Of a stretch of 64,000 nucleotides of DNA, positions 1 through 64,000 are shown one piece after another. The DNA is taken from assembly GCF_011764445.1 (NCBI RefSeq), contig NZ_BLPG01000001.1, positions 7,395,001-7,459,000 of the forward strand, given 5' to 3'. The position numbers and the translations under genes were made by a program. Source of the DNA: Phytohabitans rumicis. GTDB taxonomy: Bacteria > Actinomycetota > Actinomycetes > Mycobacteriales > Micromonosporaceae. The notes below the pieces were generated by a model. That model did not search any database. It saw only the letters and a program-made list of their open reading frames with translations, and was not told the DNA's origin. Positions within the stretch are counted from its first letter, which is position 1; each line of letters begins with the position of its first letter.

Positions 1-461
1 AGAAGGCGGAGTTCGAGGGCAAGGTCACGAAGATCCAGGAGACCTACCGCAAGATCATCGACGAGACCTCGTTCGTCGACGTCAACCGCTGGGCCTCGTC
101 CGATCCCGGAACGTTCGCCATCGCGGACATCGGTTGCTCCGAGATCGCCAGGGACGACGTCGGCATGGACTTCCCTCAGGCGGCCGCCGGCGCCGATCCC
201 CTGGCCTGGACGTCCCTGCCATTCGAGCAGATCGGCAGCCTGTCCAAGTACGACGTGATCACCTACCCCGTCGACGCCAAGGGTCAGCCGACAGAGCCCT
301 TCGTGCCGGTGGTCGAGACCAACACCTGGAAGGCGCTGCCTGCCGTGAGCTCCGGTCGCGCGCTCGGAGTCTTCTGCCCCGGCAACAACGCCTACGGATC
401 CGTCGTCCGATACCTGGACTCGCTAGCCAGCGTACTGGCGACCCTCCCCGCCACGAAGTGA
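1..461 (+). CDS. Iron-siderophore ABC transporter substrate-binding protein, C-terminal part (5' end outside window)
   Basis: The reading frame enters at base 3 and ends at TGA 459-461, giving the last 152 residues of a FecB/FepB-type periplasmic-binding fold. Visible text includes VDVNRWASSDPGTFAIADIG and the C-terminal helix SVVRYLDSLASVLA typical of this fold. Such proteins are normally lipoproteins that hand ferric siderophore to a FecCD permease; the signal peptide is not in the window. The next gene starts at GTG 458, inside this stop codon, and it and the two following genes are two permeases and an ATPase, which fixes the role well. No substrate can be named. Confidence 0.88.
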   Translation, partial: KAEFEGKVTKIQETYRKIIDETSFVDVNRWASSDPGTFAIADIGCSEIARDDVGMDFPQAAAGADPLAWTSLPFEQIGSLSKYDVITYPVDAKGQPTEPFVPVVETNTWKALPAVSSGRALGVFCPGNNAYGSVVRYLDSLASVLATLPATK

Positions 462-1501
462 CAACCCTCGCCCTGCGGCAGGACGGTCCGGGCACCGTGA
501 CGGTGCCCGGACCGCGTCGTCGCCTGCTCGGCCTGGTCGTCGCGCTGGTGGTCCTGCTGGTCCTGCTGGTGCTGAGCGTCATGATCGGGTCGACGCCGAT
601 CCCGCCGTCAGTGGTGTGGGACGCGCTGTTCCACTCATCGGCCGACATCGACCAGTTCGCGATCCGCGACTACCGGCTGCCGCGCGCGATCGTGGGTCTG
701 GTCGTCGGCGTCGCGCTCGGCCTGTCGGGCGCGTTGATCCAGGCGCTCACCCGCAACCCCTTGGCCGATCCGGGCATTCTCGGCGTCCATGCCGGTGCGT
801 CCTTCGCGGTGACGGTCGCCGTGGGGCTGCTCGGCGTCCGCGACGTCCAGGGCTACATGTGGTTCGCGTTCGCGGGGGCGCTGGTTGTCACGCTGATGGT
901 GCTCGCACTTGGGTCGACGCGGCAGGGCTCCTCGCCGGTGGTCATGGTGCTGGCCGGGGTCTGCGTCGGCGCGGTGCTCGGGGGCGCCAGGGACGCCCTC
1001 CAATTGACCAACCCGGACGCGTTCGACGCGCTGCGGTCGTGGAACGCCGGTTCGATCGGGGGCCGCCCGCTGGAGGCGATGTGGCCGATCCTGCCGTTCT
1101 TCGCGGTGGCACTCGTTCTGGCGTTCGTGGTGGCCGGCCCGCTCAACGCGATGGCCCTGGGTGACGAACTGGCGGTTGCCCAGGGTGTCCGCCTGGCGCG
1201 TACCCGCGTCCTTGCGATCATCGCGCTCACCCTCCTCTCCGGGGGTGCGACGGCCATCGCCGGGCCGATCGTGTTCGTCGGTCTCATGGTTCCGCACGTG
1301 GCCCGTTGGATCGTCGGCCCGCACCAGGGGTGGATCTTCGCTTACAGCATCCTGCTCGGCCCGAGCCTGCTGCTGCTCTCCGACATCCTCGGGCGGGTCG
1401 TGATGCGGCCCGGTGAGATCCCCGTGGGTGTCGTCACCGCCTTCGTCGGCGCCCCCGTTCTCATCGCGCTGGTGCGGCGGAGAAAGGCGAGCGGACTGTG
1501 A
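458..1501 (+). CDS. FecCD-family iron-siderophore ABC permease, first subunit
   Basis: 347-residue polytopic membrane protein of the FecCD (BtuC-like) family that forms half of the siderophore import channel. The start is taken as GTG 458, which overlaps the upstream stop as GTGA; a longer reading upstream is only the out-of-frame shadow of the binding-protein gene. A basic tail (residues about 17-23, PRRRLLG) precedes the first membrane helix LVVALVVLLVLLVL. Family motifs include the stretch LTRNPLADPGILGVHAGASF and, near the end, GPIVFVGLMVPHVARWIVG. It overlaps the next permease by 4 bases, so the two subunits are translationally coupled. Confidence 0.93.
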   Translation: MTTLALRQDGPGTVTVPGPRRRLLGLVVALVVLLVLLVLSVMIGSTPIPPSVVWDALFHSSADIDQFAIRDYRLPRAIVGLVVGVALGLSGALIQALTRNPLADPGILGVHAGASFAVTVAVGLLGVRDVQGYMWFAFAGALVVTLMVLALGSTRQGSSPVVMVLAGVCVGAVLGGARDALQLTNPDAFDALRSWNAGSIGGRPLEAMWPILPFFAVALVLAFVVAGPLNAMALGDELAVAQGVRLARTRVLAIIALTLLSGGATAIAGPIVFVGLMVPHVARWIVGPHQGWIFAYSILLGPSLLLLSDILGRVVMRPGEIPVGVVTAFVGAPVLIALVRRRKASGL

Positions 1502-2607
1502 CCATGGGTGTTTCGTTCCGGTCGCGGTTGGCTCGCGCTCGTTCGACGGGCGGGGCTCCCGCGGAGCGGGTGGACTTCGGGCGGCGTGTGCTGACGTTAC
1601 GGCGCTGGAGGGTCGCGGTGCGGCTCGAGTGGCGCTCGGTCATCGTCTGCGCGGTGCTCGCGATCGCGATCGCCTGCGTGGCGGTGTTCGCGCTGATGAC
1701 CGGCTCGTACACGCTCAGCCCGGGGCAGGTGGTCTCCGCGCTGACCGGCGGGGAGACCGGGCTGGTGCACGACATCGTGGTCGAGTGGCGGCTGCCGCGG
1801 GTGGCTGCGGCGCTGGTGTTCGGCGCCGCACTGGGGGTCAGCGGGGCGGTCTTCCAGTCGATGTTGCGCAACCCGCTCGCGGACCCCGGCATCATCGGGT
1901 TCTCCCAGGGCCCCTACACCGGCGCACTGATCGTGATCCTCCTCGTCAACGGCACCTACGTGCAGTTGGCCGGCGGGGCGTTGCTGGGCGGGATGGCCAC
2001 TGCCGTCGCCGTGTATGTGCTCGCCTACCGGCGAGGGGTGCAGGGGTTTCGCCTGATCATCGTCGGCATCGGCGTCTCGGCGATGCTGGGGTCGCTGAAC
2101 ACGTGGCTGATACTCAAAGCCGATCTGGAACAGGCGATGGCCGCCGCTGCGTGGGGTGCCGGGTCACTCAATGGCGTGTCCTGGGATCAGGTGGTTATCG
2201 GCGGCACATGCGTTCTCATGCTCTTGCTGCTGGCGGGGATGTTGAGCCGGCCGATGCGGCAGATGGAGCTGGGTGACGACGCGGCCGCCTCCCAAGGGGT
2301 ACGCGTCCCGGCGGCACGCCTCGGCCTGGTCGTGGTGGGCGTGGCGTTGACGGCTACGGTCACGGCAGCGTCGGGGCCGATCGCGTTCGTTTCCCTGGTC
2401 GCGCCGCAGATCGCCCGTCGGCTCGCCCGCACCGCGGGAATCACCCTCGCACCCGCCGCCTTCGTCGGCGCGCTGCTGTGCCTGGCGGCGGACTTCATCG
2501 CCCAGCACGTCGCCCCGACCCCGCTGCCGGTGGGGATCATCACCGTCATGCTCGGTGGCGGCTACCTCGGCTGGCTGCTGTTCACCGAAGCCAGGAGACG
2601 CCTGTGA
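1498..2607 (+). CDS. FecCD-family iron-siderophore ABC permease, second subunit
   Basis: 369 residues. The start is GTG 1498 overlapping the previous stop (GTGA), with an alternative ATG two codons later. A basic cytoplasmic N-terminus of about 55 residues is longer than usual. It is followed by several hydrophobic helices and the family signatures MLRNPLADPGIIGFSQGP and GPIAFVSLVAPQIARRLA. It should pair with the upstream FecCD protein and with the ATPase that follows to make the BtuCD-like importer. It ends in TGA 2605-2607, which overlaps the GTG start of the ATPase gene. Confidence 0.93.
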   Translation: MTMGVSFRSRLARARSTGGAPAERVDFGRRVLTLRRWRVAVRLEWRSVIVCAVLAIAIACVAVFALMTGSYTLSPGQVVSALTGGETGLVHDIVVEWRLPRVAAALVFGAALGVSGAVFQSMLRNPLADPGIIGFSQGPYTGALIVILLVNGTYVQLAGGALLGGMATAVAVYVLAYRRGVQGFRLIIVGIGVSAMLGSLNTWLILKADLEQAMAAAAWGAGSLNGVSWDQVVIGGTCVLMLLLLAGMLSRPMRQMELGDDAAASQGVRVPAARLGLVVVGVALTATVTAASGPIAFVSLVAPQIARRLARTAGITLAPAAFVGALLCLAADFIAQHVAPTPLPVGIITVMLGGGYLGWLLFTEARRRL

Positions 2608-3488
2608 ACACTCACACCAGCACCATCACCGGTCTCGCGGCAGCGGAAGACGCACCCATGTTCACTCCGCCCCCCAGCGGCTCACGACTCCACGTGGAGT
2701 CGGCGACGATCGGCTACGACAAACGCGTCATCTCCCACGAACTGTCAGTGGCGATCCCCGATGAGTCGTTCACGGTCATCGTCGGTCCGAACGCGTGCGG
2801 CAAGTCCACCCTGCTGCGCGGCCTGTCGCGGCTGTTGAAACCGTCGACCGGGCAGGTCGTCCTCGACGGTGCCGACATCAACTCCTTCAAGACCAAGGAG
2901 GTGGCGCGGCGGGTCGGGCTGCTGCCGCAGACCTCGATCGCCCCCGACGGCATCACCGTGGCCGACCTCGTGGCTCGGGGCCGGTATCCGTATCAGGGCT
3001 TCATGCGGCAGTGGACCGAGGACGACGAGCAGGCCGTGTCGAGGGCGATGGACGCCGCCGCCGTCACCGACCTCTCGGGCCGGCTCGTCGACGAGCTCTC
3101 CGGCGGGCAGCGGCAGCGGGTGTGGGTGGCGATGGCGCTCGCGCAGCACACCGACATCCTGCTGCTGGACGAGCCCACGACCTTCCTCGACATCACCCAC
3201 CAGATCGAGCTGTTGGAGCTGTTCACCGATCTGAACCACGTCGGCCACACGCTGGTCGCCGTCCTCCACGACCTCAACCACGCCGCGCGCTTCGGCACCC
3301 ACCTGATCGCCATGAAAGACGGCCAGGTCGTCGCCGAAGGCACCCCCGATCAGATCGTCACGGCCGAGCTGGTCGAGGAGGTCTTCGGGCTGCGCTGCCT
3401 GGTCGTTGCCGACCCCGTGGCCGGCACCCCGCACGTGGTGCCGCTGGGCAGGGACCGCAATGACGAACACGCTCAGGAGAGCCATTGA
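2604..3488 (+). CDS. Iron-siderophore ABC transporter ATP-binding protein
   Basis: 294-residue cytoplasmic ATPase of the FepC/FhuC type that powers the FecCD importer. Walker A (GPNACGKST), ABC signature (LSGGQRQRVWVAMALAQ), Walker B with the D-loop (ILLLDEPTTFLD) and the switch His (VLHDLNHAARFG) are all intact. GTG 2604 is chosen because it overlaps the upstream TGA and leaves a short N-terminal tail before the NBD, which begins near LHVESATIGYDKR. The operon continues without a gap into the two half-transporters. Confidence 0.95.
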   Translation: MNTHTSTITGLAAAEDAPMFTPPPSGSRLHVESATIGYDKRVISHELSVAIPDESFTVIVGPNACGKSTLLRGLSRLLKPSTGQVVLDGADINSFKTKEVARRVGLLPQTSIAPDGITVADLVARGRYPYQGFMRQWTEDDEQAVSRAMDAAAVTDLSGRLVDELSGGQRQRVWVAMALAQHTDILLLDEPTTFLDITHQIELLELFTDLNHVGHTLVAVLHDLNHAARFGTHLIAMKDGQVVAEGTPDQIVTAELVEEVFGLRCLVVADPVAGTPHVVPLGRDRNDEHAQESH

Positions 3489-5224
3489 TGTACGCCGATC
3501 AGGGAGGCCTGGGACGAGGACCACTGACGCGGTGGCTGCCGGTGCTGTGGCAGGTTCCCGCCGAACCTCCCGATGTCCGGCCGTTCGAGGTCAGAGCAGG
3601 CGACCGTCCCGACAGGTTCGTGGCGCGCGTCATCTTCTCGCTACCGCGGGTCACCATCCCGGCGATGCTGCTGGCGATCGTGTGGCAGGTCGGCGAGTCG
3701 GCAGTCCCGGTGGTGATGGGCCTCGCGATCGACCGGGCACTCGCAACCGGGGATGCGGGACAGCTGGGGATGTGGCTCGGTGTGCTGGTCGCCCTGTATG
3801 TCGCTTTGACGGCGGCGGCCGGGCTCTCGCTGCGGCTGACCGCCTATGCGGTGCAGTTGCTGCAGCACCGGCTCCGCGGCGTCCTTTCGATCGGCGTGCT
3901 GCATCCGGTCGGCGGCACCGCCCGTGCGCCGGACGGCGGCGTGGTCTCGGTGATGACGAACGACGTCACGCGCCTGTCCAACGCGGTGATCCTGGTGATC
4001 ATCCCGGTCTCGAGGATCACGGCCATCGGATTCATCGCGGTATCGCTGCTGGCGACGCACTGGCTGCTCGGACTCGTGGTGCTGTTCGGGGCGCCGGTCG
4101 CGGTCTGGTTGATGGGCAGACTCAGCAAGCGGCTCTCCCGAGACACCGGTGAGTACCAAGCGCTGCTGGCCTCCACGGTCGGGCAGGCAACTGATCTGGT
4201 TGCCGGCTACCGGGTGATCAAGGGCGTGGGCGCCGAGGCCGAAGCCACCCGGCGGTATCGGCGAGCCAGCGGGGAGGCCCTCGTCGGCGCGCGGCGCAAC
4301 GCGGGCCTGCTCGGGCGGTTCCTCTTGGGCTCGGGCGTCGTCAACGGCGTGTTCATCGTCGCGGTGGCCGGGCTGGCGGGCTGGTTCGCCGTGGATGGGC
4401 GGCTAAGCGTCGGTGGGTTGATCGCCGCTGTCGGCCTCTCCCAGGCCCTGCTGCCGCAGATGCAGTGGATCGCGAGCCTCTCCATCCCCAACCTCGCCAA
4501 TGCCCGCGCGGCCTCCGCACGCCTCCTCGACGTACTACCGTTCGTCCACACCTCCGCCCCCGCTGATGGGAGCCCGTCACGGGCACCCGCGTCGGCGGCG
4601 TGCACTCTGGAGGTGGCCGGTGAGGGCGTGCACGTCCAGGTCGAGCCCGGCGAGCTCGTCGGAGTGCGCGCCGACGACCCGACCGCCGCACGCATCGCCG
4701 AGGCACTGCTGAGCCCGGATCACGACAGTGGCATCGAGGTGCGCCTCGACGGACTCGCGGCACAAGAAATGAGCCCGGCCGAGTACCACTCCCGGGTCAC
4801 CGTCGCACCGCACCGGGTGACCCTGTTCACCGGCACGATCCGCGACAACCTCACCGCGCCGACGAGCACCACGAGCGCCCCCGAGCGGCTGGGAGCCGCG
4901 GTGCGCGCGGCGGCCTGTGACGACTTCGCCGCCGATCTCGACGATCCGGTCGGCGAGAACGGCAACCGCCTCTCCGGCGGCCAGCGGCAGCGCATCGCCC
5001 TCGCGCGGGCTCTGGCGACCGATGCGCCGGTGCTGGTGCTGCACGAGCCGACCACCGCGGTCGACTCGGTGACCGAGCAGACGATCGCAGGGCGGCTGCG
5101 CACCCTCCGCGCAGGCCGCTCGACGCTGCTGATCGCCTCCTCCCCGGCACTGCTGGGCTGCTGCGACCGGATCGTCGACCTACTCGCGGACGCGCCGGTA
5201 CTCGACCGGACGGAAGCGAGATGA
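3488..5224 (+). CDS. ABC half-transporter (membrane domain plus degenerate NBD), subunit A
   Basis: 578 residues. ATG 3488 overlaps the stop of the ATPase gene. The N-terminal exporter-fold membrane domain covers roughly residues 40-330 and the NBD covers about 365-575. The NBD is degenerate: the Walker A position reads GVRADDPTAARI with no GKS/T, and Walker B reads VLVLHEPTT with His in place of Asp. Its signature LSGGQRQRIALARAL is perfect. It therefore needs a partner that supplies Walker A, which is the next gene (4-base overlap). Pairs of this type next to FecBCD operons resemble IrtAB-like siderophore half-transporters. Direction of transport and substrate cannot be read from sequence. 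Confidence 0.88.
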   Translation: MYADQGGLGRGPLTRWLPVLWQVPAEPPDVRPFEVRAGDRPDRFVARVIFSLPRVTIPAMLLAIVWQVGESAVPVVMGLAIDRALATGDAGQLGMWLGVLVALYVALTAAAGLSLRLTAYAVQLLQHRLRGVLSIGVLHPVGGTARAPDGGVVSVMTNDVTRLSNAVILVIIPVSRITAIGFIAVSLLATHWLLGLVVLFGAPVAVWLMGRLSKRLSRDTGEYQALLASTVGQATDLVAGYRVIKGVGAEAEATRRYRRASGEALVGARRNAGLLGRFLLGSGVVNGVFIVAVAGLAGWFAVDGRLSVGGLIAAVGLSQALLPQMQWIASLSIPNLANARAASARLLDVLPFVHTSAPADGSPSRAPASAACTLEVAGEGVHVQVEPGELVGVRADDPTAARIAEALLSPDHDSGIEVRLDGLAAQEMSPAEYHSRVTVAPHRVTLFTGTIRDNLTAPTSTTSAPERLGAAVRAAACDDFAADLDDPVGENGNRLSGGQRQRIALARALATDAPVLVLHEPTTAVDSVTEQTIAGRLRTLRAGRSTLLIASSPALLGCCDRIVDLLADAPVLDRTEAR

Positions 5225-6972
5225 CAGAGACGACCACAGGCGATGCGCTTCCCGTCGCAAACGGGCGGGAGACGGCCCGAGAGGTGTGGCGGCTCAGCCG
5301 TGGGCATCGGCTCCGGCTCGCCGCCGTCGGCGTGGTGGGAATCGCCAGCACCGCCGTCGACCTGATCGTTCCCGTGGCGATCGGATTCCTCGTCGACCGA
5401 GTGCAGGCAGGCACCGCCGATCTCGGCACCGTGCTGACGCTCACCGTGACCATGATGGTCTCGGCGGTCCTCGGGGCCGCCGGCACCGCGGTGACGATCG
5501 TCCTGGCGACGCGCGTCTTTCACAATATTCTGGCCGCGCTGCGTGAACGGCTCGTGGAGCGTGGTCTGACGCTGCCGCAGCACGTCGTCGAGCGCGCCGG
5601 CACGGGGGACCTGATCTCCCGGTCCAGCGACGACGTGACCGCCGTGGCGGATGCCGCCCCCGCGGTGATCCCGGCCCTCACGGTCGCCGCGTTCACTATC
5701 GTCGTGTCGCTGGGCGGGCTCGCGGCACTGGAATGGCCCTACGCCGCCGCGTTCGCCGTCGTGCTGCCCGTCTACGTGGTCGCCCTGCGCTGGTATCTGC
5801 GCACCGGGCCAGCGGTGTATCGCGCCGAGCGCGCGGCGATGAGCGCCCGCGCGCAGCAGATCGTCGAGTCCCAGCGCGGCTACGCCACCGTGCTCGGCTT
5901 CGGACTCGCTGCGCAGCGACACCACGCCGTGATGACGGGCTCCTGGGGCGTCGCGGTGCAGGCGCTGCGGGCCCGCACGGTGCAGAGCATGTTCAACGCT
6001 CGCCTGAACCTCGGCGAATGCCTGACCCTGGCCGCCGTGCTGGTCGTCGGCTTCTTCCTCATCGACCGCGGGGCCTCCACCGTAGGTGGAGCTACCACCG
6101 CCATGCTGCTCGTCCTGCGCCTGCTCGGGCCGGTCAACCAGCTGATGTTCGTCATCGACGACCTCCAGTCCGTCCTCGCCTCACTGAGCCGCATGATCGG
6201 CGTCGCCACCACGCCGGCCGACACGGACGCGGCGGACGGAGCGGATGGGCAGGGACCGGCATTCGAGACGGGCGCCGCCGTATGGATCCGCGACGTCGCG
6301 TTCCGGTACGGCGACGGCCCCCTCGTGCTCGACGAGATCACCCTCGACATTGCCGCCGGTCAGCACGTCGCCGTGGTCGGCGCCTCCGGGGCCGGCAAGA
6401 CCACGCTTGCCGCCGTGATCGCCGGCATCCACCCGCCCTCGACGGGAACGGTGGCCCGCCCCGACCGCACCGTGGTCATCACCCAGGAAGTCCATGTGTT
6501 CGCCGGGACGCTGCGCGACAACCTCACCCTCGCTGCACCCTTGGCCACCGACCGTGACCTCCACACAGCACTCGACGCCACCGGCGCGACCACGATCCTC
6601 GACCTGGCCACCGACGGGCTGGACACCCTCGTCGGCACCGGCGGGCATCCACTCACCGATGCCCAGGCACAACAGCTCGCCCTCGCCCGCCTGCTGCTCG
6701 CCACTCCGGAGCTGGCGATCCTCGACGAAGCGACCGCCGAAGCCGGCTCCACCCACGCCGGCCTCCTCGACCGCGCAGCCGATGCCGCGCTGGCAGGTCG
6801 TACCGGGCTCGTGATCGCCCACCGACTCTCCCAAGCCGCCGCCTGCGACCGGGTCGTGGTGATGGAGCACGGACGGATCATCGAGGCGGGTACCCACGAG
6901 GAACTCGTAGCGGCGCAGGGCACCTACGCACGCCTGTGGGAGGCATGGGACTCCAGCCGGGGCGCCCAATGA
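5221..6972 (+). CDS. ABC half-transporter (membrane domain plus NBD), subunit B
   Basis: 583 residues, starting at ATG 5221 within the upstream stop (ATGA). The exporter-type membrane domain lies at about residues 25-310 and the NBD at about 345-580. Here Walker A (GASGAGKTT) and Walker B (LAILDEATA) are good, but the signature is lost (LTDAQAQQLALARLL instead of LSGGQ). This is the mirror image of subunit A, so the heterodimer would have one complete and one dead ATP site. A putative iron-chelate or export function is inferred only from the siderophore import genes upstream. Confidence 0.88.
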   Translation: MTETTTGDALPVANGRETAREVWRLSRGHRLRLAAVGVVGIASTAVDLIVPVAIGFLVDRVQAGTADLGTVLTLTVTMMVSAVLGAAGTAVTIVLATRVFHNILAALRERLVERGLTLPQHVVERAGTGDLISRSSDDVTAVADAAPAVIPALTVAAFTIVVSLGGLAALEWPYAAAFAVVLPVYVVALRWYLRTGPAVYRAERAAMSARAQQIVESQRGYATVLGFGLAAQRHHAVMTGSWGVAVQALRARTVQSMFNARLNLGECLTLAAVLVVGFFLIDRGASTVGGATTAMLLVLRLLGPVNQLMFVIDDLQSVLASLSRMIGVATTPADTDAADGADGQGPAFETGAAVWIRDVAFRYGDGPLVLDEITLDIAAGQHVAVVGASGAGKTTLAAVIAGIHPPSTGTVARPDRTVVITQEVHVFAGTLRDNLTLAAPLATDRDLHTALDATGATTILDLATDGLDTLVGTGGHPLTDAQAQQLALARLLLATPELAILDEATAEAGSTHAGLLDRAADAALAGRTGLVIAHRLSQAAACDRVVVMEHGRIIEAGTHEELVAAQGTYARLWEAWDSSRGAQ

Positions 6973-7160
6973 GCGGTGATACCGAGAAGGCTGACGGGTT
7001 TGACCGATCGCGAGCGGTACGACGTACCCCGACACCTCGCACCAGAACCGAGCGACGTGCGCAATCGAAGGTGACCTGGAACTGCCTGACCGACGACATC
7101 GCTCCACCTGACGGGCTCGGGGTCCTTGGCCGACTCTGGAGCCGGCCAAGCCAGAGATGA
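6969..7160 (+). CDS. Small basic ORF or truncated gene at the end of the siderophore operon
   Basis: A 63-residue reading frame begins at ATG 6969, which overlaps the stop of the half-transporter gene (ATGA) exactly as the other operon genes do. The product is Arg-rich (SRAVRRTPTPRTRTERRAQSK) and matches no family I recognise. The good coupling suggests that a real gene started here. The short length and the IS element about 170 bp downstream suggest that its 3' part may have been lost or replaced. It could also be non-coding. Confidence 0.3.
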   Translation: MSGDTEKADGFDRSRAVRRTPTPRTRTERRAQSKVTWNCLTDDIAPPDGLGVLGRLWSRPSQR

Positions 7161-7398
7161 TGGCAATCATTGTCGAAACCTGTCCGGCAGCGAACCGACC
7201 GCCTGCGGCGGCCGTCACACTGATTCGCACATCTAACGAGATCAGCTACTGTTTCAGCAGTTCAGGCGGCTTGCGAGCGGTTCTTGGTTCGTCATGTTTC
7301 CCCTCTCAGAGACGCGGGAGCAAACGCTGAAGTTCCCCCGGTTTCCGGACAACCCAGGTGTGAGGGCAGCAGTTGTCCTCACTGAGAGGAGTCCGGAC

Positions 7399-7689
7399 AT
7401 GCCCGCACCACATCCTGCGGAGTTCCGCCGTCGTGCGGTGGAACTGGCGCGCCGGCGTGAGAAGCCGGTGGCCGAGCTGGCCAAGAGTTTGGGGATCTCC
7501 GAGTCGTGCCTGCGGAACTGGATGTCCCAGGCCGACGTCGAGGAAGGGCACCGTGAGGGCCTGACCGGCGCTGAACGCGAGGAGCTTCGTGTGCTGCGCC
7601 GTCAGGTTCGGGTGCTGGAGATGGAAAAGGAGATCTTGGTAAAAGCCGCGGCCTTCTTCGCCCAACAGAACGTTCTGCCACCCCGATGA
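7399..7689 (+). CDS. IS3-family transposase OrfA
   Basis: 96 residues, starting at ATG 7399, just inside the left inverted repeat. The N-terminal helix-turn-helix (EFRRRAVELARR... LAKSLGISESCLRNWM) binds the element ends. It is followed by a leucine-zipper-like coiled coil (LRVLRRQVRVLEMEKEILVKA). OrfB begins at ATG 7686 in the -1 frame, overlapping the OrfA stop as ATGA. An OrfAB fusion by -1 frameshifting or simple translational coupling is therefore expected. Confidence 0.93.
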   Translation: MPAPHPAEFRRRAVELARRREKPVAELAKSLGISESCLRNWMSQADVEEGHREGLTGAEREELRVLRRQVRVLEMEKEILVKAAAFFAQQNVLPPR

Positions 7690-8570
7690 TCTACCGGTTC
7701 ATCGAGGTGGAGAAGGCCACCTACCCGATCACCCTGCTGTGCCGCACCCTGGGCGTGTCCCGTTCCGGGTTCCACGAGTGGCGCACCAACGGCCCCTCCG
7801 GCCGCGATCTGGACGACGCCTATCTGACCAATGCGATCATCGACATCCACGCCGACTCTCGCGGCAGCTACGGCTCGCCGCGGGTACACGCCGAACTACG
7901 GCTCGGCCACAAAATCCACTGTGGACGTAAACGGGTCGAGCGGCTAATGAGAGACGCTGGCCTGCAAGGCATCCACCGCCGCCGGCTCCACGGCTGCACC
8001 GTCCGCGACCCCGAGGCGGCACCCGCCGACGACCTGGTCGCACGCAAGTTCACCGCCGAGCAACCCAACCAGCTCTGGGTCGCCGACATCACCCAGCAGA
8101 TGACCTGGCAGGGCTGGCTTTACCTCGCCGTCGTCCTGGACGTGTACTCCCGCCGCGTGGTGGGCTGGGCCATCGGCGACCACATGCGAGCCGAATTGGT
8201 CTGCGACGCCCTGGACATGGCCACCTGGACCCGCCGACCCACCGACGGCACCGTGATCCACCACAGCGACCACGGCGCCCAGTACACCTCCTACATCTTC
8301 GGCAAACGGCTCCGCGACGCCGGGATCCTCGCCTCCATGGGCAGCATCGGCGACTGCTACGACAACGCCATGGCCGAAGCGTTCTTCGCCAGCCTGCAAA
8401 CCGAACTGTTGGACCGGCACACCTGGCGCACCCGCGACGACCTCGCCAACGCCATCTTCGAGTGGATCAACGCCTGGTACAACCCGACCCGGCGACACTC
8501 CGCCCTGGGCTACCTCAGCCCCGTACAGTACGAACAAACCCACCACACGCCCGCTCAACGAGCAGCGTGA
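7686..8570 (+). CDS. IS3-family transposase OrfB (DDE integrase)
   Basis: 294 residues with the HTH_21 region at the N-terminus (GSYGSPRVHAELR) and an rve integrase core. The DDE residues are visible: Asp in LWVADITQQ, Asp in VIHHSDHGAQYTS, and Glu in NAMAEAFFASLQTELL. The C-terminal RRHSALGYLSPVQYE is the usual end of the family. It starts at ATG 7686 inside the OrfA stop codon and ends 40 bp before the right inverted repeat. Confidence 0.95.
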   Translation: MIYRFIEVEKATYPITLLCRTLGVSRSGFHEWRTNGPSGRDLDDAYLTNAIIDIHADSRGSYGSPRVHAELRLGHKIHCGRKRVERLMRDAGLQGIHRRRLHGCTVRDPEAAPADDLVARKFTAEQPNQLWVADITQQMTWQGWLYLAVVLDVYSRRVVGWAIGDHMRAELVCDALDMATWTRRPTDGTVIHHSDHGAQYTSYIFGKRLRDAGILASMGSIGDCYDNAMAEAFFASLQTELLDRHTWRTRDDLANAIFEWINAWYNPTRRHSALGYLSPVQYEQTHHTPAQRAA

Positions 8571-8754
8571 TCACCACACGTCCCCCGTCCGGAAAACCGG
8601 GGGAACTTCACAGGTGAACGAAGTTCACCCGCATAATGCCGAGATCAGTGCGTTCCCAGAGTGCGTGTGGCCTACCAGACCCGTCGGACGCGGTCACTTC
8701 GGGGAATGTTGTCGATCTAGCTTCCTGCATACCTCGCTGCCAGACTGTTGTGTC

Positions 8755-9180
8755 GTGGATACGGTGGCAGCGATCGTTATGACGTTCGGCGGTGCGCTCT
8801 CGGCGACCCTCGGTGTTCTTGCGGGCGGTGTGGTCACCCGTCGGGTACAGGAGCGGCATTGGTTGCGCGATAAGCAATTGCGGGCATAGGAGGAGCTGTT
8901 CTCGCAGTACGCCCGGTTCATGATGGCGCTGCGGAGAGCGCACCTGGATCGAACGCCGGTCGATGTCGACTGGGGTGCCTGGAGCGTCTCGCTTACCTCC
9001 GCGAGCCTGGTTGCTCCGCTCGGCGCGCGGGCGATCGACGCGTTTGGGAGCGGTGTCGGCGTCTGCCTCGACGCGGTGTCAACGCGGGATCCTGTCGCGA
9101 ATCCGGTGGACGAAGAGGTTCTGACCGAGGCGTCGCGTCCGGCGGCGGCGGATCACGCGCTCAGCCCGCCGCACCCGGCT
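8755..9180 (+). pseudogene. Decayed small membrane-anchored hypothetical protein
   Basis: From GTG 8755 the frame reads one N-terminal transmembrane helix (VAAIVMTFGGALSATLGVLA) and a basic stretch (RRVQERHWLRDKQ), then stops at TAG 8887-8889. The same frame then continues sensibly as EELFSQYARFMMALRRAHLD and WGAWSVSLTSASLVAPLGA up to about 9175, where sense is lost. Actinomycete proteins of this layout (one helix plus a helical cytosolic domain) are common and of unknown function. One in-frame stop and a ragged C-terminus indicate a pseudogene. The adjacent IS3 element is a plausible cause of loss of selection. Confidence 0.55.
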
Positions 9181-9618
9181 GCGTATCAGCGAACGCTGGC
9201 CCAGGGCCGATCAGATCGTCACCGCCTTCCAGCGGCTGGCCGCGCTACCCCAACCCATCACCTGAACACCACAAACCCGCCCCGACCAGCAGCCCACGGA
9301 GGAACCCGACCACCGCGTCGGACCCACCATCACGCCCGCCTCCAGATCGACCACAACAAAGATCAGCCAAACCGGAGCGACCGCCTTGATCAACAGTTAG
9401 CAATGGCTGAGGCTAACCGCCAGCGCAGCAGGGGCGGCGGAAACCGCGGCGCGGGCGATGATGAACGCCACTATCTTCTTTACTTCAACGTAATATGCTG
9501 AATGTTTCCCTGTCTCGCGAGATTCCCTAGTGTCCCTGACCAGGCACCGACTTGACCCGCTACTGTTCGCCACCGCGGCCGATGTCGGACCGGTGTGTCT
9601 GCATTGGGGAGCGCACGG
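9181..9618. other. Gap between decayed gene and biosynthetic cluster
   Basis: No complete gene is seen. A short open stretch ending at TGA near 9269 (reading ERWPRADQIVTAFQRLAAL) looks like the tail of a lost regulator-type gene, but too little remains to name it. The AT-rich patch 9475-9500 contains TAATAT and is the best place for a promoter driving the downstream cluster. A Shine-Dalgarno-like GGGGAG lies at 9606-9611. Confidence 0.35.
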
Positions 9619-10296
9619 ATGAGATCGGTCGGCATCGGGCGTCCAGAGCCCTCGCCCGCGGAACACCCGACGTGTCGGTATGAGGCTGTCCCACCCACGA
9701 CCCCCGGCGATCCCGCCGCCGGACCGGATGACATCGTCGCGGCGGCCGCCCTAGCCGCATTGGAGACGGTGGATCGGCTCCGTCGGGAGATGCCGGTCCG
9801 GATCGTGGCTGGTGAGCAGGTTCTACGCCTGTCCAACTGGCCAGCGAGCCTGCGCCGGCTGGACGGGGCACGCGCCCGCACCGAGGTCCGTTCGCTCGCC
9901 GCACCGACCGCCGGCTCCCACAGTTCCAGGGAGCTGGTGGTGGTACTCGACGTTGACCGGCCCGGGACCGACGGGGCGCATGCAGTCTTGTTGCACTGCC
10001 AGCCCGGCGCCGCGGTGGCGGTCACCGCCCGCTGCGACCCGGCGGACCCATGGTCGGTGAGCCTGCCCGCGGTGGCCGAGATCTTCGCCGAGGTACTCAC
10101 CGCCCTGCTCGCCGATCCGCTGCTGCCACCGGCGGGGCCGGCGGGATCGGCTACACGTCCCGGACCGTCGCTCTGGGCCCTTGCGCCGGCCGCCGGGTCG
10201 ATCACGGTCCGTTCCAGGCCATTCCGAGGATGGTCGAGGAGCGTACCGACCTACACCCTGACCGGCCGGCGATCTCGTTCCGAGGCCGGTCGCTGA
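9619..10296 (+). CDS. Hypothetical protein upstream of the NRPS-like enzyme (possible condensation-domain-like tail)
   Basis: 225 residues from ATG 9619, with GGGGAG 7 bases upstream. A low-complexity Pro-rich N-terminus is followed by a folded-looking region (VAGEQVLRLSNWPASLRRLD, LVVVLDVDRP, EIFAEVLTALLADPLLP). That region recalls the C-terminal part of an NRPS condensation-type domain, but the similarity is weak. After about base 10155 the frame becomes Arg/Ser-rich and unconvincing, just where the adenylation-domain frame (one base back) becomes convincing. This may thus be the N-terminus of the next protein separated by a one-base loss, or an independent overlapping gene. Confidence 0.45.
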   Translation: MRSVGIGRPEPSPAEHPTCRYEAVPPTTPGDPAAGPDDIVAAAALAALETVDRLRREMPVRIVAGEQVLRLSNWPASLRRLDGARARTEVRSLAAPTAGSHSSRELVVVLDVDRPGTDGAHAVLLHCQPGAAVAVTARCDPADPWSVSLPAVAEIFAEVLTALLADPLLPPAGPAGSATRPGPSLWALAPAAGSITVRSRPFRGWSRSVPTYTLTGRRSRSEAGR

Positions 10297-13232
10297 CTTA
10301 CCGGCAGCTCGACGAGCTGGCGAACGGCCTAGCCACCACGCTGGCGGCACGTGGCGCCCGGTACGGAGACGTGGTGCCAGTCCTGCTCGCCGACGGCCTC
10401 GAACTGCCGGTGGCCTACCTGGCCCTGATGAAGCTCGGCGCCGCGTTCGTCCCGCTCGATCCCGCCTGGCCGGCACACCGCCTACGCGCCGTGGCGCAGG
10501 TGATCGAGCCCCGGTTAGTGCTGGGCGCGACCGCCGAGCCGCTGCCCGGGAATGGATCCGCCCACGTCGTTACCGTGGCGCTCGACGACATCGTGTCAAC
10601 CGCCCGACGCCCGCAGGTGCCGCTCCAGCCGGACGACCTGATCTACGGAATCTTCACCTCCGGCACGACCGGGACGCCGAAGTGCGCGATGAACCACCAT
10701 GCCGGGCTGACCAACCGGTTTCGCTTCATGACGCGGTACTTCGGGGCCACCGGCGACGAGGTCGTACTGCAGAACAGCAGGCACACCTTCGACTCTTCGG
10801 TGTGGCAGATGTTCTGGCCGTTGACTACCGGCGGCCGGGTCGTCGTACCGAGCTCGGGCGAGTTCCTCAACCTCGAGTACGTCCTGGACACTGTCGCCGC
10901 CGAAGGCGTCACCGTAACCGACTTCGTCCCGAGCATCTTCAACGTCCTGGTGGCCATGGTGGACCGGGATCCGGTCGCCCGCAGCAAACTCGCCTCCCTG
11001 CGCGCCCTGGTGGTCGGTGGCGAGGAGATCAACCCCGCCATGGTGCACCGGCTTCGGGAGCTGCTGCCGGACGTCAGGGTCACCAACGGGTACGGTCCGA
11101 CCGAGGCCTCGATCGGCATGATCTTCCACCCAGTGTCGCCCGAGGACGGCGAAGTCGTACCGATCGGTCATCCGATCGACAACTGCTATGCCGCGGTGCT
11201 CGACCCGGCCATGCGGCCATTGCCGCCCGGCGCTACCGGTGAAATCGTTATCGGTGGCGTCTGCCTGGGAGCCGGCTATCTCGCCGCGCCCGCCCGCACC
11301 GCAGAAGCGTTCGTCCCGAACCCGCTGCCGGAGATCCCCGGCAGCCGGTTGTACCGGACCGGAGACCTGGGCTATCTCGGCACCGACGGGCGGCTGTATT
11401 TTGTGGGCCGCCGCGACTTCCAGGTGAAGATCAACGGCATACGGGTGGAGTTGGGCGAGATCGAGGCGGCGGCCGCCCGGTGTCCCGGCGTCCGGCAGGC
11501 CAAGGCCCTGGTGGCGAGGCAGGGCAGGCTCCGCTCCCTCGCCGTCGTCGCGGCCGCCGAGGAGGGGCTCACCGAGCAGGCACTGCGAGAGCAGCTGGCT
11601 CGGCTGCTGCCCCGGACGAGCCTGCCCCGGCATATCCTCCTCCTGCCCCAGCTGCCCCTGACCGACAACGGCAAGGTGGACCGGAGGCGGCTGCAGCAGC
11701 TCGTCGACCACAAGCTGGCCGAGGCCGCGGTACGCCTGGCCGAGGCCGCCGAGCCCCAGACCCTGCTGGACCGGGTGCTGGCCGTGTTCCAGGACGTCCT
11801 CGGCCAGCCCGAGCTGACCCGCGACAGCCACTTCCTGGCCGCCGGCGGCGACTCCCTGCAGGCGGTCTCCGCCACCATGGCACTGACCGAGGTGAGCGGG
11901 GTGAGTGTCGGTGTCCAGGACCTGTTCGACTGGCCGACACCGGCCGGTATGGCCCGGTTCCTCGCCGAGCGGAGCGGCGGATTGGAGCCCGCCGAGACGG
12001 AGGACGACCTGGTCGAACGGGACAGCCGCCTCCCGGCGACGCTGACCATCCACGCCGCCGATTCGCGGGTGACGCTAAGGACCATCCTGGTCACCGGCGC
12101 CACCGGGTTCGTGGGCAGCCGCCTGGTGCACGAGCTGCTCACCGCAACCGATCTGTGGGTGTGTTGCCTGGCCCGGGCCGCCGGTGACGCCGATGCCACC
12201 GACCGGGTGATCCGGGCGCTGACCGAGCGTGGGCTGTGGCAGCCGCGATTCGCGGACCGGCTCACGGCGTTCCGGGCCGATCTGGGCCGCCCGGATCTCG
12301 GGCTGGACCGCCCGACCTGGGACCACCTCTCGCGAACCTGCGACGCCATCCTGCACAACGGAGCACTGGTCAACTTCCTCTTCGACTACCGGGCACACCG
12401 GCCGGCCAACGTCCACGGCACCGCCGAACTGCTCCGGCTGGCCATGGCGCACCAACCGAAGCCCCTGCACTACATCTCCACCCTGGGCACCCTGGACACC
12501 GAAGCCGCACTACAGCCGCATCCGCTCGGCGAGGAGTATGCCTCGGACATGGCCGTGCCGCCGCACAGCGGTTACAGCCGGTCGAAGTGGGTGGCCGAGC
12601 GATACCTGGGCACCGCCCGGCGGCGGGGTGCGCTCGTCACCATCCTCCGCCTCGGCGAGGTGATGCCCGCCGCGGACAACGGCCACCCCAATGAGCGGGC
12701 CCTGACCCACCTCCTGCTCGTAGCTTGCCAGCGGCTCGGCATACGTCCGGCCGCAGCGATCGGAACGGACTACTCGCCGGTGGACTACGTCGCTCGCAGG
12801 GCCGTCGCCGCCGTCGTCGACAAGCACGTCTGGGGCCGGACGGTCCACATTTTCCATCCGCGGAGCACGATCTTCACCGACCTGCCCTCCAAGGTCGGCG
12901 GCCCCCTTCCGCGGGTCACCTGCACACAGTTCGTCACCAGCCTGCGTGCCGCCGCCAGCGACACCGCCGACCGCCGGCTCGCAGCATTGTTGTCGCTGCT
13001 GCCTCAGCAGCGCACGGCCGGCGAGGAGGACCTACGAATGGCCTTCGAGGGGCTGCTCGTCGACAATCCACGGCTGTTTCGCCGGGACGAGTGCCACCGG
13101 CTGGAACAGCGCTGGAACCTGACTGGCGACCAGCCGCTGCAGACCTCGATCGCGGCTTATCAGGCCTGGCTGCGCGAGCACGAGACAGCAGACGGCAGTC
13201 CTCGACTGCTGTTGCCGGCCGCACCGCTCTGA
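10230..13232 (+). CDS. NRPS-like A-T-R enzyme (adenylation, carrier protein, thioester reductase)
   Basis: 1000 residues from ATG 10230; the N-terminal limit is uncertain because the upstream sense lies in another frame. Adenylation motifs are A1 LTYRQLDELAN, A3 FTSGTTGTPK, A4 FDSSVWQMFWPL, A5 NGYGPTEAS, A7 YRTGDLGYL, A8 GRRDFQVKINGIRVELGEIE and A10 NGKVDRR. The Asp in FDSS suggests an alpha-amino-acid substrate. A carrier protein follows (FLAAGGDSLQAV, Ser as phosphopantetheine site). Next comes an NAD(P)-binding reductase domain (VTGATGFVGSRL and YSRSKWVAERYL), which should release the thioester as an aldehyde or alcohol. It has no condensation domain of its own, as in carboxylate-reductase-like single modules. 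The downstream genes supply reduction, sulfation, a shell protein and export. Confidence 0.9.
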   Translation: MVEERTDLHPDRPAISFRGRSLTYRQLDELANGLATTLAARGARYGDVVPVLLADGLELPVAYLALMKLGAAFVPLDPAWPAHRLRAVAQVIEPRLVLGATAEPLPGNGSAHVVTVALDDIVSTARRPQVPLQPDDLIYGIFTSGTTGTPKCAMNHHAGLTNRFRFMTRYFGATGDEVVLQNSRHTFDSSVWQMFWPLTTGGRVVVPSSGEFLNLEYVLDTVAAEGVTVTDFVPSIFNVLVAMVDRDPVARSKLASLRALVVGGEEINPAMVHRLRELLPDVRVTNGYGPTEASIGMIFHPVSPEDGEVVPIGHPIDNCYAAVLDPAMRPLPPGATGEIVIGGVCLGAGYLAAPARTAEAFVPNPLPEIPGSRLYRTGDLGYLGTDGRLYFVGRRDFQVKINGIRVELGEIEAAAARCPGVRQAKALVARQGRLRSLAVVAAAEEGLTEQALREQLARLLPRTSLPRHILLLPQLPLTDNGKVDRRRLQQLVDHKLAEAAVRLAEAAEPQTLLDRVLAVFQDVLGQPELTRDSHFLAAGGDSLQAVSATMALTEVSGVSVGVQDLFDWPTPAGMARFLAERSGGLEPAETEDDLVERDSRLPATLTIHAADSRVTLRTILVTGATGFVGSRLVHELLTATDLWVCCLARAAGDADATDRVIRALTERGLWQPRFADRLTAFRADLGRPDLGLDRPTWDHLSRTCDAILHNGALVNFLFDYRAHRPANVHGTAELLRLAMAHQPKPLHYISTLGTLDTEAALQPHPLGEEYASDMAVPPHSGYSRSKWVAERYLGTARRRGALVTILRLGEVMPAADNGHPNERALTHLLLVACQRLGIRPAAAIGTDYSPVDYVARRAVAAVVDKHVWGRTVHIFHPRSTIFTDLPSKVGGPLPRVTCTQFVTSLRAAASDTADRRLAALLSLLPQQRTAGEEDLRMAFEGLLVDNPRLFRRDECHRLEQRWNLTGDQPLQTSIAAYQAWLREHETADGSPRLLLPAAPL

Positions 13233-13276
13233 CCGGTGCCCGACGGCGTGACGGATCGATACAGAAAGAGGAACGG

Positions 13277-14259
13277 ATGCGCTATCGCAGGTTGGGCCGC
13301 CTCGGCTGGGAGGTCAGCGAGGTCGGGTACGGCATGTGGGGTATCGGGGGCGGCCCGGGTGGCTTCACCGGATGGGACTACGACGCCGCGCCCGGATGCC
13401 TCGACGAGGCCGTGGAACTGGGCTGCAACTTCTTCGACACCGCCTGGGTCTACGGTCGGGGCATCAGCGAGCAGCTGCTCGGCGCGCTGCTGCGCCGCCA
13501 CCCGGACCGGCGGCTCTACGTCGGCACCAAGATCCCCCGAAGAACCGGGAGTGGCCGCCGAAGCCGGACGACCGCTTGGACGACGTGTACCCGACCGACC
13601 ACATCCGCGAGTACACCCAGCGCAGCCTGGACAACCTCGGGGTGTCCCGGATCGACCTGCTCCAGTTCCATGTCTGGGAGGACCGCTGGGCCACCGAGGA
13701 GCGGTGGCAGGAAGCCATCACTCAGCTCAAGCGGGAGGGTCTAGTCGACGGGGTCGGCATCAGCGTCAACCGCTGGGAGCCGACCAACTGCATGGCGGCG
13801 CTCGACACCGGGTTGATCGACGTCATCCAGGCGATCTACAACATCTTCGACCAGGCCCCGGAGGACGACCTGTTCCTCCGGGCGCAGCGCGACGACATCG
13901 GCATCATCGCCCGGGTCCCGTTCGACGAGGGCAGCCTGACCGGCACGCTCACCGCCGACAGCACCTGGCCGCCGGAGGACTGGCGCAACACCTACTTCGG
14001 GCCGGAGAATCTCCTGCCGAGCGTGGAGCGCGCCGAGCGGTTGGCCGCAGACCTACCCGATGGCATGACCATGCCCGAACTCGCGCTCCGCTTCATCCTG
14101 CACCACTCGGCCGTAAGCACCGTCATTCCCGGCATGCGCCGGCTGGCGCACGTCCGCGCGAACATGGCGGTCAGCGACCGTACGCCCCTGGAGGAGAAGC
14201 AGCTGACACGCCTGCGAGACCACCGCTGGGACCGCACTCCGACATGGTGGTCACAATGA
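13277..14259 (+). pseudogene. Aldo/keto reductase, frameshifted at a C run
   Basis: The gene starts at ATG 13277 and reads as an AKR through the first 85 or so residues. FFDTAWVYG contributes catalytic Asp and Tyr, and VGTKI contributes Lys. The frame fails right after the CCCCC run at 13534-13538. One extra C restores the text to KIPPKNREWPPKPDD. The rest is clean in the other frame: LLQFHVWED with the His, GISVNRWEP, and ALRFILHHSAVSTVIPGMR. The intact protein would be about 327 residues, normal for the family. Its position suggests that it acts on the aldehyde released by the A-T-R enzyme or on a later intermediate. A sequencing deletion is at least as likely as a true mutation. Confidence 0.82.
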
Positions 14260-14313
14260 TCCCCGCCCGGCCCGCCCCCTGCCTCCAGAGCCACCGCGGA
14301 CGCGGGAGGCGCC

Positions 14314-15051
14314 GTGCCAGTGATCGCCATGTGGGCCCACCCGCGGGCGCTCAGCACCGCCTTCCTGCGCATGATGATCGCGCGCGGTGATGTCACCGTG
14401 GTCCACGAGCCACTGGTCACCCTCGTCGACGAGGGAAACGTCCCGCTGCCGACCCGCGACGGCGGCACCGTCACGGTCACCAGCCTGGGCGACGTCCTGG
14501 CGCACCTGGCGGACCTCGCGCGAGACCGTACGGTCTTCGTCAAGGACACCCTGGAATACCGCTACGCGTACCTCTTCGACCACCCCGACGAGATCGCCGA
14601 CTCCGTGCACACCTTTATCGTCCGGCACCCGAGCCGGACGATCAGCTCGCACTACGCGATTAAACCCACGGTCACCTGCCCAGAGATCGGCTATGAGCAC
14701 CAGTACGAACTGTTCGAACATGTCCGCCGGGTTGCGCGGAAGGCTCCGGTGGTGGTATCGGCCGAGGACCTGCTGCGCGACCCCGAAGGGACCATCGCGG
14801 CCTACTGCGCGTCGGTCGGCCTGCCGTTCCTGCCCGAGGCGCTGCACTGGACACCCGAGGACCGCGCGGAGTGGCAACGGACCCGCAAGTGGCACCTCGA
14901 CGTGGAACGCAGCCACGGATTCGCGCCCGTGGCCAAGTCGTTCGAGGTCACGGTCGAGAACAGCCCGCAACTGAGGTCCTACTACGACCATCAGTACCCC
15001 TTCTACGAGCGACTGCTCCAACATGCCATCGCCCCGGGAGACAACACATGA
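14314..15051 (+). CDS. Sulfotransferase-family protein
   Basis: 245 residues from GTG 14314, with GGGAGG at 14304-14309. The N-terminal AMWAHPRALSTAFLRMM matches the 5'-phosphosulfate loop of PAPS-dependent sulfotransferases. VRHPSRTISSHY matches the 3'-phosphate-binding motif (Arg and Ser). FVKDTLEYRYAYLF and the C-terminal helix region are typical of the small bacterial sulfotransferase-like group. It would transfer sulfate to a hydroxyl or amine of the cluster product. It overlaps the next small ORF as ATGA. Some members of this superfamily are not proven sulfotransferases, so the reaction is inferred. Confidence 0.8.
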   Translation: MPVIAMWAHPRALSTAFLRMMIARGDVTVVHEPLVTLVDEGNVPLPTRDGGTVTVTSLGDVLAHLADLARDRTVFVKDTLEYRYAYLFDHPDEIADSVHTFIVRHPSRTISSHYAIKPTVTCPEIGYEHQYELFEHVRRVARKAPVVVSAEDLLRDPEGTIAAYCASVGLPFLPEALHWTPEDRAEWQRTRKWHLDVERSHGFAPVAKSFEVTVENSPQLRSYYDHQYPFYERLLQHAIAPGDNT

Positions 15052-15206
15052 CCACTGCCGCCATCCCGACCCCCCGCGTCTCGACCGACGTGTCCCCCGG
15101 CCAGTTGTTCGCCCAGGCGTTCGCCGCCGACCCCACGAGCGCCGACGTGCGCTTCGACTACACCATCACCGACGCCTTCCGGCCGACGAAGGAACGCCCC
15201 GGGTGA
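15048..15206 (+). CDS. 52-residue ORF directly before the encapsulin-like gene; perhaps its N-terminal arm
   Basis: ATG 15048 overlaps the sulfotransferase stop, and TGA 15204-15206 overlaps the GTG start of the next gene. The product contains VSTDVSPGQLFAQAFAADP and ends FDYTITDAFRPTKERPG. Read through with one extra G at 15201-15203, it continues seamlessly as ERPGVTVRNLFRKRPVD into the shell protein. The joined product would be about 290 residues, the normal size of an encapsulin. Either this is the N-arm of the shell gene cut off by a lost G, or it is a separate coupled small protein. The first reading is favoured because other genes in the window lose a G or C in runs. Confidence 0.55.
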   Translation: MTTAAIPTPRVSTDVSPGQLFAQAFAADPTSADVRFDYTITDAFRPTKERPG

Positions 15207-15919
15207 CCGTACGGAACCTGTTCCGCAAGCGGCCGGTCGACATGGACCCCGTCCGCTTCTGGTGCGAGACCCGGCCGGACGCGGACGAGGCGGAGACGGT
15301 GCACGAATCGGACCTGCGGCGGGAGGCGGCCTTCCGGTTCGGCATGGCCGAGGCGCAGGTGCACCCGATCCGGGCCTGGGTGCAGGTACCCGAGGAGTTG
15401 ACCCGGGACCTCGATGCCCTGGCGGTCTTCGTCGACTACCGGCTCCTGGTCCGGCTTGCCACCGCGGAGAACCAGGCCCTGACCCTTGGCGAGCACGGTC
15501 TGCTCCGTCACCCCGAGATCGCCCGGCTGCCGTACGACGGCGACTACCTGACCGGGCTCCTCGACGCCTGCAACGAGATCGAGCAGACCGGGGCCACCCC
15601 GCACGCCATGATTGTCAACCCGCGTGACTACTACACCCACCTGCTCGGGCACGGCTCGCTCCTGACCGACTTCGAGCGCAACGGCATGCAGATCAGCCGT
15701 ACTCGCATGGTGGCGCCGGGCACGGCAGTCGTCGGGGACTTCGCCATGGCCGCGCGCCTGCTCGACGCCGGCCAGTCAGCGATCCGGGTCACGGAGCCGC
15801 CCGCGGGCATCTTCGCCACCGACGGCCTGGCGGTGTGCGCGGAGATCCATGAAGGACTGGCCGTCCACCTACCGACGCACATCCACCACGTCGTTCCGGC
15901 CCAGGGAGGTCCAGCATGA
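15203..15919 (+). CDS. HK97-fold encapsulin-like shell protein in a biosynthetic cluster
   Basis: 238 residues from GTG 15203. The text follows the HK97 major-capsid/encapsulin plan. NLFRKRPVDMDPVRFWCE is followed by an E-loop-like segment (residues about 28-55). WVQVPEELTRD then leads into the long spine helix LDALAVFVDYRLLVRLATAE. The A-domain text is TPHAMIVNPRDYYTHLLG, RMVAPGTAVVGDFAMAARLL, and LAVCAEIHEGLAVHLPT. No phage genes (portal, terminase, protease, tail) are nearby. Instead it sits between a sulfotransferase and an MFS exporter behind an NRPS-like enzyme. This fits the natural-product-associated (family 3) encapsulins described in actinobacteria. It would form a protein cage around one of the cluster enzymes; the cargo is unknown. 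Confidence 0.75.
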   Translation: MTVRNLFRKRPVDMDPVRFWCETRPDADEAETVHESDLRREAAFRFGMAEAQVHPIRAWVQVPEELTRDLDALAVFVDYRLLVRLATAENQALTLGEHGLLRHPEIARLPYDGDYLTGLLDACNEIEQTGATPHAMIVNPRDYYTHLLGHGSLLTDFERNGMQISRTRMVAPGTAVVGDFAMAARLLDAGQSAIRVTEPPAGIFATDGLAVCAEIHEGLAVHLPTHIHHVVPAQGGPA

Positions 15920-17088
15920 CCGCGATCGCCGGCAAATTGGCGTTCTACCGGCCGTTCGTGCCACTGTTCGGCACCATCTTCCTGTGCCTGCTCGGCGTGG
16001 GCGCGGCACTGGCAACGCTGCCCTTCTACGTCCTCGACGAACTGGACGGAAACCGGGTCGACGTCGGGGTGGTCATCGCCGCCATCGCGGTGTCCGCCGT
16101 GATCGCCCGACCGATCGCCGGCCGCTTCGGGGACCGGCACGGCTACAAGACCGTGATGCTCGCCGGAGCCGCAATCTGCGCCATCGCCAGCGCTGCGTAC
16201 CTGATCGCCGGGAACGTGCCTGTGCTGGTGGCGGTGCGGGTACTGCACGGCATCGGCGAGGGGGCGGTCTACACCGCCGGGGCGGCGTGGCTCGTGGCGC
16301 TGTGCCCACCGGAGCGGCGCGGCCGAGTGGTCGGCCTGTACGGCATTCACATGTGGCTGGGCATCACACTCGGCGCGCTGCTCGGAACGGTCGCGCAGCG
16401 CACCGGCGGGTACCCGACGGTCTGGCTCTCCTCCGTCCTTCTCGCGCTGGTCGGGGCGGGGCTGGTGGCCTCCCGGCAGCGGCCGGAGCAGCCCGCGTCG
16501 AAGGGCCGGGCAGGCTTCATACCCGGCAGTGCCGTGCTACCCGGGATCGCGCTCTCCACGGCCGCGCTCGGCTACGCCGTGCTGGCCGCGTTCGTAGCGC
16601 TGCACCTAACTGACCGGGGGATCACCAATGGGATCGCGGCGTTCAACGCGTTCGGCGTCACCTACGTCGGCGTCCGGCTCTTCGTCGGCGGTCTGCCAGA
16701 CAAGCTCGGCCCCGGCCGGGTGGCGATCTGGTCGGCCCTGGTGGAGGCGGTCGGATTGCTCCTAGTCGCGGTCGCGCCCAACCTGATCGTCGCAGTCGCC
16801 GGTGGCCTGGTGATCGGTGCGGGGCTCTCGCTGCTCTTTCCCGCCCTGGCGCTGCTGGTCATCAACCGGACCGATGCAGCCCATCAGGGGGCCGCGCTGG
16901 GGGCGTTCACCTCGTTCTGGGACATCGGCCTGGCCGCCGGTGGCCCACTGGCCGGGATCGTGGCGAGTGTAGCCGGGTATCCGGCCGCCTTCTACACGAT
17001 GCTCGGTGCCGCCCTAGTCTCCGCAGGCATCTCTGCGATCAACTCACTCCCCCGGCGTCGACTGGTCGACCAGGGAGTGCCCGGCTGA
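15916..17088 (+). CDS. MFS transporter (likely product exporter)
   Basis: 390 residues, about 12 transmembrane helices, starting at ATG 15916 within the shell-protein stop (ATGA). Motif A is present after helix 2 (GRFGDRHGYKTV), and helix 4-5 text includes VLHGIGEGAVYTAGAAWLVAL. This is the drug/metabolite efflux branch of the family. Being last in the coupled row, it is the probable exporter of, or self-resistance to, the cluster product. It ends at TGA 17086-17088, just before a strong hairpin shared with the convergent gene. Confidence 0.88.
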   Translation: MTAIAGKLAFYRPFVPLFGTIFLCLLGVGAALATLPFYVLDELDGNRVDVGVVIAAIAVSAVIARPIAGRFGDRHGYKTVMLAGAAICAIASAAYLIAGNVPVLVAVRVLHGIGEGAVYTAGAAWLVALCPPERRGRVVGLYGIHMWLGITLGALLGTVAQRTGGYPTVWLSSVLLALVGAGLVASRQRPEQPASKGRAGFIPGSAVLPGIALSTAALGYAVLAAFVALHLTDRGITNGIAAFNAFGVTYVGVRLFVGGLPDKLGPGRVAIWSALVEAVGLLLVAVAPNLIVAVAGGLVIGAGLSLLFPALALLVINRTDAAHQGAALGAFTSFWDIGLAAGGPLAGIVASVAGYPAAFYTMLGAALVSAGISAINSLPRRRLVDQGVPG

Positions 17089-17112
17089 GCCGAAACCAGT
17101 GAACGTGTACGG

Positions 17113-17146
17113 CCGGTGCGCTGCCTTGATCTAGGGCAACGCACCG
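17113..17146. terminator. Bidirectional hairpin between convergent MFS and FAD-oxidase genes
   Basis: CCGGTGCG...TGCC at 17113-17125 pairs with GGCA...CGCACCGG at 17134-17146. There is one internal mismatch and a short A/T-containing loop. It lies between two converging genes and has no T run, as is common in actinomycetes. Confidence 0.7.
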
Positions 17147-17147
17147 G

Positions 17148-18287
17148 TCACGGCAGTCGTTCCGGGCTGGCTTGCCGGTCGGTGAACCGATCCGGGGCCA
17201 GGGGTGTGGGATCGAGCCCGATATCGGCGGGGGTGGCACCGACGGCCAGCGACGCGATCAACGCACCCACCGCCGGGGCCACCTGGACGCCGTAGCCGCT
17301 GAGCCCTGCCAGCCACAGGAAACCGGGCGCATCCGGCGCCACACCGACCACCGGAACATCGTCCGGCGCCGCCGTGCGCAGCCCGGCCCAGGCCCGCCGG
17401 ATCCGGCGGACGGTCAGGGTGGTGGCCTCCTCGAGGCGTACGGCAGCGCTGGCGACGTCGAGGTCGTCGGGGCGCACGTCGCCCGCGGGCATCGGCGTGG
17501 CGTCCACAGGCGAGACCAGCAGCTGGCCCGACTCCGGCTTGAAGTAAAACGTCTCGGTGACGTCGGCGACCATCGGCCAGCGGGTGGCATCGAGGCCGTC
17601 GGGCACGTCCACCAGGAATGCGGTGCGCCGCAACGGGGTCAAACCCACTGGACGCAACCCGGCCAGGCCGGCCAACTCGTCCGCCCAGGCACCGGCAGCG
17701 TTGACCACCACCGGAGCCCTGAACTCGCCCAAACCGGTCGAGGCGTGCCACACCCCGCCCCGGCGGGCCAGGGCGACCACCCGGGCTGAACGCAGCACCT
17801 GTCCACCGGCGGCGCGGATCCCCCGCAGGTACGCCTGGTGCAACGCATTCACGTCGATGTCCTGCGCGGCCGGCTTCACCATCGCGCGACGGCACCACTC
17901 GAGCCGCACAATCGGGCAGTAGACAGGGATGTCGTGGATAACGATTTCCCGCGCCGGCCTGGAGGCCTCCGCGCCGTCGCGGAGGGCGGCTTCGAAACGC
18001 TGCTCAGCACCGGCTGGACAGAGCGTAAGCACGCCTCTCGGGGTGAGCAACGGGTACTCGGTGAACCCGGGCGGGGGCGTGCTGAGGACATCACGGCTCC
18101 AGCGAGTCAGCGCGCGTACCGCCGGACCGCCGTAGTACTCAGAGAAGAACGCGGCAGAGCGGCCGGTGGCGTGGTAGCCCAGCGCCTCCTCCATCTCCAA
18201 CAGCAGCACACGCCCGTGGGCAGCGAGGTGAAACCCGGCGCTGGCACCACTGATACCGCCACCGATGACGAGAAAGTCGATCTCCAC
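17148..18287 (-). CDS. FAD-dependent amine/amino-acid oxidoreductase (DAO family)
   Basis: 379 residues when started at GTG 18287 (VEIDFLVIGGGISGASAGF). The N-terminal dinucleotide-binding motif GGGISGASAGF and the C-terminal FLWLAGLSGYGVQVAPAVG identify the D-amino-acid oxidase/glycine oxidase/sarcosine oxidase superfamily. It faces the biosynthetic genes and may oxidise an amine or amino acid related to the product, but this is inference. The same strand has an open, sensible-looking 82-residue stretch just upstream in another frame (ATG 18535). One extra C at the run 18291-18293 would fuse it on as an N-terminal extension. Confidence 0.82.
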   Translation of the reverse strand: MEIDFLVIGGGISGASAGFHLAAHGRVLLLEMEEALGYHATGRSAAFFSEYYGGPAVRALTRWSRDVLSTPPPGFTEYPLLTPRGVLTLCPAGAEQRFEAALRDGAEASRPAREIVIHDIPVYCPIVRLEWCRRAMVKPAAQDIDVNALHQAYLRGIRAAGGQVLRSARVVALARRGGVWHASTGLGEFRAPVVVNAAGAWADELAGLAGLRPVGLTPLRRTAFLVDVPDGLDATRWPMVADVTETFYFKPESGQLLVSPVDATPMPAGDVRPDDLDVASAAVRLEEATTLTVRRIRRAWAGLRTAAPDDVPVVGVAPDAPGFLWLAGLSGYGVQVAPAVGALIASLAVGATPADIGLDPTPLAPDRFTDRQASPERLP

Positions 18288-18535
18288 CAAGGGCGACCGT
18301 AGCCGCCGAACCCCTGCCAGGGCAATACCTGCCAGCCATCGACGGAGGGCAGGTTCACCGCGCAAGCGTGGGTCAACCACGACGGTGGGGCAACCTGGAC
18401 CGCGGCGGGATCGAAGGAGGCGACGTGCCGGGCGTAGATGTGCAGGGTGGTGGGCCAGATTGACCGGCGGGTGGTCGACCAGTACCGCAGCCACTGCGCC
18501 ACCGTCCGCGTCGGAAAGTCCCGATTGTCAGACAT
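18288..18535 (-). CDS. Unassigned ORF abutting the FAD oxidoreductase start
   Basis: From ATG 18535 the frame reads MSDNRDFPTRTVAQWLRYW through DGWQVLPWQGFGGYGRP. It has mixed composition that looks protein-like rather than shadow-like. It then runs into the oxidoreductase gene out of frame, so no natural end is seen. It may be a severed 5' portion of the oxidoreductase gene or a truncated unrelated gene. I do not recognise the family. Confidence 0.3.
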
Positions 18536-18734
18536 CGTTCGAGCGGGTGGTCAACCTGGTACGTCGGCACGCTCCCGGCGCCGCGATCGCGTTCAACTCC
18601 ACTCCTACGGACACGTTCGACGCGGCTGCCCGCTGGGTAGACGTTCCAGGACGATCACCCGCCGCCGATCTCGCGTCCTGCCCGCGTGGCCGCGGTGTCA
18701 GCCCATTTGGATGAACCACAGAGCCGTAGCCGCC

Positions 18735-19050
18735 TTACCGGCGCGGTCGGCGAAGTCGATGCCGGGCCAATCCGGGTAGTCCTCGCCAACCCCGCTACAT
18801 CGGCCGTCAGGTATGGAACAAACAGCGCAAGGACGAGGTACTCCTCGACGTCCACGATGTCGGCCTCGGCTACGAAACCCGGATGCGATTGTCGGCGCGA
18901 TGGAACGACACAGCCACCTGGGTCTGGTCGGACAGCATCGTTCACGAACCGCTGGTAAGCGTCGAGGCTTTCGAAGCCGCCCAGCGAATCGCCGCGCAGA
19001 ACGGACGCGGCCGCACTGCGCGAAGATCCATCGCACGTGCGGCGCGGTGA
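18735..19050 (+). pseudogene. Serine-recombinase remnant, recombinase domain (plus strand)
   Basis: The plus strand reads VDAGPIRVVLANP, then (after one missing C near 18795) RYIGRQVWNKQRKDEVLLDV, HDVGLGYETRMRL, VWSDSIVHEPLVSVEAFEAA and ends at TGA near 19050. This is the middle recombinase domain found in actinomycete serine recombinases. The catalytic domain is not upstream of it on this strand; a piece of it lies on the opposite strand just to the right. The copy is broken and inverted internally. Confidence 0.65.
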
Positions 19051-19200
19051 CCGGGTCCGGGTCCGGGTCAAGGCGGTGCACGGCGCTGTCACGCTGCCAC
19101 TGCCGCGACGACACCGGATCCTGAAACCTGCTCGTCGAGGTCCGCCCGTACAACGCGAACCCCGGGCCAACCCGACGCCGCCCCGGGGCCCAGCCACGAA
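19017..19200 (-). pseudogene. Serine-recombinase remnant, N-terminal resolvase piece (minus strand)
   Basis: The minus strand reads FALYGRTSTSRFQDPVSSRQW, the start of a resolvase catalytic domain (Tyr-Gly-Arg-x-Ser). It then jumps directly to HRLDPDPDPVTAPHVRWIFA, which belongs some 180 residues later in intact family members. The bulk of the catalytic domain is therefore deleted. Further upstream on this strand (about 19258-19340) the text WWELADLHSLAVATEVTWHAE ends in a stop. It resembles the small ORF that usually precedes such recombinase genes. Confidence 0.6.
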
Positions 19201-19609
19201 CCCGCGGCCTCGCCGGAGCCTGGGTCAGCCACACGGTGAACAAGTCATCGCCGGATTCGACCAATGGACTGGACTGGAAGCTCGGCATGCCAGGTCACCT
19301 CCGTCGCGACGGCCAGGCTGTGCAAGTCGGCGAGTTCCCACCAACAGACCCGCCCACAACCAGCACCCCGGAAAGCCACCCAAACGAGTGACCCACGCTG
19401 GAGCTCACACCCCGCAAGGGGGACACATCGCCGTCCCCGCCACGCTTTAAGATCACGGGTGGAGCCATCCGCGTACCGTCGCCGACCCCACCGAACATCA
19501 CGCTCCGTCTACGACGGCCGCACCACAGCGAAACCCGGCGCAATCATCTGCCGATGTCCGCGCAGGTGATGTTGAGCGGTGGGGTCGAACGTCGGATGGT
19601 CTGTCGCGG

Positions 19610-19900
19610 TCAGCCGTTGTCGTCGGCTGGGGCGAGAATCCGTGTCTGGGGTGTGCCAGCCAGTGCGGGTGCGCGGCCGGGATCGGACCAGACCGAGGTG
19701 CGGAGAAAGGCGAGGAACTGCTCGGCGGCCGGGACGTTGGCGAAGTCGAGGTCGACCATGACGTACCGCTGATCATCGATGGGGCGCAGGATGCGGTGCT
19801 GCTGAACCCCGGCCCGGTCGCGGGCGGCGGCGAAGGAGTCGAATGCGCGCCGCCACGTGTCGTAGTCGGTGATGGGATGCTCGATGCGTAGCGTTGCCAT
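19610..19900 (-). CDS. Small antibiotic-biosynthesis-monooxygenase-like / dimeric alpha-beta barrel protein
   Basis: 96 residues from ATG 19900 (MATLRIEHPITDYDTWRRAF). The text EHPITDYDTWRRAFDSF and RYVMVDLDFANVPAAEQFLAFL is typical of small ABM/EthD-like ferredoxin-fold proteins. Many such proteins are cofactor-free oxygenases or heme-binding proteins, and many have no known role. It is divergently placed from the LuxR-type gene at 19969, with only 68 bp between them, so the two probably share a control region. Confidence 0.7.
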   Translation of the reverse strand: MATLRIEHPITDYDTWRRAFDSFAAARDRAGVQQHRILRPIDDQRYVMVDLDFANVPAAEQFLAFLRTSVWSDPGRAPALAGTPQTRILAPADDNG

Positions 19901-19968
19901 GGCTGTGACGCTACGTTCGGTCGTACCGGGCGCGGTATCCCAGACATCTGGGTGGTTACCGTTGGTGA

Positions 19969-20999
19969 GTGACTCGTGCGTCGGCGCTGCAGCGTTTGCG
20001 TCGGATCGGCGGCGTGGCGACAGAATCGCGCGCGCTGCGCTCGGCCGCGCTGGCCGAGATCGGCCGCGTCGTGTCCTTCGATGCCTACGTCTGGGCGCTG
20101 ACCGACCCGGAGACATCGGTCGGGACGGCGCCGGTGGCCTTCGTGCCGCCGGCGCTCATGCCCGACCTGCCCCGGCTCATCAGACTCAAGTACCTCACAC
20201 CGGTGAACCGGTGGACCAGCTTGTCCAGGGCCGCCCGGCTCGACGTGCCGGCGGCCAGTCTGGTGTGGCGGGAACTGCTGCAGGGTCACGGTGTCACCGA
20301 CGTCGCGTCGGTGGTGTTCCGGGACCGGTACGGCTGCTGGGCGTTTCTGGATCTGTGGCGCCTCGGTGGCACGTTCGCCCGGGACGAGTTGGCGTTCCTC
20401 GACGAAGTCGTGTCACTGCTCACCGGGCATCTGCGGCGGTGCGTGGCCTTATGCTTCGCGGCCACGGCCGGGGTGGGCCCCGCGACCCAGGCCCGGTGAT
20501 GTTGCTGCTCGACGCCGGTCTGCGTGTGCTCGGCCAAACCCCGCAGACGCTCGAGTATCTGGCACGGCTGCTGCCGCCGAACTCGGACACAGCTCCCGTG
20601 CCGGCCGTCGCTTACAACGTTGCCGCCCAGCTGGTCGCGGTCGAAGAAGGCGTTGACAGGCGGCCGCCGCTGGCGCGCATGCACCTGGCCGACGCGCGGT
20701 GGCTCACGCTGCGCGCGGCGCGTCTGGGTCCGGACGTCGGCCCGGACGCGCAGATCGCTGTCACCGTCGAGGACAGCTCGCTTGCGGACCGTACCGCCAT
20801 CTTCGCCCGCGCCTGCGGGCTTGCCGCGCGTGAGACCGAGCTCCTACACCAGCTGACCACCGGCGCGGACACCCGCACCATCGCCACCCGGATGTTCTTG
20901 AGCGACAACACGGTCCAGGACCACCTGAAATCAATCTTCGACAAGACCGGCACCCGCAGCCGCCGAGCTCTGCTCTCCCGCGCCGCCGGTACCGCCTGA
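19969..20999 (+). pseudogene. LuxR-family transcriptional regulator, apparent frameshift in the middle
   Basis: From GTG 19969 the frame reads a helical sensor region (GRVVSFDAYVWALTD, LQGHGVTDVASVVFRDRYG, DELAFLDEVVSLLTGHLRRC) to TGA 20497-20499. The adjoining frame, one base back, continues with MLLLDAGLRVLGQTPQTLEY and a complete LuxR HTH at the C-terminus (AARETELLHQLTTGADTRTI, FLSDNTVQDHLKSIFDKTG). Together they make a normal regulator of about 343 residues. The switch must lie between about 20455 and 20500 in a G/C-rich tract. It would control the divergent small gene or the CrtI operon downstream; neither is shown. Confidence 0.75.
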
Positions 21000-21368
21000 C
21001 AACCCCGGAAAGGCCAACGCCGCCCGCAGTCACCACGATCGGCAATCGCCCGTCGACCGCGCACATCTGCCGCGATCAGCTCGTCACCGAAGGTGAACTC
21101 CGGCGCGACTCGCTGGCGTCTGGCCGTGTCGAGAACCGTGCACCCTCGGGCCGGCTCCTCGCCCGGAATAGCGATCGCCGCCCGTGTCGGAGCAGACGGT
21201 GGCGCGCTGGACCCACTTATGTCGCCGACCCGGTCCGTGGTGCGGCAAACCGCACCGCGCTGACGTACGAAGGCATGGACGCGGCGGATGAAGCGGCCGC
21301 ACACGGTCGCCGCAGGAAATCGTGACTCCAAGTTGACAAACCTCCCGTGACGCGCCCACTCTGAACGT
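21000..21368. other. Gap upstream of the CrtI-type operon
   Basis: No gene is recognised. A plus-strand stretch near 21200 reads SEQTVARWTHLCRRPGPWCG but has neither start nor context. The 3' end carries the promoter of the next operon. Confidence 0.4.
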
Positions 21369-21387
21369 ATGTTCAGAACGAACGTTC
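21333..21387 (+). promoter_or_regulatory. Promoter with tandem TetR-type operators over a probable leaderless start
   Basis: TTGACA lies at 21333-21338, with a weak -10 (CACTCT, 21357-21362) 18 bases on. That places transcription start at or next to ATG 21369. Two copies of GAAC-N4-GTTC (21363-21374 and 21376-21387) cover this start. No Shine-Dalgarno sequence precedes the ATG, which fits a leaderless mRNA. The TetR gene at 23715, last in the operon, is the natural candidate to bind here. Confidence 0.6.
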
Positions 21388-22931
21388 AGAACACCTCGCT
21401 CCGGGGGAGGGTCGCCGTCCCGGCCCGGGCCGACGTCGCAGTCGTCGGCGGCGGCCTAGCCGGGATGGCGACGGCGTTGCGGCTGCAGGCCGCTGGCCTG
21501 TCCACGGTGGTCATCGAGGCTCACGGACACGCCGGAGGATGCGCCGGCTATTGGCGGCACAAGGGGTTCTCGTTTGATGTCGGCGCGACGACGCTGGTCG
21601 ACTTCGCTCCGGGTGGCGTTGGCGCGGAATTCCTCGACTCCGTGGGCGCGCCGCCGCCGGAGGGTGAACACCTGCCCGGTTACGTCGCTTGGCTTCCGGA
21701 CCGGGCCGTCACGTTGCACCGCGACCCAACCCGGTGGCAAGCAGAAAGGCTCGCCGCCTTCGGTGAAACGCCGGGCCATCGCGCGTTCTGGCGCGAGCTC
21801 GACACCCTCGCTGACGTCTTCTGGCGGGCCAGCCGCGCCGGGATCCGCATGCCGCTGCGCCGCCCGTCCGACGTCGTGCACAATCTGCGCGCGGTCGGGC
21901 TGCGCCACGCGCCGCTGGCCCGGCATCTGACCGGCACGCTCGGCGGCGCGCTGCACCGGCACGGCCTTGGCCGGGACACGGCGCTGCGCGCGGTCCTCGG
22001 GATGCTCATCGAGGACACGGTTCACAGCAGCGTCCAGCGCGCCCCGCTGATCAACGCCGCGCTCGGCATCACCATCCGCGGGGCCGGCTTGACCCGCCAC
22101 GAGGGCGGCATGCACGGCTTCTGGCGTACCGTCGTGGGTCATTATCGGGCGCTGGGCGGGCAACTACGGACCGGAACGATCGCACGGACGGTGACCGGGC
22201 GGCCCGGCGCGTACACGGTGATGACGAACCGGGGAGTGACCACGGCGGCGCAGGTCGTCCTCGCGGTCCCGGCCCAGGTCACCGCAACTGTCTGCGGTGG
22301 GCTGCCGGTGGCGCGGCGGCTCGTCAGCTACCTCGATCGAGACCGCGACGGGCTCGGTGGTGCGATCGTGGTCTTCCTCGGCGTGCCCGACGAGGAGGTC
22401 GCCTGTCATGCCTTCACGCACCACCAGCTGCTCCAGGACTACGCGCAGCCGTTCGGTGACGGCAACAACATGTTCGTCTCCGTCTCGGCCGCGGGAGACA
22501 CCCTCAGCGCCCCACCCGGTCACCGTGCTGTCATGATCTCCACCCACACCTCGCTGTCCGCCTGGTCCGCGCACGACAGCAACCGGTACGCCCAGCGCAA
22601 AAAGGAGATCGGCGAGCACCTCGTCGCGCTCGCCCGCAGGGTCTATCCGCGGCTCGGGGAGCGTGCCGCGGTCTTCGACGTCGGCACGCCGCAGGCCTAC
22701 GAACGGTTCGCATTCCGCCCAGGCGGCGCCGTCGGCGGACCCCGCCAGACCTTGCGCAACAGCAACCAGTTCGCCGTCCCGCACGACCTCGGCGGGCCGG
22801 GTCTCTGGCTCGTCGGCGACTCCACGTGGCCGGGCCTGGGAACCGTCGCATGCGTTTTGGGGAGCCGCATCGTCGCCGACGGGATTCTGCGCGAACGCCG
22901 CCGGACACGCCCGGAAGGAGCGCCCCGATGA
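21369..22931 (+). CDS. CrtI/CrtISO-type FAD-dependent desaturase or isomerase
   Basis: 520 residues. An N-terminal FAD-binding motif (VVGGGLAGMATALRLQAAGL, then a Glu at VVIEAHGHAGG) is followed by GFSFDVGATTL. The C-terminal family signature is GPGLWLVGDSTWPGLGTVAC. This layout belongs to phytoene desaturases, carotenoid isomerases and related retinol-saturase-like enzymes. Carotenoid or other polyene lipid is a plausible substrate, but no phytoene synthase is nearby. The start ATG 21369 lies inside the operator and has no ribosome site, so leaderless translation is assumed. It overlaps the desaturase gene as ATGA. Confidence 0.82.
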   Translation: MFRTNVQNTSLRGRVAVPARADVAVVGGGLAGMATALRLQAAGLSTVVIEAHGHAGGCAGYWRHKGFSFDVGATTLVDFAPGGVGAEFLDSVGAPPPEGEHLPGYVAWLPDRAVTLHRDPTRWQAERLAAFGETPGHRAFWRELDTLADVFWRASRAGIRMPLRRPSDVVHNLRAVGLRHAPLARHLTGTLGGALHRHGLGRDTALRAVLGMLIEDTVHSSVQRAPLINAALGITIRGAGLTRHEGGMHGFWRTVVGHYRALGGQLRTGTIARTVTGRPGAYTVMTNRGVTTAAQVVLAVPAQVTATVCGGLPVARRLVSYLDRDRDGLGGAIVVFLGVPDEEVACHAFTHHQLLQDYAQPFGDGNNMFVSVSAAGDTLSAPPGHRAVMISTHTSLSAWSAHDSNRYAQRKKEIGEHLVALARRVYPRLGERAAVFDVGTPQAYERFAFRPGGAVGGPRQTLRNSNQFAVPHDLGGPGLWLVGDSTWPGLGTVACVLGSRIVADGILRERRRTRPEGAPR

Positions 22932-23718
22932 CCTTGCCCACCCTGCGGGAGCTCGGCGACGATCTGCTCGTAACGACGCCGCGCCAACGCACGATCGCCC
23001 TCGCCCGCCCTACGTAGGCGTTCTCTGCTTCGCCGCCGCCGTCTGGGCCGGCTGGTGGTGGCTCACCCCGGTGATCGTCTTCGGCACCTTCGTCGCCGTG
23101 GTCACCGTTACCCACGACGTGGTTCACCGCACGTTCGGACTCACCGAGACCGCGACTGACCGGTGGCTGTTCGCCCTCGGACTGGTTCTGCTCGAAAGCG
23201 GCCACGCCTACCGGATCACGCACCGCCAGCACCATCGCCTCTTCCCGAGCATCGACGACCCCGAGGGATATCCGGCGAACCTGTCCTTCGTCGGCGCCGT
23301 CTGCTACGGCCCGGTCTTCCTCGTACGCCTCTGGACCTGGGCGTTCGCCCGTGCTCGCCCGCGCGATCGCGCGTGGCTGCTTCTGGAGGCCTTCCTCCCG
23401 GTCGCCGCGGTCACCGGCGGCATCATGCTCTGGCCACTGACCCCGGGCGTCCTGGTCTACGTGGTGATGGCGATCGTCGGCAGCTGGGTCTACCCGCTTC
23501 TCACCGTCTACCTGCCACACCACGACTACGGCGACGAACCGTTGCGCCAGACCCGGACCCTGCGCGGCCGCATCATCCCGGTGATCTTCCTGGAGTTGAC
23601 CTACCATCTCGAGCACCACCTCTACCCGCGGGTCCCCAGCCACCACCTGCCCGAGCTCGCTCGCCGCCTCGACCCTTACCTCGCCCAGGCCGGTGTCCGA
23701 CCGGTCGCGGTGCCATGA
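22928..23718 (+). pseudogene. Membrane fatty-acid-desaturase-family protein, frameshifted near the N-terminus
   Basis: ATG 22928 overlaps the CrtI-type stop and reads MTLPTLRELGDDLLVTTPRQ to TAG at 23015-23017. One more C in the run 23008-23010 carries ALARPYVGVLCFAAAVWAG into the open frame that continues to 23718. The restored protein (about 263 residues) has several membrane helices and all three His boxes of di-iron membrane desaturases/hydroxylases: HDVVH, HRQHH and HLEHHLY. A carotenoid hydroxylase/ketolase or acyl desaturase role would fit its partner. The break looks like a base undercall. Confidence 0.78.
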
Positions 23719-24338
23719 CCGGATCGCCGCGCGCCGCGGCCCGCGAGCGCATCCTGCGGGCCGCGGTCCTCGCCCTCGCCACCCACGGGTACGCCGGAAG
23801 CACCGCCCGGTCGATCGCAGCCCTTGGCGGCTTCGCGCCCGGTGTCATCTACTACCACTTCACCGATCTCGACGACCTGTTCCTTGCCACCGCCGCCCAC
23901 ACCAGCGAGCAGCGCGAAGCCCGCTATCGAGCCGGGGTCGCCGGAGTGACCAGTGCGGTACAGCTTGTCGACCGGCTGTGCACGCTGTACGCCGAGGACG
24001 CGGACTCCGGTCACATCGAGGCCATCCAGGAGCTGATGGCCGCCGCCCGTCCGAGGTCGCCGCTGGCCGCTGCCGTGGCGCAAGAGACCCGCCGCTGGGA
24101 GGTCCTCGCCGAAGAAGTGTTGCGCACGTTGCTCCGCGGCAAACCGCTGGCCCGCCTCGTGAACGTGCCGACCGCCGCGCGCGCCGCTGTGGCGTACTAC
24201 CTCGGCATGCAGACGCTGACGCACATCGACGGCGACAGCACCCGGCCGCAGGCCGCCTTCGCGCAGGCAGCCCGGCTGGCGGCGGCCTTCGACAAGCTGC
24301 CGCGCCTGCGGCGAACCCGGGCAACGCGGGCCAGCTAG
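23715..24338 (+). CDS. TetR-family regulator of the CrtI/desaturase operon
   Basis: 207 residues from ATG 23715, overlapping the desaturase stop (ATGA). The N-terminal HTH reads RERILRAAVLALATHGYAG and FAPGVIYYHFTDLDDLF. The C-terminal ligand domain is all-helical. As last gene of the operon, and given the two GAAC-N4-GTTC sites over the operon start, it is likely an autoregulator of these three genes. Confidence 0.88.
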   Translation: MTGSPRAAARERILRAAVLALATHGYAGSTARSIAALGGFAPGVIYYHFTDLDDLFLATAAHTSEQREARYRAGVAGVTSAVQLVDRLCTLYAEDADSGHIEAIQELMAAARPRSPLAAAVAQETRRWEVLAEEVLRTLLRGKPLARLVNVPTAARAAVAYYLGMQTLTHIDGDSTRPQAAFAQAARLAAAFDKLPRLRRTRATRAS

Positions 24339-24802
24339 CCTCCTAGGACGCCTTACGCGGTGTGTGCCTCACGACCACGCGGGCTTGGAAAACAACTTTG
24401 GGTACGCCGGACACGGCGGCGCAACCGGACGGCAGCGCCTCGTCGGCTCCACGGCGTGCCTGTCAACGCTCCACTTTGGTCAGGGTGAGTCATGCCCTTT
24501 CCACGTCCTCCCGAGCCGGGGCCGTAGAGCGCCGGACCTGGGCACGTAACCCCCTGATGATGGCCACGATGGTACGAGCGGAGTGACGGGAGACTGTCAC
24601 GCTCCGTTCCGTGGGAGCCCGAAGTCGGGATCCCTCCGGGCGACCCGACCCTGTGGCCGGTACTGAGCCAGCCGACCCGGACGGCTCAGCGGAAAATCAG
24701 CGAGTTCTCAACGCCCGGCACCAGACTCCACACCGCAGACGGCCATGCCCACCCTACCGAGGGCCGGCCCGACGCACGGCTATCCACAATGGAGGTAACT
24801 CG
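24339..24802. other. Gap upstream of the secreted lectin gene
   Basis: No gene is supported; short open stretches on both strands have no start context or family text. It must carry the promoter of the lectin gene. Only a Shine-Dalgarno GGAGG at 24791-24795 can be pointed to. Confidence 0.4.
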
Positions 24803-25330
24803 GTGAAGATGATCCCAGTCCGCGTCCATCGTCTCCTCGCCCTCGTCCTCATCGCCGTCACGGCGTCGACTCTGCTGAACGCGGCACCCGCCGGAGCCGC
24901 GATCGCATACTTCCAGCTGGCCGCCTTCAACGGCATGATAGGAGGCGTTGACAAGTGTGCGTCCGTCGGTGGCGCGAGCCTCGCGAATGGTGCTCCCCTG
25001 GTCAGCTGGTCCTGTGTCGGCGGCGCCCATCAGACCTGGCGCTGGACCGGCAATGACGAAATCATCAACTCCAACAGTGGCAAGTGCCTCGCGATCGGTA
25101 GCGCCAGCAAGGACGCCGGAGCGCGTGCTATCCAGTGGACCTGCAACGGCGGTCGCGAACAGAAATGGGTCAAGACATCCGCGGGAGCCGGCGAGGGCTG
25201 GATCCTGAGAAACCTGAACAGCGGCTATGTCCTCTCCGTCTCCGGGGATTCCGATGCCAACGGCACCTGGATCGTCCAGTGGGGATACAGCGGCTCGGAC
25301 GGTCAGAAGTGGGAAGAGCGCCACATCTGA
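24803..25330 (+). CDS. Secreted ricin-B-type beta-trefoil lectin (CBM13-like)
   Basis: 175 residues from GTG 24803, seven bases after GGAGG. An N-terminal signal peptide (hydrophobic LLALVLIAVTASTLL, cleavage near PAGAA) leads to a single beta-trefoil. The three repeats show Gln-x-Trp-type endings (HQTWRW, EQKWV, GQKWEE). The protein should bind extracellular glycans; no catalytic domain is attached. A hairpin follows immediately, so it is a one-gene transcript. Confidence 0.88.
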   Translation: MKMIPVRVHRLLALVLIAVTASTLLNAAPAGAAIAYFQLAAFNGMIGGVDKCASVGGASLANGAPLVSWSCVGGAHQTWRWTGNDEIINSNSGKCLAIGSASKDAGARAIQWTCNGGREQKWVKTSAGAGEGWILRNLNSGYVLSVSGDSDANGTWIVQWGYSGSDGQKWEERHI

Positions 25331-25332
25331 CC

Positions 25333-25350
25333 CCGCCCCACACGGGGCGG
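25333..25350 (+). terminator. Hairpin after the lectin gene
   Basis: CCGCCCC-ACAC-GGGGCGG gives a perfect 7-bp G/C stem three bases after the stop codon. There is no T tract. Confidence 0.7.
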
Positions 25351-25489
25351 CGCCCCGTCGATCAAGGGAAACGGCGTCGATCAAGGGCGAATGGTTGTGG
25401 ATTGGAGATCAAAGCACGACCTTCGGGCTCTCCTGCTGTATGTGTGGGTGGGTGAGCGTGTCGTAACGCGGTGCACGCCGTTGCTGTGC

Positions 25490-26074
25490 CTAGGTTCCGG
25501 ACTGGCTGACGGTCTGGTTCCGAGGTGGTGGCAACGGTGTGCGTTCGTCCAGGGTATGGGGTCTGGGCCGCCGATGTGGCGGCCTTGCTCGCGGGCTTGT
25601 GCCTGCATGGCGGCGGTGGTGCGGAACCGGGGCGCGCTGCACCTCCTGTTTGGCTTGCGCACCGAGCATGAGCAGTAGTGCTTGGTGTGTCGGGTTGTCC
25701 AGGTCGACTGGCCCATCGACCTCGGGCAGCCACAGTTGCACGCCGTATTCGCGCAGCAGGGGAGCGAGGTGGATCGCTTGGCTGCCGTAGAACGCCCGCG
25801 CGTACTCGCCGACCACGATCGCGTCGAAGCCGCGGTCCGGGTCGGTGATCGCGGCCAGCAGCCGGGCTGCTTCCGGACGGTCGGTCCAGGCGATCTCGCG
25901 GGAGTGGCCGATGTCGAAGTAGTGGGCCACGATCTGGCCGTGTCCGGCCACGAGTTCGGCGGCGAAGTCGAACTGCCACCGCCGCGACGATACCGGGTCC
26001 TGGTGGTCGTGCGTGGACACACGACCGTAGAACGCGAACCGCAGCCCCGCCGCCTGAATCATCCGGCCGGCCAA
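25490..26074 (-). pseudogene. Serine recombinase, truncated after the catalytic domain
   Basis: From ATG 26074 the minus strand reads RFAFYGRVSTHDHQDPVSSR, ending with a catalytic-domain segment GFDAIVVGEYARAFYGSQAI and GPVDLDNPTHQALLLMLGAQ. Near 25560 an extra C shifts the frame; RFRTTAAMQAQAREQGRHIG follows one frame over, then sense ends. The recombinase and zinc-ribbon domains are missing. It is a second, independent copy of the same family seen at 18735-19200, and both are non-functional. Confidence 0.75.
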
Positions 26075-26254
26075 CCGCAGACCGCGATCTTCGGGGTGGA
26101 CGGCAGACAGCTGGTCCCGGCGGGCGGTGCAGCAGCAGGAAAGGGCATCGAAACATCGTGCTAGGCCGCCGGTGGTGTGTTACGGCCTCGCCAGGAGAGC
26201 CCTTGATCGGCTCACTCGTCTGTCTATGAGCGAGCAGGTGCGAGGATTTACGTT

Positions 26255-27112
26255 GTGGAGGCGGAGTTCGTTTCGCGTGCGATGGCCGCGGCGACAGCAC
26301 TGGCCGGAGAGCTGTATCTGCGGGTCGACGACGCAGTCGTGATTCATAATTCGAACAAGCTCGCTCTACGTCTGTTTCCGTGTGACGTCTTCGCGCGAGT
26401 AGCACTGACAGGGCAAGAGGTAGCCGCGCTTGAGGTCGAGCTCGCTCGGCGACTGGCAGCAGTCGCGAGCCCTGTCGCAGCGCTGGAGCCCCGGGTTGAA
26501 CCGCGGGTCTACGAACGCGACGGCTTCGCCGTGACCTTATGGACCTACTACGAGGTCGTGGCGGCCGACCTGGACTTGCCAGGCGCATACGCCGACGTGC
26601 TGCATCGCCTGCACACCGGCATGCGAGGCGTCGAGATCGCGACTCCGCACTTCCTGGACCGGGTCGCGGAGGCTGAGCGGCTGGTCACGCAGCGAGACGA
26701 AACCCCCGCGCTCGCGGATGCCGACCGGCATCTCTTGCTCAGCACGCTGCAGAGCGCTCGTGAACGGATCCACAGCCGCGGCGCCGCCGAGCAGCTGCTG
26801 CACGGTGAACCGCATCCCGGCAACCTCCTCAACACCTGTGACGGCCTGCTGTTCATCGACTTCGAGACGTGCTGCCGCGGACCCATCGAATTTGATGTTG
26901 CCCACGTGCCAGAGGAGGTCAGCGCGCGCTATCCGGACGTCGATCAAGTTCTGCTCGCGGAATGTCGACGGCTCGTGCTTGCGATGGTCGCGGCCTGGCG
27001 CTGGGACATCCTCGATGAATTCCCGGATGGGCACCAGCACGGCCGAAACATCCTTACCTTGCTCCGCCAGGGTCCGCCGTGGCCCACACTTGGTACTCTC
27101 GCCGCCGAGTAG
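26255..27112 (+). CDS. Aminoglycoside-phosphotransferase-family kinase (APH-like)
   Basis: 285 residues from GTG 26255. The kinase catalytic loop HGEPHPGNLL (Asp replaced by Glu in the HGD position) and the metal-binding Asp in LFIDFETCCRGPIEFDVAHV are typical of the APH/choline-kinase fold. The N-lobe text NKLALRLFP would carry the ATP-binding Lys. The substrate is unknown; many family members phosphorylate small molecules other than antibiotics. It stands alone between a recombinase remnant and a TIR gene. Confidence 0.78.
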   Translation: MEAEFVSRAMAAATALAGELYLRVDDAVVIHNSNKLALRLFPCDVFARVALTGQEVAALEVELARRLAAVASPVAALEPRVEPRVYERDGFAVTLWTYYEVVAADLDLPGAYADVLHRLHTGMRGVEIATPHFLDRVAEAERLVTQRDETPALADADRHLLLSTLQSARERIHSRGAAEQLLHGEPHPGNLLNTCDGLLFIDFETCCRGPIEFDVAHVPEEVSARYPDVDQVLLAECRRLVLAMVAAWRWDILDEFPDGHQHGRNILTLLRQGPPWPTLGTLAAE

Positions 27113-27606
27113 CGACGCACTATATGCCGCGATCAGGATGGTCGCGGCCGAGGTCCAGGCAGTGTCTGGAGCCCTTCGCCTCGACCGAATACCGTATCGA
27201 CGGTGAAGTTCCTTGGCGATAGTCCCGAGCGGGCGCAAGCACGGACACGGCGTGATTTGAAGCGGCAAGTCCGGATCCTCGGCGGTATGATCAACGCCCC
27301 GGATCAAGATCTGGTCGCATTCGAAATGGTCGACGGGGCCCAACCGTATGGGTACTTGTCAAGGAGTAGCGCCCGCTGCGGCGCGAACTTGAACGAGACT
27401 CGCGATGTAGGCCAAATCCGGCCCCTGCTTGACCTCGATTACCCGCCGACCCATGTCTCCGACCATCAGACGCAAGGTGGGGCTGTGTCGTCAGCACTAA
27501 TCTGGTTTACGGGGCCACTATGGGAGTCGATCGCATCGAAAGAGGGCGCGCGTTTTGCGATGGGTGACCTTGGGGTGGCTTACCCGTGTGCGGGAGGAGT
27601 GCGAGG
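27113..27606. other. Low-confidence gap before the TIR gene
   Basis: An open frame from GTG 27203 to 27610 (135 codons) covers most of it. Its third-position G/C is clearly lower than in its neighbours and it matches nothing I know. I treat it as probably non-coding or as an old foreign remnant. A strong Shine-Dalgarno GGGAGGAG at 27592-27599 serves the TIR gene. Confidence 0.35.
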
Positions 27607-29571
27607 GTGAGACAGGCGCTGCGGTGGGTCCTCGCCGTGATGATCGGGGGATCTGGGCTCGCGGTGGCGTGGTGGTTAGGTGAAGCCGTGTTCCGGCTGG
27701 ACCGGGGCACGGCGGTCACCATCGCTGCGGTGGTTGGGCCGATGGTGGGGACTCCGTTCGCGTGGTGGGCCAGCCGGGACATCGTCCCCGTGTCGGACGT
27801 CGCGGCCCCGGTGACGACCTCGGGCGGCGGTCACGTCTTTCTCTGCTACAGCCATCGCAGGGATCAGGCGTATGCGCAGCGGTTGGCGTCGTTCCTGACG
27901 CGGGCCGGCGTGCCCGTCTGGCTCGACCAGGAAATCATCACCGGGCACCGGTGGGACCAAGTGATACGGGAGAAGATCGATACCTGCGCGGCGGTCGTCG
28001 TCGTGATGACTCCCGCGGCCGAGGAGTCGCGGTGGGTGATGCGGGAGATCACCTACGCCGAAAAGGCGGATAGGCCCATTCTGCCGCTCTTGCTGTCGGG
28101 TCGGGAGTTCTTCGGACTCAGCGACCTTCAGTACGAGGACGTGACCGGTGGCAGAATGCCCGGCCCTACATTCATGGCCCGCCTGCCCAACATGGTCACC
28201 TCCGGTGCGCCGAAGCCCACTCCAGCCGACGACCAGAAGTCTGTACCGTCACCATCGCAGCCGGTGGCAGCAGATGCGGTGCCCGGTACGGCACCAGCCG
28301 CCAGCGCCGCCAGACTCGGCGTCAACAGCCCGATCCAACTCCGGTCGACCGCGGTCCCGCCGGTCGAGCAGATCGGACCCGACACGGAGCGGTCACGGCG
28401 CTGGTCGCGACGCACGATCACGGGCGTCGTCGTTGCCGTGACCATGGTGAGCGGCGGTCTAACCGCGTTGGCCAGCGACGTGCCCACCCATGGTCGTAAC
28501 GGTGCCACATCGCCGGCCGGTCAGGGGTCTGGTACCCCCGCGCCGTCTGCGAGTCAGGTCTCCGTTTCTGCGTCGGCCGCTACGCCATCGCTCACGCCCG
28601 TCCTTGCCAGCGTGGACCGCTTCCAACCCACCCGAGCGGCGCGCGTCGCCACCCTGATCAACTTCGATTACGGGGTGGCGTTCAGCTCTCGCGCGCAGAT
28701 CCTGGCCAGCGCCGCCTACGGGTCCACCGAGGTCAAGCTATGGGACGTCAGCAACCCCGCCACCCCCACGCCGAGGGCCACTCTTTCCGATTCCGGCGGT
28801 CGGGTGGTGTTCAGTCCCGATGGTCGGGTCCTGGCGACCACGACCGGAGACCAAAAGAGGGTAAAGCTGTGGAATGTCAGCGAACCCGCCCACGCCGCCG
28901 TGGCCGCGACCCTGACCGGCTATACCGGCCGTATCGGCGAGATGGCGTTCAGCCCCGACGGGCACACCCTGGCTGCCGCTGGCGCCGCCAAGACGGTGAA
29001 GCTGTGGAACATTAGCGATCCCACTCACGCTGCCGTGGTCGCCACGCTCACCGGGCACACCGACTCCGTCGAAGGGGTGGCTTTCAGCCCCAACCGCAGC
29101 ATGTTGGCAACGACAGGCAGCGACAGAACGATCAAGCTGTGGAATATCGGCGACCCAGCCCGCCCTGCCTTGCTCGCCACCCTGGCCGCCCGCAACGTGC
29201 CCGGCCGCCAAGGTTTCACCCAGGCGGTGGCCTTCGGTACCGACGGGCGGCTCCTGGCCACAACCGGCTACAAGGTCACAACACTGTGGAACGTCAGCGA
29301 TCCCACTCGCGCCACCGTGGTCGCCACCCTAAAGGGCCACATCCATTCCGTCGATGGGGTGGCGTTCAGCCCCAACGGACGCACGGTGGCCACGGCCAGC
29401 TACGACAGGACCGTGAGGCTGTGGAACGTGAGCGTCCCAACCCGCCCAACGATGGTCGCCACCCTCACCGGGCACAGTGACTACGTCGACAAGGTGGCAT
29501 TCAGCCCAAGTGGGCGTCTGGTCGCCGCCGCCGCTGGCGACGGCACCATTATCGTGTGGAGGCTGTCATAG
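27607..29571 (+). CDS. TIR-domain membrane protein with WD40 beta-propeller
   Basis: 654 residues from GTG 27607, seven bases after GGGAGGAG. Order: two membrane helices (about 8-28 and 36-55); a TIR domain at about 75-165 (HVFLCYSHRRDQAYAQRLAS, SRWVMREITYAEK); a Pro/Ser/Ala-rich linker; a third helix at about 271-289; a Ser/Ala/Pro linker; and seven WD repeats at about 340-654 ending KLWDVS, KLWNVS, KLWNIS, KLWNIG, TLWNVS, RLWNVS and IVWRLS. The S-x-W-x3-E motif with Glu147 is the catalytic Glu position of NAD-cleaving TIR domains. The propeller would face the other side of the membrane as sensor or scaffold. Defence or signalling is possible; no partner gene adjoins it. Confidence 0.87.
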   Translation: MRQALRWVLAVMIGGSGLAVAWWLGEAVFRLDRGTAVTIAAVVGPMVGTPFAWWASRDIVPVSDVAAPVTTSGGGHVFLCYSHRRDQAYAQRLASFLTRAGVPVWLDQEIITGHRWDQVIREKIDTCAAVVVVMTPAAEESRWVMREITYAEKADRPILPLLLSGREFFGLSDLQYEDVTGGRMPGPTFMARLPNMVTSGAPKPTPADDQKSVPSPSQPVAADAVPGTAPAASAARLGVNSPIQLRSTAVPPVEQIGPDTERSRRWSRRTITGVVVAVTMVSGGLTALASDVPTHGRNGATSPAGQGSGTPAPSASQVSVSASAATPSLTPVLASVDRFQPTRAARVATLINFDYGVAFSSRAQILASAAYGSTEVKLWDVSNPATPTPRATLSDSGGRVVFSPDGRVLATTTGDQKRVKLWNVSEPAHAAVAATLTGYTGRIGEMAFSPDGHTLAAAGAAKTVKLWNISDPTHAAVVATLTGHTDSVEGVAFSPNRSMLATTGSDRTIKLWNIGDPARPALLATLAARNVPGRQGFTQAVAFGTDGRLLATTGYKVTTLWNVSDPTRATVVATLKGHIHSVDGVAFSPNGRTVATASYDRTVRLWNVSVPTRPTMVATLTGHSDYVDKVAFSPSGRLVAAAAGDGTIIVWRLS

Positions 29572-29989
29572 AGTCACGCGCGGTGATGGCCATGGGTCAG
29601 AGCTGCGGCACGTGGTGTCCCCACCTACGTCGTGGCCGTTTCCGCCTCCGGCGCCCGTGGTCCGGTGCGCGGGCGCGCGTGTCGGCCGAAGTGGTCGGAG
29701 GTGGCCAGTAGCCTGCTCGCAGGAGGTTCGTCCATGTCACGGTCGACGGAGCAATCCGGGGAGCACCGCTACACCACGCGCGAGCGGCCGCTGAACGAGT
29801 CCGAGCGCGGCCAACTGTCCGCTCACGGATTTCGGTTCTGGCGATGATCTTGTGGTTGTCCGGTCGTGTCGCAGTATCGTCCTGTGTGGACTGTGGTAGC
29901 TGACCGCGGTGCGATCTTGAGGTCCTTCTCCCGCAGGATCTCCAGATCGCCGCATGTGGCCTCGCCGCGTGGCGTGAAGCGTCGATGTG
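29572..29989. other. Gap between the TIR gene and the IS481-type element
   Basis: It holds one small ORF with a good ribosome site (listed separately) and ends in the left target duplication of the insertion element. Nothing else is recognisable. Confidence 0.4.
29734..29847 (+). CDS. 37-residue ORF with strong Shine-Dalgarno
   Basis: ATG 29734 follows AGGAGG (29721-29726) by seven bases. The product starts MSRSTEQSGEHRY, is hydrophilic and ends GQLSAHGFRFWR. No family is recognised. It could be a genuine small protein or the 5' part of a gene disrupted downstream, since the IS481-type element begins 143 bp further on. Confidence 0.35.
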   Translation: MSRSTEQSGEHRYTTRERPLNESERGQLSAHGFRFWR

Positions 29990-31924
29990 TGTCGTGTGGA
30001 GTCTCAGGACTTTGTAGGCAATTTGTCATCGGGACATCCCTGACAGTGGCGGGTCGTTGGACCGTCCGTGACTTTGGACAAGGCAGGCGATACGGCGGGC
30101 CGTTCGTGGCAGGTGGAGCACCGGTATCGGGCGGTGTTGGAGGTCCGTAACGGGTCGCCGGTGGTCGAGGTGGCGTTGCGGTACGGGGCGTCGCGGCAGT
30201 CGGTGTACACGTGGAAGGCCCGCTACGAACGCGACGGCCTGGCCGGTCTGGAGGACCAGTCCCGGCGGCCGCATCACAGCCCGCACCGGCTGGCCGCGGA
30301 GATCGAGGCGTTGGTGTGCGAGCTGCGCCGTACGCACCGGCGGTGGGGCGCCCGGCGGTTGGTGTTCGAGCTCGCCCGCCGCGGCGTCACCGCGGTGCCG
30401 TCACAGGCCACTGTGCACCGGGCTCTGGTCCGCAACGGCCTGGTGCGGGAGCAGGAGCAGCACCATCCGCGTAAGTACAAGCGGTGGCAGCGGGAGACCC
30501 CGATGCACCTGTGGCAGCTGGACCTGGTCGGCGGCATCTACCTGGCCGACGGGCGGGAGTTCAAGCTGCTGACCGGGATCGACGACCACTCCCGCTACGT
30601 CGTGGTAGCGGCGGTGTTAGCCGTGCCGAACGGCCGCGCGGTGTGCGAGGCGTTCACCGCCGCGATGAACCGGTACGGCGTGCCGTCTGAAGTGTTGACC
30701 GACAACGGCAAGCAGTTCACTGGCCGGTTCACCAGGCCGATGCCGGCGGAGGTGCTGTTCGAGCGGGTCTGCCGCGAACACGGGATCACCACGCTGTTGA
30801 CCAAGCCGAGGTCGCCGACCACGACCGGGAAGATCGAGCGTTTCCATCAGACGCTGCGCCGCGAACTGCTGGACGAGGCCGGCCCGTTCACCGACCTACC
30901 GGCCGCGCAGGCGGCGGTCGACGCGTGGGTGCACGCCTACAACCACGTCCGCCCGCACCAAGCGCTGAACATGGCCACCCCAGCCAGCCTGTTCCAGCCC
31001 CGCCACCACAAGCCCGACGCGCTGACCGTGACCGCACCCGCCGCACCTGACCCGACGCCCTCGGCACCCCCGCGATCGCCAGCCGCGGTGTTGCTGCCCG
31101 CCGGCGTCAACGCGGTCGAGTTCGATACCGTCATCGCCGCTTCCGGCGTGCTCAGTGTCCTGCCGAGGGCGCAGCGGATCAAGATGGGCCCCACCCATGC
31201 CGGGCAGCCGGCCCACGTGTGGGCGGACGAGCACAGCGTGCACATCCTCATCGGTGGACAACTCGTGCGGACCCTGCCATCGAGTCTGTCCACACAGGAC
31301 CTTCACGAGTTGCGGCTACGCGGCGCCGTCCCCGCCGGGCCACCACCAGCCAACACCGCAACCCGCAACCGCGTCCTACCCGCCGGCGCTGTCGTGGAGG
31401 TCGACCGCACCGTCAACGCCGACGGCGTCATCGGCCTCGGCGGTCACGACCTACTCCTCGGCGCCAACCTCGCCGGCACGCGCGTCACCGCACGCCTCGA
31501 CGGGCACCTCGTCCACGTCATCGCCGACGGCGTCCTAGCCAAGACGTTGCCCTCACCCGTCCCCGTCGAACAGCGCGGACGGCTACGCGGCGCCCGCCTC
31601 GCCACCACCGAGCTCGCCGCCCCACAGACCGGACCGATCCAGGTGGAACGACGCGTCCCGGTCGACGGCATCGTCATGGTCACCCGCCAACGCATCCGCG
31701 TCGGGCGCACCCACGCCGGCAAGCTCGTCACCATCCTCGTCGAGGACACCCACCTCCGCGTCCTACACAACGGTGAGGAACTCGCCCTACACCCACGGCT
31801 CGAGAACCGACCGGTAACCCGGTTCAGGGCCTACCAAACCGGCTCAGCCACCACCTGATCATGTCCAGCATGTCCCGCGAACAATGTGTCCAGCATGTCC
31901 CGAGACCGCACACCACACGATGTG
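29983..31924 (+). mobile_element. IS481-type insertion sequence (29990-31917) with 7-bp target duplication
   Basis: CGATGTG occurs directly outside both ends (29983-29989 and 31918-31924). The element of 1928 bp begins TGT and ends ACA. Its imperfect inverted repeats are about 56 bp (29990-30045 and 31862-31917). The right end carries two direct copies of TGTCCAGCATGTCCCG, probably transposase sites. One long transposase ORF fills it. The intact duplication and open ORF point to a recent insertion. Confidence 0.88.
30068..31858 (+). CDS. IS481-family transposase with triplicated C-terminal extension
   Basis: 596 residues, much longer than the usual 300-400. The N-terminal HTH is VALRYGASRQSVYTWKARYE. 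The rve core carries Asp in LWQLDLVGGIY, Asp in EVLTDNGKQF and Glu in TTTGKIERFHQTL. After residue 345 a Pro-rich linker leads to three related beta-rich units of about 60 residues. Their shared text is VEFDTVIAASGVL..., VEVDRTVNADGVI... and VERRVPVDGIVMV..., each followed by G-x-x-x-A-G-x-x and a V-H-I/V-L strand pair. They may bind DNA or a partner protein. Confidence 0.9.
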   Translation: MTLDKAGDTAGRSWQVEHRYRAVLEVRNGSPVVEVALRYGASRQSVYTWKARYERDGLAGLEDQSRRPHHSPHRLAAEIEALVCELRRTHRRWGARRLVFELARRGVTAVPSQATVHRALVRNGLVREQEQHHPRKYKRWQRETPMHLWQLDLVGGIYLADGREFKLLTGIDDHSRYVVVAAVLAVPNGRAVCEAFTAAMNRYGVPSEVLTDNGKQFTGRFTRPMPAEVLFERVCREHGITTLLTKPRSPTTTGKIERFHQTLRRELLDEAGPFTDLPAAQAAVDAWVHAYNHVRPHQALNMATPASLFQPRHHKPDALTVTAPAAPDPTPSAPPRSPAAVLLPAGVNAVEFDTVIAASGVLSVLPRAQRIKMGPTHAGQPAHVWADEHSVHILIGGQLVRTLPSSLSTQDLHELRLRGAVPAGPPPANTATRNRVLPAGAVVEVDRTVNADGVIGLGGHDLLLGANLAGTRVTARLDGHLVHVIADGVLAKTLPSPVPVEQRGRLRGARLATTELAAPQTGPIQVERRVPVDGIVMVTRQRIRVGRTHAGKLVTILVEDTHLRVLHNGEELALHPRLENRPVTRFRAYQTGSATT

Positions 31925-32088
31925 GATCTTACGCAGCGGGTGGATGCTTCAGGCGGACACCGGCCGGGCTGACCTGGGCCTTTAGGCCCGCCAACCCGGC
32001 CGCGGCGTCCGGATCACATCTTCGGTTGACCGGCCGTCGGCGTGTCCGCCGCGGATTGTTACGGTCGTGTAACGGCCGTTTACCTCCG

Positions 32089-32148
32089 TTGACAAACCGT
32101 TTTACCAAGCCTGACAGTGTTGTTCATCCGAGGTGGTAAAAGGGTTTG
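32089..32148 (+). promoter_or_regulatory. Promoter and inverted pair of LacI-type operator sites upstream of the fructan operon
   Basis: TTGACA lies at 32089-32094. CAAACCGTTTTACCA (32093-32107) and TGGTAAAAGGGTTTG (32134-32148) are the same 15-mer in opposite orientation with one difference. They form a wide dyad overlapping the -35 and the leader of the LacI gene at 32161. A shorter copy, CACCTTTACCA, occurs at 33204-33214 before the binding-protein gene. Repeated use before two transcription units suggests a common regulator, most simply the adjacent LacI protein. Confidence 0.6.
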
Positions 32149-32160
32149 GCAGGTGTGGGG

Positions 32161-33186
32161 ATGAGGAAGCCGAAGGTGAAGATCCGCACGGTGGCGGAGG
32201 CCGCCGGCGTGTCGGTGACCACCGTGTCCCTGGTGCTCAACAACGTGGCTTCGGCACGGGTTGGCGCCGAGACGCGGCGGCGGGTCCACGAGGCCGCGGA
32301 GCGTCTTGGCTACGTGCCCAACGAGGTGGCGCGGCAGTTGCGGGCCCAGCGCACCAACACCTTGGGGCTGCTCGGTGACGAGGTCACCACGACGCCGTTC
32401 GCCGGGCGGATGGTGTTGGGCGCGCAGGAGGCCGCGAGCAAGCACGGCTGGTTGTTGATGCTGCTCAACACGGGCCTCGATCCGGAGCTGGAGCGTAAGG
32501 AGATCTCGGCCCTGCTGCAGAGCCGGGTGGACGGCGTGCTCTACACGACCATGTACCACCGCGTCGTACGGGTGCCCGACCAGCTGCGGACGGTGCCCAC
32601 GGTGGTGCTGGATGCCGAGGACGACAGCGCGGATCTGCCGTCGGTCGTGCCGGATGAGGAGGGCGGGGCGTATCTGGCGACGAAGGAGCTGCTTGACCAC
32701 GGGCATCGGCGCATCGGCTTCGTCAACAGCAACCTCGACATCCCCGCCACATCCGGCCGGCTGGCCGGATACCAGAAGGCTCTGCGTGAAGCCGAGGTCT
32801 CCTTCGACCCTCGGCTCGTGGTGTCCGCGCACCCCGTTTCCCGCGAGGGGTACGCCGCGGCGTCCGAGCTGTTGAGCCGGCGCGAGCGTCCCAGCGCTCT
32901 GTTCTGTTTCAACGACCGTGTCGCGATGGGCGCCTACCAGGCGGCCTCCGCGCTCGGGCTACGGATCCCCGCCGACCTGTCCGTTGTCGGGTTCGACGAC
33001 CAGGAAGAGATCAGTGAGGGACTGTTGCCGGGGCTGACCACCGTCGCCCTGCCCCATTACGCGATGGGTGCGTGGGCTGTCGACGCCCTCATCGCGAGAA
33101 TCCTCGATCCGAACACGCCCGTCGAGCGAGCGATCCTGCCGTGCCCGTTGGTCCGGCGCGAGTCGGTAGGACCGCCCACGCTCTGA
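32161..33186 (+). CDS. LacI-family regulator of fructan utilisation
   Basis: 341 residues from ATG 32161. The N-terminal HTH is IRTVAEAAGVSVTTVSLVLN with the hinge NEVARQLRAQRTNTLGLL. It is followed by a periplasmic-binding-like sensor domain (FCFNDRVAMGAYQAASALGL, SVVGFDDQEEISEGLLPGLT). It leads an ABC importer and two GH32 enzymes, so a fructose, sucrose or fructo-oligosaccharide effector is likely. The inverted pair of 15-mers in its own leader suggests autoregulation. Confidence 0.9.
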   Translation: MRKPKVKIRTVAEAAGVSVTTVSLVLNNVASARVGAETRRRVHEAAERLGYVPNEVARQLRAQRTNTLGLLGDEVTTTPFAGRMVLGAQEAASKHGWLLMLLNTGLDPELERKEISALLQSRVDGVLYTTMYHRVVRVPDQLRTVPTVVLDAEDDSADLPSVVPDEEGGAYLATKELLDHGHRRIGFVNSNLDIPATSGRLAGYQKALREAEVSFDPRLVVSAHPVSREGYAAASELLSRRERPSALFCFNDRVAMGAYQAASALGLRIPADLSVVGFDDQEEISEGLLPGLTTVALPHYAMGAWAVDALIARILDPNTPVERAILPCPLVRRESVGPPTL

Positions 33187-33273
33187 CCGCAAGCGCTCCC
33201 CGTCACCTTTACCACGCCATCGCTAGGCGTAGCCATGCCCCCATTGCAGCCGTTTTGTGAGGAGTAGCACGTA

Positions 33274-34557
33274 ATGAGGACATCGACGAAAAGACCATTG
33301 AGCTGGTGCCTTGCCGCGGCGGTCGTGGCCGCCGCGGCGGCGTGCGGTTCCGAAAATGCCGGCGGCTCGTCCGACGACGGCCTGACCTTGTGGACCCACA
33401 ATGCCGGCAACCCGCAGGAGCTCGCGGTTGTCGAGCAGATCGCCAATGACTGGAATGCGGCCCACCCGGACAGGAAGGTCACCGTCCGGGCCTTCCCGCA
33501 GGCCGCCTACAACGAGGCCGTCGTGTCGGCCGCTACGGCGAAGAAGCTGCCGTGCATCTTGGACACCGACGCCCCCACCGTCCCGAACTGGGCCTACGCC
33601 GGCTACCTCACGCCTCTGGAGATCCCCGATGACCTGCTGGCCAAGCAACTGCCCAGTACGGTCGGCAAGTACCAGGGCAAGACATACTCGGTGGGCTACT
33701 ACGAGGCCGCGCTCGGGCTGTTCGCCCGCAAGTCGGCGCTGACCGCGGCCGGGGCACGCATCCCGACCCTCGCGCAGCCGTGGACGGCCGCCGAGTTCGA
33801 CCAGGTGCTGCAGAAGGTCAAGGCGGGTGGGAAATACCCGATCACGTTCGATCTGGGCACCGGCGACACGGGAACCGAGTGGTGGACCTACGGCTATTCG
33901 CCGTTCCTGCAGAGCTTCGGCGGCGATCTCATCGACCGCACCTCCTACAAGTCGGCCAGTGGTGTGCTCAACGGTGACAAGGCGCTGGCGTGGGCGACCT
34001 GGATGCAGGGCTTGGTGAAGAAGGGCTACTCGCCGCAGAAGTCGAGTGCGGACGCGTTCGCCGACTTCGTCAACGGCAAGTCGGCGATGGTCTGGTCCGG
34101 GATCTGGAACTCCGGCTCGCTGAGCAAAGTGGACGATGGCGTCGTCCTGCCGCCGCCGAACTTCGGCAACGGGGCCAAGGTCGGCGGCGGCTCGTGGCAG
34201 TGGGCGGTCAGCAGCAGTTGCCCGGACAAGGCGACCGCCATGGAGTACCTGCGCACGTCGCTGACCGCGAAGAACATGGCGGCGTTCGCGGAGAAGCAGA
34301 ACGTCATCCCGGCCAGCGAGGAGGCCGCAGCGCTGGTCCCGGGCTGGCAGCCCGGTGGGGAGAAGCGGTTCTTCCTGGACGAGTCGAAAGAGCTGGCGAT
34401 GGTGCGCCCGCCGACTCCGGGATACCCGTACCTGACGACCACGTTCGCGAAGGCGACGCAGGACATCGTGGCCGGCGGCGATCCCAAGCAGATCCTGGAC
34501 CGCGCGGTCGCGGACATCGACCGGGACCTGAAGTCCAACGACTACTACGGCTTCTGA
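33274..34557 (+). CDS. Sugar ABC transporter substrate-binding lipoprotein
   Basis: 427 residues. The signal peptide ends in a lipobox (AAAAACGSENAGG, lipidated Cys about residue 24), which anchors it outside the cell. The mature part is a family-1 (MalE-like) solute-binding protein: DGLTLWTHNAGNPQELAVVE, ANDWNAAHPDRKVTVRAF, FVNGKSAMVWSGIWNSGS. Its two permeases follow. No ATPase is encoded, so a shared MsiK-type ATPase elsewhere is expected, as is usual in actinomycetes. The ligand is inferred to be fructan fragments from the GH32 neighbours. Confidence 0.92.
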   Translation: MRTSTKRPLSWCLAAAVVAAAAACGSENAGGSSDDGLTLWTHNAGNPQELAVVEQIANDWNAAHPDRKVTVRAFPQAAYNEAVVSAATAKKLPCILDTDAPTVPNWAYAGYLTPLEIPDDLLAKQLPSTVGKYQGKTYSVGYYEAALGLFARKSALTAAGARIPTLAQPWTAAEFDQVLQKVKAGGKYPITFDLGTGDTGTEWWTYGYSPFLQSFGGDLIDRTSYKSASGVLNGDKALAWATWMQGLVKKGYSPQKSSADAFADFVNGKSAMVWSGIWNSGSLSKVDDGVVLPPPNFGNGAKVGGGSWQWAVSSSCPDKATAMEYLRTSLTAKNMAAFAEKQNVIPASEEAAALVPGWQPGGEKRFFLDESKELAMVRPPTPGYPYLTTTFAKATQDIVAGGDPKQILDRAVADIDRDLKSNDYYGF

Positions 34558-34563
34558 CCAGTC

Positions 34564-34595
34564 GCGGGGGTGCGAGCCGGCGCCCGCACCCCCGC
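34564..34595 (+). terminator. Strong hairpin between binding-protein and permease genes
   Basis: GCGGGGGTGCG (34564-34574) pairs perfectly with CGCACCCCCGC (34585-34595) around a 10-base loop, seven bases after the stop. In this position it probably attenuates transcription or protects the upstream mRNA, so that the binding protein is made in excess over the permeases. Confidence 0.65.
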
Positions 34596-34618
34596 ACGCA
34601 TCAACCGTTGGAGAGCGC

Positions 34619-35539
34619 ATGACTGTCGCCGCGGCAAAACCTACGCCTCGCGGCTCCACCCGAAGAAGCCGGCACGGTCAGGGACGGACGGGGCTGCTCA
34701 TGGTTGCCCCCGCCGGGGTCCTGCTCGTCGTGTTCTTCTTCGTCCCGGTCGCGCTGGGCTTCGCGCTCTCCTTCACCGATGCCCGGCTGATCAGCCCGAA
34801 GCCGCTGGAGTTCGTCGGGCTGGACAACTTCCAGCGGTTGCTCGACGATCCGGTGTTCTGGGCGTCGTTGCGGAACACGCTGCTATTCGCCGCAGTCATC
34901 GTGCCGGCGCAGTCCGGCTTCGCGCTGCTGCTCGCGCTGCTGGTGAACGTGAAGATGCGCGGCACGAACCTGTTCCGGACACTCTACTTCGTACCGGTGG
35001 TTACGTCCATTGTGGTCGTTTCGATCCTGTGGCGGTTCATGTACCAGCCGGACGGCCTCGTCAACAGCATGCTGCACTGGATGACCGGCAACGTCGTACA
35101 CATCGACTGGCTCAACGACACGAGCACCGCACTTCCCGCGATCATGTTCATGTCGGCGTGGCAGGCGGTCGGCTTCCACATGGTGATCTGGCTCGCGGGT
35201 CTGCAGACCATTCCCGGTGAGCTGTACGAGGCCGCCGAGATCGACGGCGCCGGCAGGTGGCACACGTTCCGCTACATCACCTGGCCGGGTCTGCGAAACA
35301 CGCGAACCTTCATCCTGGTGACGATCACCATCGCCGCGCTGAGCCTGTTCACCCAGATCCACGTCATGACCGGCGGTGGCCCACTGGATGCTACGTCCAC
35401 AGTGGTCTTCCAGGCCGTGCGCGTCGGCTATCAGCAACAGCAGACCGCCTACGCGTCCACGATCTCCCTGGTCTTCTTCCTACTGGTGCTGACGGTCTCG
35501 CTGATCCAGCGGTGGCTCACCCGCGAGAGGAGCGCCTGA
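34619..35539 (+). CDS. Sugar ABC transporter permease, MalF/UgpA type
   Basis: 306 residues, six membrane helices starting at GLLMVAPAGVLLVVFFFVPV. The cytoplasmic EAA loop that docks the ATPase is visible (ELYEAAEIDGAGRWHTFRYI). ATG 34619 lies 23 bases after the attenuating hairpin. It is followed after 2 bases by the second permease. Confidence 0.93.
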   Translation: MTVAAAKPTPRGSTRRSRHGQGRTGLLMVAPAGVLLVVFFFVPVALGFALSFTDARLISPKPLEFVGLDNFQRLLDDPVFWASLRNTLLFAAVIVPAQSGFALLLALLVNVKMRGTNLFRTLYFVPVVTSIVVVSILWRFMYQPDGLVNSMLHWMTGNVVHIDWLNDTSTALPAIMFMSAWQAVGFHMVIWLAGLQTIPGELYEAAEIDGAGRWHTFRYITWPGLRNTRTFILVTITIAALSLFTQIHVMTGGGPLDATSTVVFQAVRVGYQQQQTAYASTISLVFFLLVLTVSLIQRWLTRERSA

Positions 35540-35541
35540 CG

Positions 35542-36423
35542 ATGCGCGCCAGGAACTCCACCAGGACCCGCGCGGCGGTGCTAGTCGCCCGGCTGCTGTG
35601 CGCCGCCCTGTTCGCCTTCCCGTTGCTGTTCATGTTCGTATCGTCGTTGAAGCCCGACACGGACATCTTCAAGGACGTCGGATCGGTACGCGCCTTCCTG
35701 CCGGTCGGCGACATCTCGTGGGACAACTACGCCGGCGTCTTCGACACGGTGCCCGCCGCGCGGTTTCTGCTCAACTCGCTGGGCATCTCGCTGGCGACGG
35801 TCGCCCTCGGCATCCTGGTGAACAGCATGGCCGCGTTTGCCCTGTCCCGGCTGTCGTGGCGGGGAAGCCGCCTGGCGCTTACCGTCGTCATCGCCACGCT
35901 GGTGGTGCCCTTCGAGACGTTCGCGCTCCCGCTCGTCTGGTGGGTCGACAAGCTGCCCTGGCTCACCATGCACGGCCTGCAACTGACCTGGAGCACCGGC
36001 TGGCTCGACACCTACCGCGTCCAGGTGCTGCCGTTCGTCGCCAACGCCTTCTCCATCTACCTGTTCTACTCCTACTTCCAGAGCATCCCGCGACAGCTCG
36101 ACGAGGCCGCCCGGGTCGACGGCGCCGGCTGGTTCCGCATCTACCGCACCGTCGTCATGCCGCTGTCCGGACCGGCGATCGCGACCGTTGCGATCCTCAC
36201 CTTCCTCCCCGCGTGGAACTCCTACCTGTGGCCACTCATGGTCGTGCAGACCGAGGAGCTGCGCCCGGTCATGGTCGGCGCCTCCTACTTCTTCCAACTC
36301 AAAGTCCATTGGGGCGAGATCATGGCTTACTCCACACTCATCACCCTGCCCGTGCTGGCGCTGTTCCTCGCCTTCCAACGCGCCTTCGTCAACAGCATCG
36401 CCGCCACGGGCGTGAAGGGATGA
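35542..36423 (+). CDS. Sugar ABC transporter permease, MalG/UgpE type
   Basis: 293 residues from ATG 35542. Family text includes FAFPLLFMFVSSLKPDTDIF at the N-terminus and the EAA loop QLDEAARVDGAGWFRIYRTV. The C-terminal VNSIAATGVKG is typical. It forms the importer channel with the upstream permease and overlaps the GH32 gene as ATGA. Confidence 0.93.
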   Translation: MRARNSTRTRAAVLVARLLCAALFAFPLLFMFVSSLKPDTDIFKDVGSVRAFLPVGDISWDNYAGVFDTVPAARFLLNSLGISLATVALGILVNSMAAFALSRLSWRGSRLALTVVIATLVVPFETFALPLVWWVDKLPWLTMHGLQLTWSTGWLDTYRVQVLPFVANAFSIYLFYSYFQSIPRQLDEAARVDGAGWFRIYRTVVMPLSGPAIATVAILTFLPAWNSYLWPLMVVQTEELRPVMVGASYFFQLKVHWGEIMAYSTLITLPVLALFLAFQRAFVNSIAATGVKG

Positions 36424-37829
36424 CCGTCGAGCCCCGCACGCATGATCGCGCCTTCCCCGCCCTGCACGTACGCCCTGCCAACGGTTGGGTGAACGATCCG
36501 AACGGCCCCTTCCGATGGAACGGCCGATACCACCTGTTCTACCAACACAACCCGTCCGCTCCGGTGCACGCGCACATCGCCTGGGGTCACTCGAGCAGCG
36601 CCGACCTGCTGCACTGGCAGACCGAACCCGTGGCGTTCGCCCCGACACCGGGCCATCTGGACGCGGGAGGCTGCTGGTCCGGTTGTGTCACAGACGACGC
36701 CGGCGTGCCCACCGCCGTCTACACCGGAATTGGCGACAGCGTCCTCGACGCGAGCGTGTGCCTGGCCACGGCGGACGACGACGAGCTGCGATCGTGGTCC
36801 AAACACCCCACCGCGGCCGCCCGCCCACCCGCAGGACTCGACCTGATCGGCTACCGCGACCCTTTCGTGTTCACTGTGGACGGAGGCCGGTATGCACTGG
36901 TCGGCGCGGGACTGGCCGGCGGGGGAGGGGCCACCGTGCTGCTGTACGCCTGCGACGACCTGCGCGAGTGGACGTACCTCGGGCCGCTGCTGGACACCGG
37001 CGACGCGGTAGCCAAGACGCACGCACCGGCGGACATCTGGGAATGCCCGCAGCTGGTCCGCCTGGCCGACCGCTGGGTGCTCATCGTTTCACTGTGGACA
37101 GACGAGATCTTGGGACGGGTCGCCTACCTCGTCGGGGACCTCGACGTGTCCGGCGGCATCCCACATTTCAACCCCACCGGCGGCGGCCTGGTCGACTCCG
37201 GCCGCGACTTCTACGCACCCGCCGTCCTGACCGCCCCGGACCGCACCCTGATGTGGGCCTGGTCCTGGGAGGACCGCAGCGAACCAGACGTCCTGGCATC
37301 CGGCTGGGCCGGCGCCATGACCCTCCCACGAGAGCTGACACTCGACCCCACCGGCCGTCTCATCACCGCACCGGCACGAGAACTGCACGCGCTGCGCGGC
37401 ACCGCCACCACACAGGTGCTCGCTACGCGGGAAAGCCTGCTCCTACCATCGGGCCCGCTCGACATCGAGATCCGACTGCACGTCCTGCCAGATCGCTTGG
37501 CAACGCTCGCCCTCGCGGTCGACGACGACGAGCTCACCGTGACGGTCGATCCCGCGACCGGCCAGGTGGATCTGCGACGACAGGTTCACCACGCGGATCG
37601 GACGGCACGTGCCGCCGCCGGCCGCATCGCACCGAACACGAACATGGTCGACGTGCGTCTGCTGCTCGACGGATCGATCGTCGAGCTGTTCCTGCCCGAC
37701 GGAGTCGTTTTCACCGAACGGCTCTACCCCGCACCCACACCCCACCACACGGTCCTGCACTTCCAGGGCGCAACAGGAACCCAGGCTGTCGTCACCGCCT
37801 GGCAGCTTCAGGCACCCGGCGCTCGCTAG
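36420..37829 (+). CDS. GH32 beta-fructosidase, intracellular
   Basis: 469 residues from ATG 36420, with no signal peptide. The GH32 catalytic triad is visible: nucleophile Asp in GWVNDPNGPFRWNGRYHLFY, transition-state Asp in GYRDPFVF, and acid/base Glu in WECPQLV. The C-terminal beta-sandwich follows (MVDVRLLLDGSIVELFLPDG). Coupled to the importer genes, it should hydrolyse the imported sucrose or fructo-oligosaccharides to fructose. Confidence 0.93.
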   Translation: MTVEPRTHDRAFPALHVRPANGWVNDPNGPFRWNGRYHLFYQHNPSAPVHAHIAWGHSSSADLLHWQTEPVAFAPTPGHLDAGGCWSGCVTDDAGVPTAVYTGIGDSVLDASVCLATADDDELRSWSKHPTAAARPPAGLDLIGYRDPFVFTVDGGRYALVGAGLAGGGGATVLLYACDDLREWTYLGPLLDTGDAVAKTHAPADIWECPQLVRLADRWVLIVSLWTDEILGRVAYLVGDLDVSGGIPHFNPTGGGLVDSGRDFYAPAVLTAPDRTLMWAWSWEDRSEPDVLASGWAGAMTLPRELTLDPTGRLITAPARELHALRGTATTQVLATRESLLLPSGPLDIEIRLHVLPDRLATLALAVDDDELTVTVDPATGQVDLRRQVHHADRTARAAAGRIAPNTNMVDVRLLLDGSIVELFLPDGVVFTERLYPAPTPHHTVLHFQGATGTQAVVTAWQLQAPGAR

Positions 37830-37860
37830 CGCCGACCCGCACAGCAAGTGAGGTCACCCC

Positions 37861-39839
37861 ATGAGACCATCGCTCCTCCTCGCCGCCGCTCTACTGGTCG
37901 GGTCCGTGACACCGATCAGACACATCGACGCGACACCCGTCGCGGCGACGAGCTACCGGCCGGCGTACCACCACACCGTCCCGGACTACTGGATGAACGA
38001 CCCGCAACGCCCGATCTACCTCGACGGGCAATTCCACTACTACTACCTCTACAACAACGACTACCCGCGCACGAACCACACCGCATGGCGGCGGACCACC
38101 ACCACCGACCTGGTCCGGTTCACCGACCGCGGTGTCGCCGTCCCCAAGGACACCACCGTCAACGGCAGCATCTGGTCCGGGTCGGCGGTCGTGGACACCA
38201 ACAACACCGCCGGCTTCGGACGCAACGCCGTGGTCGTGCTGGCCACCCAGGCACACGCGGCCAACAACAACGCGCAGGCCCAGTTCCTCTGGTACTCCAC
38301 CGACCGCGGCGCCACCTTCCGCCCCTACAGCGCAGCTCCGGTCATCCCGAACCCCGGGCGCGTCGACTCCCGCGACCCGAAGACCATCTGGGACGGCGAC
38401 CGCAACCGCTGGGTCACTGTCCTGGCGGAGAACGACCGGCTCAGCTTCTACACCTCCACCAACCTCAAGACGTGGCAACGAGCCGGCGAGTGGGCCATGC
38501 CCGGACTCGGCGTGCTGGAGTGCCCCGACCTGTTCAAGATGGTCGCCGACGACGGCACCACCAAGTGGGTCCTCGGCGCCTCGGCCAACGGCAAACACAT
38601 CGGCCAACCCAACACCTACGCGTACTGGACCGGCACCTTCACCGGCACCGGATTCCAGCAGGACGGCACCCACCAGTGGCTCGACTACGGCTGGGACTGG
38701 TACGCCGCGGTCACCTGGGAGAACCCCGCCAACCCGCTCGGCAGCCGTTACGCCATCGGCTGGATGAACAACTGGGACTACGCGGGCAACACACCCACCT
38801 GGGCCAACGACGGCTTCAACGGCACCAACTCGATCGTGCGGGAAATCAAGCTCAAGCGGCAGAGCGACGGCGGCTACAGCCTCGTCTCCCAACCGGTCAA
38901 CGGCCTGGGCAACATCGTCGCCAGCACGACGAGTCTCGGCACCGTGCAGGTGAACGGCATTGTCCCGCTCAGCTACGCGGGGAAGCGTACGAGCTGACCG
39001 CCGATATCAGCTGGTCCCAGCTCAACAACGTCGGTCTGCAGCTACGCAAGTCCGCCGACGGCTCTCGGCACGCGGACATCGGTGTCTTCGGCAACTACGC
39101 CTACCTCAACCGCGGCTTCACCAACCATCCCGACACCTCCGGCCGCTTCCTGGAAAGCAAGTCGCCGTTCGATCCCGCACGCAAGAACGTCCGGCTGCGC
39201 ATCCTGGTCGACCGTACGACCATCGAAGTCTTCGTCGACGACGGCAAGTACGTGCACTCCAGCGAGGTATTCGCCGCGCCGGGCGACAACGGCATCGCCC
39301 TCTACACCGACGGCGGCGCCGCTACCTTCGCCAACCTGACCATCCGCACCCTCACCAACATCAACCAGCAGCCGGCACCCACCGGAACGGTCCTGGCCGA
39401 CTTCGAGAACGGCACCTACGGCACGTGGACCCGGACCGGCACCGCGTTCGGCACGGCCCCGGCCACCGGAACCCTGCCGGACCAGCAGCCAGTCGGCGGG
39501 TACCTCGGCGACGGACTGGTCAACACCTACCTCGGCGGCGACGCCAGCACCGGCATCCTGACGTCCCCCACCTTCAGAATCAACCAGCGTTACCTCAAGT
39601 TCCTCGTCGGCGGCGGAAACCATCCCAACGGCGCCGGCTACGCCACCTCGGTAAACCTCGTCGTCGACGGCCAGATCGCACGCACCGCCACCGGCCGGGA
39701 CGAGGAGTACCTGCGATGGACCACCTGGGACCTCGGCAACCTCATGGGCCGCACCGCCCACATCCAGATCGTCGACAACAACACCGGCGGCTGGGGGCAC
39801 ATCACCGCCGACCAGTTCCTGCTGACCTCGACCGCCTGA
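37861..39839 (+). pseudogene. Secreted GH32 levanase/exo-fructanase, frameshifted at a G run
   Basis: ATG 37861 with a signal peptide (LLLAAALLVGSVTP). GH32 triad text is DYWMNDPQRPIYLDGQFHYY, SRDPKTIWDGDRNRW and LECPDLFKM. At the GGGG run 38979-38982 the frame ends soon after (YAGKRTS). One more G gives SYAGEAYELTADISWSQLNN and runs open to 39839. The C-terminus adds the GH32 beta-sandwich and an extra beta domain (about 150 residues, TVLADFENGTYGTWTRTGTA to GHITADQFLL). It would cut levan or inulin outside the cell to feed the importer. Everything but the one base is intact. Confidence 0.85.
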
Positions 39840-39911
39840 CCGAACCGGCGACTGGCGCGACCCGTCCGGCTTCCGCGACGAACGCGAGGGTCGCTGGCGG
39901 ATGCTGCTGGC

Positions 39912-39932
39912 GGCCCGGCCTCAGGCCGGGCC
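39912..39932 (+). terminator. Hairpin at the end of the fructan operon
   Basis: GGCCCGGCC (39912-39920) pairs with GGCCGGGCC (39924-39932) around TCA. This perfect 9-bp stem lies 73 bases after the levanase stop. Confidence 0.7.
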
Positions 39933-39970
39933 ACCGCGGCGCCGCGGCGTGATCGACTGGCCATCGGCGG

Positions 39971-40164
39971 CTACCAGCCGGCGATGACGACCTTGCCGAT
40001 GGTGGCCGAGCTCTCGACGAGAGCGTGTGCCTGGCGCATCGTGGCCGCGTCGATCGGTCCGAGCTCGGTGGTCGCGGGACGCGTGCGAGCCGCTCACCGC
40101 GCTGCGCGTCTGGGTCGAGCGCAACATCGACCGCTTCCCGGCGAGCGCGCCGATCCCAGCCTGA
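39971..40164. pseudogene. Two converging gene-end fragments
   Basis: On the minus strand 39971-40084 reads ATTELGPIDAATMRQAHALV and SSATIGKVVIAGW before a stop. This is the C-terminus of a quinone-oxidoreductase-type MDR protein. On the plus strand 40079-40164 reads DACEPLTALRVWVERN and ends at TGA, like the tail of a tannase/feruloyl-esterase-type protein. Both genes lack everything upstream, so this is a deletion or recombination scar. Confidence 0.5.
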
Positions 40165-40183
40165 ACACCCACAACCACCATCG

Positions 40184-40525
40184 TCAGGTTTGATTGGTCC
40201 ATTCCAGCTCGACGGTGAACGTGCTGGACGTTGACGCCTTTCCGATGACGGCGACGAACGTGCCAGACTCGACCGCGACCTGGCACCCGAAGTTTACGGT
40301 CACTCTCGATGCTTCGGTGTCCTTCAGCCGGTTCGCCACCTGCTCGGCGAACGCGGCAAGCCCGTCAATCACCTGTTGGAGCTGGGGAAGGCGGCCGGCG
40401 ATCGGCTGCTCGGTGGCGGTACCGGAGCGATCGGTGTCGATTCTGCGGGCTGCCATGATGACCCGCTGACCACCCACGTCGATGGGTACCAGCAGCGTGT
40501 CGTCGTTGCCGTGCGCGTCGGTCAC
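40184..40525 (-). CDS. Trypsin-co-occurring domain protein (CU044_2847-like)
   Basis: 113 residues from GTG 40525 with an AAAGGA ribosome site. The pattern matches the small proteins that sit beside trypsin/NACHT genes in actinomycetes. It opens with LLVPIDVGGQRVIMAARRID, has a helical middle (LPQLQQVIDGLAAFAEQVAN), and ends with a beta-rich half (ASRVTVNFGCQVAVESGTFV, KASTSSTFTVELEW). It follows the protease-NACHT gene by 11 bases on the same strand and is surely co-transcribed. It is thought to regulate or be processed by the protease; this is inference from genomic association. Confidence 0.78.
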   Translation of the reverse strand: MTDAHGNDDTLLVPIDVGGQRVIMAARRIDTDRSGTATEQPIAGRLPQLQQVIDGLAAFAEQVANRLKDTEASRVTVNFGCQVAVESGTFVAVIGKASTSSTFTVELEWTNQT

Positions 40526-40536
40526 AGCGGTCCTTT

Positions 40537-43500
40537 CTAAAGTCCGTCGATATCTGGCTGGTGCGGGGCCGGCTCGCTGGCAGCGCGGCGAAGTTCATCG
40601 CGGATCCGTGCCGCGCTCATCCGCTGTCCCCGATCGACGGCGGCGTCCGTCGCCACTGTATGGAGCGCGTCGACGGCTCGGTCCTCGCCCATCGCCACCA
40701 ACTGTTGGGCGGCATTGATCCGGCCCATGGCGAAGACGGTGCCGTCGACCGCTATGTGGAGCAGCGCATCCGCCGCGCGGTCGTCACCCACGCTGGCGAG
40801 CACGGTCGCGGCCTCGCAACGCGTCGGGCCGATCACCGTCGGGTTGGTCGCGAGGGCGTGGATCAGGTCGGGGGCCTCTGGCGCGGCGAACCCGAGCAGT
40901 GCTCTGGCCGCGTCGAGGCGGGCCGCCCCGGATAGCGCCGTGTTTGCGGCGACGACAGCAAGGATCGCTCGTGCCCGCTGCTCGTCCTGGGCGGTGAGGG
41001 ACTTCGTGGCCTCGGCGCGGGTGTGGTCGGCCGTGGCGTGGTCAGTGGCGAGCGCCGCGAGCAGATCGAGGGCCCGCGGGTCGGCCAGGTCGGTGAGGAC
41101 CTGGGCTATCTGGTACCGCAGGCCGGCGGTGGAAGACGGGTGGCGCAGGTCGGTGGCGGCGGCCATGTCGTCGGCAACCGTGACCAGGAGGTCGGCGGCG
41201 CGGGCGTCGCCCAGGCGGGCGAGGGTCGCGCCCGCGCCGACCCGAGCTTCGTCCTGAGCATCCTCGCTGAATACGCGGCCGACCGCGGCCAGATCCGCGA
41301 TGAGTGTTGCCAGCGCGTCCGCGCTTCGCGGGTCGCCCAGCGCAACCAGGAGCTGCGCTGCGGTTAGTCGCCCCTCGATGGCGGCGCGGTCGGCGTGTCG
41401 GTCCAGCGGAGCGTGGGCGAGCGCGGCGAGCAGGTCAGCGGCGGACTCGTCGCCGATCTCGGCGAGGACGATCGCGGCTTTCACCGGGGCCTGCAGGCTG
41501 TCCCAGCCGGGAGGAAGGTGGCTTCCGCTGTCCTGCGTGGCGACCCGGACTAGGAGGTCCCGGCTGGCGACGTCGCCCAGGCCGGCGAGTACCCCAGCCG
41601 CGTGGACACGTTCCTCCAGGCCCGCGTGCGGGTCGGAAAGTTCCGCGGGGAACAGCGCGGCCAGCCGGGCCGTGACGTCGGAGGCGTCGAGCAGGCGTCT
41701 GGCGTGGACGGCGAAGGGCCGTTCAGCGTCGGCTGCGGGCGGTGCCTCGATGCTCGCCATGTCGGGTGCGTTCGTGTATCCGTATTGCAGCCAGAACAGT
41801 CGCGCCGCCACTTCCCGGCGGTGGGTCAACTCGCCGGCAGGCAGCGTATCGACGAGCGCGAGCAGGACGTCGGCGGCGCGGGGGTCGGCCATGTCGGCGA
41901 GTGCGGTGGCCGCCTTAAACCGCCGCTCCGGCGAGGCGGCTACGGTTCCGGCGACGGCAACGAACACGTCGGCGGCCCGCCTGTCCTCGAATCGCCGAAG
42001 TAGGTGGGCCGTCTCGTAACGCTGGTCCGGTGTCTGGGTACCGGACCGGGTCAGGTCGAACAGCGCGTCCGCCGTCCGGGCACGGTCGATGCGGGCCATC
42101 GCCTCGATGGCGAGAACCCTGCTGGTGTCCGTACCCTCCGTGTCGAAGGCGATGGGGACCAGCAGGTCGAAAGCGCGTGGGTCGTTGAGCCGAGCCAGCT
42201 CAACCGCGGCACGGTACCGCTCGTCGGGCGGGAGCTGCGGCACGGAGGCCGCGATGGCCAGGCTCTGCGCCGCTCGCGCGCCGCCGTACCGAACCAGCGC
42301 CAGAGCTGCCGCGTGCAGTTCGTCGGCATCCCTCGGCGTATTGGCGATCTCGGTCAGAAGGTCGGCGGCCTTTTCTTCGTCAAATTCCCCGACGGCCTCG
42401 GCCGCGTCGACTCGAACGCTACCCGCTGAAGCGTCCGCTGCCACGGCAGCGGCTAGGTCCACCGCGCGTGGGTCGCCGAGTTCAGCAAAGGTCCGCATGA
42501 TGAGAACGCGGTGGGTAGCCAGCGCGGCTGGATCCGCGCCGATGGCCGTAAGGAGGTCCGCCGCCCGCGGGTCGCCATGGAGCGACAGCAGCGACGCCGC
42601 GACGATCCGGCTAGCATGCGGCACTGCTTCGCTGCCGGCGGCAAGCGCCAGCGCGTCCGCACCCCGCTGGCAACGCAACACGAGGGTGTCGCCTGCCTGC
42701 CAACGAATGCTGGGTGGAGTCGACGGGTCGGCGACGAGGAAGGCGAGCAGGATGACGGCCTGCGGATCTCCCAGCTCGGCTACCGCCTGGGCGGCTTCCA
42801 GCCGTCCACGCCACGACAGGCCCGGCGAGCGGGCCAGCGTCGCCAGCCGGTCGGCACCGCCGTCATTCAGCGTCAGGACGCTGTTCCCGACCGTTTCGAC
42901 GTCCTTGTCCACGGCCAGCTTGGTGAGCATGCTGGCCGCGCGCGGGTCACCGCGGCGAATCAGCGATCGGGCCGCTTCGAGGCGGACGTCGCCGCGGGCC
43001 GCCCGGTTCGCGGCGATCTGCGCGAGCAGGTCCGCGGCCAGGGGCCTGGCGCTTCGACCTAGTGCCACCACCGCGGCCGCGTTCATGTCGTAGCTCCGCC
43101 GGCGGCCGGCATGCCGGCGTACCCGGGTGGCGACGGCCAGCGCGGCGTAGAGGCCCACCGCCCGCTCGTCGTCCAGCAGCCTCAGCGTCTCGACCGCCTG
43201 CATCCGCTCATTGGCGTATTCGGTGCGCCGGGCGGCCAGCCGGGCCAGCGTCGAAACGGCGGCGGTGAGGGCCTTGCGGTCGACTACTACGCCGTCCGCG
43301 TGACAGGCGGCGATGAACTTGCCGCCGGCGAGCCCTCCGCCACTGGCGATCCGCGTGAGCGTGGCGGTCAGCGGGGTGCTCGGCGTCCATTCGGCCAGCA
43401 GGAACCGCAGGTACGGTTCGTCTCCCTCCGGTGCCATCCAGCTGCCTCGGAACCACGGCCGTCGCCGTTGCCACGACGACAGCCGCCGCAGCGCCGCTGC

Positions 43501-45477
43501 GCTGGCCACGGGGTCCGCGGCGTCGAACCGCGCCGCGAGATGCTCGAGGATCGTCTGGTGGATGAACACCACGTCGCCTGCTCGCTCCACCACCAGGCCG
43601 CTCCGGCGGATCAGCTCGACCAGGACACCGACCCAGGTGTGTTCCGGTACGTGGCGGGGGCGCCGTTCCTGGGTCCAGGCCGCCAGCAGGGTCGCCGCAG
43701 CGGTCGTGTCACCGGCACGGCGCACCGAGGCCAGCCGGGCGACCAGATCAAGGGAACCGTCGACCTCCCGCATCGCCGCAGCCTCGGCGTTCGGACCATA
43801 CCGGTCGAGCGCGGCGCTGACCTGGGCGTGGATCCCGCGTAGCCCGGCCACGTACTGCTGCTCCTGCATCAGCTCGACGAATCGGCGGTACGTCTGCGCC
43901 CGGCTGTGCGGCAGGCGCTGGTCGGGAGCGGAGACGAACAGCTGGCACAACATGGTGACCAGCAGCGGAGTCCGAGCTAGAGCTGCGAGCCCGGCCCGAT
44001 CCAGCTCGGCAACGAACACCTCAGCGGTCGCTTCCGGATCCGCCACCGCCAAGGCGCGCAGCCACTGCGTGGCGAACCGCTGTACCTGCTCCTTCGTGAA
44101 AGGCAGCACGTCGAAGCGGCGGGCGTGCCAATGCCTCGCGGTGGCGCGCTCCAGCTCGTCGGCGAGGAGCGGGCGCGAGGCGATGACGAACCGGTACGGC
44201 GGGCTGGACTCGTCCACCAACGCACCGGACAGCTTGGTCAGGATGGCCCGGCGGGCCGCCACGTCAGCGATCTCGTCGAAGCCGTCGACGAGCACCAGCC
44301 AGGGCAGGCCGGCAACCGGCTCCCGGGCAAAGAAGTCCGGCGGCGGTGTCTGCGCCGTCCCGACCGCGCTCAGCTCCACCCGCGCCGCGGCGGCGAGAGC
44401 CTCGGGCAGCGGCCGGGGGACAACCAGATCGGCCGCGGATACCCGTACGGGGACGACCCGGCCGGGAGTGTCACCCTGCCACTCCTGTGCCGCAGCAAGC
44501 ACGATGCTGCGCAACAGGGTCGACTTGCCAACCCCGGGTCCGCCCAACACGAACGCGTGCCCATCGCCGGCCACGACGGCCTGCGCAGCCCGCACCTGCT
44601 GGGGCGTCCACGGATCGGCGGCTGCCTCGTCCTCCTGATCGGTGACCCCTTGCGCGACGTAGATGTCTGCGAACGGCGGTGGCGTATCGGACGGCAGTAC
44701 CCCGGGATACGGCAACTCCTGTGCGGCGCGCGCCGCTACCGTCAGGTACCCACGCAGCGTCGGTCCGGGGTACTGCCAACCGCCGGCCCGCACCTGGTCA
44801 TCGTCGAGGGCGGCCAGCCAGGCACGGTTGGCCATCTCGTCGACCACCAGATGAGCCCGGGCCGCGAGCGCATGACGAATGTCCGCAGCACCCACCAGGT
44901 GCGCGCTGCCGGCAAGGTTCGAGGTGCACAACATGCCGACCACCGCACCTGTACGCCAGTTCACGACCGGACTGCCGCTGAACCCCGCACCCACCGGCGT
45001 TCCCACGACGCGTCCCAGTACCCGCCCGTCCGTACCAGGGCCCGTGCCGTCCACGGCCTCCAGCCGGGAGGCACCCTGGTAGGTGAACAAGGCGGATTCG
45101 CCGGCCCGGAACTGCCCGACCGGATGGCCGAACGCCCAGACCCGGTCCCCGATCTCGACGACGTCCGACAGCAGCGCCGCTCCGACCTCCTGCGGCGCAA
45201 CGACCCGCAGAAACGCCAGGTCGACGGCGCTCACACCGGTGGGCGGCGACCACTCGGGAACGACCTCGAGCTCGAATTCCCGGCTGGACGCGGGCTGCGT
45301 GCCGCGTACCCTTCGCGCCGCCTGGCCGGCGCTGGTACCCAGCGCGTGCGCGCAGGTCGCCACCACCCCGGCCGCGACGAAGAAGCCCGTGGCCTGAACC
45401 ACCCCGCTCTGCTCCGGTACCTCCAGCGCAACGGTGGCCGCCCGCACCAGCGGCGCCACCGCCTCGACCCCCACCAC
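40537..45477 (-). CDS. Trypsin-like protease - NACHT NTPase - HEAT-repeat protein
   Basis: 1646 residues from GTG 45477. Residues 10-205 are a trypsin-like protease with the triad His44 (VVATCAHALG), Asp86 (SAVDLAFLRV) and Ser167 (GAGFSGSPVVN). Residues about 290-640 are a NACHT/STAND NTPase with Walker A GGPGVGKST (312-320), Walker B LVLVDGFDEI (394-403) and a downstream helical region (FIHQTILEHLAARFDAAD). From about 800 to the end come some 20 HEAT-like repeats with the recurrent text GDPRAADLL. No signal peptide is seen. The architecture is that of STAND sensor-effectors: repeats sense, NACHT oligomerises, protease acts. A biological-conflict or antiphage role is likely but untested. Confidence 0.9.
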   Translation of the reverse strand: MVGVEAVAPLVRAATVALEVPEQSGVVQATGFFVAAGVVATCAHALGTSAGQAARRVRGTQPASSREFELEVVPEWSPPTGVSAVDLAFLRVVAPQEVGAALLSDVVEIGDRVWAFGHPVGQFRAGESALFTYQGASRLEAVDGTGPGTDGRVLGRVVGTPVGAGFSGSPVVNWRTGAVVGMLCTSNLAGSAHLVGAADIRHALAARAHLVVDEMANRAWLAALDDDQVRAGGWQYPGPTLRGYLTVAARAAQELPYPGVLPSDTPPPFADIYVAQGVTDQEDEAAADPWTPQQVRAAQAVVAGDGHAFVLGGPGVGKSTLLRSIVLAAAQEWQGDTPGRVVPVRVSAADLVVPRPLPEALAAAARVELSAVGTAQTPPPDFFAREPVAGLPWLVLVDGFDEIADVAARRAILTKLSGALVDESSPPYRFVIASRPLLADELERATARHWHARRFDVLPFTKEQVQRFATQWLRALAVADPEATAEVFVAELDRAGLAALARTPLLVTMLCQLFVSAPDQRLPHSRAQTYRRFVELMQEQQYVAGLRGIHAQVSAALDRYGPNAEAAAMREVDGSLDLVARLASVRRAGDTTAAATLLAAWTQERRPRHVPEHTWVGVLVELIRRSGLVVERAGDVVFIHQTILEHLAARFDAADPVASAAALRRLSSWQRRRPWFRGSWMAPEGDEPYLRFLLAEWTPSTPLTATLTRIASGGGLAGGKFIAACHADGVVVDRKALTAAVSTLARLAARRTEYANERMQAVETLRLLDDERAVGLYAALAVATRVRRHAGRRRSYDMNAAAVVALGRSARPLAADLLAQIAANRAARGDVRLEAARSLIRRGDPRAASMLTKLAVDKDVETVGNSVLTLNDGGADRLATLARSPGLSWRGRLEAAQAVAELGDPQAVILLAFLVADPSTPPSIRWQAGDTLVLRCQRGADALALAAGSEAVPHASRIVAASLLSLHGDPRAADLLTAIGADPAALATHRVLIMRTFAELGDPRAVDLAAAVAADASAGSVRVDAAEAVGEFDEEKAADLLTEIANTPRDADELHAAALALVRYGGARAAQSLAIAASVPQLPPDERYRAAVELARLNDPRAFDLLVPIAFDTEGTDTSRVLAIEAMARIDRARTADALFDLTRSGTQTPDQRYETAHLLRRFEDRRAADVFVAVAGTVAASPERRFKAATALADMADPRAADVLLALVDTLPAGELTHRREVAARLFWLQYGYTNAPDMASIEAPPAADAERPFAVHARRLLDASDVTARLAALFPAELSDPHAGLEERVHAAGVLAGLGDVASRDLLVRVATQDSGSHLPPGWDSLQAPVKAAIVLAEIGDESAADLLAALAHAPLDRHADRAAIEGRLTAAQLLVALGDPRSADALATLIADLAAVGRVFSEDAQDEARVGAGATLARLGDARAADLLVTVADDMAAATDLRHPSSTAGLRYQIAQVLTDLADPRALDLLAALATDHATADHTRAEATKSLTAQDEQRARAILAVVAANTALSGAARLDAARALLGFAAPEAPDLIHALATNPTVIGPTRCEAATVLASVGDDRAADALLHIAVDGTVFAMGRINAAQQLVAMGEDRAVDALHTVATDAAVDRGQRMSAARIRDELRRAASEPAPHQPDIDGL

Positions 45478-45675
45478 AGCACCATCCTGGAGTAATCGGC
45501 TCGATCACATAAGCGTCCGAATATCCAGCCACGGCCGGCCGTTACCACAACCCACGAACACCGCCGGTCAGATACTGCGCGAGCAGGGGCGTCGCCCTGT
45601 TTCGCCGTCTCGCCGGCGGGCACTGCCGGCGGTGATAAAGTCCGGCGCCGCCGGAACATCGAAAGGAACGCCGCG

Positions 45676-46326
45676 ATGCCTGGACCCTTGGACGCGTTGA
45701 CGACAGCGTGGGACGCGATGCCCTTCGACGAGGCGTTGGCCCTGCTACCCCAGGGCTCCCGTGTGGACGGCACTGCCGATTTGTTCGAGTTCGATGCGCT
45801 GTTCGGCGATGACCCCGAGCGGGTCTTCGTGCATCGCGGCAACCTCGCCGTCAGCGGCACCATCGCCATCGGGAACGGCCACGACGAGGGTTACGGCGAG
45901 GACGGACTGGTGTATCTGATCGACGGCGACCTCTCCGTTGACGGGCCGCTGCACTTCTACAACGATGGCTACTATGTCGCGCTGCTCGTGACGGGTTCGG
46001 TCACGACCGAAAACCTCTTTTGCAGCAGCGAATGCTGGCTGCTCGTCGCGGGTTCGCTTACTGTCTCTGACCTGCTGGTGACCGACCTCTACGAATGCGG
46101 TTCGCTCCGCGTCCAGGGCTCCACCACGACACGCGCCTGGCTCAACACCCACGGCGACGTCGACATACGCCTTCGCGGCGACTGCGACCACGGTGGCCAT
46201 GTCGCCGCCGATCCGGCCGCCGTCCTGCTGCCGGAGTTCCTGGACGAACGATCGGGAGTCGCCATGAACAACCTCGTCGCGGCGGCGTACGCCGATCGGT
46301 CGATGACACGCGAGCCGATGCGCTGA
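45676..46326 (+). CDS. Hypothetical protein with beta-helix-like repeats
   Basis: 216 residues from ATG 45676 with AAAGGAA upstream. After an N-terminal helix the text is a ladder of short strands, such as RVFVHRGNLAVSGTIAIG, LVYLIDGDLSVDGPLHFY, ALLVTGSVTTENLFCSSECW and LVAGSLTVSDLLVTDLY. This looks like a small right-handed beta-helix, as in polymer-forming or bactofilin-like proteins. No enzyme motif is seen. It is divergent from the protease-NACHT gene (198 bp apart), so the two may share regulation. Function unknown. Confidence 0.65.
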   Translation: MPGPLDALTTAWDAMPFDEALALLPQGSRVDGTADLFEFDALFGDDPERVFVHRGNLAVSGTIAIGNGHDEGYGEDGLVYLIDGDLSVDGPLHFYNDGYYVALLVTGSVTTENLFCSSECWLLVAGSLTVSDLLVTDLYECGSLRVQGSTTTRAWLNTHGDVDIRLRGDCDHGGHVAADPAAVLLPEFLDERSGVAMNNLVAAAYADRSMTREPMR

Positions 46327-46376
46327 TCGCCGGAGCAATATGGGCATCCAACCTGGTCGCTGGGTATCGGCAGTCG

Positions 46377-46919
46377 TCAGCCTGAAGCCGGAACGGCGTG
46401 GTTGGCCAGAAAGGTCTCGTTCGGGTCTACCCAGGCGCGGATAGCGCGCAGGCGGGTCCAGGTGTCGGTGTGGTAGCCGGTACGGACGTCCACCGGTTTG
46501 GTCGCGAAGTTGAGGTAGTGGCGCCGCAGCGTTGCCAGCCGACTGCTTCGCAGACGTCGATCGCGTCCGCGAGCGTGGGCAAGGGAGCGTACGGCAGGAA
46601 CTCGACGGCCAGCCGAACGTCCGCGTCGGCGAGGATCGCGGCGCAGGACCGCAGGTCGCTGAGCACGGCCGCTGTCGGCACGGCGTCAAGCACCGTTACG
46701 CAGCAGGACGCCGGCGGTCCGGAAGTGACCGGCGAGTTCGTCTTCGCGGCCGTCCACGAAACCGGCTGCGGTGACAGTGTCGACCCCGACGCTAGGGAAG
46801 CCGACCGCGGCTGCGACGCGCAGGACGCCCTGCACGGACTGTGTCGCGTAGTGACGCTGATCGGGATCTGATCCGTCAGGCAAACGGACCCAGTTGATCG
46901 TCGGCAGCGAATGGCGCAC
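46377..46919 (-). pseudogene. Fusion scar: sugar-isomerase remnant joined to a berberine-bridge-enzyme tail
   Basis: From GTG 46919 the minus strand reads a TIM-barrel sugar-phosphate-isomerase/epimerase start (PTINWVRLPDGSDPDQRHYA, RVAAAVGFPSVGVDTVTAAG). It shifts frame near 46690 and continues as LADADVRLAVEFLPYAPLPT and DAIDVCEAVGWQR. At about 46523 it changes in the same stretch to RHYLNFATKPVDVRTGYHTD and ANHAVPASG with a stop. This is the C-terminal BBE segment of FAD-linked oxidases. Two unrelated genes were joined by deletion. Confidence 0.6.
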
Positions 46920-47119
46920 GCGATCACCCCTCTGATCTGCCGGCATCGGTCACGTCCCGTGATCCAGGGCATCGTACAATCAAGCTCAGTTCTGGTGAGC
47001 TGCCGGCCGGCCTTGGGGGCTGACCGTGACCTTGCTGGCGTGGGTGGCGGTATCGTGTAGCGATCGATCAGCATGAGGTTTCCGATCCGGGGCGGCGAGG
47101 TTGGGGCCGGCCGAGCATC

Positions 47120-48097
47120 GTGGATGTGGCGCGGCTGGCGGGTGTGTCGCGGCAGACGGTTTCCAACGTCCTGAACGGGCGCGCGGCGTTCAGCCGGGAT
47201 ACCGAGTCTCGTGTGTTGGCGGCGATGGAGGCGTTGGCGTACAAGCCGAGCCGTGCGGCGCAGACCATGCGGTCCCGGCGTACTCGCCAGCTCGGTTACC
47301 ACATGTCCGGTGAGCAGCTGGAGGTGATGCGTGGGTTCACGCTGGGCTTCGTGCAGGCGCTGGTCAAGGCGGCGGCCCAGCACGAGCACCAGATCGTGGT
47401 GTTCACGCATCTCGGCGACGACCCGGAGCCGGTGTTCCGTGATCTGATCGCCCGGCGGAGCGTCGACGCGTACATCCTCGACGAGTCCAGGGTGGATGAC
47501 GCGCGGGTGCGGCTGTTGGCCGCGGAAGGGGTTCCGTTCGCCTGCTTCGGGCGCACCGCGCCGGGCCTGCCGCAGCAGTGGGTCGATGTGGACAATGTCG
47601 CCGGGATGCTGCAGCTGGTCGAGTACCTGGTGGCGGCGGGACACCGTGACTACGCGTACGTCGGAGCTGGCGGTGGCGAGTACTGGAAGCGGGAGCGCCT
47701 GGAGGGCCTGCGCCTGGGGTTGGCCCAGCACGGTATGGGCATCGCGGAGGACAAGGTTTTCGAGGGGACCGATGGTGAGATCCGCCGGTGGGTCGGTGAG
47801 CTGGTGCGTGGGCAGCGGCCGACGGTGATCGTGACCAGCAGCGACGCGGTCGCCGTCGCGGTGGTCAACTCGTGCCACGCCGCCGGTTTGCGGGTTGGTC
47901 GGGACGTGGCGGTCACCGGGTTCGACGGGGGAGCGGTGGGGCTGTTGACCGAGCCGATGTTGACCAGTGTGCGGATTCCGGTGGACCGGATCGCGCGGGA
48001 GTTGGTGGCCCGCTGTCTGGCGGAGATCTCCTCGGGTCCGACCGGCCGTCCAGGGTTGCTCGTGCCCACCGAGCTTGCGGTCGGCGGCAGCGCCTGA
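47120..48097 (+). CDS. LacI-family regulator (alpha-galactosidase locus)
   Basis: 325 residues from GTG 47120. The HTH is VDVARLAGVSRQTVSNVLNG; the ligand domain includes RRSVDAYILDESRVDDARVR and VTSSDAVAVAVVNSCHAAGL. The residues before GTG (RPSI) also look like LacI text. ATG 47073 in the neighbouring frame would give a natural start if the GGGG at 47103-47106 had lost a G, so the true N-terminus may be longer. It converges on the alpha-galactosidase gene and may act at the TTGAACGTTCAA palindrome upstream of it. Confidence 0.85.
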   Translation: MDVARLAGVSRQTVSNVLNGRAAFSRDTESRVLAAMEALAYKPSRAAQTMRSRRTRQLGYHMSGEQLEVMRGFTLGFVQALVKAAAQHEHQIVVFTHLGDDPEPVFRDLIARRSVDAYILDESRVDDARVRLLAAEGVPFACFGRTAPGLPQQWVDVDNVAGMLQLVEYLVAAGHRDYAYVGAGGGEYWKRERLEGLRLGLAQHGMGIAEDKVFEGTDGEIRRWVGELVRGQRPTVIVTSSDAVAVAVVNSCHAAGLRVGRDVAVTGFDGGAVGLLTEPMLTSVRIPVDRIARELVARCLAEISSGPTGRPGLLVPTELAVGGSA

Positions 48098-48113
48098 CGT
48101 CGCTGCCGCCGAC
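48080..48113. terminator. 13-bp perfect hairpin between converging LacI and alpha-galactosidase genes
   Basis: GTCGGCGGCAGCG (48080-48092) pairs with CGCTGCCGCCGAC (48101-48113). The LacI stop codon lies in the loop, so the left arm is coding. It serves both directions. Confidence 0.75.
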
Positions 48114-48120
48114 AGGGGTG

Positions 48121-49779
48121 CTACGCGCGGGTCCAGCGTTGGTTGGCGCCGGTGTGGCAGTTCCACACGATGACGGCGGTGCCGTTGGTCGTACCGCTGT
48201 TGTTGACGTCGAGGCAGAGTCCGGTCTGGGCGTTGCTGATGGTGCCGTTGCTGTTGAGGGTCCATCGCTGGTTGGCGCCGCCGTTGCAGTCCCAGATCTG
48301 TACGCGGGTGCCGGCGGTGGCGTTGTTGGGCGCGTCCAGGCATTTGCCGAGCACCTGCAAGGCCTGCCCGTTCTGGGTGTACTGCTGGTTGGCTCCGGTG
48401 TGGCAGTCCCAGATCAGCATCTGGGTGCCGTTGGCGGACGAGCCCAGGTTGACGTCCAGGCATCGGCCGGATGCCTCGCCGCGCAGCCGGAAGCTGGCCG
48501 GCGGGGTCGAGGTGCCGCCGCCGCTGACCCGGTAGACGGCGGTGCCGTGTGCCGGCACGCTGGCCGAGATGGCGCCGGTGCTGCTCGAGGTGGCGCCGGT
48601 CCACAGATCGCGCAGGGTGAACGACGAACCGGTCTTGCCGATCGCGGCGGCGGTGGTCGAGATCGTCGTGGTGGAGCCGCCCTGGTTGAACAGGGCCACC
48701 GCCACGTCACCGTTGGCGAGCCGCTTGGCGAGGACCCGGCGGGTGCCGTCGTTCGACACCTGGGTCGCCTGCACGGCGAGGGAGTCCTGGTTGATTGCGA
48801 TCAGGTCGGCGTTGTTGAGGATGGCGAGGGTGGCCGCGCTGGCGGCGCGGATGTCGTTGCCGGCGATCAGCGGCGCGGCCATGATCGACCACAGGGCGAA
48901 GTGGGAGCGCTGCTCGGTGTCGGTCAGGCCGCTGCGGCCGACCTCCATCATGTCCGGGTCGTTGAAGCCGCCCGGCCCGGCGTAGGGGGCCAGGGGCACG
49001 TTGACGTTGACGATGTTCTGGATGCCCATCGGGTACCCGTTGGTCTGTCCGGTGTCCCAGGCGTTGGTGATGTCCTCTGTGGTGCGCCACATGTTCGCCA
49101 CGTCGCTCCAGTTGCGCAGCGGCCCGGTCTTCTCGTGGATGCTGTTGGGATTGATGCTGTACACGATCGGCCGGCCGGTGGCCGCGAGGGCGTCGCGCAT
49201 CTTGGCGAAGGTTGCTACTTGGTCGTTGATGGTGCCGTTGGGTGAGCACCAGTCGTATTTCAGGTAGTCGACGCCCCAGGCGGCGAACTGCCGGGCATCC
49301 TGCGCCTCGTGCCCCTGGCTGCCGGTGGCGCCCGGGTACGAGCCGAAGTACTGGGCGCAGGTCTTGTCCACCGGTACCTGGTAGATGCCGAACTTCAGCC
49401 CCTTGCCGTGGATGTAGTCGCCAAGGGCTTTCATCCCGGAAGGGAAGCGGGTGGGGTCTCCTTGCAGGTTGCCGGCCGAGTCGCGGTTGGGGTTGAACCA
49501 GCAGTCGTCGACCACCACGTACTGGTAGCCGCGGTCGCGCATACCGCTGCTTGCGATAGCGTCGGCCATCTGCCGGATCAACGTCTCGCTGATGTTGCAG
49601 CCGAACGTGTTCCACGAGTTCCAGCCCATCGGCGGGGTGCGCGCCACACCGTTGTTGAGCGCCTGCGCCGGCCCTGCCGTGCTCGTCACGACGGCGGCGC
49701 CGACCAGGACGAGGACCACCGCCGCAGCGGTGACGAATCGGGGAAATCGCCCGCCGGGCCACGAGCCGAAAGACTCCAT
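48121..49779 (-). CDS. Secreted GH27 alpha-galactosidase with C-terminal ricin-type CBM13
   Basis: 552 residues from ATG 49779, five bases after GGAGG; the ATG four codons earlier lies before this ribosome site. The signal peptide is FVTAAAVVLVLVGAAVV with cleavage near AQA. The GH27 barrel starts RTPPMGWNSWNTFGCN. The nucleophile Asp is in YLKYDWCSPN, and the acid/base Asp lies in the PGGFNDPDMMEVG region. A beta-sandwich follows, then a beta-trefoil lectin domain (about residues 425-552) with three CLD...NQ-x-W repeats. It should remove alpha-galactose from galactomannan or similar polymers outside the cell. Confidence 0.93.
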   Translation of the reverse strand: MESFGSWPGGRFPRFVTAAAVVLVLVGAAVVTSTAGPAQALNNGVARTPPMGWNSWNTFGCNISETLIRQMADAIASSGMRDRGYQYVVVDDCWFNPNRDSAGNLQGDPTRFPSGMKALGDYIHGKGLKFGIYQVPVDKTCAQYFGSYPGATGSQGHEAQDARQFAAWGVDYLKYDWCSPNGTINDQVATFAKMRDALAATGRPIVYSINPNSIHEKTGPLRNWSDVANMWRTTEDITNAWDTGQTNGYPMGIQNIVNVNVPLAPYAGPGGFNDPDMMEVGRSGLTDTEQRSHFALWSIMAAPLIAGNDIRAASAATLAILNNADLIAINQDSLAVQATQVSNDGTRRVLAKRLANGDVAVALFNQGGSTTTISTTAAAIGKTGSSFTLRDLWTGATSSSTGAISASVPAHGTAVYRVSGGGTSTPPASFRLRGEASGRCLDVNLGSSANGTQMLIWDCHTGANQQYTQNGQALQVLGKCLDAPNNATAGTRVQIWDCNGGANQRWTLNSNGTISNAQTGLCLDVNNSGTTNGTAVIVWNCHTGANQRWTRA

Positions 49780-49792
49780 ATGCACCTCCATG

Positions 49793-49804
49793 TTGAACGT
49801 TCAA
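49793..49804. promoter_or_regulatory. Palindromic LacI-type operator upstream of the alpha-galactosidase gene
   Basis: TTGAACGTTCAA is a perfect 12-bp palindrome 14 bases before the ATG, on top of the ribosome-site region. It is a typical LacI-family operator shape; the LacI protein encoded at 47120 is the nearest candidate. Confidence 0.6.
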
Positions 49805-49917
49805 TACGTTACGTCAGTTTGACGGTCTTCGATTTCTTCGTCAAGGCTATGGCCCGGGGTAGCGGACGGCAGGGCGACGCACCGCCCGCTACCCCGGGTT
49901 GTGGGGTGCGGTGGCGG

Positions 49918-51303
49918 CTAAGGGGTGACGCGGAACGTCGCGTCCTGGCGGTCGGTGGCGCTCGCGCTCGCGCTGAGCGGGTCGATGCGCAGCAGATAGT
50001 TGGCGTGGCGCAGATACCGGTCCGGCACGTTGTACGACCGGAACGACGACCATGCCGCGTCCGCCAGCCCGGCGACCCGGTAGAACGTCGCGTCCGCGCG
50101 GAACGTGGCGGTGTTGTCGTTGGCGTCCAGCCGGATCGCGTAGTTGCTGTGCCGCAGGTACCGGCCGGGGTAGTTGACGGACTCGAACGACACCCCGGCC
50201 GGGTCGGCCAGGCCGGGCACCATCCGCCACATCTGATCCTGGTACGGCTCCATGGGGTAGGCGTCGATGCGGCCGATGCTGTTTGCGTGCCGCACGTACC
50301 GGTCGGGGAAGTTCGACGACTTCAACCGCGTCCAACTCGGCAGACCCCACCGGGTCACCAGCGCGTTGTACTCGGTGGAGGTGATGCCGGCGATGGAGCC
50401 GTGTTTGGCGTTCAGCGGTGGCGTGTAGGTGCGCTGGTTCAATACGGTCCACGAGTTACTGCCCACATTGGAGCTCGACCAGGCGTAGAAGTCGTTGTTG
50501 ACCGGGCTGAACGAGTCGCCCCACAGCCGCCAGCCGTTACCCTCGTTGTTCCTCACCAACAGCGGCGCTTCCATCGAATTGCCCTGCCGCAGCCCGCTGG
50601 TGTAGGTGGTGTAGCTGTTTGGCGCGCCGGTGGTCGAGCGGGCGCCGTAGAGCAGGCCGGTGGAGAGGTTCTTGTAGTACAGGTAGAAAGTGGCCCCATC
50701 GACCACGATGTCGCCGTCCAGCACCGGGAAACCGGGGCTGAAGTAGACCTGGTTCGTAGAGACGGTCCGGAAGTCCGATGTGTAGTTCACCATGAACACG
50801 TCGACGCCGTTGTTGGCGGAGTAGACGATGCCGTACTGGCCGCGGGCGGCGTCCCAGAAGGCGGTCGGTGCCCACGTATGCGTGTTCAGGCCGTGCATGC
50901 GGATCCGGCGGTAGCCGGTGAAGCTGGTCAGGTTCGTCGAGTCCCACACGTGCAGGTACTGGTTGTTCTGACCGAAGTCGGTGCCGTTGAGGTCCGTGGC
51001 CAGGACCACGAAAGTGCCGTCCTGCTTGCGCAGGATGAACGGATCCCGCAAACCCAGCGTGCCAGCCGTCGGCGTGACCACCGGGTTGTTCTGGTTCAGC
51101 GGCGACCAGTTGAGCCCGTCCTGGCTGACCGCCAGATGCAAGCCGTAGTTGGCCCCGGTCATGTTCGGCGTCTCGGTGAAGTACGCGAACACGTAGGCGG
51201 TGTTCGCCGCCAACGCCGCCGGCGGCGCGGCCACCACACCAACTGCGGCGGCTGCCGTCGAGACGGTGGCGAGCTACACGAACGCCCTTCGACTCAGATA
51301 CAC
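49918..51303 (-). pseudogene. Secreted GH43-like arabinan hydrolase with AbfB (CBM42) domain; TAG in the signal peptide
   Basis: The natural start is GTG 51303, with AAAGAGG eight bases before it. It gives a twin-arginine-like signal (LSRRAFV) that hits TAG at 51274-51276 and then continues in frame (LATVSTAAAAVGVVAAPPAA). The mature part has a five-bladed-propeller GH43 appearance: AYVFAYFTETPNMTGANYG, LRDPFILRKQDGTFVVLATD, and PVLDGDIVVDGATFYLYYKN. An AbfB arabinose-binding trefoil follows (SFRSYNVPDRYLRHANYLLR). A start at GTG 51237 would give a protein without a usable signal. Either one nonsense change or a base error has disabled export. Confidence 0.8.
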
Positions 51304-51354
51304 GATGACTACCTCTTTCTCGTAGGTGCGGCGCAATCCGCCCGCAGTCTTCGG

Positions 51355-51372
51355 AATGTTAGCGCTAACATT
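51355..51372. promoter_or_regulatory. 18-bp perfect palindrome upstream of the GH43-like gene
   Basis: AATGTTAGCGCTAACATT is centred about 60 bases before GTG 51303, in the expected promoter/operator position. The GCGC centre and outer AT arms are typical of LacI/GalR operators. It differs from the alpha-galactosidase operator, so a different regulator is implied. Confidence 0.65.
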
Positions 51373-51918
51373 GATGATCGCCGTGGCGTGGGGATTCGCC
51401 GTACGGCCGTCAGCGTGGCAGCGAAAGACTCGCCCCGTGTTGATCTGCAGGTGAGCCGCTGTTGAGTAAGCGCGAGGGTATGGTCGACGGCTCGCCGACC
51501 GCGGCGCCGATCAGGAGGGCGTGCCTGGGCGAGTCGGGCATAGCGCACCCCATTTGATGAGGAATCGCAGCCGGGAGAGTGGAAACGCTTACTACTGCGA
51601 GCAAGGAAACCAGAGACACCCAAGACCGTCAATACCTTGACGCGACGCTAATTACCTGCTGACAGCAGAGGAGTGGGCGTCACTGCAGGCGTCCCCAACA
51701 CTCTCGCTCGCGAGTAAGCGTTTTAACTGTGACGTAGTGCGCGGAGCGGGCCGTGCGACAGCCTGATGCGCTCGCGTATGTCCTGCTCGGCCGGCTTCCG
51801 GCGCCCTGTCGGTGATCGACTGCCCGCCTTGACAGCCTCCCCTTGACAAAATTACTGAGTGAGCTCATTATTGAGCGTGCTCGGGTTTAGTGAGCGGGAC
51901 GAGAGCCAGGAGAAGGAC
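51373..51918. other. Regulatory gap between divergent GH43-like and hydrolase genes
   Basis: No gene is recognised. AAACGCTTACT (51593-51603) and its inverse AGTAAGCGTTT (51713-51723) form an 11-bp inverted pair 110 bases apart that could be LacI-type half sites. The right end carries the promoter of the hydrolase operon. Confidence 0.4.
51843..51872 (+). promoter_or_regulatory. Promoter with TetR-type dyad for the hydrolase operon
   Basis: TTGACA (51843-51848) and a TATT-rich -10 (about 51866-51871) are spaced 17 bases. TGAG-TGAG-CTCA (51856-51867) sits between them as a short dyad, a place where a TetR protein would block RNA polymerase. The TetR gene at 55516, at the end of this gene row, is a candidate. 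Confidence 0.55.
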
Positions 51919-52770
51919 ATGTCGGAACGACGCACAGCGCAGCGCTATCGGGACGTGCCGACGCGGACGATCGCGGCGGCGGGCGCCGTGTTCGCCTATC
52001 GCGAGCTCGGTCCGCACGCAGGCGTCCCACTGGTCGTCCTGACGCACCTGGGGGCGAACCTGGACAACTGGGACCCGCGCGTCGTGGATGGCCTTGCCCA
52101 GGACCGTCGCGTGATCGCCGTGGACTACCGCGGCGTCGGCGACTCCACCGGGCGAGTTCGCGACTCGATCGAGGAGATGGCCGCGGACATGGTGGCCGTC
52201 ATCCGTGCGCTCGGCCACAACCGGGTCGACCTGTTCGGTCTGTCGATGGGCGGCATGGTCGCCCAGGCTGTCATCACGCAGGCGCCGCACCAGATCGATC
52301 GGCTCATCCTCGTCGGCTCCGGCCCCGCCGGTGGGCCCGGCCTTATGGACATGACCCGCCTGACCATCGCAACGGTGCCGCGCGCCGTGGTTACGTTCAA
52401 CGATCCAAAGACGCTGTTGTTCTTCACTCGCACTCCGGTCGGCAAGCACGCCGCGCGCGAGTACCTCACGCGGTTGAAGGAACGCACGGCAGGACGCGAC
52501 AAGCCTGTCAGTGCGGGGGTCTACCGGGCGCAATTGGCCGCGGTGCACCGGTGGGGCGAGCAAGTGCCCGCGGATCTCTCGCGGTTCACCGGTCCGGTGC
52601 TCATCGTCCACGGTGACAGTGACCGCATGGTGCCGCCGGAAAACGCGAGCGCCCTCGCCCAGCGGCTGCCAGGCGCGTCGGTGACCGTGTTCCCGGATTC
52701 CGGGCACGGTGTCGCCTTCCAAAACCACCGCGCGTTCGTCGACGCCGCGCGGGATCACCTGCGCCGATAG
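51919..52770 (+). CDS. Alpha/beta-fold hydrolase
   Basis: 283 residues from ATG 51919 with AGGAGAAGG just upstream. The nucleophile elbow is GLSMGGM (Ser), the acid is in HGDSDRMVPP (Asp) and the base is in DSGHGVAFQ (His). It is an epoxide-hydrolase/haloperoxidase-like esterase of unknown substrate. It is a clear paralogue of the protein at 53870; both share AYRELGP, LDNWDPR and VIAVD.RGVG.STG.V.DSIE.MA.D. The region between carries a quinone-oxidoreductase, suggesting a joint detoxification or catabolic task. Confidence 0.88.
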   Translation: MSERRTAQRYRDVPTRTIAAAGAVFAYRELGPHAGVPLVVLTHLGANLDNWDPRVVDGLAQDRRVIAVDYRGVGDSTGRVRDSIEEMAADMVAVIRALGHNRVDLFGLSMGGMVAQAVITQAPHQIDRLILVGSGPAGGPGLMDMTRLTIATVPRAVVTFNDPKTLLFFTRTPVGKHAAREYLTRLKERTAGRDKPVSAGVYRAQLAAVHRWGEQVPADLSRFTGPVLIVHGDSDRMVPPENASALAQRLPGASVTVFPDSGHGVAFQNHRAFVDAARDHLRR

Positions 52771-52826
52771 CGGCGGCCCGCCACCGACCACAACGAACAA
52801 CGTCACGAAGAAGGAAGCAAGAAGTC

Positions 52827-53822
52827 ATGAGAGCGTTTGTCGTCAACAAGTACAAGGGTTCGCTGCAGCTAGCGGATGTGCCCGAGCCCGCCGTGGGAGA
52901 CGGCGATGTGCTCGTGCAGGTGCAGGCCGCAGGTCTGAACCCACTCGATGAGAAGATTCGAGCGGGTGAGTTCAAGCAGATCCTGCCCTACAAGCTGCCC
53001 CTGATCCTCGGCCACGACCTCGCCGGCACCGTCCAGCGCGTCGGCGCGATGGTGCGCGACTTCAAGCCCGGCGACCAGGTTTACGCCCGACCCGACAAAG
53101 CACGCATCGGCACCTTTGCCGAGCGCATCGCCGTCGCCGAGTCCGACCTGGCCCTCAAGCCCGCATCGATCAGCATGGAGGAGGCGGGTTCGCTGCCGCT
53201 GGTCGCATTGACCGCATGGCAGGCGCTCGTCGAGCGCGGCAACGTGCAGGCCGGACAGAAGGTCCTCATCCACGCCGGCGCCGGAGGAGTCGGGTCGATC
53301 GCGATCCAGCTCGCCAAACACCTCGGCGCCACGGTCGCCACCACGGTCAGCGGCTCCAACGCGGATTTCGTGCGCGAACTCGGCGCTGACATCGTCATCG
53401 ACTATCGCACCCAGGACTTCGAGCAACTGCTGACCGGGTACGACCTGGTGCTGGACAGCCTCGGTGGGGAGAACCTCGAAAAGTCCCTGCGCGTACTGAA
53501 GCCCGGCGGCAAGGCCATCGGGCTCGCCGGGCCGCCAGACCCGACCTTCGCCCGCAGCGCCGGGTTGAACCCAGTGGTGCGTCTAGCGATCAGTGCTCTG
53601 AGCGCCGGCATCCGCCGCCGAGCCAAGAAGCTCGGCGTGCGCTACGAATTCCTGTTCATGCGCGCCAGCGGCAACCAGCTGCGCCAGATCGCGGCCCTCA
53701 TCGACAACGGTGCGCTACGCCCCGTCGTCGGAAAGGTCGCCCCCTTTAGCCAGACCGCCCAGGCTCTCCAAGGGCTGGACACGGGTGGCATCCGCGGCAA
53801 GGCCGTCATCAGCAATTCCTGA
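52827..53822 (+). CDS. Zinc-independent MDR quinone oxidoreductase-type reductase
   Basis: 331 residues. A GroES-like N-terminus (VLVQVQAAGLNPLDEKIRAG, GHDLAGTVQRVG) precedes a Rossmann domain with the NADPH motif HAGAGGVGSIAIQLAKHLGA. No zinc-binding Cys pattern is seen, as expected for quinone/enone reductases. It lies between two paralogous hydrolases with 47-56 bp gaps, probably one transcript. Confidence 0.9.
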   Translation: MRAFVVNKYKGSLQLADVPEPAVGDGDVLVQVQAAGLNPLDEKIRAGEFKQILPYKLPLILGHDLAGTVQRVGAMVRDFKPGDQVYARPDKARIGTFAERIAVAESDLALKPASISMEEAGSLPLVALTAWQALVERGNVQAGQKVLIHAGAGGVGSIAIQLAKHLGATVATTVSGSNADFVRELGADIVIDYRTQDFEQLLTGYDLVLDSLGGENLEKSLRVLKPGGKAIGLAGPPDPTFARSAGLNPVVRLAISALSAGIRRRAKKLGVRYEFLFMRASGNQLRQIAALIDNGALRPVVGKVAPFSQTAQALQGLDTGGIRGKAVISNS

Positions 53823-53869
53823 CCCGCGCCCGCGACCAGCAATAACAATTAACCACGTAGGAGATCATC

Positions 53870-54736
53870 ATGAGCACGTACGCCAACTCGAACGAACCCG
53901 TCAACACGTCCTACGCCCACGCGCCGGCCCGCACCGTCTCCGTCGGTGACGTCACGTTCGCCTACCGCGAGTTGGGGCCGAAGGGCGGGATCCCGGTCGT
54001 CTTCCTGGTCCATCTCGCCGCGACCCTCGACAATTGGGACCCCCGGATCATTGACCCCATCGCGAAGCACCACCACGTCATCGCCGTCGACAACCGCGGC
54101 GTCGGCGCTTCCACCGGTGAGGTGCCCGACAGCATCGAGGCGATGGCCGACGACGCCGTAACCTTCATCAAGGCGCTCGGCTTCGACAAGGTCGACATCT
54201 TCTCCTTCTCCCTCGGCGGCATGATCGCCCAGGCCCTGGTGGTCAAGCACCCTGAGCTCGTTCGCAAGCTGGTCCTCACCGGGACCGGTCCCAAGGGCGG
54301 CAAGGACATCGACAAGGTCGCCGGCACCACGTACTACGACATGCTGCGGGCGGCGCTGACCCGGTCGGATCCGAAGGAGTTCCTGTTCTTCAACCGCAAC
54401 AGCACCGGCAAGCCCGCCGCGAAGGCATTCGTGCAGCGCCTGCAGGAGCGCACCGCGGACCGTGACGCGCCGATCAAGGTGAAGGCGTTCCAGACGCAGT
54501 TGAAGGCCATCAAGAAGTGGGGACGCGGCACGCCCGACGACCTGTCGACGATCACCCAGCCGACCCTGATCGCCAACGGCGACAACGACCGCATGGTGCC
54601 CTCGGTCCTCTCCGAGGATCTGCACCGTCGCATCACGGGCTCCGAGCTGATCATCTACCCCGACTCCGGCCACGGCGGGATCTTCCAGTTCCACGACAGG
54701 TTCGCCCCCGCCGCCGTGGAGTTCCTCGCGCGATGA
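53870..54736 (+). CDS. Alpha/beta-fold hydrolase, second copy
   Basis: 288 residues, with AGGAG before ATG 53870. It has the same fold as the 51919 protein. The elbow reads FSFSLGGM, so the first Gly of G-x-S-x-G is replaced by Ser, while the Ser nucleophile, Asp (NGDNDRMVPS) and His (DSGHGGIFQ) remain. It overlaps the next gene as ATGA. Confidence 0.88.
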   Translation: MSTYANSNEPVNTSYAHAPARTVSVGDVTFAYRELGPKGGIPVVFLVHLAATLDNWDPRIIDPIAKHHHVIAVDNRGVGASTGEVPDSIEAMADDAVTFIKALGFDKVDIFSFSLGGMIAQALVVKHPELVRKLVLTGTGPKGGKDIDKVAGTTYYDMLRAALTRSDPKEFLFFNRNSTGKPAAKAFVQRLQERTADRDAPIKVKAFQTQLKAIKKWGRGTPDDLSTITQPTLIANGDNDRMVPSVLSEDLHRRITGSELIIYPDSGHGGIFQFHDRFAPAAVEFLAR

Positions 54737-55436
54737 CACCGACCTACGTCAGGAAGCCTTTCGCGTCATCGATCCTGCTGTGGATGCGCACCGACCAGCC
54801 TCGCCAGCAAGGGATGGACCACTGGAAGGGCTGTGGCCGGCCGTCAGCGGCGTCGAGACGGCCATCCCCGTCGATCGCAGGATCGACGGGGTCGCCGAGG
54901 TCACCTTCGAGTCGGTCCTCGCTCCGCTGCGGGGCCGGCAGCAGACCAGGCTCGCCTACAAGGATGAGGTGAACGTGTTCCGGCGCACCCTGCTCTACGC
55001 GGGGCCGCCGAACTCCGCTCGCTGGTACGACGTCGCGGGTCCCGGCGGGAAGGCGCAAGCCCGAGCCCTGATCTACCTCAGCAGAAGGGACGACATCCAC
55101 ACCGGTGCCTTCCGGAGGTTCCTCACCGACGAGCTCGTCCCCGGCCTTGCGGCCACCGGCGTGCTGAGGGAGCTCCGGACACAGGTGTTCATGCCCTGGA
55201 ACCAAAGGCTCTGGAACACGCCCAATGTGGCGCACGACAATCCCGCAGACCAGCGTTTCCATGCCTCATTGATCCTGGGCTTCACCGATGCCGGCGCACT
55301 TCGCGCCTGCTTCGCGAGCGATGCCGTCGCGCAGCTGTCGTCCAGGCTTGCCGGGTTCGCCTCGGCCGTTCACGCCTACGAGGTGTCCGAGGCGCTCACC
55401 TTCGTCAAGGAAGGCCGGGCCGCGGTGGAAGAATGA
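54733..55436 (+). pseudogene. EthD-like dimeric alpha-beta protein, frameshifted near the N-terminus
   Basis: ATG 54733 overlaps the hydrolase stop and reads SILLWMRTDQPRQQGMDHWK, the usual EthD opening (conserved Asp/His-Trp). Sense then passes, near 54825-54835, to the frame one base back: LWPAVSGVETAIPVDRRIDG, through FRRTLLYAGPPNSARWYDV, to a second ferredoxin-like half with ARALIYLSRRDDIHTGAFRR. EthD proteins take part in degradation of ethers and other xenobiotics with oxidoreductases. This member is a two-domain form of about 233 residues. The loss of one base looks like the other breaks in the window. Confidence 0.65.
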
Positions 55437-55515
55437 GCGAAGGCGCATCCGAGCCCACACGACAATGATCCTGCTCGTCACTGAGTGGGCCAGATTCCAT
55501 CCCGAAGGTTGCGTT

Positions 55516-56118
55516 ATGGCAGTCGCCCCACGGCCAGTTGGCCGGCGTGAGCGAAACAAGCAGGAAAAACTCGACCGCATCATGGCCGCCGCTCGCGAGC
55601 TGTTCGCCGAACACGGTGTCGACGACGTCACCACCCAGCAGGTCGCGGACAAGGCCGACATCGGCACCGGCACCCTGTTCCTCTACGCCAAGAACAAGGG
55701 CGAACTGCTCCTCCTTGTGCAGAACTCCACCTACGCCGACGCGCTCGTCAGAGGCAAGGCGGCCGCCGAGACCATCCCCGACGTGCGCGACGCGGTGATG
55801 GCGATCGTTCGCCCGGTCGTGGAATGCAACCGCATCCAGATCGACAACGGCCGGACCTACCTGCGGGAAATGGTGTTCGGCGACCCCGAGGAACCTCACC
55901 ACCGCGAGGCTCTGGGCCTGACCGTCCAGACCGAGGAAGCGATCGCCGACGTGCTACGACGGGACCAGCGCATCGTCCCCGGCGTCGCCGCCACGCTCGC
56001 CCACATCGTCTCCGCCATCATGTTCCTCAGCATGGCGCCCACGATCAACATCGCCAGCACCGTCGACGACATCCTCCGCGAGATCGAAGACCAAGTTCGC
56101 GTTCTCTTGCCGCGCTGA
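55516..56118 (+). CDS. TetR-family regulator
   Basis: 200 residues from ATG 55516. The HTH is ARELFAEHGVDDVTTQQVAD followed by IGTGTLFLYAKNKGELLL. It is the last gene of the hydrolase-reductase-EthD row and probably represses it through the dyad between -35 and -10 at 51856-51867, but this link is inferred. Confidence 0.9.
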   Translation: MAVAPRPVGRRERNKQEKLDRIMAAARELFAEHGVDDVTTQQVADKADIGTGTLFLYAKNKGELLLLVQNSTYADALVRGKAAAETIPDVRDAVMAIVRPVVECNRIQIDNGRTYLREMVFGDPEEPHHREALGLTVQTEEAIADVLRRDQRIVPGVAATLAHIVSAIMFLSMAPTINIASTVDDILREIEDQVRVLLPR

Positions 56119-56136
56119 CCGGCAGCGTGGCGCCGT

Positions 56137-56868
56137 TCACGCTGGGTCTGATTGCCCAGCCCGGTGGGGGAGGAACTGCGCGATCTGGGTCTCAATCGGC
56201 TGGTGGAGGTTGGCGCGAACAGCGCGGGTGACGTCGTCGGCCAGGATCTCCACTTCGCCTTTCTCCACGCCGTCGAGGACCTGCCGGACCACGTCGGCCG
56301 GGTTGGACTTGGCGGCGTCCGCGCCGGCGCTCATGTCGGTGTCGACGTAGGCGACGTAGACCCCGACGACCTGTACGCCCCGCGGCCCGAGCTCCAGCCG
56401 CATGGAGTCGGTGGCGCTCCACAGAGCGGCCTTTGACACTCCGTAGGTGCCGCCAAGGGCGATCCACGAGACGATCGAGGCGACGTTGATCACGATGCCG
56501 GAGTGTTGCACCAGCGGGCTCGTAAAGGCCGAGGTGACGGCGAGCGGGCCGAACAGGTTGGTCTCCAGTTCGTGACGCAGGTTTGAGGTATCGGGGTCCA
56601 GGACCGAACCGACGCGTGCGATGCCGGCGTTGTTCACCACGACGCTCACGTCCGGTGCGATCCGCGCGGCGCGGGTCACGGAGTCGGCGTCCGTGACGTC
56701 GAGTTGGAGCGGGACAAGGCGCGGGTCGTCGGCGACGATCGTCCTGGGGTCGCGGGCGGCGGCGTAGACCTTCGCCACCCCGCGATCGAGGAGTTGGCGG
56801 ACGAATTCACGGCCGATGCCGCGGTTCGCGCCGGTGACGAGCACGGTTTGGTCAGCGAGCTGAGTCAT
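56137..56868 (-). CDS. SDR-family oxidoreductase
   Basis: 243 residues. NAD(P)-binding TGANRGIGREF, then NNAGIARVGS, catalytic Ser in INVASIVSWIALG and Y-x-x-x-K (YGVSK). A classical short-chain dehydrogenase/reductase with no clear substrate. It lies downstream of, and on the same strand as, another SDR at 56936. Confidence 0.9.
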   Translation of the reverse strand: MTQLADQTVLVTGANRGIGREFVRQLLDRGVAKVYAAARDPRTIVADDPRLVPLQLDVTDADSVTRAARIAPDVSVVVNNAGIARVGSVLDPDTSNLRHELETNLFGPLAVTSAFTSPLVQHSGIVINVASIVSWIALGGTYGVSKAALWSATDSMRLELGPRGVQVVGVYVAYVDTDMSAGADAAKSNPADVVRQVLDGVEKGEVEILADDVTRAVRANLHQPIETQIAQFLPHRAGQSDPA

Positions 56869-56935
56869 GACAGTCCCTCTCTATGCCGAGCACGCTTCTC
56901 GCGCCCAGTCGGTTCTTGTTGCGTAAAGGCTGGCC

Positions 56936-57754
56936 TCAGCTCGGCATCCGGTTGAGTTTGCGGACGCTCTTGTCGAAGGTCCGGGCGGGAACGATGCGGC
57001 GCAGCACGCTGATGCGTGCGGCGGTTGAGCCGGCGGGGTGGCGAAGCCTGGGTTTCGCCTCGGTAGCGGCGGTGACGATTACCTTGGCGACGACGGTGGG
57101 ATCGTCGCCGCCGCGCATCTGCGTCTGCATCACGTCGTGGAAGGTGCGGCGGCGCTGCGCGTACAGCGGCAGTGGGCTGTCGGCCTGGACCATGTTCGTG
57201 TCGAACGGGGTGTTGATGGGGCCGGGCTGGACGAGCAGGACCCGGACGCCGTGTTCGCGGACCTCGTGATCGAGGGATTCGGAGTAGCCCTCGACCGCGT
57301 GCTTGGTCGACACGTAGACGGCCATGAAGGGGTTGGGGACGAACCCGCCGACCGAGGAGATGTTGACGATGCGTCCGTGGCCCTGGGCGCGCATGTGTGG
57401 CAGGACGGCCTTGGTCATGCGCATGAGGCCGAACACGTTGACGTCGAAGACGCGCTGCGCCTGGGCGACGGAGATCTCCTCGGCGGCGCCGTCGGCGCCG
57501 AGGCCGGCGTTGTTGACCAGGACGTCGATGCGCCCGAACCGGTCGATCACGTGCTGGACCGCGGCGCGGACCGATTCGTCGCTGGTCACGTCGAGGTCGA
57601 GGTATGTCACGCCGGTCCGTGCGGTGACCCGTGAGGTGTCGCGGCTGGTGCCGATCACCTGGAAACCCGCTGCGGCGAGCGCGATCGCTGCCGCGTCCCC
57701 GATGCCGGAGGACGCGCCCGTCACGAGCGCCACCGGCCGAGCTGCCGTCATCAT
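56936..57754 (-). CDS. SDR-family oxidoreductase
   Basis: 272 residues. TGASSGIGDAAAIALAAAGF, NNAGLGADG, Ser in VNISSVGGFVPNPF and Y-x-x-x-K (YVSTK). The Arg after beta-2 (GTSRDTSR) suggests NADP(H). It is divergent from the TetR gene at 57878, with matched inverted sequence blocks between them. Confidence 0.9.
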   Translation of the reverse strand: MMTAARPVALVTGASSGIGDAAAIALAAAGFQVIGTSRDTSRVTARTGVTYLDLDVTSDESVRAAVQHVIDRFGRIDVLVNNAGLGADGAAEEISVAQAQRVFDVNVFGLMRMTKAVLPHMRAQGHGRIVNISSVGGFVPNPFMAVYVSTKHAVEGYSESLDHEVREHGVRVLLVQPGPINTPFDTNMVQADSPLPLYAQRRRTFHDVMQTQMRGGDDPTVVAKVIVTAATEAKPRLRHPAGSTAARISVLRRIVPARTFDKSVRKLNRMPS

Positions 57755-57784
57755 CGAACTCCTTCGGCTTTTAGATTACGCTCA

Positions 57785-57849
57785 TACGACCATAGGGTGG
57801 GAGATGCCCGAGGGGCAAGGGTTTGCTGGAAATTTAAATTATGGTCGTA
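57785..57849. promoter_or_regulatory. Inverted operator-like blocks between SDR and TetR genes
   Basis: TACGACCATA (57785-57794) and its inverse TATGGTCGTA (57840-57849) flank the divergent promoter region. Each is accompanied by TTTTAGA / TCTAAAA on the gene-proximal side. The symmetric placement suggests that one regulator, most likely the adjacent TetR protein, controls both directions. Confidence 0.55.
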
Positions 57850-57877
57850 CTCTAAAACTTGTAAAGGAGTGTGCGGG

Positions 57878-58459
57878 GTGCGGTACGGCAGAGAGCGCAA
57901 GCAGGCGACGCGACGGCGGATCATCGAGACGGCCGGCCGTCGGTTCAAGGCCGGCGGCATCGACGGTTCGGGGATCGCCACGCTGATGGCGGCTGCAGGG
58001 CTGACCAACGGCGCGTTCTACGCCCATTTCGACTCCAAGGACGACCTGGTCGCTGCCGCGGTCGCCGACCAGCTCCGCGAGCAGTGCGAGATCCTGGGTG
58101 CGGCGGCGCCGGGCCGGGCCGGAGTCGAGCAGATTCTGCGCGTATACCTTTCGGTTCAGCACCGCGACAGCCCCGAGTACGGCTGCCCGTCGGCCGCGCT
58201 GCTCGACGAGATCGCCCGCTGCGCGGACGCGACCAAGCGCGCGTACACCGGCGGCGTGCTCGCCGTCATCGACGACATCGCCGCCCGGCTGGCGCCCCAC
58301 GATCCGCAGTCGGCGCGCGTGCAGACGTTCAGCATCTACGCACTGATGGTCGGGACGCTGCAACTCTCCCGCGCCCTGGCTGACCAGCAGCTCGCCGATG
58401 GCGTCCTGGAGCAGGGCATCCAGAGCGCCCTCACGCTGCTCGGCGCCGAAGACCGGTAA
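57878..58459 (+). CDS. TetR-family regulator (AcrR-like), copy 1
   Basis: 193 residues from GTG 57878, eight bases after AGGAG; an upstream extension in frame lacks a ribosome site. The HTH reads RRRIIETAGRRFKAGGIDGS and LTNGAFYAHFDSKDDLVAAA. The C-terminal domain contains EYGCPSAALLDEIARC. It is strongly similar to the TetR protein at 59036-59608, so the two arose by duplication around a truncated reductase. Confidence 0.9.
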   Translation: MRYGRERKQATRRRIIETAGRRFKAGGIDGSGIATLMAAAGLTNGAFYAHFDSKDDLVAAAVADQLREQCEILGAAAPGRAGVEQILRVYLSVQHRDSPEYGCPSAALLDEIARCADATKRAYTGGVLAVIDDIAARLAPHDPQSARVQTFSIYALMVGTLQLSRALADQQLADGVLEQGIQSALTLLGAEDR

Positions 58460-58469
58460 ACCTCGAATC

Positions 58470-58973
58470 GCCAAACTCAAAGGCGCCGCCCGGGTGATCG
58501 GCAGTGCCGGCTCGGACGACAAGGCCAAGCTGCTGGTCGAGGAGTACGGCTTCGACGCGGCGTTCAACTACAAGAACGGGCCGGTCGCCGAGCAGTTGGC
58601 GCAAGCGGCGCCGGACGGCATCGACGTCTTCTTCGACAACGTCGGCGGCGAGCACCTCGAAGCGGCTATCGGCGCGCTCAAGCTGCACGCCCGGATCGTG
58701 CTGTCCGGAATGGTCTCGCAGTACAACGACGAGAAGGTGGTCGGGCCACGCAACCTGTGGAACCTGTCCGTGACCCGGTCGCGGATGCAGGCGTTCATGG
58801 TGACCGAAGAGATGGACCTGCAGCCGGAGTTCGTCCGCGAGGCCGGCGGCTGGATCCTCGCGGGCAAGCTGCACCACCGGGAGACCGTCGTGAACGGCCT
58901 GGAGAACACCCTGGACGCGTTCCTCGCCCTGATGCGCGGCGAGAACGTCGGAAAGATGGTCGTCCGGCTCTGA
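58470..58973 (+). pseudogene. 5'-truncated MDR reductase (CurA/leukotriene-B4-dehydrogenase type)
   Basis: Sense begins abruptly right after the TetR stop with AKLKGAARVIGSAGSDDKAK and runs to the true C-terminus (GIDVFFDNVGGEHLEAAIGA, AFLALMRGENVGKMVVRL). The first 150 or so residues, including the substrate domain and the Gly-rich NADP loop, are absent, and there is no start codon with a ribosome site. A deletion has fused the TetR gene to the 3' part of its former target or neighbour. Confidence 0.75.
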
Positions 58974-59035
58974 ACCACATGGCGCACTTGCTCGCAGGCA
59001 GCCGCCCTGACCCAGTTCCTCCGATAGCGTCTTGG

Positions 59036-59608
59036 TCAGCGAAGAAACGCGCGGGCGTTCTCGATGCCCTTTTCGAGGACCTCGTCGGCGAGCTTCGGGT
59101 CCGACAGGGCACGGGACAGCTGCAGCGTTCCCACCGCCATCGTGAAGAGTCCGAGTGCCTTCCCGCGTGCGGACTGGGGATCGTCGGGAGCCAGGCGGCC
59201 GGCGATCTCGTCCACGATGGACTGCGCGCCCTCGGTGTAGGCGTGCTTGGTCTCGCCCGCGCAGCGTCCGATCTCGTCGAGCAGGGCCGCGGAGGGACAC
59301 CCGGCCCCGGGGTTGTCCCGGTGCTGAGGCGACAGGTAGTCGCGCAGGAACTCCTCCAGCCCTGCCCGGCCGGGCGGCAGCGTGCTGAACGTCTCGGCCT
59401 GGGTATGCAACTGGTCGGCGACGACGTTGGCGACGAGGTCGTCCTTGGACGTGAAGTGGGCGTAGAACGCGCCGTTGGTCAGGCCCGCGTCGGCCATCAG
59501 CGTGGCGACGCCGGAGCCATCGATGCCGTCCTGCTTGAACCGGTGACCGGCCGTTTCGATGATCCGCTGCCGCGTCGCCTGCTTGTGCTCCTTGGCGTAG
59601 CGCGCCAC
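59036..59608 (-). CDS. TetR-family regulator (AcrR-like), copy 2
   Basis: 190 residues from GTG 59608, six bases after GGAGG; longer readings run into the promoter. The HTH is RQRIIETAGHRFKQDGIDGS and LTNGAFYAHFTSKDDLVANV, nearly the same as in copy 1. C-terminal GAGCPSAALLDEIGRC is also shared. It points towards the truncated reductase. Confidence 0.9.
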   Translation of the reverse strand: MARYAKEHKQATRQRIIETAGHRFKQDGIDGSGVATLMADAGLTNGAFYAHFTSKDDLVANVVADQLHTQAETFSTLPPGRAGLEEFLRDYLSPQHRDNPGAGCPSAALLDEIGRCAGETKHAYTEGAQSIVDEIAGRLAPDDPQSARGKALGLFTMAVGTLQLSRALSDPKLADEVLEKGIENARAFLR

Positions 59609-59675
59609 AGGGCTCCTCCATCCGCTCGATAGCGCCATTGCCCGGCGCCACCACCGCACAGCATAGCATGACGTA

Positions 59676-59687
59676 CGTAATATTACG
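59676..59687. promoter_or_regulatory. 12-bp palindrome upstream of TetR copy 2
   Basis: CGTAATATTACG is perfectly symmetric, lies 68 bases before GTG 59608, and contains TAATAT, which could be the -10. It is a good autoregulatory operator candidate. Confidence 0.5.
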
Positions 59688-59813
59688 ATCATTGGGCAAT
59701 GTGATGGATGATCCGGGGCCGTGCCAGCCGAGCCGAAGGCCGGTCGGTCGCTTCATACTGACTAGCGTTATAGGGGCAGTCACCTTCGTGTTCCGTGCGA
59801 TAGGGAGAGCGTG

Positions 59814-61703
59814 ATGGGAATCTATGAGAGAGCCTGGCGCGCCAGTACCGAAGCCCCAGAGAGCTTCTGGTTGAAGGCGGCAGAGAGCATCGACTGGGAT
59901 GTCCCGCCGTCACGCGCGCTGGACCCCTCGGACGCGCCCCTCTACCGCTGGTTTCCCGACGGACGGCTCAACGTCTGCTTCAACGCGGTGGACCGGCACG
60001 TCGAAGCCGGCCGGGGCGAACAGGTCGCTTTGATCTACGACTCCCCGGTGTCCGGTGTACGAAGCACCTATACCTACGCTCAGCTGAAGGACGAGGTGGC
60101 CGCCTTCGCCGGCGTGCTCGCGCGGCTCGGCGTGGGGCAAGGCGACCGGGTGCTCATCTACATGCCGATGGTCCCCGAGGCCGCCATTGCGATGCTGGCC
60201 TGCGCACGCATCGGCGCCGTCCACTCGGTCGTCTTCGGCGGGTTCGCCCCGCACGAACTCGCGGTCCGCATCGACGATGCCAACCCCAAGGTGATCGTCT
60301 CGGCCTCCTGCGGCATCGAAGGCAACCGTGTCATCCCGTACAAGCCGCTGCTGGATCGGGCAATCGAACTCGCCCTGCACAAACACGATAAAACTGTCAT
60401 CCTGCAACGCCCGCAAGCGCGGGCCGAGCTGGGGCCCGACGATCTCGACTGGTCCGACGCCATTGCCGGCGCGTCACCGACCGACTGCGTTCCCATCCCC
60501 GCGACCGATCCCCTGTACATCCTCTACACATCCGGAACGACCGGAAAACCCAAAGGCGTCGTCCGCGACTGCGGCGGGTACGCAGTGGCCCTGCACTGGT
60601 CGATGGGCGCCGTGTACGACGTAGGCCCGGGCGAGACGATGTTCACCGCCTCCGACGTCGGCTGGGTCGTCGGGCACTCGTACATCGTCTACGCACCGTT
60701 GCTGGTCGGCGCCACAACGGTCCTCTACGAAGGCAAGCCGGTCGGCACGCCCGATGCCGGCCAGTTCTGGCGCGTCGCCGCCGACTACCGGGTCAAGACC
60801 ATGTTCACAGCGCCCACAGCGTTCCGCGCCATCCGGAAGGTGGACCCGAAGGGTGCGCTCACCGCGGACCACGACCTGTCCCACCTGCGCTACCTGTTCC
60901 TCGCCGGCGAGCGCCTCGACCCGGACACCTACCACTGGGCGAACGCACTCCTGGGCATCCCCGTGATCGACCACTGGTGGCAGACGGAAACCGGCTGGCC
61001 CATCGTCGCCAACCCGGTCGGACTCGAAATCGCCCCCGTCAAACCCGGCTCGCCCACACGCCCACTGCCGGGCTGGGACGTCCGCGTCTTCAATGCTGCG
61101 GGCGAAGCCGTGCCAGCCGGCGTCGAGGGTGCGATCGTCGTGAAACTACCCCTGCCACCGGGTTCGCTGCCCACGCTCTGGAACGACGACGACCGCTTCG
61201 TCGCCTCCTACCTGTCCATCTTCGACGGCTACTACCTCACCGGTGACAGCGGATACATCGACCACGACGGCTACGTCTTCGTCATGGGACGCACCGACGA
61301 CGTCATCAACGTCGCCGGACACCGACTGTCCACCGGCAGCATGGAAGAAGCCCTGGCCACTCACCCCGACGTCGCTGAATGCGCCGTCATCGGCGTCGCC
61401 GACGCCCTCAAGGGACAGGTACCCCGCGGCTTCGTCGTTTTGAAAGCCGGCACCCGCCGAGAGCAGGGCGAGGTCGAGGCCGAACTCGTCCACCTCGTAC
61501 GGGAGCGGATCGGAGCTGTCGCCGCCCTCAAGGATGTCGCCGTCGTGGCCGCCCTGCCCAAGACACGCTCGGGCAAGATCCTGCGCAAGACGATGCGCGG
61601 CATCGCCGACGGCCTCGACGAACCAATTCCCTCCACAATCGAGGACCCGAGCGTCATCGAGGCACTGCGCCCGATTCTCGGCCGCAGACGTCAAACCCCA
61701 TGA
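59814..61703 (+). CDS. prpE: Propionyl-CoA synthetase-like acyl-CoA synthetase (PrpE type)
   Basis: 629 residues from ATG 59814. ANL-superfamily motifs: P-loop LYILYTSGTTGKPKGVVRD; a core segment IDHWWQTETGWPIVANPVG; YYLTGDSGYIDHDGYVFVMG; hinge VINVAGHRLSTG; and the C-terminal catalytic Lys in KTRSGKILRKTMR. Length and the WWQTETGWPI motif match PrpE/AcsA-like enzymes that make propionyl- or acetyl-CoA from acid, ATP and CoA. It is a single gene between TetR genes. The gene symbol is by family resemblance, not proven substrate. Confidence 0.85.
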   Translation: MGIYERAWRASTEAPESFWLKAAESIDWDVPPSRALDPSDAPLYRWFPDGRLNVCFNAVDRHVEAGRGEQVALIYDSPVSGVRSTYTYAQLKDEVAAFAGVLARLGVGQGDRVLIYMPMVPEAAIAMLACARIGAVHSVVFGGFAPHELAVRIDDANPKVIVSASCGIEGNRVIPYKPLLDRAIELALHKHDKTVILQRPQARAELGPDDLDWSDAIAGASPTDCVPIPATDPLYILYTSGTTGKPKGVVRDCGGYAVALHWSMGAVYDVGPGETMFTASDVGWVVGHSYIVYAPLLVGATTVLYEGKPVGTPDAGQFWRVAADYRVKTMFTAPTAFRAIRKVDPKGALTADHDLSHLRYLFLAGERLDPDTYHWANALLGIPVIDHWWQTETGWPIVANPVGLEIAPVKPGSPTRPLPGWDVRVFNAAGEAVPAGVEGAIVVKLPLPPGSLPTLWNDDDRFVASYLSIFDGYYLTGDSGYIDHDGYVFVMGRTDDVINVAGHRLSTGSMEEALATHPDVAECAVIGVADALKGQVPRGFVVLKAGTRREQGEVEAELVHLVRERIGAVAALKDVAVVAALPKTRSGKILRKTMRGIADGLDEPIPSTIEDPSVIEALRPILGRRRQTP

Positions 61704-61725
61704 GCATGGTTGTTGCGGCTGGGCT

Positions 61726-62316
61726 TTAGGCGGGGCGGCGGATGGCGTGCACGGCCGCGTCGTAGAGGTCGAACAGCTCGGCCTGTCCGCCCAGGCGCGC
61801 CCACTCCTCGTTCGCTGCTTGCAGGCAGGTGATCGCCGCGGCCGCGATCGCACGCGCCTGGAGGGTGCGGCGGTCGGAGTCGGGCAATCGCGGCTCGATC
61901 AGCGGTGCGAACAGGTCTTGCCAGCGAGCCTGCTTCTCGGCGTGGCCGGCGCGCAGTGACTCGTTGCCGAATAACAGCTTGACCAGCTCGAGCCGGCGCT
62001 CGGGCGTGATGTCGATCTCCTCGAGTACCTGAAACGCCGCGCGCAGTGCCGCCCAGGCATCCTCGTCGGCCGGGCGCTGGGCGAGGCGTGCGGCGATCAG
62101 CTCACCCTGCTCTGCCAGGCCGCTGAGCGCGAGATCTTCCTTGTTGCGGAAGTAGTTGAACAGCGTCCGCCGGGAGACACCCGCGGCAGTGGCGACCTCC
62201 TCCAGTGTCGTGTCGTCGTACCCCTTGGCCGCGAACAGTTCGGTAGCGGTGCGGGCCAGCAGCGAGCGGACCACCGAGCGGGTCTGCTCGCGAAGAGGTG
62301 TCGGTTTCTGAGCCAT
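61726..62316 (-). CDS. TetR-family regulator
   Basis: 196 residues from ATG 62316 (MAQKPTPLREQTRS). The HTH is ATELFAAKGYDDTTLEEVAT and VSRRTLFNYFRNKEDLALS. It is divergent from the SDR gene at 62390 with 73 bp between them; an inverted repeat there is its probable binding site. Confidence 0.9.
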   Translation of the reverse strand: MAQKPTPLREQTRSVVRSLLARTATELFAAKGYDDTTLEEVATAAGVSRRTLFNYFRNKEDLALSGLAEQGELIAARLAQRPADEDAWAALRAAFQVLEEIDITPERRLELVKLLFGNESLRAGHAEKQARWQDLFAPLIEPRLPDSDRRTLQARAIAAAAITCLQAANEEWARLGGQAELFDLYDAAVHAIRRPA

Positions 62317-62331
62317 GCACCGATGGTACGA

Positions 62332-62360
62332 CAGTGCATGTGATGTAGCAACTTGCACTG
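62332..62360. promoter_or_regulatory. Operator-like dyad between TetR and SDR genes
   Basis: CAGTGCA (62332-62338) and TGCACTG (62354-62360) form an inverted repeat with a 15-base spacer in the shared divergent promoter. The pair fits control of both genes by the TetR protein. Confidence 0.55.
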
Positions 62361-62389
62361 CGTGCAGAAGTGTGCGTAGTGTGTATGGC

Positions 62390-63178
62390 ATGAGAAAGAT
62401 TGACTACCGCCACCAGACCGTCATCGTCACCGGAGCCAGCTCCGGGCTCGGCGCGGAATTCGCTCGCGAGCTGGCCCGCCGTGGCTCGAACCTCGTCCTC
62501 GTCGCCCGCCGAGCGGACCGGCTCAAGAGCCTGGCCGACGAGCTCACCCGCGCCCACGGCGTCACGGTCACCGTCGTCGCCCGCGACCTCGGCCTGCCGG
62601 ACGCCGGCCGCACGTTGCGTGCCGAGCTCGAATCCCGCGGCATCTACGCCACCGGGCTGGTCAACAACGCCGGCTTCGGCACCCACAACGCCTTCACCGA
62701 CGAGGACCCAGACCGCGTGCAGAGCATGATCGCGCTGAACGTCAGCGCCCTGGTCGACCTCAGCCGCGCCTACATCGACCCGCTAACCTCCGCCGGCACC
62801 GGCATCCTGATCAACGTCGCGAGCCTGTTGGGCTTCCAGCCGACCCCGTACCTGAGTGTCTACGGTGCCACCAAAGCCTTCGTCCTCAGCTTCACCGAAT
62901 CGCTGTGGGAAGAGACCCGCGGCACCGGCCTACACGTCCTCGCCGTCTGCCCCGGCGCCATGCAGACCGAGTTCTTCGACGCCGCCGGCAGCCAATCGGC
63001 CGACTACGGCTCGAAGCGAGCCACCCCCGCCGACGTCGTCAAAAAGGCCCTCGACACCCTCGACCGCCGCTCCGCGCCCCCGTCGGTGATCACCAACGGC
63101 CGCCCCGTCGCCCTGGCCAGCAGGTTCCTGCCGCGCCGCCTGATCGTCCGGCTCATGGGCCGGCAGGCCCGTCGTTAG
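62390..63178 (+). CDS. SDR-family oxidoreductase (DltE-like)
   Basis: 262 residues from ATG 62390. TGASSGLGAEFARELARRGS, VNNAGFGTHNAF, Ser in LINVASLLGFQPTPY and Y-x-x-x-K (YGATK). VCPGAMQTEFFDAAG follows the active site. It belongs to the SDR branch resembling 3-oxoacyl reductases/DltE; the substrate is unknown. It is likely controlled by the divergent TetR gene. Confidence 0.9.
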   Translation: MRKIDYRHQTVIVTGASSGLGAEFARELARRGSNLVLVARRADRLKSLADELTRAHGVTVTVVARDLGLPDAGRTLRAELESRGIYATGLVNNAGFGTHNAFTDEDPDRVQSMIALNVSALVDLSRAYIDPLTSAGTGILINVASLLGFQPTPYLSVYGATKAFVLSFTESLWEETRGTGLHVLAVCPGAMQTEFFDAAGSQSADYGSKRATPADVVKKALDTLDRRSAPPSVITNGRPVALASRFLPRRLIVRLMGRQARR

Positions 63179-63546
63179 GCGTAGCCACCGTGGTACCGCA
63201 GTCGACACGGCTGCCTGCCGGTCAACTCACGCCGAGGCGCGGTTTTAGCTGCGCGTGATGAGTAGTTTCAGTCTGGACGGGTCATGCACGCTCCTCGGGT
63301 TGTATTCCGATGCAGCCCCGCCGAGGTGATCACAGCGGGCGCAAGGCCAGACAACACCGAGGCGTGTTACTGCGGCGTTTCCTTGCGCCGTCGCCCTCCA
63401 CGGCGCCATAGTCTGGGTTCTCGGCTTCGAGCTGGTGTGGGCGCTGCCGTTCGGGATCCTCGGGGCCGGCCTCGGCGCCATCATCGAGATCAACCGCCCC
63501 GGCGCCGCCGCTTCTCCACCGTCTCCAATCGGCGCGCCACGGTAGG
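63179..63546. other. Gap with possible membrane-protein tail
   Basis: The plus strand reads AIVWVLGFELVWALPFGILG and continues GAGLGAIIEINRP before TAG at 63543-63545. It resembles the end of a small membrane protein, but no start codon is present after the stop at 63327. It is probably a remnant. Nothing else is seen. Confidence 0.35.
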
Positions 63547-63978
63547 CTAAGAACCCTCGCTGCCTGGTGCGGAGCGGCGGCGGCTCCATAGCCACGCCGT
63601 CAGCAGAATCACGGAGGCCACGATAGTTACCGGGCCGACGCGGATCTCGCCTCGGCCGAAGGTTCCAGCGAGGCCGACGGCCCAGCCTCCGACCGCGAGC
63701 AACACGAGCGCGTTCGCGCCGAAGATGGCCAGCGTGCGCGTTGCCGAACGCGTGGTCGCGCGGACCGGCAGCCCGGACAGCGCCGTCCATGTGGCCGTCA
63801 ACAGCACCACGGCGCTGGCGGCGGCCAGCAAGCTTTCCGCCAAGGCCCAGGCTGTTCCGTCGACCAGGTAAGCGTAGGTTCGCCGCGACCAGAACAGGGT
63901 CAGCGCGGCGGCATAGGCCATGAATACCACCGGCAAGACGACAACCCGAAGTGTGTGCGGAATGGCTCTGTTAAGCAC
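63547..63978 (-). CDS. Small four-helix membrane protein of unknown function
   Basis: 143 residues from GTG 63978. Four hydrophobic helices are clear: VVVLPVVFMAYAAALTLF, ALAESLLAAASAVVLLTATW, IFGANALVLLAVGGWAVGLA and IVASVILLTAWLW, with a basic Ser-rich tail. No family motif is recognised. The start is close to the window edge, so a longer gene cannot be excluded. Confidence 0.6.
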   Translation of the reverse strand: MLNRAIPHTLRVVVLPVVFMAYAAALTLFWSRRTYAYLVDGTAWALAESLLAAASAVVLLTATWTALSGLPVRATTRSATRTLAIFGANALVLLAVGGWAVGLAGTFGRGEIRVGPVTIVASVILLTAWLWSRRRSAPGSEGS

Positions 63979-64000
63979 CCGTACGGCACCCCTCAGGCTC

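Follow-up and report, generated by a model that had tools for sequence, protein, structure and literature searches.

A Family 3 encapsulin shell gene in a compact NRPS-like gene cluster of Phytohabitans rumicis, with a possible role in sulfation

A capsid-like protein encoded among biosynthetic genes raises two questions, namely whether it derives from a resident phage or forms a protein cage, and, in the latter case, which step of the pathway the cage would hold. Such a gene lies in the DNA under study, a stretch of 64,000 nucleotides of Phytohabitans rumicis (contig NZ_BLPG01000001.1, positions 7,395,001 to 7,459,000), hereafter the window. A preliminary description, made from the letters alone, had read it as an encapsulin-like shell within a small NRPS-type cluster and had suggested compartmentalised handling of a reactive aldehyde. 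Family 3, or natural product, encapsulins have been surveyed by Andreas and Giessen in 2021, who divide them into six classes (PMC8346489); in the portions of the survey considered here, sulfotransferase-SDR pairs, NRPS/PKS, AmCP and a Mesorhizobium type are named, and the sequestering of aldehydes or ketones is already proposed as a guess (section 9). According to the part of a further source consulted, the family was without experimental validation as of 2025 (PMC12140327), and the literature from 2022 on yielded no work that we recognised as dealing with a Family 3 shell.

The cluster and its shell gene

The genes of the cluster, with the evidence for each assignment, are as follows.

9619-10197, plus strand: N-terminal domain of the A-T-R enzyme, in frame 1, the C-terminal half of a condensation domain by predicted fold; frame change near 10197, before the A domain
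10198-13232, plus strand: A-T-R single-module NRPS-like enzyme (AMP-binding 5.9e-81, PP-binding 1.5e-11, NAD_binding_4 6.6e-52; Thioester-redct 245 bits, cut-off 213.35)
13277-14259, plus strand: aldo/keto reductase, AKR (Aldo_ket_red 1e-32); frame change near 13535; ortholog in locus L032 unbroken and 80% identical
14314-15051, plus strand: sulfotransferase of the Sulfotransfer_5 type (PF19798 3.8e-17, 62.9 bits, cut-off 23.2)
15048-15919, plus strand: Family 3 encapsulin shell (NF041188 on both pieces; 325.1 bits in a search of its own genome with the Family 3 model); one-base break near 15197-15203
15916-17088, plus strand: MFS exporter (MFS_1 1.5e-43; 81% identical in L032)
17148-18284, minus strand: FAD-dependent D-amino-acid-dehydrogenase-like enzyme, DauA-like (DAO 5.7e-47; DauA 1.4e-93 in PDB sequences)

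These Pfam matches bear out the neighbours named in the preliminary description, and add to them the minus-strand flavoenzyme, a cluster member which it had missed. Since A-T-R, AKR, sulfotransferase and MFS genes adjoin the shell and the set recurs in relatives (see below), its placement of the shell inside a biosynthetic cluster also holds. Upstream, an uninterrupted run of genes at 89-6972 encodes two permeases of the FecCD type, one ABC ATPase and two proteins resembling ABC exporters, which together look like an iron-siderophore uptake set; between this set and the shell cluster lies a transposase pair of the IS3 type (HTH_Tnp_1, rve; 7294-8570). Further downstream, at 21369-23718, a flavin amine oxidase-like protein overlaps a fatty acid desaturase.

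The 238-residue frame at 15203-15919 does encode the text cited in the preliminary description, and it matches the Family 3 encapsulin profile NF041188 (E 8.9e-94, 313.5 bits, cut-off 180) as well as Pfam Phage_capsid (PF05065; 4.5e-08, 33.3 bits, cut-off 24.2), both far beyond chance; the phrog_10 major head protein matches too. This frame, which covers positions 37-266 of the encap_f3 model, is not the whole gene, as a 52-residue piece at 15048-15203 covers positions 1-35 (29.1 bits). A search of the order with the shell model returned 39 genomes at E≤0.001, 24 of them above the cut-off and 15 below, the latter being excluded from the counts. In the 23 other genomes whose best match exceeds the cut-off, the match covers the model from position 1 (2 in one genome) to 266 and contains no stop, and therefore the GTG at 15203, taken earlier as the start, marks a frame break; judged by the model and the unbroken relatives, the shell starts at the ATG at 15048. 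The stop-start coupling described earlier does exist on both sides, as an ATGA at 15916 shared by shell and MFS genes and, upstream, as an ATGA at 15048 shared with the sulfotransferase rather than at the GTG at 15203.

Judged by its profile score, the gene is a Family 3 encapsulin, in line with the encapsulin kinship claimed at the outset. Family 1 membership was rejected: Linocin_M18 (PF04454) has no match in the genome itself, in a search whose control was positive in 3 of 14 genomes, and the shell piece matched PF05065 only. The HK97 plan proposed for the protein is likewise supported by structure prediction on an ortholog 82% identical to it, which gives the HK97 fold including the E-loop and the long helix. 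A profile of 20 Family 3 rows retrieved nine PDB sequences at 1e-5, all named as capsid proteins.

Kinship with capsids, through PF05065 and phrog_10, is what would speak for a prophage remnant. However, the Family 3 model scores 313.5 bits, and a Pfam scan of 16 other window proteins gave no phage structural family above cut-off, with no portal, terminase, protease or tail gene found beside the shell; the sole phage-named row, Phage_cement, scores 13.8 bits on the flavoenzyme, below its cut-off of 27. The earlier statement that no phage genes surround the shell is thus upheld. Furthermore, the identical six-gene setting recurs in Actinomycetota and Burkholderiales. The contrast with the HK97 major capsid protein gp5 is of the same kind, since gp5 has phage genes beside it and an N-terminal delta scaffold domain, the latter absent from the aligned part of the window shell. 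Taken together, score, neighbours and recurring setting refute in substance a prophage origin in situ, which we regard as next to impossible.

Frame breaks in the cluster

Three of the six cluster genes carry a frame break: A-T-R near 10197, AKR near 13535 and the shell near 15197-15203. In comparison with L032, a locus of identical gene content and order, the window is one base short in the shell gene and one base short in the AKR gene, both in C runs, and the residues of the AKR tetrad are distributed over two frames; the A-T-R frame change falls between the N-terminal domain and the A domain. These breaks, together with the presence of the shell in one of six genomes of the genus, could mean that in this strain the cluster consists of decaying pseudogenes. 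We have weighed this against the rest of the assembly by matching genes of genome G015 to 240 kb of the window genome near rpoB: in six of 78 testable core genes (26,124 residues) the matches are spread over two or more frames, and one of the six, a gene of 1296 residues immediately following rpoB, is rpoC to judge from its position and length. As a broken rpoC is not viable, the assembly carries frame errors, and it probably holds many one-base errors. The reverse direction gave frame changes in 2 of 92 genes, a comparison which is not a clean control, as it starts from the open reading frames of the window assembly itself. Nevertheless, three breaks in about 8.4 kb stand against about 0.6 expected from the core-gene rate, so that some decay may have taken place.

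Sequence divergence points the other way. The dN/dS values against L032 lie between 0.19 and 0.44 across all six genes (AKR C part 0.19, MFS 0.23, shell C part 0.24, flavoenzyme 0.28, sulfotransferase 0.39, A-T-R 0.44); for the flavoenzyme three offsets were tried and the one giving 69.6% identity was kept. The value for the C part of the shell indicates purifying selection in this pairwise comparison. With two of the three breaks in C runs and a frame-changed rpoC-like gene in the same assembly, we consider decay of the cluster improbable.

Relatives and companion genes

Protein identities between window and L032 are 64% for A-T-R, 75% for the sulfotransferase, 70% for the flavoenzyme and 83% for the shell, besides the AKR and MFS values listed above. 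More widely, a genome scan gave 128 shell relatives, of which the best 80 were retained, so that the sample leans to the window's kin; the counts below are restricted to these 80 named loci, as other fetched loci partly duplicate them. The window class comprises 11 of these best 80 of 128 loci. AKR, sulfotransferase and shell are present in all 11, the R domain in 10, and the A domain, MFS and flavoenzyme in nine each, several of the loci in which genes were not found ending at contig ends. Unbroken relatives of this class occur in Micromonospora, Catellatospora, Allonocardiopsis and Ramlibacter.

In a shell tree of 84 rows, from which L100 was left out as its shell frame has only 79 residues, the window class (13 rows including the window) forms one clade with support 100/99, found in 100% of bootstrap trees. 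The class occurs in Actinomycetota and Burkholderiales, and four Burkholderiales rows nest inside the clade among actinobacterial ones, which suggests a transfer across phyla. These are L059-L062, from Trinickia, Paracidovorax and Ramlibacter, and L034 joins them on a long branch. One genome, Nonomuraea sediminis H16431, carries two Family 3 shells (L053 and L086), one belonging to the window class and the other to the DegT class.

A sulfotransferase accompanies the shell almost throughout: of the best 80 of 128 loci, 76 have a match, 65 to the Sulfotransfer_3 type and 11 to the Sulfotransfer_5 type of the window, with no locus matching both. By tblastn, the R domain of the window is found in only 10 of the same 80. 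A sulfotransferase and a reductase both lie within 4 kb of the shell and on its strand in 73 of the 80, and the same sulfotransferase search gave none in 24 control stretches (469,902 bases), which are mostly rpoB regions and not random ones. The four loci lacking a sulfotransferase match are L063, L064 and L065 (Myxococcus) and L113, whose contig starts 0.9 kb before the shell. In L065 the shell adjoins a methyltransferase and a LysW domain; the stretches of L063-L065 hold no sulfotransferase match.

The kinds of enzyme differ by class: the reductase is an AKR in the window class and an SDR elsewhere, and the sulfotransferase belongs to PF19798 in the window class and to PF13469 elsewhere. 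Despite the changed families, both activities remain beside the shell. This swap is a single event on the shell tree, and therefore amounts to one comparison, not many. As to the other classes among the best 80 of 128, transketolase is found in 25 loci, 24 of which also carry LysX, and one locus of the transketolase class, L121, encodes a semialdehyde dehydrogenase, an amino acid kinase, an M20 peptidase and a transketolase; its frame at 5493-7046 has no match among PDB sequences. A further 40 loci hold DegT, methyltransferase or racemase-like genes, and in 34 of these an MFS protein is 44-63% identical to that of the window over the best match.

What the shell may hold

The A-domain pocket, read at the positions of the GrsA numbering, is D-S-W-D-(V/I)-G-(G/A)-I-G and conserved in 12 of 12 rows read; it gave no confident match to a substrate code. 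No separate peptide-bond former was recognised in the window class. In the sulfotransferase, a WAH.R..STA.. loop and a KDT.E.R stretch are kept in 13 of 13 aligned class members, and a search against PDB sequences gave no match at E up to 0.1. The flavoenzyme aligns over its full length with the D-arginine dehydrogenase DauA (317 bits) and keeps the Arg, Arg and Tyr positions that bind the carboxylate in DauA, whereas the position of Glu87, the side-chain residue, is V; D-arginine need therefore not be its substrate.

From the gene families, their order and conservation and the fold of the shell, as observed above, we infer a course of reactions in which A-T-R would load one amino acid and release it reductively as an amino aldehyde, AKR would convert this to the amino alcohol, and the sulfotransferase would sulfate the hydroxyl so formed. 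The shell, whose translation follows directly on that of the sulfotransferase, would assemble into a cage around the sulfation step, holding the sulfotransferase and perhaps the reductase and keeping a reactive sulfated intermediate from the cytosol, and the MFS protein would export the product. That a Family 3 shell thus serves a compact cluster making a small modified amino acid derivative, with the cage holding sulfation, is our tentative reading, to which we give a probability of about 0.42. The sulfation step is preferred over the aldehyde as the task of the shell because the sulfotransferase is present in 76 of the 80 loci and the R domain in 10.

These same counts, from the best 80 of 128 loci, bear on a rival reading, that the shell encloses A-T-R and/or AKR and confines a free amino aldehyde, in line with the handling of a reactive aldehyde suggested in the preliminary description and with the guess published for the family (PMC8346489, section 9). 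As a family-wide role an aldehyde compartment is counted against by this comparison of sequences, and an enzyme of more than 1000 residues such as A-T-R would presumably fill a small cage quickly. In the window class such a role may apply, since R domain and AKR occur together there, and in the class carrying a semialdehyde dehydrogenase aldehydes may have another source. On balance, we think it unlikely that the aldehyde is what the shell confines.

Termini of A-T-R, sulfotransferase and flavoenzyme were inspected across the class and gave no clear shared loading tag. The N-terminal domain of A-T-R, tried as a cargo-loading domain, was rejected on its predicted fold, which corresponds to a condensation domain's C-terminal half; carnitine and choline acyltransferases appear in its Z list at about equal Z, as expected for the condensation fold. 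That no tag was recognised, that shell and MFS genes overlap in the window and that Mesorhizobium members are fused to membrane helices, according to the portion of PMC8346489 considered, would agree with a structural or regulatory partner enclosing no enzymes, such as an open assembly, a membrane or exporter scaffold or a product carrier. However, structure prediction gives the complete HK97 fold, E-loop and long helix included, and relatives from Families 1 and 2 that share this fold enclose enzymes (PMC12140327, in the part considered), so that a partner of this kind appears quite unlikely.

If sulfation is indeed the step contained, one may ask what the sulfate is for. In the Wenker reaction the sulfate of an amino alcohol acts as a leaving group and is displaced by the neighbouring amine. 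Family 3 shells might accordingly house a biological counterpart of it, in which ring closure inside a virus-derived cage would give a strained, alkylating product, an aziridine for the window class and a similar N-heterocycle for the carrier-protein classes, which would stay there until export. Such a role would account for why it is a sulfotransferase, and not an aldehyde maker, that goes with the shell in 76 of the 80 loci, and by analogy it would fit the chemistry of the carrier-protein classes; as a whole we judge it a long shot. In the azinomycin/vazabitide type of pathway the aziridine-forming pair is AziU3/U2. No ring-closing enzyme was identified in the window class, and no ring-closing or DNA-repair gene is found among the frames conserved in it; the carrier-pathway genes of the azinomycin/vazabitide type (LysX, transketolase, kinase) occur in none of its 11 named loci. 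In the part considered of PMC9570651, the azinomycin aziridine has a sulfated precursor in a sulfate-leaving pathway, and the gene set of the window likewise suggests a sulfated amino alcohol intermediate; the transketolase, LysX, amino acid kinase and semialdehyde dehydrogenase of azinomycin/vazabitide resemble the genes of other Family 3 classes. Our literature search found no link between encapsulins and aziridines and no sulfotransferase-to-aziridine route.

The window cluster adds a member to Family 3, a class of shells known from gene surveys. With the family as described in the part of PMC8346489 compared, it shares the NF041188 profile, the kinship to PF05065 and a biosynthetic setting that includes genes for a sulfotransferase, a reductase and an NRPS-type enzyme; the combination of A-T-R, AKR and Sulfotransfer_5 type is absent from the text compared and may be one of its six classes. 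The window class is small, with six genes and a single NRPS-like module, and its A-domain pocket stays the same in both phyla; this, together with unbroken relatives in named strains, makes it a practical system for learning what the shell contains. If the link to sulfation is true, the chemistry to look for inside the shells would be that of sulfate esters rather than of aldehydes.
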